From IMG/VR virus record IMGVR_UViG_3300031227_000467, positions 1 through 22,668 of that record: a stretch of DNA of 22,668 bases; one strand, written 5' to 3'. Under the pieces are notes generated by a model. That model saw only the letters and a list, made by a program, of their open reading frames with translations, had not been told where the DNA came from and ran no database searches. Positions 1-22,668 of the stretch are shown here, piece by piece. Within the stretch, counting starts at the first letter, position 1. Each line of letters starts with the position of its first letter. The position numbers and the translations under genes are program-made. This stretch comes from a virus.

Positions 1-1631
1 TAGATCTCGGTCAGGTTCTCCTCGAAGTCGAACGTCACCTCGACCGCGTTCAGGCCCAGCCGCCCCCAGTCGAGCGGGTTCGGCCAGCAGGCCGCGCTCG
101 TGGTCGTCGGCGCGGTGGTGGTCGTCGTGGGCCGCTCCAGCCGCGTTACGTTGTAGCGCACGTCCAGGCTGTAGGTGGCCGGGTCCACCTCGTCGCACCG
201 GAGCGTCCCCTGGATGCGGATGTCCTGGAACTGCTCCAGCATCCTCTCGGCCAGCAGCTCCATCGCCGTCTCGTCATCCGCCGGCCCGGGGGTCGGGTAG
301 CTGGTGGTGTGCTTGAAGGTGATGTCGTTGATCTTCAGCGTCCGCTCGTAGCCCAGGCACTCGTATGCGCTCCCGGCCGGGCCGGCCGTCACGGTGAACG
401 GCACCCGCGCCCAATACCAGCCCCAGAGCTTCTCCCCCGGCGCGAGCCAGGCCGAGACGTCCCAGAAGTACATCACGATGCCAGTCGAGAGGTTGATGGT
501 CCAGTTCGCGCCGCCCCCCGGACGTCTCATGTAGGTCTTCACGCCAGCGTCCGTGCCGTAGTAGATGCGCGGCGCGTGCATGATTCCGCCCATGCCGGCC
601 GGCACGCCACACTCGCAGACGTGGCGCCAGTCCTCGCATGATCCCTCGAAGCCCACGCTCCGGAACGTCCACTTCCGATACGGCTGGTTGAGCGCGCGGT
701 AGGCGCAGTCGTATGCCTTCCACGGCGCGTTCACCAGCTCCAGCTCGCCCCCGCCGTTCAGGGCCGCGTTCGCGCACCCGTCCAGGTTCTCCGGCTTCAC
801 CTCGACCGTCCGGTCCGTCCCCTGCACCATGACGCTCGTGAAGACTCCGTTCAGCGTCCAGTCGAGCTTGTTGTCGAGCAGGGCGTAGCTCCGGCCTCCC
901 TCATCCTGCCAGTGTCCAAGCTCGCCCGCCTCGATGTCCGTCTCGGGGAGTGACTTCAGGTCGCGCAGCACGAGCCAGCCCGTGGGGTCGATATACCAGC
1001 CGTAGACGCCGCCGTTGAGCGCGACGAGCTCCATGAGCGCCTGCGCGACGGGGGTGTTGTCGACGCTGAACTCTCCGCAGATGCTGTCCAGCGCGAGCCA
1101 GTCCGCCGCGGTGTAACCCAGGATGTCGTAGGCCGTGAGGTAGGTCCCCGTGCAGCAGCCGGCGGAGGAGTGGTGTCCGGGGATCCCGCTGCCCGCGGCC
1201 GGGACGCCGAGTGCGTGCTCCAGGATGTCCACGATGATCTCGCCGCAGGTCCACTGCCCGCCGTCGCGGTCCGGGGAGTCCTCGCCGCTCTGGCTGTCGC
1301 ACTGGTAGCCGCGCCGATTCCAGATGTAGACGCCGCTGCCGTTGATGTTGACGGGCTCATTCTCCAGGCGGAACCGCCGCCCGTGGGCGAGGTAGGAGAT
1401 CCCCTCGTCCGCGACGCCGCCCGGAGAGACCTGCGTGATGTTGCCGCGGAAGAGCGCCTGGCCCGTGTCGGAGCGCCGGACGATGACCCACGCCCACTGG
1501 GGGACCGGGTAACGGTCGTGGCGGTCCACGTAGGCCAGCTCGCAGGACCACGGCTCGACGTAGGACTGCGTCAGCCGCAGGGCCTTCAGGTCCGCCCGCA
1601 GAACGCCGTTGATGTAGACGTCAACGTCCAT
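1..1631 (-). CDS. Tail-tip / baseplate-hub-like protein (partial, runs off left edge)
   Basis: An open frame starts at ATG 1631, directly after the stop of the upstream gene, and stays open to base 1, giving about 543 residues without the C-terminus. The N-terminal third reads like a phage tail hub: a short strand opening (MDVDVYINGVL), an 'ALFRGNITQV' segment and an 'AHGRRFRLENEPV' segment, a pattern I associate with late-control-D or tail-hub proteins. The middle is rich in Trp, Tyr and Cys, for example the CECGVPAG segment. Near the window edge (about bases 92-130) a threonine-rich linker, TTTTTAPTTTS, precedes another beta-type segment. Its place two genes after the tape measure is the usual place for the tail-associated hub or lysin. 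It would act at the tail tip in host contact. The fold assignment is inference from order and weak motif resemblance; I see no recognisable peptidase or lysozyme motif in the visible part. Confidence 0.7.
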   Translation of the reverse strand, partial: MDVDVYINGVLRADLKALRLTQSYVEPWSCELAYVDRHDRYPVPQWAWVIVRRSDTGQALFRGNITQVSPGGVADEGISYLAHGRRFRLENEPVNINGSGVYIWNRRGYQCDSQSGEDSPDRDGGQWTCGEIIVDILEHALGVPAAGSGIPGHHSSAGCCTGTYLTAYDILGYTAADWLALDSICGEFSVDNTPVAQALMELVALNGGVYGWYIDPTGWLVLRDLKSLPETDIEAGELGHWQDEGGRSYALLDNKLDWTLNGVFTSVMVQGTDRTVEVKPENLDGCANAALNGGGELELVNAPWKAYDCAYRALNQPYRKWTFRSVGFEGSCEDWRHVCECGVPAGMGGIMHAPRIYYGTDAGVKTYMRRPGGGANWTINLSTGIVMYFWDVSAWLAPGEKLWGWYWARVPFTVTAGPAGSAYECLGYERTLKINDITFKHTTSYPTPGPADDETAMELLAERMLEQFQDIRIQGTLRCDEVDPATYSLDVRYNVTRLERPTTTTTAPTTTSAACWPNPLDWGRLGLNAVEVTFDFEENLTEI

Positions 1632-2420
1632 TCAGGACAGTTCCTGCGCGAACGTGAATAGGATGCTCGTGTGCCGCTGCTCGCCGTGAGCCGCCCGGGC
1701 CCCCGTCAGCAGCACATCACAATACGTCCCGCCGTTGGCAACGAGATCCACGGGCCTCGGCCCGATTGAGCGGACCAGGTTCTCGATCTCCGTTGCCATG
1801 TGTGTCGTCGTCACGACTCGCTCCGCGGTGACCCTGAACGTCATGTGCGCGCCCTTCGGCGGGACGCTCGTCCGGGATCCCCGCGCCCTGGGGATCTCGC
1901 GCAGGTCGTAGGAGCGCGACGCCTCGATTTCCATCCCGCCGCCCACGCCGAGCAGCACGCCGCCCGCTGTGTAGTCTTGCAGCGTTGACGTCCCCGCGTA
2001 GACGCCGGGGGTGGCAGGCACGGCGCCCCAGGCCGGCTCGCTCGACTTCTCCGGACACTCGAAGTCCAGGCTCATGTCCGCGAAGGCGTGACCTCGCACC
2101 GCGCCCGTCCCCATCAGGAAGACCGAGTCGCCGAAGACGTGCTGGTTGCCCCGGTTGTCCTCGCAGCCGAGATCCCCCGCCTCGGACACGGCCAGCGCCG
2201 CGAGCAGGTTGTAGATGTAGCTCTCCGCGTCGCCCAGGTTTGCCCTGACCCGCTGCGCCGTCACCTCGATGGAGAGGATGCCGCCGCCCGTGTCCATGAT
2301 CGCCGCGGGGTCGCCCCAGGGGCGGTGCGTGATCGAGGGCCGCGCAGCGCTCGGTGTCCCGAACACGTGCGCCCCCAGCTCCACGTTCACCGTCCCGTCA
2401 TCGAAGTATCCGGCCGCCAT
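1632..2420 (-). CDS. Distal-tail-position structural protein (unknown family)
   Basis: This 262-residue protein starts at ATG 2420, three bases after the tape-measure stop, and its TGA abuts the ATG of the next gene, so it is translationally coupled in the late operon. I do not recognise the family. The sequence is soluble and looks beta-rich, with Gly-rich turns (VLLGVGGGMEIEA) in the middle and a C-terminal part with alternating hydrophobic residues (AHMTFRVTAERVVTTT, SILFTFAQEL). There is no signal peptide, membrane segment or enzymatic motif. In siphophages the gene following the tape measure normally encodes the distal tail protein that joins tube and tip. That role fits by position only. 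Confidence 0.72.
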   Translation of the reverse strand: MAAGYFDDGTVNVELGAHVFGTPSAARPSITHRPWGDPAAIMDTGGGILSIEVTAQRVRANLGDAESYIYNLLAALAVSEAGDLGCEDNRGNQHVFGDSVFLMGTGAVRGHAFADMSLDFECPEKSSEPAWGAVPATPGVYAGTSTLQDYTAGGVLLGVGGGMEIEASRSYDLREIPRARGSRTSVPPKGAHMTFRVTAERVVTTTHMATEIENLVRSIGPRPVDLVANGGTYCDVLLTGARAAHGEQRHTSILFTFAQELS

Positions 2421-2423
2421 GTG

Positions 2424-3947
2424 TCAGCGCCTCGATGTGTTCATCTTCTTGATTGCCCGGCTCAACCGCTCCATCTCGGCCTTCGTGACCTTCTGGTTCT
2501 GGAGGATCCCCGCGAGCATCGGGAGCAGCTCGTCGCTGAGCACGCCCACCTGCTCCGGGAGTCCCTTCCCCTCCTCTGCGTCCTGCTCTGTCGGCCAGGC
2601 GGGGCCCTCACCCTTCCGGCCCGGCGCGCCAGCCTTCCCCCCGCCCTTCTCCGGATGCCGCTCCTCGTATTGCCGCCACTGCTCCGCGACCCCGGCCTCC
2701 GTCACTGCGCCGCTTTCCTCCCGCAGCCGTTTGGCCTCCTCATTCGCAGCCTTCAGATCCGCGATTGCCTGCTTCGGATCAAACCCGATTACCTTGTCGA
2801 ACCCGACCAAGGCCGGCGACACGAACTTCAGGCCTTCCCGTAGCTCGAGGGCCTCGAGCCTCAAAAATCGCATAGCCGATGCAACCTTTGAGGCCGCGTT
2901 CACGCCGAACTCGGCCGCTCGCGCCGCCCCGGCTCCGAGGCTTGTCATCAACCAGTCCAGGGGTTCGATCCCCTCCGCGAATTTCTTGAGGCCGAGGTTT
3001 GTGGCGCCGGTCGCTTCTGTCAGCAGAAGCAACCCCACCACAAACGTCGCCAGCCCGGCCACGGTCCCGCCCGTCACGGTCAGCAGCGCCTTGACCAGGC
3101 CGATGACGCTCGCGAGGGCGCCGGCCAGGGGGCCGAGCACGGCGACGATCGCGAGCGTCACGGCGACGACCTTCAGACTGGTCAGGATGCTCTCCTTCTG
3201 CGCGTCGGTCAGATCCCTCACCCACTTGGCCGCCGCGCCGATCTTTGCTATGAGTTTTTCCAGACCCACCGCCCACGTGTCGGTGCCGAGGATCTGCTGG
3301 CCGAGGGTCTCCAGCAGGTCCCCGAACGTATTCTTCAGCCGGATCAAGCTGCCTTCCAAGCCCTCCGCGCGCCCCTTGGCCTGGTGGAAGCCCTTCGCCA
3401 TCAGCTCCGTGACGATGGCCAGCTTCTCAGTCGGGTCCTCCGTCTGCCGCAACGCCGGCACGTAGCGCTGAAGGACCGTAAACTCCCCCTGCATCGCGAG
3501 CGCCGTGTAGCGCAGAGCCGTAGCGAGGTCCATCTCCAGCGCCTCTGCGAGCCCGATGGCGCCCTCGATCGCGTCGTCCATCTTGTCCGCGGTGATGCCG
3601 AGGTTCAGGGCGTTCGCGATCATCCCCTGCGTCGCCTCATCCCCGTAGACCGTGACCTTCTGGAGCCCGGCGGCCAGGTCCTTCATCCGATCGTAGGTTT
3701 CCGTCGAAGCGTCACCAGCGCCGATCAGCGCGTCCTTGAGCTTCCGGTCTGCCTTCTCCTGCTCCATGCTCTTGTATGCCACCGCGCCGACCGCTGCGGC
3801 CAGGCCGAGGAGCCCACGCCTGGCCGTGCGGGACGCGCCGTCGATGTTGTCCTTGAACTTCAGCAGACCCTTCTGCACGCCACCCAGGGTGCCCGTTACC
3901 TGGTCCCTGAGCTGCAGCAGGATGCCGTATTTGATCGTCTCAGCCAT
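2424..3947 (-). CDS. Tail tape measure protein
   Basis: This 507-residue protein sets tail length and is threaded inside the tail tube. The N-terminal 60 residues carry an amphipathic, Gly/Ala-rich start. A long helical region with a typical tape-measure pattern follows (residues 85-215, including DEATQGMIANALNLGITADKM and LIRLKNTFGDLLETLGQ). A very hydrophobic stretch lies at about residues 258-310, and the charged helical C-terminus ends KKMNTSRR. At roughly 0.15 nm per residue this predicts a short tail of about 75 nm. The ATG at 3947 overlaps the TAA of the -1 frame of the tail chaperone, the classic arrangement for a frameshifted G-T protein followed by the tape measure. Confidence 0.93.
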   Translation of the reverse strand: MAETIKYGILLQLRDQVTGTLGGVQKGLLKFKDNIDGASRTARRGLLGLAAAVGAVAYKSMEQEKADRKLKDALIGAGDASTETYDRMKDLAAGLQKVTVYGDEATQGMIANALNLGITADKMDDAIEGAIGLAEALEMDLATALRYTALAMQGEFTVLQRYVPALRQTEDPTEKLAIVTELMAKGFHQAKGRAEGLEGSLIRLKNTFGDLLETLGQQILGTDTWAVGLEKLIAKIGAAAKWVRDLTDAQKESILTSLKVVAVTLAIVAVLGPLAGALASVIGLVKALLTVTGGTVAGLATFVVGLLLLTEATGATNLGLKKFAEGIEPLDWLMTSLGAGAARAAEFGVNAASKVASAMRFLRLEALELREGLKFVSPALVGFDKVIGFDPKQAIADLKAANEEAKRLREESGAVTEAGVAEQWRQYEERHPEKGGGKAGAPGRKGEGPAWPTEQDAEEGKGLPEQVGVLSDELLPMLAGILQNQKVTKAEMERLSRAIKKMNTSRR

Positions 3948-4572
3948 TATTCAGTGCCTTTCATCTCTCGCGCGATCGCGCGCTCGACCATGTCCCGTAT
4001 CCACAGCAGGATCGGCCATGTTTCCCTCGGCACTGGCTGGCCGTGCGTGCCCAGCCAATAAAGGTCAACGGGGCTCAGGCCTGGGCAGGCGGCCTCGAGC
4101 CCCCCAAGGAGTTTTTTAGTTGCCAGAACACCCCCGCCGCGAGCCGCAGCTTGACGGAGATCGGGAGCTTCCCGAGTATCTCCGCGCGTTCGGGCGCATC
4201 AAGCTTTGTGTTCGGGACGGGCGGCTCTGCGTGGAACGCCGGAAGCGAGGAAAGCTCCGGCACGTGCCACTCGACGAGGGACGACGCGATGATGTCGTCC
4301 AGCAGCGTCCAGAGCTCGTTCCGGCGCGACGCGTCGAAATGCTCCCGCACGGCGGTCAGCGCATTCGACTCGTCCGCCCCCGGGCCCTGGGCCATGAGCA
4401 CCTCGTAGATCTCCATGAGCAGGCCGAACCCGTGCCTCGCCTGCTCGTCGGCGCACGCGGAGACGAGCGCGTAGTCTGAGTCGCCAAGGTGCACCCGAGC
4501 CTTGTAGAACCCTTCGCTCTCGATCCACTCCGGGTTCCAGTCATTCAGGGTCTTTATTGCGTCACCGCGCAT
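3947..4572 (-). CDS. Tail assembly chaperone, -1 frameshift product (G-T-like)
   Basis: If ribosomes slip back one base at A-AAA-AAC (4117-4111), the first 154 residues of the short form are extended by 54 residues read in the -1 frame from 4111 to a TAA at 3947-3949. This frame is open for its whole length, includes GLSPVDLYWLGTHGQPV and ends MVERAIAREMKGTE. Its stop overlaps the tape-measure ATG, as expected for a T domain whose translation is coupled to that gene. The predicted product is about 208 residues. In lambda and many other tailed phages the minor frameshifted form is essential for tail assembly. Frameshifting itself is inferred; the open frame and slippery bases are seen directly. 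Confidence 0.82.
4075..4572 (-). CDS. Tail assembly chaperone, short form (G-like)
   Basis: This is a 165-residue mostly helical protein. I place the start at ATG 4572 (MRGDAIKTL) because an excellent GGAGGAGGAG ribosome site precedes it; a longer frame from a TTG at 4593 would read through that site. It lies between the tail tube and tape measure genes, where siphophages keep the chaperone that loads tube subunits onto the tape measure. The last in-frame codons contain two -1 slippery heptamers, so a fraction of ribosomes should shift into a longer G-T product. The normal stop is TGA at 4075. Family identity rests on position, size and the frameshift signal rather than on sequence recognition. 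Confidence 0.85.
   Translation of the reverse strand: MRGDAIKTLNDWNPEWIESEGFYKARVHLGDSDYALVSACADEQARHGFGLLMEIYEVLMAQGPGADESNALTAVREHFDASRRNELWTLLDDIIASSLVEWHVPELSSLPAFHAEPPVPNTKLDAPERAEILGKLPISVKLRLAAGVFWQLKNSLGGSRPPAQA
4099..4117 (-). promoter_or_regulatory. Tandem -1 ribosomal slippery heptamers
   Basis: On the minus strand, A AAA AAC (4117-4111) and G GGG GGC (4105-4099) both sit in the zero frame of the tail chaperone gene (CTA AAA AAC and TTG GGG GGC codons). Both match the X XXY YYZ rule. They are separated by five bases and either would feed into the same -1 frame. Confidence 0.85.
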
Positions 4573-4596
4573 CTCTCTCCTCCTCCGGTTCAAGGC

Positions 4597-4647
4597 GGGA
4601 ACCAGGGCCGGCCGGCGGAGAGAGATCCCCCGGCGCGGCCCGGTCCC
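4597..4647 (-). promoter_or_regulatory. GC-rich hairpin after the tail tube gene
   Basis: Eight bases past the tail tube stop, arms at 4636-4647 and 4597-4610 pair with two single-base bulges around a loop of about 25 bases. No T-run follows, so it is more likely an mRNA-stabilising or attenuating hairpin than a full terminator. It lies just before the ribosome site of the tail chaperone gene. Confidence 0.5.
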
Positions 4648-4654
4648 GCGTTAG

Positions 4655-5674
4655 TTATTCGCCCGCGGTCGTCGTCGTTGCCTCTTCGAGCGTTGTCGTC
4701 ACCTCTGCCAGCGTCGTTGTGGCCGGCCCAACGTCGACGCCGTATACGATGTCCTCGCCCTCGTATGTGCCGCTCTCCGCGACGCGAGCCTGGAGCGTCG
4801 GGCTCTCCTTGGCCTGGACGGTCGGATCGCCGTTCTCCTCGGACTCCTCGATGTAGCACGAGGGCAGGATGAGCTGGAAGATGTCATGGTTCGGGTGGCG
4901 GAAGAGCGCCTGGAACGTGACGTCGTGCCCGGCCCGGATCGCCTGGTTGAACCGGTCGTCGTTGTTCAGCTCCGTCAGCGCCAGGGAGATGACCCGCTGG
5001 TTCGCTATCGCGTGTGCGCGGACGGCCACGCCGAGCGCATCAACGTAGACGAACGGCGCCTCGCTGATGTTGTTCTCCACGGTGAGCGTGAACTGCTCGA
5101 TGTCCATCACGTGGATGCTGTCGATCTGGATCTCCGCGTGACCGAACATGAACGGTGCGGGCGTGATGCCGCTGTAGTCCGGGACCTCGAGACCAACCTC
5201 CACCTCGTCCCGCCCGAGCATGTCGAGCGCGACCTGGACGTCATTGTCGCCCGTGCCGGTCGCGGTCAGCGTCAGCCTGTTGCAGACGCAGCCACGGTTC
5301 CGCCTCGGGTCCGGCGGCGTGTGGTGCTCGATGACATACTGCGAGAGGTCCTGGTAGATCGGGCTCGCCGGGACCGCGTTGCGGTCCAGCGCCATGTCGA
5401 GGAGGTAGTCGCCGATCTCGGGCCAGAGCAGCGTCGTAATCGTCCCGCCCACAACCAACCGGTCATGGATCGCGACGTGACGCCGGAAGTCCGCCGAGTA
5501 GTTCGTCGGGGGGACGTATCGCGGCGCCGTGGCCTTCGTTTTCATCCCGTCTCCGAGCAGCGGCACCCAGACCCAGTCCGGTGCGCCGGGCACGGCGCCA
5601 TAGGCCGCGTCGTGCGCGCAGCGGCAGATTCGGACGTGCCGGCGCCATCCACCGTGTGATACTGGTCCTGGCAT
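4655..5674 (-). CDS. Major tail tube protein (Thr-rich C-terminal tail)
   Basis: This 339-residue structural protein starts at ATG 5674, which follows an AAGGAGG ribosome site. The body (about residues 45-300) is beta-rich with conserved-looking tube segments such as LVVGGTITTLLWPEIGDYLLD, HAEIQIDSIHVMDIEQFTLTVENN and HDVTFQALFRHPNHDIFQL. No sheath gene accompanies it, so this should be the tube of a non-contractile tail. The C-terminus is unusual: three threonine clusters (ATTTLAEV, TTTLEEA, TTTTAGE) spaced about 7-8 residues apart end the protein. Similar clusters end the capsid and decoration-like proteins. A Cys-containing patch (RGCVCN) lies near residue 130. The tube role is inferred from gene order (before chaperones and tape measure) and size. 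Confidence 0.85.
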   Translation of the reverse strand: MPGPVSHGGWRRHVRICRCAHDAAYGAVPGAPDWVWVPLLGDGMKTKATAPRYVPPTNYSADFRRHVAIHDRLVVGGTITTLLWPEIGDYLLDMALDRNAVPASPIYQDLSQYVIEHHTPPDPRRNRGCVCNRLTLTATGTGDNDVQVALDMLGRDEVEVGLEVPDYSGITPAPFMFGHAEIQIDSIHVMDIEQFTLTVENNISEAPFVYVDALGVAVRAHAIANQRVISLALTELNNDDRFNQAIRAGHDVTFQALFRHPNHDIFQLILPSCYIEESEENGDPTVQAKESPTLQARVAESGTYEGEDIVYGVDVGPATTTLAEVTTTLEEATTTTAGE

Positions 5675-5687
5675 CTCATCTCCTCCT

Positions 5688-6140
5688 TCAGTCGAATCGA
5701 ATCCATTCGAGCGTTATCGTGACGGTCGCCTGCCACATCAGCCGCGGTGAGTTCTCCCGCTCCCAGGGCTCCAGGCTGGCGCTTGCGCGGATGTTCTTGA
5801 GACCGGCGTCGGACAGCCCGAACATCGCCTCCCGGCTCTCTCGCACCTGCGCAAACGTCAGCGCGATCAGCTCCTCGTTCGCGTCCGGCTGTTGGCCGTC
5901 AGTCGTGATGAGCACGATGATCTCCTGGCGCATGTCATAGGCCGCGTTGTAGCGGTCGTCCGGCTCCACGATCCGGCCAGGGTGCAGCGCGTAGGCCGTG
6001 CACTCGGCCGGCTCGATCGTGAAGCGCTGCTGAAGGCTCCTATTGAACTCGAACCACGTCTTCACCCTGGACGCTATGTCCGCATCGGCCTTCAGCGCCG
6101 CCAGGACCGCCGCACGCCCGGTAGAGAGGAAGTTCGCCAC
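5688..6140 (-). CDS. Tail completion / tail terminator-like protein
   Basis: This 150-residue soluble protein has a GTG start at 6140, six bases after a GGAGG site. It opens with a helix (FLSTGRAAVLAALKADADIASRVKTWFEF) and contains beta segments such as MRQEIIVLITTD and MWQATVTITLEWIRF, a pattern common in small tail-terminator and neck proteins of siphophages (DUF1834/gp37-like size). It sits between the virion morphogenesis gene and the tail tube gene, where such joining proteins are normally encoded. I do not assign a family with certainty. Confidence 0.75.
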   Translation of the reverse strand: MANFLSTGRAAVLAALKADADIASRVKTWFEFNRSLQQRFTIEPAECTAYALHPGRIVEPDDRYNAAYDMRQEIIVLITTDGQQPDANEELIALTFAQVRESREAMFGLSDAGLKNIRASASLEPWERENSPRLMWQATVTITLEWIRFD

Positions 6141-6172
6141 GTCAGTCCTCCAATAGCTTCAGCGACGGGGGA

Positions 6173-6727
6173 TTACCTCTCCCACTCCCCGTCAAGTTCT
6201 TTCTTCAGCGCACCGCCCAAGTAATCCCAATCGTCCTCCGTCATCCCCAGGTGCGGGTGGGGCTTGATCGTTGCGCTCCGCACGAGCACGAACAGCGGCA
6301 CGCCGTCACGGCCCAGGACCGCGCGCCCGCCGGAGCCCATGATCGCCAGCCCTGAGAAGTCCCTCGGCCGCTTGCCGTAGCTCTCCGCCGCGATCGGGAT
6401 CGCGAGCATCTTCGCCCGCTTCGGCCTCACCGTCCCGCCCTTCTGGAGCAGCCGGGCCCTGATGCTCGAGCTGCCCAGCCCCAGCTCGCCCTGGTCGGCG
6501 CGGCTGGATTCGTAGATGACCGAGTGGACGTATTCGCTATCGTGAACAGCGGGTGGTTTGCCGGGCGCGGCAGCACGGCCGAGCGGCAGGTGCGGCATGC
6601 TCATCTTCACGCGCCGCTGCCAGTGCCCGCCGAGATCCACGAGCGGCCTGCGCGGATGCGTGATCTTCTGGGCCATCCGCCGCAGCCGGTCCGGGATGTG
6701 CGCGTCCTCTACCTTGAACTGAATCAC
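6173..6727 (-). CDS. Phage virion morphogenesis protein (Mu gpG-like)
   Basis: This 184-residue protein begins at a GTG (6727) that overlaps the TGA of the preceding gene (GTGA), so translation is coupled. A much longer frame extends upstream to 7204, but it overlaps the gp36-like gene in another frame and is not the real start. The sequence opens VIQFKVEDAHIPDRLRRMAQ, continues with RRPLVDLGGHWQRRVKMSM, and its C-terminal half carries RARLLQKGGTVRPKRAKMLAIP and PHPHLGMTEDDWDYLGGALKKEL. These features match the tail-completion or virion morphogenesis family (Mu gpG) that works at the head-tail joint. Confidence 0.88.
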   Translation of the reverse strand: MIQFKVEDAHIPDRLRRMAQKITHPRRPLVDLGGHWQRRVKMSMPHLPLGRAAAPGKPPAVHDSEYVHSVIYESSRADQGELGLGSSSIRARLLQKGGTVRPKRAKMLAIPIAAESYGKRPRDFSGLAIMGSGGRAVLGRDGVPLFVLVRSATIKPHPHLGMTEDDWDYLGGALKKELDGEWER

Positions 6728-7143
6728 AGCGGCTCGTCCCTCCCGAACACGCGGCTCTTCCCCGAGTAATCCACCGTCGCCGCGCCGGGGCTCTCGGTCG
6801 GCAGCGGCAAAATCCCCAGGCTCACTGTGCCCGCCACGACAGCCTTCAGCCACGCGATGTCGTCCTCGTATTGCTTCCGCGCGTCCTCCGTCACGCTGTC
6901 CCGGCCGAGCTTCAGGAAGTAGGTGGCCAGGTTGATCGCCCGCGTGCGCAGGACGTCCGGGACCGGGCTCACCGGCACGCTGAACTTCATGCCGAGGTAG
7001 CTGTCGATGAGCGCGTCCGCATCGCTGATTGCCCGCGCCACGACGGCCGCGTCCACACTCCCGTCGCCATCGTGGTCCGACAGCGTCACGAGGTCCGCCT
7101 CGGACATCCGATTGATCAGATTCGCCTCTGTGCAGTAGGCCAT
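6724..7143 (-). CDS. Mu gp36-like head-tail connector (DUF1320-like)
   Basis: This 139-residue protein (ATG 7143 after GAGGTG) matches the DUF1320 / Mu gp36 pattern closely. It opens MAYCTEANLINRMSEADLVTLSDHDG, then VARAISDADALIDSYLGMKFSVP, then VLRTRAINLATYFLKLGR and DDIAWLKAVVAGTVSLG. These proteins sit between capsid and tail genes in Mu-like phages and are thought to act as neck or adaptor proteins. The stop overlaps the GTG of the following gene. Confidence 0.93.
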   Translation of the reverse strand: MAYCTEANLINRMSEADLVTLSDHDGDGSVDAAVVARAISDADALIDSYLGMKFSVPVSPVPDVLRTRAINLATYFLKLGRDSVTEDARKQYEDDIAWLKAVVAGTVSLGILPLPTESPGAATVDYSGKSRVFGRDEPL

Positions 7144-7167
7144 CCGCGCACCTCAGAATGCGGGGTT

Positions 7168-7196
7168 CCGGGGCCCGAGCGTGGCTCAGACCCCGG
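7168..7196 (-). promoter_or_regulatory. Hairpin after the major capsid gene
   Basis: On the minus strand, about 15 bases past the capsid stop, CCGGGG (7196-7191) pairs with CCCCGG (7173-7168), with an inner GAGC/GCTC stem. There is no T-run, so termination would be partial at most; an mRNA-processing or stability role is equally possible. Confidence 0.45.
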
Positions 7197-7211
7197 GTTC
7201 CCACAAAATCC

Positions 7212-8195
7212 CTACGCAGCAGCGGTCGTGGTCGTCACGTCATCGTTGCCCCAGTCGCTCGCCTGGATCAGCCAGGGGGCGATGATGCCGAGGACGTATT
7301 CGACCGCGGCCTTGAACCGATAGCGATCCCGCTCGAAGACCTCGTCGCTGTCTCCGGTGGTCTGGCTATCCGTCCGAAGCGCCTCGCGAATGTCGAGCAG
7401 GATCGGTTTGATCCCGCCTGTCTCCGGCACCGTATGCTCTGTGCCTTCGCGGCCGGGCAGGTTCTCGACGTTGTAGGGGTCGTCGTCGACGACGAACCAG
7501 TTCCGGCAGCCGACGCCGAACCGCGGCAGCACGAGCAGGTCGCACCGCTTATACTGCCGGTTCCCGGTAGCGGCGATCGTCTGCACGTTCAGGATCGTCT
7601 CCCCCATAGCCCGAAGCGCCGGGCCCACAACGAGCAGCTTCGGCGAGAGGCCCATCGGCTGGTTGTTCGGCATCAGCCGCGTCTCCAGGTGGAGACAGGC
7701 CAGGTCGAAGTTGACCGGATTGAGGGGCAGATGCTCCAGGTTGTCATACGCCACGCCGCCAGGCCAGACGTGCGTGTCCGAGAACACGTTTTGGCCATCG
7801 GGGGCGTAGATCCCGGCGAACCCGGCGAGCAGCGCGGCCGCGACATTGCGCTGCGCATGGGTGCTCCCCATGACCGCCATCTGGTCGATTGGCCCGTTGT
7901 AGATACCCACCTGGTCGTCCCGGATGTCCTTCCGGTAGATCCAGAGACCGCCCGCATAGACGATCGGGTCAAAGTTTTGAATCATCGCCCAGATGTTGTT
8001 CATGTAGAGCTCATCCGTGAGCGGGACGAGGTCGCCGAGGAATCCCGTCATGGGATACTGGGTAGACCTCGTGACGCCCTGCTCCTCGTGGATGAGCCGG
8101 CTGACGCCTGGCACCGCCACGTTCGCGGCCGCCTTGAGAAACCGGGCGTTCAGGGCCGTGAATACGGCCGCAATGTTTCCCTGTGTGATTTCCAT
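7212..8195 (-). CDS. Major capsid protein (Mu gpT-like)
   Basis: This 327-residue protein (ATG 8195 after GGAGG) is recognisable as a Mu gpT-type head subunit. Typical segments are MEITQGNIAAVFTALNARF, TGFLGDLVPLTDELYMNN, the AVMGSTHAQRNVAAALLAGF helix and the SDTHVWPGG turn. It builds the icosahedral shell around the scaffold and is matured by the upstream protease. The C-terminus ends DDVTTTTAAA, a threonine cluster like those ending the decoration-like and tail tube proteins. The gene is flanked by GC-rich hairpins on both sides, which may help set its high expression. Confidence 0.94.
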   Translation of the reverse strand: MEITQGNIAAVFTALNARFLKAAANVAVPGVSRLIHEEQGVTRSTQYPMTGFLGDLVPLTDELYMNNIWAMIQNFDPIVYAGGLWIYRKDIRDDQVGIYNGPIDQMAVMGSTHAQRNVAAALLAGFAGIYAPDGQNVFSDTHVWPGGVAYDNLEHLPLNPVNFDLACLHLETRLMPNNQPMGLSPKLLVVGPALRAMGETILNVQTIAATGNRQYKRCDLLVLPRFGVGCRNWFVVDDDPYNVENLPGREGTEHTVPETGGIKPILLDIREALRTDSQTTGDSDEVFERDRYRFKAAVEYVLGIIAPWLIQASDWGNDDVTTTTAAA

Positions 8196-8238
8196 CTTCG
8201 CCTGCCTCCAAGAAGTTCTATGTTTCAGTCAGGGGGAT

Positions 8239-8259
8239 GGGCCCGGGGGAACCGGGCCC
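8239..8259 (-). promoter_or_regulatory. Perfect GC hairpin between decoration-like and capsid genes
   Basis: A 7-bp perfect inverted repeat, GGGCCCG / CGGGCCC, with a 7-base spacer lies in the 77-base gap before the capsid gene. No T-run follows, so it may be an attenuator or RNA stability element rather than a terminator. Confidence 0.5.
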
Positions 8260-8272
8260 GTTCCCGTTAGCG

Positions 8273-8809
8273 TCACGCTTGGCCTGTCGTCGTTGTCGTC
8301 GCCTCCGCTGCAGTCGAGGTGACGATGCTCTCCTTGCTCGTGCAGTGCGTCCGGCAGTCGATGCTCATCTCGATCTCGCTGGCGGAGATAAGCCGATCCA
8401 TCCGCCCGCAAAGGATCTCGTGAGTGGTCGAAGCCGGGACCACCGCCACCGTCTGGTCGTCGACGATGTAGCAACGGCAGCTCATGTAGGCCTGCGCCGC
8501 AGCATCCTCACTGACCACACGGACGCGCCCGCGCCGCTGGACCTTGATGTAGATGTCGCCGTCGTCGCCGAGCCGGTTGTCCGCCTCGTCGTTCGTCAGG
8601 CGCTGGTGGCTGCCGTTGACGTCGCACGGGTGCATCGCGATCCCTTCGAAGACGTAGTACGCCTCGTCCGCCGCGGGCACCGCGAAGCCACGGAAATTGC
8701 TGCAAACCAGCGCGCCCGGAAAGATGCGCACGCCGGCGGCCACCGGCATCAGCAGCGTGTCCGTCTGCAGCTGGTGCGTCAGGGCCTTGCCTGAAGTAAG
8801 GGCTGCCAT
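8273..8809 (-). CDS. Capsid decoration-like protein (DUF2190 position)
   Basis: This 178-residue protein starts at ATG 8809 after AGGAGGAG. It lies between the protease/scaffold and the major capsid gene, the normal place of the small decoration protein in transposable phages. The sequence is beta-rich and Gly/Ala-rich (LLMPVAAGVRIFPGALVCSN, DIYIKVQRRGRVRVVSEDAA). It contains six cysteines, including SCRC and DCRTHC, which is many for a capsid protein. The C-terminus is threonine-rich (STAAEATTTTTGQA). A capsid surface role is inferred from context. Confidence 0.78.
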   Translation of the reverse strand: MAALTSGKALTHQLQTDTLLMPVAAGVRIFPGALVCSNFRGFAVPAADEAYYVFEGIAMHPCDVNGSHQRLTNDEADNRLGDDGDIYIKVQRRGRVRVVSEDAAAQAYMSCRCYIVDDQTVAVVPASTTHEILCGRMDRLISASEIEMSIDCRTHCTSKESIVTSTAAEATTTTTGQA

Positions 8810-8852
8810 TTGTTCTCCTCCTGAGAATCTTCGATATGTGTCATCAATCCGT

Positions 8853-8882
8853 CTCGGGGCCTGCCCCGAGTATGTCGAAGGG
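8853..8882. repeat. Palindromic repeat with TATGTCGAAGG tail
   Basis: A perfect 8-bp inverted repeat (CTCGGGGC / GCCCCGAG, 2-base loop, 8853-8870) is followed by TATGTCGAAGGG and abuts the stop of the protease gene. A related core, GGGGC-AA-GCCCC on the minus strand, recurs inside that gene at 9529-9540. The GTCGAAGG end resembles the repeat inside the transposase gene at 16264. It looks like a short interspersed element and may also act as a hairpin after the protease gene. Confidence 0.6.
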
Positions 8883-9500
8883 TCAGCCCGCGGCCACGAA
8901 CTCCTCGGGCGTCAGGTTCATTTGCGCGCAGAGCGCGGCCTCCACGTCTGTCAGAGCCCTCGGTCCGCCCACGCCCGGCTTGTTGCCGTGCGCCGGCGCG
9001 TCCGTCTGGCTCGGCAGCGAGTTCACGAGCGCCTCGGTCGCGGCCAGGTCGTTCGTCGCCATTGCCAGGAGCGCGTCCCTGTGCGCCGGCGCGATCTTGC
9101 CGTCCGTGATCGCCTTGTCCGTCAACGCCTCGGCCTCGCTCGCGCGCCTCTGCGTCTGAAGCTCGCCGATGGCGTTCAGCACGGCGCCGTCGTCCGCGCC
9201 GTCCGCGAGCCCCAGTTTCGTCCGCACCGCGCTCGTGCCGGCGTGGAGCTGCAGGCCCATGATCTTCGCCTTGACCGCCTTCTCTTCGGCGCCCTTCTCG
9301 ATGCCGAGCAGCGCTGCGATCGCATCGTTCACGATCGGCTGCCCGGCTACCTGCGCCTCCAACTCCGTCACGCGCGCGGCGTTGGCCACGAGCGCCTCCG
9401 CCATCGCCTTCCCGTCCTCGCTCAAGGTGAGCCCGAGGCAGGAGGCAATCTCCTCGGGCTGCTTGCCGAGGCTTTCTGCAAGAGCGTTTATCCAATCCAT
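8883..9500 (-). CDS. Nested scaffold protein (Mu Z-like), internal start
   Basis: Inside the protease gene an AAGGAGG sequence lies ten bases before an in-frame ATG at 9500 (MDWINALAESLGKQ). This would release a 205-residue product containing only the C-terminal region: a helical, Ala/Glu-rich segment (MAEALVANAARVTELEAQV), a middle part and the end LTPEEFVAAG. In Mu the scaffold Z is made from an internal start in gene I, so the arrangement is the expected parallel. The internal site is seen directly; separate expression is inferred. Confidence 0.8.
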   Translation of the reverse strand: MDWINALAESLGKQPEEIASCLGLTLSEDGKAMAEALVANAARVTELEAQVAGQPIVNDAIAALLGIEKGAEEKAVKAKIMGLQLHAGTSAVRTKLGLADGADDGAVLNAIGELQTQRRASEAEALTDKAITDGKIAPAHRDALLAMATNDLAATEALVNSLPSQTDAPAHGNKPGVGGPRALTDVEAALCAQMNLTPEEFVAAG

Positions 9501-10109
9501 GCTCTCGTCTCCTCCTTCTAATGGGCCGGGGGCTTGCCCCGTGCCAGGTTTTGCGCCGGCTTCCGTGCCCGCGCCAATCATGCTCCGATCGTTCAGTGCT
9601 TCGAGAGACGTCATGAACGGCGTATTCGTCAGCGCCACGCTGTGCACCTGCATCAGCACCGCCTCGCCCGTCACCGGGTCGGCGGCGTTGAACCTCAGCA
9701 CGGGGCTCAGGTAGCGATACTGGCGCGATGTAATCATCAGCCGCGCCTCCTCGCTCCACGGCTGCACGCGCCCCCACAGCTCATCCTCGCCCGCGCGCAG
9801 CTCCATCTCCTTGATCCAGCCCGCAGCCGGCGCGCGAGGGGCCATCCCCGTAGACGCCAGCACGCTCTGGTGATGCCAGTCCACCGCGATGTCAGTCCCG
9901 TGGCCCCGGTAGTTCCGGTCGAACGCGTCCTTCGCGGCCACCAGGTGCGCCGGCGTAATCATCTCCGGACCGGCCGGATGACCGCGCCACTCGCCCAGAC
10001 GCGCGATCATGACCCACGGCGGTGCGTCCTCGGGGATCTCCTGGTTCAGCGTCAGCTTGTTTGCCGCGAGCTCGTCGCCAGCAACCGTTGAATTCAGTTT
10101 GACAACCAT
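8883..10109 (-). CDS. Mu protease I-like prohead protease (gp32)
   Basis: This 408-residue protein (ATG 10109 after GGGAGG) has the Mu-like prophage I architecture. The N-terminal protease domain covers about residues 1-180, with WVMIARLGEWRGHP, DAFDRNYRGHGTDIAVDWHH, AAGWIKEMELRAGEDELWGR and the QYRYLSPVLRF motif followed by VHSVALTNTPF. A low-complexity linker (TEAGAKPGTGQAPGPLEGG) then leads to a helical scaffold-like C-terminal half. The protease matures the capsid by removing scaffold. A strong internal ribosome site before Met at 9500 suggests that the second half is also made alone. A GGGGC/GCCCC palindrome (9529-9540) occupies the linker. Confidence 0.92.
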   Translation of the reverse strand: MVVKLNSTVAGDELAANKLTLNQEIPEDAPPWVMIARLGEWRGHPAGPEMITPAHLVAAKDAFDRNYRGHGTDIAVDWHHQSVLASTGMAPRAPAAGWIKEMELRAGEDELWGRVQPWSEEARLMITSRQYRYLSPVLRFNAADPVTGEAVLMQVHSVALTNTPFMTSLEALNDRSMIGAGTEAGAKPGTGQAPGPLEGGDESMDWINALAESLGKQPEEIASCLGLTLSEDGKAMAEALVANAARVTELEAQVAGQPIVNDAIAALLGIEKGAEEKAVKAKIMGLQLHAGTSAVRTKLGLADGADDGAVLNAIGELQTQRRASEAEALTDKAITDGKIAPAHRDALLAMATNDLAATEALVNSLPSQTDAPAHGNKPGVGGPRALTDVEAALCAQMNLTPEEFVAAG

Positions 10110-10144
10110 TCAAATCCTCCCTGTCCTGAGCCCATCAAAGAGCT

Positions 10145-12286
10145 TCAAAGCAACTCCGCCACGTGCGCCAGGCTGCTGAGTAGCGCCAGGTCGCCCCGGC
10201 CTTCGTCCGTCGTGGGCGCCCCGCCTTGGCTCGAGAGGTAGAACGCGTCGCCTGGGTGGAAGAGGAAGCCCGACGGCGCATCTAACGGCGCCGGGTCAGG
10301 CTGGCTCAGGGCCGCATCGAGCCCCTCCGCCCCCACCTCGTCCGCGGACATGCTCACGACCTCACACTGGCAGCCATGATGGATCGGCGGCCAGTAGGTC
10401 GCGAAAAACCCCCCGTCGAGCGGCGCGACGTTCCCGCACAAAGGCGCGCAGATGTCGCACGGCGTGTGGCAGAGCCACTGGCCGTAGGGCCGCACGTCCC
10501 GGTCCTGCTGGACCCGTATGTATTGGCCCGCGTTCTGTGCCGTCCAACGGTTGTTCCGGTGCACGAGCCGCGCCTGCCACGTCGGCATCTGCCCCGCGCC
10601 CGCCTCGGCCGACTCCGGCACGGAAAGACCCGCATTCTCCATCCGCTCCAGGAACTGGTTCTCCGTCTCGCCGGCCTCCAACACCTGCGTCAATTCGCTC
10701 GCCACCCGCGCCGTCTGTCCCTCGTCCAGTCCCGTCACCCACCAGGCCCGCTGCTTTCCGGCCGGGCTCAAGGCCTTCCAGGCATCCGGCGTCGCAATCC
10801 GCTTCTCGCCGAGGAACGACAGCGCCAGGCGGTCCAATATCCTCCACGGCGTCGCCTCCGCCTGGTGCAGCCTCAGGGCAAGCGCCTGCGGTGTGCACCG
10901 CCACAGCCTCGCCTCCTCCTGGAACGCCACGTCATGTATCAGCTCTCGTGCAGTTTGCTGTTCCCCTCGCCCTTCCGTTCCCGCCCTGGCGGGCAAGCTT
11001 CGTGCCCCCGCCTCGGCGGGTAAACTTCGTGGTGAGATCTCGTTGCTGAACATCCCCGGGCCCCTCGCCGGCGGCTTGAGCACCGGCTCGTCTCCCTCCG
11101 GCTCCGGGATGTTGAACTTCTCCCGCACCCAGGAGATCGGCACGGGCATCCCCGCCTCCGACAGCACCTTGATCGTCGTCGCGAGCTGCGGCAGATCCTC
11201 GGGCTCCGCCAGGGCGGTTTGCCAGACAGGACACGGCGCGTTCGGGCCCTTGTTCAGCCGCACGATCGGGGCGATCAACTGCTGCGTCAGCGTCTCATCC
11301 AGGGCCCGCGCGTCCGTCTCCGTCAGATCCCCTCGCACCTGGTTGTGCACCTGACCCAGCGCATACGACCCGCCACCTTCACCGCCGCTCGTCAGGAGCT
11401 GGCCCAAGACTGCCTTGGTCATCTCCTTCTCGGCGAACTCCAGAATCGACTGAAAGACCTGCCCCTCACCCGTCACACCCACGCTCGGGAACTCTATCTT
11501 GTTCCCCTCCCTGAGGAGGATGCTCATGTCCATGCCCATTGACGCCAGGGCGCTCTTGAACGCCTTCGCCTCATCGGAGTCCCACGGGATACCGTCCCGC
11601 AAATAGCCTGCCCTCAGCGGCATGCCGTAGACCTCTACGAACCCCAGCCAATCCTTGACGCCATACTGCCGCATCACGAACGGCCGCACGCAGCTCTTCA
11701 AGAGCGACCAGTTCGGCAAGAACCCGCTCCGCGCCCGCGCGCTGTGCACGATGAAGTTCAACGGATTCAGCGGGATCTGCTCGTCATACTTCTCGCCCTT
11801 GAGGAACAGCGTGTAACCATCGTCTCCCAGCGTGAACCATCGCTGCGGCCGCCAGGTCAAGGTCGTCGGACGCCACTCGCTCGCGCTCGTCTCCCAGCCC
11901 ACCTCGAGCACGGCGAATCCCTTCGGCACAGCGTCCAGCAGGTCGAAGATCGCGTTGCGCAGCCCCGTGATCCCATCCATCATGTCCCGCGCATACTCGG
12001 CGGCCGCCTCCGCCTCGCTGCTCTCGTCCGCCGCCAGGATCTCGTGGCCCAGGCTCGCGACCGCGTTCTTGCGCGTCCGCAGGTGGCCGTCCAGCTCACC
12101 GTCCCGCTGCTCCATCTGCTCAAACAGCTCGCACTGCGCGGCGATGTCTCCCGTCTCCGCCTGCAGCAGCCATGCGCGGATCTGCGACGGCGCCAAGTTG
12201 ATCCCCGTCAGCTCGCTCTCGATCCGCCGCGTCCCGGACGGTATCGGCTGTGCGATCGGTCCCTTATCTGGCTTGCTCTTGGCCAT
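10145..12286 (-). CDS. Portal protein (Mu gp29, DUF935) fused to MuF head-morphogenesis domain
   Basis: This 713-residue protein carries two modules usually encoded by separate genes. Residues 1 to about 410 are a DUF935 portal (LTPSQIRAWLL-like helix, LFEQMEQRDGELDGHLRTRK, GFAVLEVGWE, WRPQRWFTLGDDG, KDWLGFVEVYGMPLR, QVHNQVRGDLTETDA). Residues from about 440 to the end are a Mu F / SPP1 gp7-type minor head domain. This shows the family signature CDICAPLCGNVAPLDGGFF followed by YWPPIHHGCQCEVVSM near residues 610-645. The joint (about residues 418-436) is a duplicated RSLPAxAG peptide encoded by a 27-bp tandem palindromic repeat. The start, ATG 12286, lies four bases past the terminase stop. 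The portal forms the DNA-entry ring; MuF proteins assist head assembly or DNA ejection. Confidence 0.93.
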   Translation of the reverse strand: MAKSKPDKGPIAQPIPSGTRRIESELTGINLAPSQIRAWLLQAETGDIAAQCELFEQMEQRDGELDGHLRTRKNAVASLGHEILAADESSEAEAAAEYARDMMDGITGLRNAIFDLLDAVPKGFAVLEVGWETSASEWRPTTLTWRPQRWFTLGDDGYTLFLKGEKYDEQIPLNPLNFIVHSARARSGFLPNWSLLKSCVRPFVMRQYGVKDWLGFVEVYGMPLRAGYLRDGIPWDSDEAKAFKSALASMGMDMSILLREGNKIEFPSVGVTGEGQVFQSILEFAEKEMTKAVLGQLLTSGGEGGGSYALGQVHNQVRGDLTETDARALDETLTQQLIAPIVRLNKGPNAPCPVWQTALAEPEDLPQLATTIKVLSEAGMPVPISWVREKFNIPEPEGDEPVLKPPARGPGMFSNEISPRSLPAEAGARSLPARAGTEGRGEQQTARELIHDVAFQEEARLWRCTPQALALRLHQAEATPWRILDRLALSFLGEKRIATPDAWKALSPAGKQRAWWVTGLDEGQTARVASELTQVLEAGETENQFLERMENAGLSVPESAEAGAGQMPTWQARLVHRNNRWTAQNAGQYIRVQQDRDVRPYGQWLCHTPCDICAPLCGNVAPLDGGFFATYWPPIHHGCQCEVVSMSADEVGAEGLDAALSQPDPAPLDAPSGFLFHPGDAFYLSSQGGAPTTDEGRGDLALLSSLAHVAELL
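10980..11033. repeat. Tandem 27-bp palindromic repeat inside the portal-MuF gene
   Basis: Two copies begin at 10980 and 11007. Each has a CCCGCC-NN-GGCGGG palindrome followed by an AARCTTCGTG-type tail. The unit of 27 bp is nine codons, so the reading frame is kept and the peptide RSLPAxAG is doubled. The repeat sits at the joint between the two domains. Confidence 0.8.
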
Positions 12287-12290
12287 AGGT

Positions 12291-13844
12291 CTACACGCAG
12301 GCGAAGTCAGTCCGCCTCTCGAGGCTCATGTATTCCAGCTTCCCCGCCTGGGGGTTGAAGCTGTTCGGCAACATCTCGTCACATCCCGCCAGCGCGTCCG
12401 GTCCGTCCACGTATCCGTCCGGGTAGCTCGTGAGCTGCTCCTGCAGCTCCCGCACCCCCGCGTTCGGGTTCGAGGGAAACAGCCACCGGCCGTCCTCCAT
12501 CTGCGGACCCAGCGTCTGGATCCGCACGTCCTTGTTCTCCGAGTGGTTCACGTAGCGCACCGGTAGATACGCGCCGTGCGTCCGCATCTCCAGGATCGGC
12601 TTGATCAGCGCGTAGCCGCCGTTCTCCTCGACCCCAATCAGATAGGGGTTGAACCGCGCATTGAACTCCACCAGGCGGTCGACCATGTCCAACGCCGTCC
12701 CGCGCGCGATCCACGCGTCGAGCACGAAACGCCGCCCCGTCTTCTTGTGCGCACCGACCGCAATCAGCGCCCTCGGACACCCGGTCGGCGCCTCACTGAT
12801 CGCAGGGTCGAGGAACATCACGACGAGCAGGCTCGAAAGGTCGAGGTCCTCCTCCTTGTAGCTCCTCAGCCACGCCGCCTGGAACGGCTTGTCGGGATCC
12901 TCGGCGATCAACGCGAAGTTCCGGTTCCAATTCCGCAGCCCGATCTGCGCACGCGTCCGCTCCAGCGCGCCGTCTGGGAACCGCTCGGGCCAGACACTGT
13001 GTCCGTCCTCAAGTGCCGGCTGCCGGAAGAGCCGGCCCAGCGCGCGCCCGCCCACGGGTTCCTTCGCGGCCAGCTCCTTCGCCCCCTCCATCATGCAGCC
13101 CGGACCGAACATCGTCCCGAGCACTGTGAACGCGTAGCGCTCCGGCTCCAGCGCGGGCAGCACCTCCTCCATCATCCAGTCCCAGAGCTGCTTCTCGCGC
13201 CGCGGGTTGCGCGCGAGCTCCGCATCCTCAAGGTCGTCGCCCACAAACTCCAGCGGCCGGTGCTCCCCGAACCGCCGACCGCGCGGGCTCATCCCGATGC
13301 CGAACGCCTCCATCTTCGCCGCGCGCAGCGCCCACTGGCCCTTCTCGTTTCGCACCTTCGGCAGGGTCACGACCCACTCGTTCTCTTCCCCCTCCGTCGT
13401 CAGCGCGCCATAGTCGCACTTGATGCGCGGGTTCCCCTCGAGCTCCAGCCGCACGTAGTCCATGTTCTGGGCCGCGAGCCGCTGCACGCGCGCGCCATAC
13501 AGCGCATACGGCAGCCGGCGAGCCAGGACCTCCCGGAGTGGGCGCGCGAGCGCCAGCAATACGCTCTTGCCCGCGCCCCTGAACGCCGCCACGAACGTCG
13601 GCATCGCGGGCTCGCCGGCCGCCTCTACCATCCGCTTGTGAAAGCGGGCGAACGGGCGGTCGAAGTAGTGTGGCAGGTAGGTGCGACACCAATCCGTCTC
13701 TGCAGCCGGATCAACGAATGGCAGCGCCTTCCGTCCCGCCACGGCGGGATCCGACATGTCCTCGAACGGCGGCGCCTCACGCTGCTGCCGCTCGTGGATC
13801 CGCTGCCTTCTTACCTCATGCTCTCTGGACCACTTGTCCGTCAC
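12291..13844 (-). CDS. Terminase large subunit (Mu gp28-like)
   Basis: This 517-residue DNA-packaging motor has a GTG start at 13844 after CGGAG. The ATPase domain has Walker A RGAGKS at residues 89-94, preceded by TFVAAF, and Walker B FVGDDLED around residues 200-206. The RNase-H-like nuclease domain has LDPA (D346), GVEENGG (E406/E407) and a late Asp in VDGPDALAG (about D483). Length is normal for the family. A perfect 16-bp palindrome at 13734-13749 encodes SDPAVAGR at residues 31-38, in the poorly conserved N-terminal region before the ATPase core, and looks like an inserted repeat element. Confidence 0.94.
   Translation of the reverse strand: MTDKWSREHEVRRQRIHERQQREAPPFEDMSDPAVAGRKALPFVDPAAETDWCRTYLPHYFDRPFARFHKRMVEAAGEPAMPTFVAAFRGAGKSVLLALARPLREVLARRLPYALYGARVQRLAAQNMDYVRLELEGNPRIKCDYGALTTEGEENEWVVTLPKVRNEKGQWALRAAKMEAFGIGMSPRGRRFGEHRPLEFVGDDLEDAELARNPRREKQLWDWMMEEVLPALEPERYAFTVLGTMFGPGCMMEGAKELAAKEPVGGRALGRLFRQPALEDGHSVWPERFPDGALERTRAQIGLRNWNRNFALIAEDPDKPFQAAWLRSYKEEDLDLSSLLVVMFLDPAISEAPTGCPRALIAVGAHKKTGRRFVLDAWIARGTALDMVDRLVEFNARFNPYLIGVEENGGYALIKPILEMRTHGAYLPVRYVNHSENKDVRIQTLGPQMEDGRWLFPSNPNAGVRELQEQLTSYPDGYVDGPDALAGCDEMLPNSFNPQAGKLEYMSLERRTDFACV
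13734..13749. repeat. Palindrome within terminase N-terminus
   Basis: TCCCGCC-AC-GGCGGGA is a perfect 7-bp-arm palindrome encoded in frame in the terminase. Its core matches the CCCGCC/GGCGGG palindromes in the portal gene. Confidence 0.65.
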
Positions 13845-13858
13845 GCCGTCGCTCCGTT

Positions 13859-13893
13859 TTCCCTCTCCCCACGGGAGAGGGCAGGGTGAGGGA
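13859..13893. repeat. CCCTCTCCC-type palindromic repeat between two late genes
   Basis: The 49-base gap between the small helical protein gene and terminase holds CCCTCTCCC-CAC-GGGAGAGGG followed by CAGGGTGAGGG. I remember this motif as a widespread interspersed repeat in many bacterial genomes. It could form an mRNA hairpin upstream of terminase. Confidence 0.65.
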
Positions 13894-14133
13894 CTACATC
13901 AGGATGTGTCTGACACGCGTCGAGATCTCCGCGAGCAGCTTGTAGCGCTCCACCGCACTCGCGAAGTCGTCCGCCGCCGCCCTGATCTGGTCCGGGTCGA
14001 TCTCGCCGAGCGGCGTAATCCCGCTCGCCAGCCTCACCAGGCTCTCCTGCGCGTGCGTTGCGGCCGCCTCAGCCGCCTCCCGGTCAGTTCTGACGCCAAC
14101 CGCAAACTTCTCCAGCGTCTCTCTATCTGCCAT
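13894..14133 (-). CDS. Small helical protein upstream of terminase
   Basis: This 79-residue protein is almost all helix (ETLEKFAVGVRTDREAAEAAATHAQESLV and AADDFASAVERYKLLAEISTRV). I prefer ATG 14133 over the in-frame ATG 14139 because GGAGG ends seven bases before 14133 but only one base before 14139. The start overlaps the end of the membrane protein gene. I do not recognise the family; small ORFs of this size are usual just before gp27/gp28 in Mu-like phages. Confidence 0.7.
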   Translation of the reverse strand: MADRETLEKFAVGVRTDREAAEAAATHAQESLVRLASGITPLGEIDPDQIRAAADDFASAVERYKLLAEISTRVRHILM

Positions 14134-14422
14134 CGCCATGCCTCCGGTTGCACTCTTCCTTCGTCACCAGCCGCGGCATCCAGTCCCGCAGGTTGTCTTT
14201 GATCTCGCGCACATCTTCGATCAACGCCTCGAACTTCGCGGCCATAACCGGCACCTGGTCCACGGCAGGGTTGCCCCGCTGCAGCCGCGCCTCGTGCGCA
14301 TCGAGCCGATCGTTGACTCTCTGCTGCCAGGCGCCGATCTTGAACGCCACGAGCCAGCCCCCGACGACCCCGCCAAGCAACGCGCTCAGGCCCGAGATGA
14401 CGATCTGAAGCCATGCGCTCAC
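14123..14422 (-). CDS. Single-pass membrane protein with coiled coil (DUF2730-like position)
   Basis: This 99-residue protein starts at GTG 14422, overlapping the TGA of the preceding gene. One N-terminal membrane helix (LQIVISGLSALLGGVVGGWLVAF, about residues 5-27) is followed by charged helical sequence (WQQRVNDRLDAHEARLQ, AKFEALIEDVREIKDNL). This layout matches small Mu gp25-like (DUF2730) proteins and also holin- or spanin-like accessory proteins. No lysis enzyme lies nearby, so the gp25-like reading is preferred. Confidence 0.78.
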   Translation of the reverse strand: MSAWLQIVISGLSALLGGVVGGWLVAFKIGAWQQRVNDRLDAHEARLQRGNPAVDQVPVMAAKFEALIEDVREIKDNLRDWMPRLVTKEECNRRHGDGR

Positions 14423-14871
14423 CGTGTGCCCTCCTTGAGATCCGCGATGAACTCGTTCACGACCCGCCGCATGACCGCGAGGTCATCCGCGCCGAGCCGA
14501 GTCTCGAACCACTCCGAGAAACGGTCCATCGCTACCATGAGCTGCAGCGAGTCGCCGAACAGCGTGATGGTCTTGTCGAGGCTGCCGAGGAGTTTCGTCA
14601 GGGAGTCCGCCCAGGCGGGAGTCGTCATGCTTTCGTCGTGGGTGAGGCGGCGAAGACGTTTGATGAGCGCGCCGATCACGTCGCGCAGATCGGCCAGGTC
14701 CCCTGCCGGCGGCTCGCGGTCCCAGGATCGCCCCGCGCGCTCGTCCGCCGACTTCCATCGGGAGATCGTCGAGACGGACACCCCCAGCTCAGCGGCGATC
14801 TCCTCGAGAGACAGCCCGGCCGCATATCGCGACCTGGCCCTCGGCTTGAGGTCCTGCTTCGACGCGGGCAC
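14419..14871 (-). CDS. Terminase small subunit-like HTH protein
   Basis: This 150-residue protein has a GTG start at 14871 with GGAGGGG four bases before it. The N-terminus has a clear helix-turn-helix (AAGLSLEEIAAELGVSVSTISRWK, about residues 17-40). A helical C-terminal region follows (ALIKRLRRLTHDES, WADSLTKLLGSLDKTITLFG, RVVNEFIADLKEG). It is the first gene of the late operon and precedes the large terminase by two small genes. DNA-binding small terminase (gp27- or DUF1804-like) is the best guess. A late-operon regulator is the main alternative. Confidence 0.72.
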   Translation of the reverse strand: MPASKQDLKPRARSRYAAGLSLEEIAAELGVSVSTISRWKSADERAGRSWDREPPAGDLADLRDVIGALIKRLRRLTHDESMTTPAWADSLTKLLGSLDKTITLFGDSLQLMVAMDRFSEWFETRLGADDLAVMRRVVNEFIADLKEGTR

Positions 14872-14908
14872 TTGTCCCCTCCAGGCAATTGGCCCGTCTA
14901 CACGGTTC

Positions 14909-14929
14909 GGACCGGCTCACCGGCGGTCC
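14909..14929 (-). promoter_or_regulatory. Inverted repeat in late leader (possible operator)
   Basis: GGACCG and CGGTCC arms (6 bp, 9-base spacer) lie about 5-25 bases downstream of the predicted late transcription start. It could be an operator or a leader hairpin. Confidence 0.4.
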
Positions 14930-14940
14930 TGTATCAGATA

Positions 14941-14969
14941 ATCTTATACGCTGGCAGATGCGATGTCAA
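14941..14969 (-). promoter_or_regulatory. Late operon promoter (sigma70-type)
   Basis: On the minus strand TTGACA (14969-14964), a 17-base spacer and TAAGAT (14946-14941) form a near-consensus promoter about 70 bases before the first late gene. The -35 region lies in a 16-bp element (14961-14976) that matches the early promoter at 14 of 16 positions. Such a strong promoter for late genes is unlike Mu, where late promoters need the activator C. Confidence 0.75.
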
Positions 14970-14981
14970 GTCCCAATGCAC

Positions 14982-15015
14982 AAAAAAACCGGGGGTGGCG
15001 ACCCGCCAGGCCCGG
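14982..15015 (-). terminator. Rho-independent terminator of the repressor operon
   Basis: On the minus strand, CCGGG pairs with CCCGG and an inner TGGCG pairs with CGCCA around a GGT loop, followed by seven T. It lies 36 bases past the zinc-ribbon membrane protein gene and just before the late promoter, so it insulates lysogenic from late transcription. Confidence 0.88.
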
Positions 15016-15050
15016 CTCAACACTTCGGGATGGACGCCGTTACCTCACCA

Positions 15051-15344
15051 TTACCCGTGATACCACCAAGCTGCTGTCTTGCAGCCAATGATGATAGCCA
15101 CGCCAAGAAGGCAGAACACGACGCACCCTTCAGCAGCCCCCGAAGACAAGGATAGCAGGCCGACGATGATGAACCCGCCCCCAACGAGCTGCCCCGTCTT
15201 CCACTCCTTCGACGTCTTCTCGATGGTCTGCACTCGCCCCCCCACATAGTCCGGCTCCGCACTCATCGGGCAAGCGCAACCAGGGCATGCCTCTGCCTTG
15301 TCGGAAATCTCTCGTCCGCACTCAGGACACTTGATTAGCGCCAT
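15051..15344 (-). CDS. Zinc-ribbon membrane protein co-transcribed with repressor
   Basis: This 97-residue protein begins with a zinc ribbon (KCPECGREISDKAEACPGCACP: CxxC-x11-CxxC at residues 5-22). A charged linker follows, then two hydrophobic segments (LVGGGFIIVGLLSLSSG and CVVFCLLGVAIIIGC). It is 18 bases downstream of the repressor stop, and a strong terminator follows it, so it should be expressed in the lysogen. That suggests lysogenic conversion or superinfection exclusion, but no family function is known to me. Confidence 0.78.
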   Translation of the reverse strand: MALIKCPECGREISDKAEACPGCACPMSAEPDYVGGRVQTIEKTSKEWKTGQLVGGGFIIVGLLSLSSGAAEGCVVFCLLGVAIIIGCKTAAWWYHG

Positions 15345-15362
15345 CCGGCCCCCCTTATGTTA

Positions 15363-15809
15363 TTACTGCCCCTTCTGCCGCTCTACTTCGCGACTCCAGT
15401 CTATCCGACACCCGCATCCGTGGCAATGGCCTGCGTACTCCTTTAGCTCCGCATAGCAGTTAGCACAGTGCCACGCCGTGCGCGAAATCCCCCCTACCAC
15501 TGCGGAGGACGGCCCCGGATGAGCTACCTCATAGGTGGCAGCCTCCTCGGTCACCTTCATCGCTCCGAGGCCGCTCAATAGCCACGATGCTGGTATGCCC
15601 AATCGCTCTTCGGCCCGGTGCGCGACATTGCGCGTGAAGGGTGATTTGCCGCTGATCAGTGCAGAGAGGTAGCCCCGGTGGTATCCCATCTTGTTAGCGG
15701 CATCGCCTTTGGACATTTTCAGACGCGCGATTCCCTGCTCCAACCGCTTGCCTGGCGTAGCCGTTTCAGATGTCTCAGATTTGGGGCTTGACATTGGCCC
15801 GCTCGTCAT
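15363..15809 (-). CDS. Phage repressor, XRE-type HTH with C-terminal zinc ribbon
   Basis: This 148-residue protein starts at ATG 15809; an in-frame ATG at 15794 is the alternative. A longer open frame to 16115 overlaps the divergent Ner gene and its promoter and is rejected. Residues 20-75 form an XRE-like HTH (LEQGIARLKMSKGDAANKMGYHRGYLSALISGKSPF). The C-terminus has a zinc ribbon with C115-x2-C118 and C129-x2-C132 plus C134. It is divergent from the Ner-like and A genes, as the Mu c repressor is, and has a matching promoter that faces the early promoter. Mu c has no zinc ribbon, so this is a different repressor type; the ribbon may mediate oligomerisation or DNA contact. Confidence 0.82.
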   Translation of the reverse strand: MTSGPMSSPKSETSETATPGKRLEQGIARLKMSKGDAANKMGYHRGYLSALISGKSPFTRNVAHRAEERLGIPASWLLSGLGAMKVTEEAATYEVAHPGPSSAVVGGISRTAWHCANCYAELKEYAGHCHGCGCRIDWSREVERQKGQ

Positions 15810-15816
15810 GTAAGAT
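15788..15816 (+). promoter_or_regulatory. Early promoter
   Basis: TTGACA (15788-15793), 17-base spacer, TAAGAT (15811-15816). Predicted start is near 15823, at the edge of an 18-bp palindrome. It drives the Ner-A-B operon. The repressor start codon lies within its spacer on the other strand. Confidence 0.8.
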
Positions 15817-15823
15817 CTATCCG

Positions 15824-15841
15824 TGGTGGCGGACGCCACCA
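15824..15841. promoter_or_regulatory. 18-bp palindromic operator candidate
   Basis: TGGTGGCG-GA-CGCCACCA has perfect 8-bp arms. It occupies the gap between the two facing promoters' start points, so a bound dimer would block both. The repressor or the Ner-like protein is the likely ligand. Confidence 0.7.
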
Positions 15842-15852
15842 GAAGCCTCAAT

Positions 15853-15881
15853 AGGATACAGGAGCGGCGTATGAGTGTCAA
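15853..15881 (-). promoter_or_regulatory. Repressor promoter, facing the early promoter
   Basis: On the minus strand TTGACA (15881-15876), a 17-base spacer and TATCCT (15858-15853) point toward the repressor. Its -35 box lies inside the first codons of the Ner-like gene. The predicted start near 15846 converges on the early start. Confidence 0.68.
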
Positions 15882-16107
15882 TACCAAAACCCGACGCGCA
15901 AAAGACCCGGCCAGCGAGGCCCCGCGTATCCGGGCCTTCTGCTCCCGCAATGGTATCTCCCGAAGCGCCCTGGCCGAATCCGTCGGCACCGGGCGCCGAT
16001 ACATCTCGGACGCCCTCCACGCGGACACCAACGGGAAGGCCGTCAGTGCGGCCCAGCTCGAACGTATCTGGGCCGCAGTGCTCACGCTCGCGAGGCAATC
16101 GGCATGA
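15871..16107 (+). CDS. Ner-like small DNA-binding protein
   Basis: This 78-residue basic protein starts at ATG 15871 after AGGAG. The centre is a helix-turn-helix-like stretch (RIRAFCSRNGISRSALAESVGTGRRYISDALH, about residues 20-50). As first gene of the early operon and next to the repressor, it matches the position and size of Mu Ner, which represses the early and repressor promoters. Its stop overlaps the transposase start (ATGA). Function rests on position and fold. Confidence 0.75.
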   Translation: MSVNTKTRRAKDPASEAPRIRAFCSRNGISRSALAESVGTGRRYISDALHADTNGKAVSAAQLERIWAAVLTLARQSA

Positions 16108-18146
16108 GCGAACACACGGACCTGATGACCTTCGAGGACGCAGCACAGGAGCTCGGCATCACACTCCGCTCTGTCCGCCGACTCGTCCGCCTCGGACGCC
16201 TCCCCTCAGAGCCCATCGGCAGACACCCCAACGGCAAGGTCGCGCACGGGATACCCCGTAGCACCCTGAGCTTGTCGAAGGACCTGGTCTGTGTGGCACA
16301 GCCGCCCTCGGCTGTGAGGAACGCCCCCATACCCGACCGTGTCCCGCTCACACACGACGGACTCCCCGACGTCGCCGCCATGCGCGCCCTCGGACTCGAC
16401 TCACACGCGGACGAGTGGGACCGCCGAATGCGCATCGTCGCGGAATACTCCGACCTCCGGATCCGCGCCCCCCACGGAGGCAAGCGCGCCGCCGCACAGC
16501 TCGTCGCCCAGAAATACAGCGAAAGCCTCTCCACCATCTACCGCTACTGGAAGGACTGGCGCGAGGGCGGCCCGGCCGCACTGCTCCCGGCCTGGCAGAC
16601 ACAGGCCGGGCGGACCACCCTCCCGGCCGATCTCCAGTGCCAGGTGCGCGAGTTCTGGCTCAACTCACGGCGCGCATCCGTCGCCCAGGTCTACAAGTCC
16701 GTCGTTCTGCCCTACTATAAGGATATTAATACGCAACCCCCACACCGGAGCACGATCGCCCGATTTCTGCGCAAACACGTCCTCCCGCTCGAAAAGACCT
16801 TCTGGCGCGAGGGCCGGCGCGCATACCAGGCCCAGGCAGCCCCGAAGGTCGTCCGCGCACTCCCCACCGAACCTAACGATTGGTGGTGCGCGGACCACCG
16901 CCTCTGGGACGTCATGGTGGTCGTCCCTGATGGACGCGGCGCGGGGTGGGGCAGACACGATAAGCTCTCATGCCCGTGCGGCTCCGGACGCGAGCGGCGG
17001 CGCTGCTGCTCCGTCCGACGCCCCTGGCTGACCATGATCGTAGATATCGCGAGCGCCGCATTCGTCGGCTACCGGATCAGCCTGGTCCCCACGGCCGCCG
17101 GCGTCTGCCACGCAATCCGATCCGCAATCCTGGACTACGGCGTCCCCCGCCATTTCTACCGCGACAATGGCCGCGAGTTCACAGCCCGCCGACTCGGTGG
17201 CCGCGCCGACAGGCTACTCAAGCCCCGCAGGACCGACCTCGAGAGCCGGCAGCAGTGGCCCTGCGCTGTCCCCGCCGACGTCGAGCAAAGCGGCGTCTGG
17301 AGCGCCCTCGGCGTCGAGGTCGTCACGGCCCTCCCTTACCACCCCTGGTCCAAGCCGATCGAATCGATATTCCATGCGTTCTCCCAACAGTGGGAAAACC
17401 TCGTCCCCGGCTGGAGCGGGCGCGACGCGAAGCAGAAGCCGGAAGCCCTCGACTCGCAGATCCGCTCAGGCTCGCTCCTTCTACTCGATGAGTTCGCCCA
17501 GGTCTTCGCACAGGAGCTCGCCAAGTGGCACGCGGACCACGTCTGCGGCGAGCGCGCGCAGACCCCCGATGCCTTCCACGCGGATTACTTGCCTCGCGCC
17601 GTCGACCCGGCTACCCTGACCTTCCTGATCCAGGACGTCAGGGAGCGCGTCCACGTCGAGCAGTCCGGCATCTTCCTCCAGGCCGGGGGCACCGTCATGC
17701 GGTTCTGGACCGACGATCTCGCCTTGTATATTGGCTGCGTCGTCACCGTCCGATGGGACCCGGACGACCCCCGGTGCATCTGGGCCTACACGCCCGACAA
17801 GAAGGTCGTGGCGGTCCCGCCGGCAACCGACGCCGAGTGGGGCGCGTGGGGCGAGCCCAACGCCGCATCCAAACGCGCAGAGCGCATCCAGCGCAATTTC
17901 CTCAAGGCCCGCGCCTCCGAGATGCGCGGCGCGACCCCCATCGAGCGCCTCGACCCCGTCGGCGCCGTGGCGCTTATCCGAGACCGCCAGGCGGGCATCG
18001 CAGAATCCGCCGTCTCCCGCAGCGCCGCCGATGAGCGCCTGCGCGAACTCGCCGACGAACAGCAACGCGCCCTCGAAGACGCGAAGTCCAAGAAGCCTGA
18101 GAAGTATACCACCGTCTACGACGACGAGCTCTCGAAGATCGCCTGA
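16104..18146 (+). CDS. A: MuA-type DDE transposase
   Basis: This 680-residue transposase cuts phage ends and joins them to target DNA. Order of parts: an N-terminal winged HTH (LMTFEDAAQELGITLRSVRRLVRLGRLP, residues 7-34); repeat-derived peptides STLSLSKD (53-60) and VAQPPSAV (64-71); an HTH near residues 126-152 (GGKRAAAQLVAQKYSESLSTIYRYW); and the RNase-H catalytic core. Probable DDE residues are D264 (WWCADHRLWD), D354 (HFYRDNGREF) and E420 (WSKPIESIFHAF). Between D264 and D354 lies a SEC-C-like zinc motif, CPCGSGRERRRCC (290-302). A Mu-type C-terminal barrel follows at about 510-600, then a charged tail ending VYDDELSKIA. The last parts would contact the B protein. Confidence 0.95.
   Translation: MSEHTDLMTFEDAAQELGITLRSVRRLVRLGRLPSEPIGRHPNGKVAHGIPRSTLSLSKDLVCVAQPPSAVRNAPIPDRVPLTHDGLPDVAAMRALGLDSHADEWDRRMRIVAEYSDLRIRAPHGGKRAAAQLVAQKYSESLSTIYRYWKDWREGGPAALLPAWQTQAGRTTLPADLQCQVREFWLNSRRASVAQVYKSVVLPYYKDINTQPPHRSTIARFLRKHVLPLEKTFWREGRRAYQAQAAPKVVRALPTEPNDWWCADHRLWDVMVVVPDGRGAGWGRHDKLSCPCGSGRERRRCCSVRRPWLTMIVDIASAAFVGYRISLVPTAAGVCHAIRSAILDYGVPRHFYRDNGREFTARRLGGRADRLLKPRRTDLESRQQWPCAVPADVEQSGVWSALGVEVVTALPYHPWSKPIESIFHAFSQQWENLVPGWSGRDAKQKPEALDSQIRSGSLLLLDEFAQVFAQELAKWHADHVCGERAQTPDAFHADYLPRAVDPATLTFLIQDVRERVHVEQSGIFLQAGGTVMRFWTDDLALYIGCVVTVRWDPDDPRCIWAYTPDKKVVAVPPATDAEWGAWGEPNAASKRAERIQRNFLKARASEMRGATPIERLDPVGAVALIRDRQAGIAESAVSRSAADERLRELADEQQRALEDAKSKKPEKYTTVYDDELSKIA
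16264..16316. repeat. Two repeat elements inside the transposase gene
   Basis: CCCTGAGCTTGTCGAAGG (16264-16281) is followed by a perfect hairpin, CACAGCCG-CCCT-CGGCTGTG (16297-16316). Both stay in frame between the N-terminal HTH and the rest of A. I remember both motifs as recurring short repeats in environmental genomes; that is memory, not a search. Confidence 0.7.
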
Positions 18147-18163
18147 CCAGGTGGAGAGAGGGA

Positions 18164-19075
18164 ATGGCCCATAAGTGGACGGATGAGGAGCGAAAGACGG
18201 TCCGCGAATGGTCGGCCTTCGCCGACCTCCACGGCATGAGCCGCGGCGACCAGTGCCACTTCCTGCGGGTGAGCGGCGCGACCATCAGCCAGCTCTACAG
18301 CGAGACATATACCGGCCGCGTCGCCCGCATCACCGAGCAGATGCGGCGCCACCTCCGCCGCGAGCGCCTTCGTGCCCTCGCGCCCCAGCCGCCGCCGTTC
18401 GTGAAGACATCCGTCGTAGATGAGGTTGTCCGCGCCCTCGGCATCGCCCAGCAGGAGCGCGTCATCGTCCTCCTCCTCGGGCCAACAGGCGTCGGGAAGA
18501 CCGTCGGCATCCGCCGCTACTGCGATGCCGAGCCGGACACCATCCTCTTCACCGCCGGCATCGGCGTGAGCCCCTGGAGCGTTGGCCGCGAGATCGCGAC
18601 GCAGCTTGGCATGTCATCCCACATGAATGTCTACCAGCTGCGCCAGGCCGTCGCGAGTGACCTCCGCACCAGACCCCGCCTGGTCGTCGTCGATGAGATT
18701 GATTACGCGCACGAGCCCGTCGTCCAGTATCTCCGCATGATCCACGACGAGGGGGGCGTCGGCATGGTCTTCGCCGGAACGGCGGCATATCTCAGGCGTC
18801 TGCGGGGCTATCGCAGCGCAACGGTCCGCCAGGTCCTGGGGCGCATCAAGCACGCCGTCCACCTGCCCCCTTGCTCTGATGATGATCTATCCGCCATCCT
18901 TGCGCCGTATGACCTCGCCGAAGAGGCCCTCGAGGCCATCGTTGATGGCGCGCACGGCGAGGCCCGCCGCGCCGTCAACTGTATCGTCGCTGCGCAGCGG
19001 ATGAACGGGAAGCACGGCATTTCACCCGAGCTCGTGCACCGGGCGTACGAAACCCTCATGCCGTGGGAAGATTGA
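18164..19075 (+). CDS. B: MuB-type AAA+ ATPase, target-DNA selector
   Basis: This 303-residue protein, preceded by GGAGAGAGG, has an N-terminal HTH (SRGDQCHFLRVSGATISQLY, residues 26-45). The AAA+ core has Walker A GPTGVGKT at 106-113, Walker B LVVVDEID at 173-180 and a GTAAYL sensor segment near 205-210. In Mu, B forms ATP-dependent filaments on target DNA, activates A and gives target immunity. The gene lies 17 bases after A, as expected. Confidence 0.94.
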   Translation: MAHKWTDEERKTVREWSAFADLHGMSRGDQCHFLRVSGATISQLYSETYTGRVARITEQMRRHLRRERLRALAPQPPPFVKTSVVDEVVRALGIAQQERVIVLLLGPTGVGKTVGIRRYCDAEPDTILFTAGIGVSPWSVGREIATQLGMSSHMNVYQLRQAVASDLRTRPRLVVVDEIDYAHEPVVQYLRMIHDEGGVGMVFAGTAAYLRRLRGYRSATVRQVLGRIKHAVHLPPCSDDDLSAILAPYDLAEEALEAIVDGAHGEARRAVNCIVAAQRMNGKHGISPELVHRAYETLMPWED

Positions 19076-19110
19076 TTTGAGACGTTACCTGTCCAGGAGG
19101 AGAGAGAGGC

Positions 19111-19155
19111 TTGCCCGCCGTAGCCCCGCCCGTAGCGGGACGAGGGCGGCAGGCG
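19111..19155. repeat. GTAGC-containing palindromic repeat in 5' leader
   Basis: The 99-base gap after B contains GCCCGCCGTAGC, an imperfect second copy, GCCCGTAGC, and a CCCGC-CCGTA-GCGGG hairpin (19125-19139) ending in GGGCGGCAGGCGAAG. It sits about 20-60 bases before the next start codon and could influence its translation. The type resembles interspersed repeats I recall from candidate-phylum genomes. Confidence 0.55.
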
Positions 19156-19174
19156 AAGAAGGGAGCTGAGTGAG

Positions 19175-19831
19175 ATGGGTAAGGACAAGAAGGACGTGCC
19201 GGTGGAGTTGAGCGTGCGGGTGACGTTTGGCGAGCCCCTGCTGGGGACGGCGCCGCTGGACCCGGAGATATTCAAGGCATACGTTACGAAGGGAATCCTT
19301 TCCGAGGAGGAGGAGGTGGGGAGCTTGCCTGGTGTGGATGAGGATGAGAAGCCGGAGGCGGAGCGCAAGCCCAGCCAAGTTACGGGCTTCCACCGAGAGA
19401 ATGGGCATATCTTTCTCTATGACTACCAGGTGAAAGGGTTCTTCAAGGACGCGTGCGGGTCGTTGAAGCGGGCTGGATACACGATGAGCAATCCATTCAC
19501 GGCCTACAAGAAGAAGATCGACGGGCTGGTGTTCGTGGAGCCGCGGCGGATCCCGATCGCGTTACCGGATGGGTGCGACGTGGAGAGCATCGAGATCCTG
19601 AGCCGGCCGCTGAGGGCCAGCACACCGCAGGGGGACAGGGTTGCGATCGCGTCCTCCGAGGTAGCGCCGGCGGGCTCGACGATGGAGTTGCGGATTAGCT
19701 CGTTGAGTCGGGCAGCGCTGCCGGCGGAGCTGGTGCAGGAGTGGCTCGGCTATGGCGCGCTGCGCGGTTTTGGCGCGTGGCGCAATGCCGGCTACGGCCG
19801 GTTCACGTGGGAGGCTCTTTCGCAAAGCTAA
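19175..19831 (+). CDS. Early phage protein with a RAMP-like glycine-rich loop (function unknown)
   Basis: This 218-residue protein starts at ATG 19175 after GGGAG. The N-terminal strand (VELSVRVTFGEPLLGTAP) leads to an acidic insert (residues 43-62), then LYDYQVKGFFKDACGSLKRA (81-100), YKKKIDGLVFVEPRRIPI and PLRASTPQGDRVAIASSEV. It ends with GYGALRGFGAWRNAGYGRFTW (192-212). The segment GFGAWRNAGYG fits exactly the GhGxxxxxGhG consensus of RAMP-fold (Cas5/Cas6/Cas7) RNA-binding proteins, and it lies near the C-terminus as in Cas6. I believe homologues occur in Firmicutes phages but cannot check. No CRISPR array or other cas gene is visible. Codons end more often in G than in the A and B genes, which hints at separate ancestry. 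RNA binding is inference. Confidence 0.8.
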   Translation: MGKDKKDVPVELSVRVTFGEPLLGTAPLDPEIFKAYVTKGILSEEEEVGSLPGVDEDEKPEAERKPSQVTGFHRENGHIFLYDYQVKGFFKDACGSLKRAGYTMSNPFTAYKKKIDGLVFVEPRRIPIALPDGCDVESIEILSRPLRASTPQGDRVAIASSEVAPAGSTMELRISSLSRAALPAELVQEWLGYGALRGFGAWRNAGYGRFTWEALSQS

Positions 19832-20055
19832 GGCTGGGCGGCGCGAGGCACCGCCGTGCGAGGCAAAGGCAAGGCCTGGCATAGCGTAGCAAAGGCTGGG
19901 CGTCGCATGGCGGAGCCAGGCGCGGCGATGCGCGGCGAGGCAAAGCAAAGGCCTCGCACGGCGATGCATCGCAGAGCAAAGGCGGGGCAAGGCAAGGCGG
20001 TGCAAGGCAAAGGCGGGGCGGAGCAACGCCGTGCGAGGCAAAGGCAAGGCAAGGC
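19822..20055. repeat. GC-every-five-bases array (45 units)
   Basis: From 19822 to 20055 a GC dinucleotide recurs every five bases (GCNNN), with seven units stretched to six: six are GCAAAG and one is GCTAAG. The 45 units average 5.16 bases. The variable triplets are purine-rich on the plus strand (AAG, GAG, GGG, AAA). One 23-bp stretch is repeated exactly at 19853-19875 and 20028-20050. The array starts inside the last codons of the upstream gene, includes its stop, and ends 28 bases before the next ATG. It is neither a simple tandem repeat nor coding-like (period 5, not 3). Confidence 0.93.
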
Positions 20056-20083
20056 TTTTACAGGAGCTCAGAGGAGGAAGAAG

Positions 20084-20413
20084 ATGGCAGCCGAGATTGA
20101 CCAGGGTGGGATGCACTACTCGGAACCCGACGCGGTCGGGTGCCTGAGCGCCCTGGTGAGGCTCGGCGGGCGGGCGACGTCGAGGGAGATCCGCCGGTTC
20201 CATGACCGGGAGGCGATCCACACGAGCATCAGCAACCTCCGGGAGTATCTGCGGCGCCAGGGCTACGAGGGCGAGACGGTGAGGACGGTCTGGATGGAGT
20301 GGCGCGGGAGCGGGCGGAAGCGGCCAGTCTATCACCTGCGGCAAGACGTGCTACAGGGGTGCGCGCCGAAGCAGTCCACGCTATTCGAGACGGCGCAACG
20401 GTTCACGGATTAG
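20084..20413 (+). CDS. Small winged-helix-like protein
   Basis: This 109-residue protein starts at ATG 20084 after GAGGAGGAAG. The frame is open upstream through the GC array to 19856, but that part is array-encoded and the strong ribosome site argues for 20084. The core (AVGCLSALVRLGGRATSREIRRF, TSISNLREYLRRQGYEGETV, GSGRKRPVYHLR) has the helix-helix-wing order of a winged-helix DNA-binding domain: two helices, a recognition-like helix, then a basic wing ending in YHL. No family is recognised. It probably binds nucleic acid in early development. Confidence 0.78.
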   Translation: MAAEIDQGGMHYSEPDAVGCLSALVRLGGRATSREIRRFHDREAIHTSISNLREYLRRQGYEGETVRTVWMEWRGSGRKRPVYHLRQDVLQGCAPKQSTLFETAQRFTD

Positions 20414-20441
20414 CCACAGAGACACAGAGATCACAGAGAAC
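20411..20441. repeat. CACAGAGA tandem repeat
   Basis: CACAGAGA occurs three times in a row with 8-9-base spacing (CCACAGAGACACAGAGATC...) right after a stop codon and just before a small ORF. I recall this motif as a common intergenic repeat in many bacterial genomes. Confidence 0.6.
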
Positions 20442-20444
20442 GGC

Positions 20445-20645
20445 ATGAACGGGATGGACGAGGTGGAGGTGGAGATGGCGAGGCGGGCGCAGCGGTCGGC
20501 GGAGGAGAGGGACAAGATTCTACGCGCGATCAGGGCGTGGCGTGCGGAACTGAGCGTCCGAAAGACGCGTGACGATTCCGAGAACGAGAACGGAAGGAAG
20601 GGCGATGGAAAAGGTAAAACACGACTGTGGCCAGAAAGGCGTTGA
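20445..20645 (+). CDS. Small charged helical ORF (uncertain)
   Basis: This possible 66-residue protein (or 63 from ATG 20454) is highly charged and helical at first (VEVEMARRAQRSAEERDKILRAIRAWRAEL), then becomes low complexity (DDSENENGRKGDGKGK). It overlaps the Gam gene by 41 bases. The upstream ribosome site is weak, and the overlapped end is shaped by the Gam ribosome site. It may be real, since small ORFs between B and gam are usual in Mu-like phages, but evidence is thin. Confidence 0.45.
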   Translation: MNGMDEVEVEMARRAQRSAEERDKILRAIRAWRAELSVRKTRDDSENENGRKGDGKGKTRLWPERR

Positions 20646-21171
20646 GGCGCGGGAAGAGACGAACGTTGTTGCGCTGGGATGGATCAAGAGCGCACTCCTG
20701 GCGATAGGGCGCCGACAGTTGGAACTCGATGCCCTGGAGAACCAGATGGAGGCGGAGATCCAGGCGGTGAAGGCTCGCCACTCGAGGCGGATGGGGACGC
20801 TCCAGGAGACGATCAAACGCGGCGCGGAGCTTCTGGAGAAGGACGTTCGGGGCGCGCGTAAAAGCCTGTTCAAACGGGTCGCAAAGAGCATTAGATGCCT
20901 GTTCGGGCGGGTGGGGTTCCGGGCCGTCCCAGGCTCCGTCTCCCTGGCGAAAGGAACAAGCGAGGACGAGTCGGTGCGGCTGCTCCAGGCACGCGGGCTG
21001 GACCACATGGTGCGGACGCGCCTCGAGGTGAACAAGGCCGCCGTGCAGAGCGGCCTGGCGGCCGGCGAGGTGGACGATAAGACGCTCCACCGCTGCGGTC
21101 TCACCATCAAGAGCCCCGGCGAGCAGTTCTTCTACAAGCTCGACCGGGCCGAGATCGAGAAGCAGAACTGA
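20605..21171 (+). CDS. gam: Mu Gam-like host-nuclease inhibitor
   Basis: I choose ATG 20605 (MEKVKHD, 188 residues) because GGAAGGAAGG precedes it; an upstream in-frame ATG at 20569 has no such site. The protein has a long coiled coil (ALLAIGRRQLELDALENQMEAEIQAVKARH, then TLQETIKRGAELLEKDV). After that comes the Gam end domain: GRVGFRAVPGSV, SVRLLQARGLDHMVRTRLEVNKAAVQ and the C-terminal FFYKLDRAEI. Mu Gam is a Ku-like dimer that coats double-stranded ends against exonucleases. The stop overlaps the gemA ATG (TGATG). Confidence 0.92.
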   Translation: MEKVKHDCGQKGVEAREETNVVALGWIKSALLAIGRRQLELDALENQMEAEIQAVKARHSRRMGTLQETIKRGAELLEKDVRGARKSLFKRVAKSIRCLFGRVGFRAVPGSVSLAKGTSEDESVRLLQARGLDHMVRTRLEVNKAAVQSGLAAGEVDDKTLHRCGLTIKSPGEQFFYKLDRAEIEKQN

Positions 21172-21698
21172 TGGCATACACGACCAACCATCTGCGGCGG
21201 GCATACTTCGCGCTCTGCAAGAGCTTGGGGGTGAGCGAGGATGACCGGCACGCGTTCAACCTCAGCCGCGTCGGGAAGGAGTCGACGAAGGACTGGGGTC
21301 GGCGGGACTGGAAGGACGCGGTCGCGGAGCTCCAGCGGATGGCGGGGCAGCGCTCGAAGCCGGGCCGGCCACGGCTCCGCGCTGACAAGCCGTCCGAGGT
21401 GTCGGTCGAGGACGGGATGTTCGCGACGGCCAGGCAGTGCGAGATGATCGAGGATCTCTGCGACCAGGTCGAGTGGCGGGCCGGGCGCGAGGAGGGGCCG
21501 AGGGCCTACGTGCTCAAGCACTTCCTCCAGGACAAGAAGTTTGAGCTCGTGAAGAAGCGGATCGGTAAGGAAGGCTGGACGGCCCTGCCGAGGGACGTGG
21601 CGAGCGCGCTGATCCAGGGGCTCAGGACGATGAAGAACTTCTACCCAGTGTGCGAGGAGTCTCCATCCTTCGCGGAAGCTTCGGGGGACAAGCAATGA
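21171..21698 (+). CDS. gemA: GemA-like (Mu gp16) early regulatory protein
   Basis: This 175-residue protein has the gp16/GemA hallmarks: the N-terminal LRRAYFALCKSLGVSEDDRHAF, the ATARQCEMIEDLCDQVEW motif near residues 84-101, FLQDKKFELVKKRIGKEGW, and LPRDVASALIQGLRTMK toward the end. In Mu, GemA alters host gene expression and DNA topology. The last twelve residues (SPSFAEASGDKQ) are encoded by a repeat-like element at 21662-21690 and look like an added tail. The TGA overlaps the next ATG (ATGA). Confidence 0.92.
   Translation: MAYTTNHLRRAYFALCKSLGVSEDDRHAFNLSRVGKESTKDWGRRDWKDAVAELQRMAGQRSKPGRPRLRADKPSEVSVEDGMFATARQCEMIEDLCDQVEWRAGREEGPRAYVLKHFLQDKKFELVKKRIGKEGWTALPRDVASALIQGLRTMKNFYPVCEESPSFAEASGDKQ
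21662..21690. repeat. Repeat element forming the GemA C-terminus
   Basis: TCCTTCGCGGAAGCTTCGGG followed by GGACAAG reads PSFAEASGDK. I recall closely related 'FAEAS/FAKAT-DK' peptides recurring in environmental proteomes as products of interspersed repeats. A GAAGCTTC palindrome lies in its centre. Confidence 0.55.
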
Positions 21699-22273
21699 GC
21701 AACGATGTCGAGACGCTGATGACGGCGAGGCGTGGCCGCCTCCGGGCGGTCCCGGCCAGGGACTACCGGGAGGATGACAATCCCACCTACAACGCGCAGT
21801 ACTCTGTGCGGCGCGGGGCAATCGCGGACGGCCGGTCCGTCCTCCTGACCCGCGCTCGGCTCGTGAGGGACGGGATCCGGAGCGTGTCCGAGGTCTGCAG
21901 CGTGACCGAGCTGACGGCGATCGCCATCATCTCGAGAGAGATGCATGTGGGCGCCGCGAGGATCGCGCGATGGGCCGAGCGCGGGGTCCACAACGCCGCT
22001 ATCTGGGCCGCCTGGCAGAAGGTCGTCGACGCCCTCACGACGCCCGTATGCGCGAAGACATCAACAACACTACCTACTGTTCTCTCGCACTGGCGTAATC
22101 GCGTTGGCCTCAGCCTCAACGCTGCCAGCCGGCGATGTGGGGTCGCGTCCGGCACCTATTCCGCCTGGGAGAGAGGCGAGTCCATACCCCAACCCCACAA
22201 CATGGAGCGGCTCAGGAAGATGCTCGGTCCCATCCCCGACGACGACGCCGAGGACGAGGACGACTCCCTATAA
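21695..22273 (+). CDS. XRE-family regulator at the Mu mor position
   Basis: This 192-residue protein starts at ATG 21695, overlapping the GemA stop. An N-terminal helical region (LTRARLVRDGIRSVSEVCSVTELTAIAIISREM) may be a first HTH. The C-terminal part is an XRE-type HTH (VLSHWRNRVGLSLNAASRRCGVASGTYSAWERGESIPQP, about residues 129-168), followed by an acidic tail (DDDAEDEDDSL). In Mu the gene after gemA is mor, the middle activator. This protein is not a Mor relative by sequence but may fill that slot. Confidence 0.8.
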   Translation: MSNDVETLMTARRGRLRAVPARDYREDDNPTYNAQYSVRRGAIADGRSVLLTRARLVRDGIRSVSEVCSVTELTAIAIISREMHVGAARIARWAERGVHNAAIWAAWQKVVDALTTPVCAKTSTTLPTVLSHWRNRVGLSLNAASRRCGVASGTYSAWERGESIPQPHNMERLRKMLGPIPDDDAEDEDDSL

Positions 22274-22288
22274 CCTCGAGGTGACACT

Positions 22289-22516
22289 GTGGCATTCGAA
22301 CAATCCCCAATCGAGACCGTTACGCTGCCCCCGGGCGCCAGATTCTGCGCGACCCCTGACTGCGACCACATCGCGGACGTCGCCGTATTCCGCCGCGGCA
22401 ACAAGATCATCACCCTCGAGTGCATGCACTGCTACTGGACCGACCTTCAAACCGAGATTCCCGTCTCTGACCGCCCCCAGGCTGTGGCAGTTCAGGCCTC
22501 ACCCGACCCCGCATAG
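22289..22516 (+). CDS. Small zinc-finger-like protein
   Basis: This 75-residue protein has a GTG start at 22289 with GAGGTG six bases before. Its centre has Cys pairs (FCATPDCDHI ... LECMHCYW: C-x4-C and C-x2-C), a probable zinc-binding knuckle pair. It is the last gene seen in the early operon. No family is recognised. Confidence 0.68.
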   Translation: MAFEQSPIETVTLPPGARFCATPDCDHIADVAVFRRGNKIITLECMHCYWTDLQTEIPVSDRPQAVAVQASPDPA

Positions 22517-22668
22517 CCTGATGTCCGTCACCTGTCCTTTGTATGTCCGTTGCCCTCCATAGACCGCCACGCCGCCCCGATGCCAGCCTTCCCACCAATT
22601 CGCCCCCTGGCGCCCCACGTCGCGTTGTGTGCCCCTTTCAATGGCCGTTTGAAGCCCCTTCACTATGG
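22517..22668. other. 152-base stretch at the right edge without a confident gene
   Basis: The stretch is pyrimidine-rich. It carries two ATGTCCGT copies (22521 and 22543) and a doubled GCCCCTT (22634 and about 22655) flanking a TTCAA...TTGAA inverted pair. A frame from ATG 22580 is open to the edge for about 30 codons but has no ribosome site. I see no terminator. Confidence 0.4.

What the first reader, a model, noticed from the sequence alone, without database searches (positions are those of the whole stretch)
19822..20055. GCNNN array: GC dinucleotides every 5 (sometimes 6) bases for 45 units
Seen directly: GC recurs at 5-base spacing for 234 bp; the seven longer units are six GCAAAG plus one GCTAAG. 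The triplets between vary freely, so selection seems to hold the spacing and the GC, not a repeat unit or a protein. The period is not a codon multiple. The mean of 5.16 is close to half a DNA helical turn, and the 6-base units would help keep phase. The plus strand is purine-rich and would give a weakly structured RNA. A ring-shaped RNA-binding protein that reads short motifs at 5-6-base spacing (as TRAP does with NAG repeats) is one model; a filament-forming DNA-binding protein such as B is another. It begins inside the stop region of the RAMP-like gene. I recall similar arrays, usually mis-annotated as short hypothetical proteins, in other phages, but know of no description of function.
Basis: partly seen in the sequence, partly recalled or inferred. 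Interest (0 to 1): 0.92.

Follow-up and report, generated by a model that had tools for sequence, protein, structure and literature searches.

The report
Phage RNA-guide array beside RAMP gene
The odd run of GC every five bases is a string of short RNA guides next to a CRISPR-like RAMP gene in a Mu-like phage; it belongs with the recently described VIPR systems, but its guides seem to read three letters per unit instead of two and are chained end to end, somewhat as in a CRISPR array.

Summary
In detail: 46 GC dinucleotides at spacing 5 or 6 from 19822 to 20055; shuffles reach 14. A 2026 preprint (PMC13142463) describes VIPR systems: a phage RAMP protein (Vipr) with pentanucleotide-repeat guide RNAs. 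The gene just upstream (19175-19831) is such a RAMP: its predicted fold matches Cas7 backbones, and profile comparison with the Vipr of phage SUSP1 gives probability 97%. Loci picked from viral contigs by GC spacing alone hold a Vipr gene beside the array in 83 of 120 cases, against 0 of 147 control loci. In the window's own clade 152 of 169 loci carry an array, always co-oriented with the gene.

It differs from the published description: the repeat is GYNNN (three variable bases, not two), and runs of mostly 4-6 units end in a hexamer GCRANG that closes each guide. Statistics over 162 arrays, and guides that agree only when decoded out of phase, indicate that the triplets are read contiguously. 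Some decoded guides of relatives spell conserved protein motifs (MATGTGKT of helicases; EWQAN of an IrrE-like peptidase). No target was found for the window's own guides. I call it a new variant of a known kind; the preprint's supplement, which may cover this type, could not be read.

The parts
19175..19831 (+). Vipr-like RAMP gene (218 aa)
   Evidence: Fold matches Cas7/Csm3; profile match to the SUSP1 Vipr family, prob 97.1, E 5.8e-11; glycine-rich loop at the C-terminus
19822..20055 (+). Guide array: 46 GC at spacing 5/6
19827..19832 (+). First hexamer GCTAAG, overlapping the stop codon of the RAMP gene
   Evidence: 91 of 105 downstream arrays of the clade start within 30 nt of the stop
19833..19868 (+). 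Guide 1: six pentamers + GCAAAG; triplets TGG GGC GAG ACC CGT GAG
   Evidence: hexamer as guide end:
19869..19894 (+). Guide 2: four pentamers + GCAAAG; triplets AAG CTG ATA GTA
19895..19950 (+). Guide 3: ten pentamers + GCAAAG; triplets TGG GTC ATG GGA CAG GCG GAT GCG GAG AAA
   Evidence: no match in viral contigs
19951..19981 (+). Guide 4: five pentamers + GCAAAG; triplets CTC ACG GAT ATC AGA
19982..20012 (+). Guide 5: five pentamers + GCAAAG; triplets GGG AAG AAG GGT AAG
20013..20043 (+). Guide 6: five pentamers + GCAAAG; triplets GGG GGA AAC CGT GAG (diverged copy of the end of guide 1)
20044..20055 (+). Trailing units GCAAG GCAAG GC with no closing hexamer
20084..20413 (+). Small downstream gene (109 aa), possible accessory gene; no family assignment, no relative in the neighbourhood of other family loci
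   Evidence: only sub-threshold hits; not among recurrent neighbours

Best explanation
The array is the guide-RNA locus of a VIPR-type system in a Mu-like phage. The RAMP protein at 19175 (Vipr) binds the transcript, each subunit gripping one GY dinucleotide and presenting the next three bases. The module is about 4-6 GYNNN units closed at the 3' side by a hexamer GCRANG, so the array is a string of about six short guides. The variable triplets of successive units pair with consecutive bases of the target DNA (three target bases per five RNA bases, no skip), and binding represses genes of rival mobile elements or of the host. Shown here: the array, its linkage to a RAMP homologous to a tested Vipr, modular segments, and statistical evidence that the triplets come from contiguous sequence. 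Inferred: transcription, RNP formation, pairing, DNA binding and repression, taken over from the tested type II systems.
For: RAMP homology. Linkage: 83 of 120 loci picked by spacing alone have a Vipr gene within 1 kb, 0 of 147 controls; 152 of 169 clade loci, 166 of 166 arrays co-oriented. Module: hexamer every 4-6 pentamers and whole-segment sharing between related phages. Contiguous code: N3 to next N1 follows genomic lag-1 bias inside guides (z 5.2) but not across hexamers (z -0.6); no such lag-1 signal in GGYNN arrays; codon-table coupling across GY; out-of-phase guide agreement; N3 no freer than N1 or N2. Decoded motifs. Mechanism of the tested relatives: PMC13142463.
Against: No target was found for any of the window's guides, and no exact target for any guide of the clade. 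No expression data. The published systems have 9-16 repeats plus a structured 3' tail; here guides have 4-6 units as a rule and no tail was seen. 17 of 169 clade loci show no array within 1.5 kb. The out-of-phase agreements are few (two clear cases).
Confidence: 0.72

Rival explanations
1. It is a VIPR array that follows the published rule unchanged: only N1 and N2 of each unit pair, one target base is skipped, and N3 drifts freely because this clade does not need the first G of GGY.
For: Same protein superfamily; three target bases per unit in both models; several decoded motifs (MATGTGKT) are unit-aligned, so N3 falls on the wobble base and carries little weight there.
Against: N3 is coupled to the next N1 like neighbouring genomic bases; the L162/L186 and L172 guide pairs agree only if N3 is read; N3 does not vary faster than N1 and N2.
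Confidence: 0.18
2. The whole array is one long guide or scaffold and the hexamers only correct the register of a protein filament, as the first reader thought for helical phase.
For: Hexamers recur fairly regularly, most often after 4-6 pentamers.
Against: No sequence coupling across hexamers while it exists within segments; whole segments are gained and lost between related phages.
Confidence: 0.06
3. A DNA site, not an RNA: a phased binding array for MuB or another DNA-binding protein.
For: The array lies just downstream of a MuB-like gene in this window.
Against: Arrays are tied to the RAMP gene and its strand in loci from many kinds of hosts and phages; variable bases carry coding-like, guide-like information.
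Confidence: 0.03
4. A chance or low-complexity repeat, or part of a protein-coding frame.
For: An ORF (19856-20413) runs through the array into the next gene.
Against: Period 5 with 6-base units breaks the frame; shuffles do not come near; conserved linkage.
Confidence: 0.01

Closest known systems
VIPR type II, phage SUSP1 and P. fulva prophage (PMC13142463)
   Same: Homologous RAMP protein along nearly its full length; pentanucleotide-periodic RNA locus beside the gene; three target bases per unit; phage-borne.
   Different: GYNNN instead of GGYNN; mostly 4-6 units per guide closed by a hexamer instead of 9-16 units plus a structured tail; guides directly adjoining; probably no skipped base; no conserved accessory gene seen.
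Other VIPR types of the same preprint ('related consensus', 'staggered arrays with overlapping vrRNAs')
   Same: May include this clade.
Class 1 CRISPR arrays with Cas7-type backbones (types III, VII)
   Same: Cas7-like fold; string of guides with a short repeated element between them and turnover of whole guides.
   Different: Repeat is only six bases, guide bases are interrupted by GY every five bases, no cas1/cas2, no CRISPR repeats.
TRAP (trp RNA-binding attenuation protein)
   Same: A protein reading short motifs at 4-6-base spacing in RNA (recalled, not tested).
   Different: Different fold; the bases between the TRAP motifs are not guides.

Membership tests
VIPR | Vipr protein: single-RRM-type RAMP homologous to the characterised Viprs | tested here: met
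   hhalign prob 97.1, E 5.8e-11 with the SUSP1-type family; Cas7-like fold
VIPR | RNA locus of pentanucleotide repeats next to the vipr gene | tested here: met
   Array touches the stop codon of the gene; clade-wide linkage
VIPR | Repeat consensus GGY/NN or a related consensus | tested here: inconclusive
   Consensus here is GYNNN; third variable base G in only 20 of 38 pentamers of the window. Whether it counts as the 'related consensus' of the paper depends on the unread supplement
VIPR | 9-16 repeats followed by an invariable structured 3' tail (type II) | tested here: not met
   Segments of mostly 4-6 units closed by a hexamer; no tail seen, Rfam gives nothing
VIPR | 1-nt skip rule for DNA recognition | tested here: inconclusive
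   Statistics favour no skip; no target or assay
VIPR | vap accessory gene next to vipr (typical, not universal) | tested here: inconclusive
   No recurrent neighbour near most loci; the window's 109-aa gene is unassigned
VIPR | Expression of vrRNA and copurification with Vipr | not testable with these tools
   No expression data
CRISPR-Cas class 1 | CRISPR repeats with spacers and several cas genes | tested here: not met
   No other cas gene among the window's family hits or recurrent neighbours; array is pentanucleotide-periodic

The most novel reading that the evidence does not exclude
A branch of VIPR uses a denser, contiguous three-letter code (GYNNN) in long strings of short guides closed by a hexamer, and phages use it against conserved protein-coding sites, such as IrrE-like regulators of rival prophages and helicase genes of the HsdR (type I restriction) kind, so that one guide covers many variants of a gene.
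Probability: 0.4. Interest if true: 0.88.

Novelty: new variant of a known kind. Interest (0 to 1): 0.75.

Why it matters
If right, the reading rule of VIPR is not fixed: a relative reads three bases per subunit without a skip. Its arrays look like a form between a single guide RNA and a CRISPR array (many short guides, one closing motif, turnover of whole guides), which bears on the proposed origin of class 1 CRISPR. It also gives a simple spacing search that finds such loci at scale.

Tried and rejected
Target searches under several skip rules in 3.5-4.9 Mb of held phage and MAG sequence, five viral-contig pattern scans and a BLAST of decoded long guides in phage records gave no convincing target. 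The two hits fail at N3; hits show no more than 5 of 8 or 4 of 7 N3 matches. An apparent excess of antisense hits came partly from duplicated loci and guides shared between related phages and was dropped. A shared 18-base guide matching a rabbit-gut MAG exactly is within chance for the number of guides tested. Depletion of TAG and CTA among triplets is explained by CTAG avoidance in the array DNA and was not used. Substitution counts with loose clustering were dominated by chance similarity; the strict version is. A 16-residue reading of an L182 guide was a misparse across a 4-base unit; read by hand from the sequence the guide is eight units, MATGTGKT. The count of P-loop-like guides as such (3 against 0-3 in shuffles) is not significant; only the exact shared 8-mer is notable. 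Rfam: nothing above its thresholds.

Full report
Observation. A chain search finds 46 GC dinucleotides at spacing 5 or 6 from 19822 to 20055, with six GCAAAG and one GCTAAG as the only 6-base units. Dinucleotide shuffles reach 14 (array) and 10 (whole window). The finding is real and as described.

Context. The window is a viral record of 22668 bases of a Mu-like phage: MuA-like transposase 16104-18146, MuB-like ATPase 18164-19075, the gene at 19175-19831, the array, a 109-aa gene, then Gam and GemA. The gene at 19175 has no Pfam, PHROG, NCBIfam or PADLOC hit.

Known system. A full-text search led to one preprint, PMC13142463: VIPR, a phage-encoded RAMP (Vipr) with guide RNAs of 9-16 YNNGG repeats plus a 3' tail, reading target DNA as xNN (one base skipped) and repressing rival elements.

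The protein. Relatives were found in viral contigs, in genomes, mostly Clostridia MAGs, and in gut phage records. The alignment has a RAMP-like glycine-rich loop (consensus GIGQWRNSGKGRF) at the C-terminus. AlphaFold gives mean pLDDT 83.8. Foldseek against the PDB puts Cas7 of type VII CRISPR first, then Csm complexes. A profile search of PDB sequences gives Csm4 and Cas7 at E of about 1e-4. I located the SUSP1 Vipr from the locus layout in the paper and the visible GGTNN runs (L231:28474-29061); that identification is mine. Profile-profile comparison of the two families gives prob 97.1, E 5.8e-11, over 181 columns; smaller alignments give 90%.

Linkage. Of 120 loci picked from viral contigs only by eleven GCs at exact spacing 5, 83 hold a SUSP1-type Vipr gene, all within 1 kb of the array (median 55 bp), against 0 of 147 control loci. 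In the window's clade 152 of 169 loci have an array next to the gene; all 166 arrays are on the gene's strand; 91 of 105 downstream arrays begin within 30 nt of the stop codon, as in the window; the detector gives none in 147 unrelated and 60 shuffled loci.

Architecture. Across the clade the pentamer is GYNNN and the longer unit is a hexamer with consensus GCRANG, recurring mostly after 4-6 pentamers (2194 segments). Related phages share collinear segments that are present or absent as wholes, so the segment is the module. Substitutions per site between close copies are G 0.034, Y 0.062, N1 0.051, N2 0.084, N3 0.062: N3 is not freer than N1 or N2, though the counts are small.

Code. If triplets of neighbouring units pair with neighbouring target bases, N3 and the next N1 should show the neighbour bias of genomic DNA although GY separates them in the array. 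They do: z 5.2 at lag 1 (n 8278), at most 2.7 at other lags, 3.8 with palindrome cells removed, similar for GC and non-GC junctions. Across a hexamer the signal is gone (z -0.6, n 2189); N3 to hexamer position 3 keeps it (4.4) and hexamer position 5 to the next N1 does not (-0.1). So the hexamer seems to close a guide on its 3' side. The GGYNN arrays, read with a skip according to the paper, show no lag-1 signal at the matching junction (0.6). Codon-table coupling across the junction agrees (z up to 5.8). These couplings tell where the variable bases come from; they do not prove pairing, and near-copies of guides make the z values somewhat optimistic.

Decoded guides. Two guides of one array (L172) share AAGGAATAGGGGGA one base out of phase, and the L162 guide GAATGGCAGGCAAAC lies two bases out of phase inside the L186 guide TGGAATGGCAGGCAAACGCAC; unit shuffles give essentially no out-of-phase matches of that length. 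Only contiguous reading makes these agree. Both L162 and L186 spell EWQAN. The one near match (19 of 21) among 394 genomes lies in a 646-aa ORF with the same EWQAN and a weak IrrE-like (Peptidase_M78) match, E 0.0012, just below the curated cut-off; about one such near match is expected by chance, so the motif context, not the count, is the argument. The L182 and L215 guides both spell MATGTGKT, a helicase Walker A motif, with five synonymous differences, each in exactly eight units (no 7- or 8-residue agreement in ten shuffles). Near matches to their common pattern lie in a helicase ORF and an HsdR-like ORF that contain MATGTGKT (named by me from the sequences), and one, apparently by chance, in an RNA polymerase subunit gene. 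I treat both target assignments as leads.

The window's own guides gave no target (for the 10-unit guide; for the rest). Guide 6 resembles the end of guide 1, and guide 4 begins with the reverse complement of their common part, which helps to explain the strong predicted fold.

Verdict. A VIPR-type guide array (about 0.92 for that much), of a variant with three variable bases per unit, short hexamer-closed guides and probably contiguous reading (about 0.72 for the full statement). Transcription, RNP formation and repression are inferred from the tested systems.

Noticed in passing
window 19853-19864 and 19951-19962: GCCGTGCGAGGC and GCCTCGCACGGC are exact reverse complements, in register with the GC spacing, so two guides of the array could address opposite strands of one site or fold on each other.
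   Followed up: partly
L278, L281, L271, L250, L251 (G013, G019, G023, G048, G049): RAMP genes of this clade with one in-frame TGA or TAA inside the match: stop-codon reassignment in the phage or host, or decayed genes.
   Followed up: no
L152:4776-5963: A 204-kb phage contig with an array of 228 units, mostly GT instead of GC, and a hexamer after only 3-4 pentamers.
   Followed up: no
L001-L120: 37 of 120 loci with eleven GCs at exact spacing 5 showed no SUSP1-type RAMP in the held stretch; some may be other VIPR types.
   Followed up: no
L133:250-1104, 2884-3044, 3784-3924: One contig seems to hold both GGYNN-like runs and GYNNN segments with hexamers beside a RAMP gene of this clade: possibly two guide formats in one phage.
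   Followed up: no
L129:3128-3898: Hydrogenobaculum phage 1 gp16 is a distant relative (25% identity) of the RAMP; no GY array was found nearby.
   Followed up: partly
loci: An SSB-like protein lies in 22 of 102 clade loci and HTH regulators in 28; neither is constant enough for a fixed accessory gene.
   Followed up: partly
L185 and L206; G045: Some MAGs hold two or three RAMP genes of this clade on different contigs, as if rival prophages lived in one host.
   Followed up: no

What the first reader, a model, noticed from the sequence alone, without database searches (positions are those of the whole stretch)
19175..19831. Early phage protein with exact GhGxxxxxGhG loop of RAMP RNA-binding proteins
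GFGAWRNAGYG near the C-terminus fits the glycine loop of Cas5/Cas6/Cas7-type RAMPs, and the gene directly abuts the GC array. A phage RNA-binding protein next to its own binding array would be a new small system.
Basis: partly seen in the sequence, partly recalled or inferred. Interest (0 to 1): 0.75.

Follow-up and report, generated by a model that had tools for sequence, protein, structure and literature searches.

The report
VIPR-type RNA-guided system in Mu-like phage
The gene is a small phage relative of the CRISPR proteins that hold guide RNAs, and the odd GC-rich stretch beside it looks like its own guide-RNA array, so this is a further member of the recently described VIPR systems that phages use against one another.

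Summary
GFGAWRNAGYG is residues 198-208 of a 218-aa protein. A 46-unit array with GC every 5 or 6 nt starts at its stop codon (19832-20057).

The RAMP reading also holds. A blind profile search of the PDB puts Csm4 and type VII Cas7 on top. The AlphaFold2 model (pLDDT 84) matches Cas7/Csm3 over its full length (Z about 12).

Of 159 distinct relatives from phages and prophages, 152 carry a 5-nt array on the gene's strand, at a median of 4 nt from the gene.

The system is already described. A 2026 preprint (PMC13142463) reports VIPR: a phage RAMP (Vipr) plus tandem-pentanucleotide vrRNAs that find DNA by a gapped code. The SUSP1 Vipr aligns with this family along its whole length (hhalign E 3e-6).

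Not in the preprint's main text are a looser unit (N-G-Y-N-N) and a regular punctuation. Every 4-8 repeats (peak 6) there is a 6-nt unit, often GC-AA-N, followed by GG. No accessory gene was conserved. I found no targets by the published 1-nt-skip rule, so how this clade reads DNA is untested.

The parts
19175..19831 (+). vipr: 218-aa single-domain RAMP protein (Cas7-like)
19766..19798 (+). codons of the glycine loop GFGAWRNAGYG (residues 198-208)
   Evidence: in the model it lies between helix 184-197 and strand 210-214
19832..20057 (+). vrRNA-type array: 44 tandem N-G-C-N-N units, non-coding, same strand as vipr
19862..19867 (+). 6-nt punctuation unit GGCAAA; the others (RGCAAA) at 19888-19893, 19944-19949, 19975-19980, 20006-20011, 20037-20042
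   Evidence: unit parse; regularity
19852..19875 (+). 24-nt direct repeat within the array, copy 1 (copy 2 at 20027-20050)
18164..19075 (+). context: MuB-like transposition ATPase upstream
   Evidence: PHROG 296 E=4e-46, AAA_22
16104..18146 (+). context: MuA-like transposase
   Evidence: PHROG 310 E=4e-71, Mu-transpos_C
20084..20413 (+). context: 109-aa ORF downstream of the array, weak winged-helix resemblance; not a recurrent partner of the family
20569..21171 (+). context: Mu Gam-like end protection
   Evidence: Phage_Mu_Gam E=2e-21
21171..21698 (+). context: GemA-like
   Evidence: GemA E=7e-7

Best explanation
This is a VIPR locus carried by a Mu-like phage. The protein is a Vipr, a single-domain Cas7-like RAMP. 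The GC array downstream is transcribed on the same strand into guide RNA. Copies of the Vipr line up on that RNA, and the fixed G-Y of each 5-nt unit sets their register. The variable bases of successive units jointly specify a double-stranded DNA target, most likely in competing phages or other mobile elements, whose transcription is blocked. Shown here: the homology, the fold, the linkage and co-orientation, and that the array frame is kept while its sequence turns over. Inferred from the published SUSP1 and P. fulva systems: transcription, binding of the RNA, DNA targeting, and use against rival elements.
For: Blind profile search of the PDB: Csm4 E=1e-4 and type VII Cas7 E=2e-4 are the top hits, with the glycine loop in the aligned region. 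AlphaFold2 model pLDDT 84, pTM 0.81. Foldseek best hits type VII Cas7 (E=3e-8), then Csm3; structural Z 12.4 and 11.8. Nearest viral structure is a 47%-identical 'Cas system-associated RAMP superfamily protein'. hhalign against the SUSP1-type Vipr alignment gives E=2.8e-6, probability 88, over 180 columns with the G-loops aligned; P0001 is identified as SUSP1 Vipr by PDB 36pp. Loci were fetched by protein only, and 152 of 159 distinct proteins have an array, median 4 nt from the gene, on the gene's strand in all loci with a clear array. Substitutions between related arrays: 1.2% at the fixed G against 7-9% at the variable positions. The published VIPR system has the same parts.
Against: No target found by the 1-nt-skip rule: no excess over unit shuffles in 7.7 Mb (both strands) of related phage DNA, none for one 10-unit block of the window in IMG/VR, none for two blocks of a relative in 378 family genomes. 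The unit here is N-G-Y-N-N, not GGY-NN. No conserved accessory gene. No structured RNA beyond unit composition, and no 3' tail was seen on reading the flanks. Members of A1 scanned singly give no Pfam match above cut-off.
Confidence: 0.87

Rival explanations
1. A RAMP-derived RNA-binding protein that coats its own array RNA for another purpose, such as autoregulation, RNA protection or a decoy for host CRISPR effectors, without guided DNA targeting.
For: All decoding attempts for this clade came up empty. No nuclease or other effector is conserved nearby. The arrays are long (median 94 units), much longer than the 9-16 repeats of a published vrRNA.
Against: The SUSP1 relative is reported to be an RNA-guided DNA-binding repressor. 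In the arrays the fixed G is kept while other positions change freely and related phages can have unalignable arrays, as expected of guides and not of a fixed ligand. The decoding searches covered few arrays and few suitable genomes.
Confidence: 0.1
2. The array is protein-coding, a low-complexity R/K/G/A/Q-rich N-terminal part of the downstream 109-aa ORF or an antisense protein.
For: In the window one forward frame is open through the array and continues into the ORF at 20084-20413.
Against: Only 9 of 156 long arrays have any forward frame open throughout. Arrays lie upstream or downstream of vipr and next to unrelated genes. 5- and 6-nt units break any reading frame.
Confidence: 0.02
3. A Cas6-like crRNA-processing nuclease or an orphan Cas7 captured from a host CRISPR locus.
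For: Weak hits to Cas6 and Csm4/Cas7 models in single members.
Against: Best fold matches are single-domain Cas7/Csm3, not Cas6. No CRISPR array or other cas gene in the window. The family is widespread in phages with its own kind of array.
Confidence: 0.03

Closest known systems
VIPR systems, especially the type II system of Escherichia phage SUSP1 (PMC13142463; Vipr ALH47069.1, PDB 36pp)
   Same: Phage-borne single-domain RAMP with G-loop, full-length profile match; tandem pentanucleotide array beside the gene on the same strand; fixed G-Y with variable bases between.
   Different: First base of the unit is not fixed here except after a 6-nt unit; 6-nt units recur every 4-8 repeats (few or none in SUSP1-type arrays); arrays run to hundreds of units; no vap gene and no structured tail found.
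Type VII CRISPR Cas7 (8yhd, 8z4j) and Csm3/Csm4 of type III-A
   Same: RAMP fold and glycine loop; these are the closest solved structures by sequence profile and by fold.
   Different: Only about 10-18% identity; no CRISPR repeats, no other cas genes in the window, and a different array.
A0A8S5R426, 'Cas system-associated RAMP superfamily protein' of Siphoviridae sp. ctcMb1
   Same: 47% identical by structure alignment, so a member of the same family, already labelled RAMP in UniProt.
   Different: Annotation carries no array or function.

Membership tests
VIPR (Vipr + vrRNA) | Phage-encoded small RAMP with a single RRM-type core and glycine loop | tested here: met
VIPR (Vipr + vrRNA) | Sequence homology to a characterised Vipr | tested here: met
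   hhalign with SUSP1-type alignment, E=2.8e-6, probability 88, full length
VIPR (Vipr + vrRNA) | Tandem 5-nt repeats of alternating GGY/NN, or a related consensus, flanking the gene | tested here: met
   N-G-Y-N-N arrays beside 152 of 159 distinct proteins; a related consensus, not GGY-NN itself
VIPR (Vipr + vrRNA) | Structured 3' tail on the vrRNA (type II) | tested here: inconclusive
   None seen on reading the array flanks; the arrays themselves fold no better than unit shuffles, mean z -0.01 in 30 arrays
VIPR (Vipr + vrRNA) | Accessory vap gene beside vipr (typical, varies by type) | tested here: inconclusive
   No recurrent protein partner within 5 kb; the window's 109-aa neighbour has no relative in the first 192 loci
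VIPR (Vipr + vrRNA) | DNA targets follow the 1-nt-skip rule | tested here: inconclusive
   No excess over shuffles in related phage DNA; no hits in IMG/VR or 378 genomes for three chosen blocks
VIPR (Vipr + vrRNA) | Array RNA is expressed and co-purifies with the protein | not testable with these tools
   needs RNA sequencing and pull-down
CRISPR Cas7/Csm3 (class 1 effector RAMP) | RAMP fold with G-loop | tested here: met
CRISPR Cas7/Csm3 (class 1 effector RAMP) | Part of a cas operon with a CRISPR array | tested here: not met
   no cas gene or CRISPR array seen in the window; array is 5-nt tandem, not repeat-spacer

The most novel reading that the evidence does not exclude
This large clade uses a different guide grammar from the characterised VIPRs: G-Y plus three variable bases per unit, cut by regular 6-nt marks into blocks of about 31 nt, in arrays of up to hundreds of units. 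It may therefore pair with DNA by another rule (for example reading three bases per unit, or staggered overlapping guides) and store many more guides.
Probability: 0.35. Interest if true: 0.75.

Novelty: new member of a known kind. Interest (0 to 1): 0.55.

Why it matters
It places an RNA-guided system proposed to pre-date CRISPR in a Mu-like transposable phage, and shows that its protein and array travel together in hundreds of phages and prophages of very different hosts. The regular 6-nt punctuation gives a concrete, testable feature for working out how long arrays are cut into guides and read. The main system is, however, already described.

Tried and rejected
Decoding: models reading two bases per unit with 0-3 skipped bases and three treatments of the 6-nt unit, plus contiguous-reading models, gave no excess over unit shuffles in the fetched phage DNA. 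A planned second set of reading frames was not completed because the script stopped on an error. The window's 10-unit block TG GT AT GG CA GC GA GC GA AA gave no match in IMG/VR or in 11 genomes. RNA structure: the window array folds well against dinucleotide shuffles (z -6.9) but only z -2.4 against unit shuffles, and 30 other arrays average z 0, so a structured RNA is not supported. Coding array: rejected. No Rfam family matches the window; no plasmid in PLSDB holds a relative. The supplement of the preprint could not be read here, so its figures S17/S18 (array consensus, staggered arrays) were not compared.

Full report
What is in the window. The window is a fragment of a Mu-like phage: MuA-like transposase at 16104-18146, MuB-like ATPase at 18164-19075, then the gene of the finding at 19175-19831, the GC array, a small ORF at 20084-20413, Gam at 20569-21171 and a GemA-like gene at 21171-21698. 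The protein has no match in Pfam or PHROGs. Its motif GFGAWRNAGYG is real, and 26 IMG/VR relatives at 35-48% identity were found at once. In an alignment of 20 (A1) the C-terminal block G(I/L)GQWRNSGKGRF is the most conserved part, with further blocks YDYQVKGFFKDAC and RPLRAQT-QGERVALA-SE--PAG.

Is it a RAMP? The profile of A1, searched blindly against all PDB sequences, puts Csm4 (E 1e-4) and type VII Cas7 (E 2e-4) first, both over the G-loop end. Single members give weak hits to cas5_csm4 and to Cas7_IIId, Cas6, Csm4 and Csm3 models. The AlphaFold2 model is confident (pLDDT 84.1, pTM 0.81). Foldseek lists only CRISPR RAMP proteins among the 50 best PDB hits, type VII Cas7 first (E 3e-8); VIA-align gives Z 12.4 for that Cas7 over 171 residues and 11.8 for Csm3. 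Among viral structures the best match is a 47%-identical protein already named a RAMP superfamily protein. The G-loop sits between the last helix and the last strand, which is its place in RAMPs (established knowledge of the family).

Does it travel with the array? Relatives were collected by protein sequence alone: 26 and 80 loci from IMG/VR (the latter out of 229 found), 75 from bacterial and archaeal genome contigs, and a later scan found 424 relatives in IMG/VR. In 180 loci (159 distinct proteins), 172 have an array within 3 kb: 57 upstream only, 99 downstream only, 16 on both sides. By distinct protein it is 152 of 159, with a median distance of 4 nt. Of the exceptions, L001 has an array just under the threshold, L017, L021, L077, L093 and L102 have the gene at or near a contig end, and only L088 and L126 lack a clear array. 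Scores of 40-480 compare with at most 18.4 in 25 shuffled loci, and the best array is on the gene's strand in every locus with a clear array. Second arrays more than 3 kb from the gene are rare (5 of 180 loci). The linkage is therefore specific.

What it is. A preprint from 2026 (PMC13142463) describes VIPR systems: a phage RAMP protein, Vipr, and vrRNAs of 9-16 YNNGG repeats that bind double-stranded DNA by a gapped code (two bases read, one skipped), repress transcription, and are aimed at competing phages and satellites. I took the SUSP1 genome, located its Vipr (28474-29061, minus strand) and confirmed it by PDB entry 36pp, 'SUSP1 Vipr protein'. A profile-profile comparison of A1 with SUSP1 and its relatives aligns 180 columns from end to end, E 2.8e-6, probability 88. 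With the matching fold and array this makes the window gene a vipr and the array its vrRNA source. That step is homology plus architecture; transcription, RNA binding and DNA targeting were not tested for this clade.

Anatomy of the array. In the window the parse gives 46 units at 19821-20057, the first two overlapping the end of the gene; G and C at positions 2 and 3 are invariant and positions 1, 4 and 5 vary. Across 225 distinct arrays (23,569 units, median 94 units, longest 426) the unit is N-G-Y-N-N, with A often in place of Y in AT-rich phages. This differs from the GGY-NN of the SUSP1 type, where position 1 is mostly G. A second level of order appears: about 15% of units have 6 nt, and these recur every 4-8 units with a peak at 6 (771 of 2806 intervals at exactly 6 against 188 expected from a random scatter). 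The 6-nt unit has AA at the variable positions in 41% of cases against 16% in 5-nt units, and the unit after it starts with G in 90% of cases against 28% elsewhere. So the array is built of blocks of roughly 31 nt: GGY-NN, several NGY-NN, then NGY-AAN. Between related arrays the fixed G changes in 1.2% of sites, the G after a 6-nt unit in 2.0%, the other positions in 7-9%, and phages with about 86% identical vipr DNA can have unalignable arrays (L009 and L150). The frame is conserved and the content is free, as guides require. The preprint mentions arrays with overlapping, staggered vrRNAs and related consensus motifs in figures that could not be read here, so this punctuation may or may not be recorded there.

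How it probably works. By analogy with SUSP1, copies of Vipr bind the array RNA in register with the G-Y dinucleotides, and the bases between them are shown to DNA. I tried to find targets. In 7.7 Mb (both strands) of related phage DNA no skip rule gave more matches than unit-shuffled arrays. One 10-unit block from the window has no exact match in IMG/VR, and two blocks of a relative have none in 378 genomes of its family. These tests covered few arrays, few hosts and no strain-level collections, so they say little against targeting, but the published reading rule is not confirmed for this clade. The regular 6-nt units and the free first position leave room for another rule.

Neighbours. No protein family recurs beside the gene in the way a vap gene would. 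What recurs are ordinary early and lysogeny genes of phages, such as a Cro/CI-type regulator, an SSB-like protein and an integrase-like protein (named here from the sequences shown), so this clade seems to be a bare Vipr plus array. Only two of the first 192 loci hold relatives of the window's MuA or MuB, so the Mu-like carrier is unusual.

Verdict. What may be new is the punctuated array grammar of this large clade and its Mu-like carrier.

Noticed in passing
L088 7211-10000 (contig WJMJ01000154, binned as Lokiarchaeota but with a T4-type Gp23 capsid gene): A vipr (8701-9438) lies between a TnpB/Cas12f-like nuclease (7211-8602; guided_TnpB E=2e-6, Cas12f E=1.5e-6) and a CRISPR-like mini-array (29-nt repeat GTGACGCCCACGTGCGCATGGGAGGATGG, four full copies, spacing 62, 62, 55). 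A Vipr and a Cas12-type system may share one phage locus.
   Followed up: partly
L045 3633-4517 and 12523-12846; L055 13936-14615; L159 6381-6691: Further long 5-nt arrays several kb from the vipr in the same contigs; no second gene with a RAMP-type glycine loop was found in these contigs.
   Followed up: partly
window 19852-19875 and 20027-20050, with 19952-19963: A 24-nt direct repeat at both ends of the array, and a 12-nt inner stretch complementary to part of it; the fold is somewhat better than unit shuffles (2 of 150 as low). Not general in other arrays.
   Followed up: partly
L044 and L046 (contig JAGCAN010000001.1, at 15-36 kb and 63-84 kb): The same vipr and the same array occur twice in one 86-kb contig, 48 kb apart.
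   Followed up: no
L126 3501-4181: A relative of the family without any detectable 5-nt array, in a 5.2-kb contig.
   Followed up: partly
window 1-15400 against 15800-22500: The structural genes of this Mu-like phage run on the minus strand and the early genes on the plus strand, with HTH-type ORFs near the switch.
   Followed up: no
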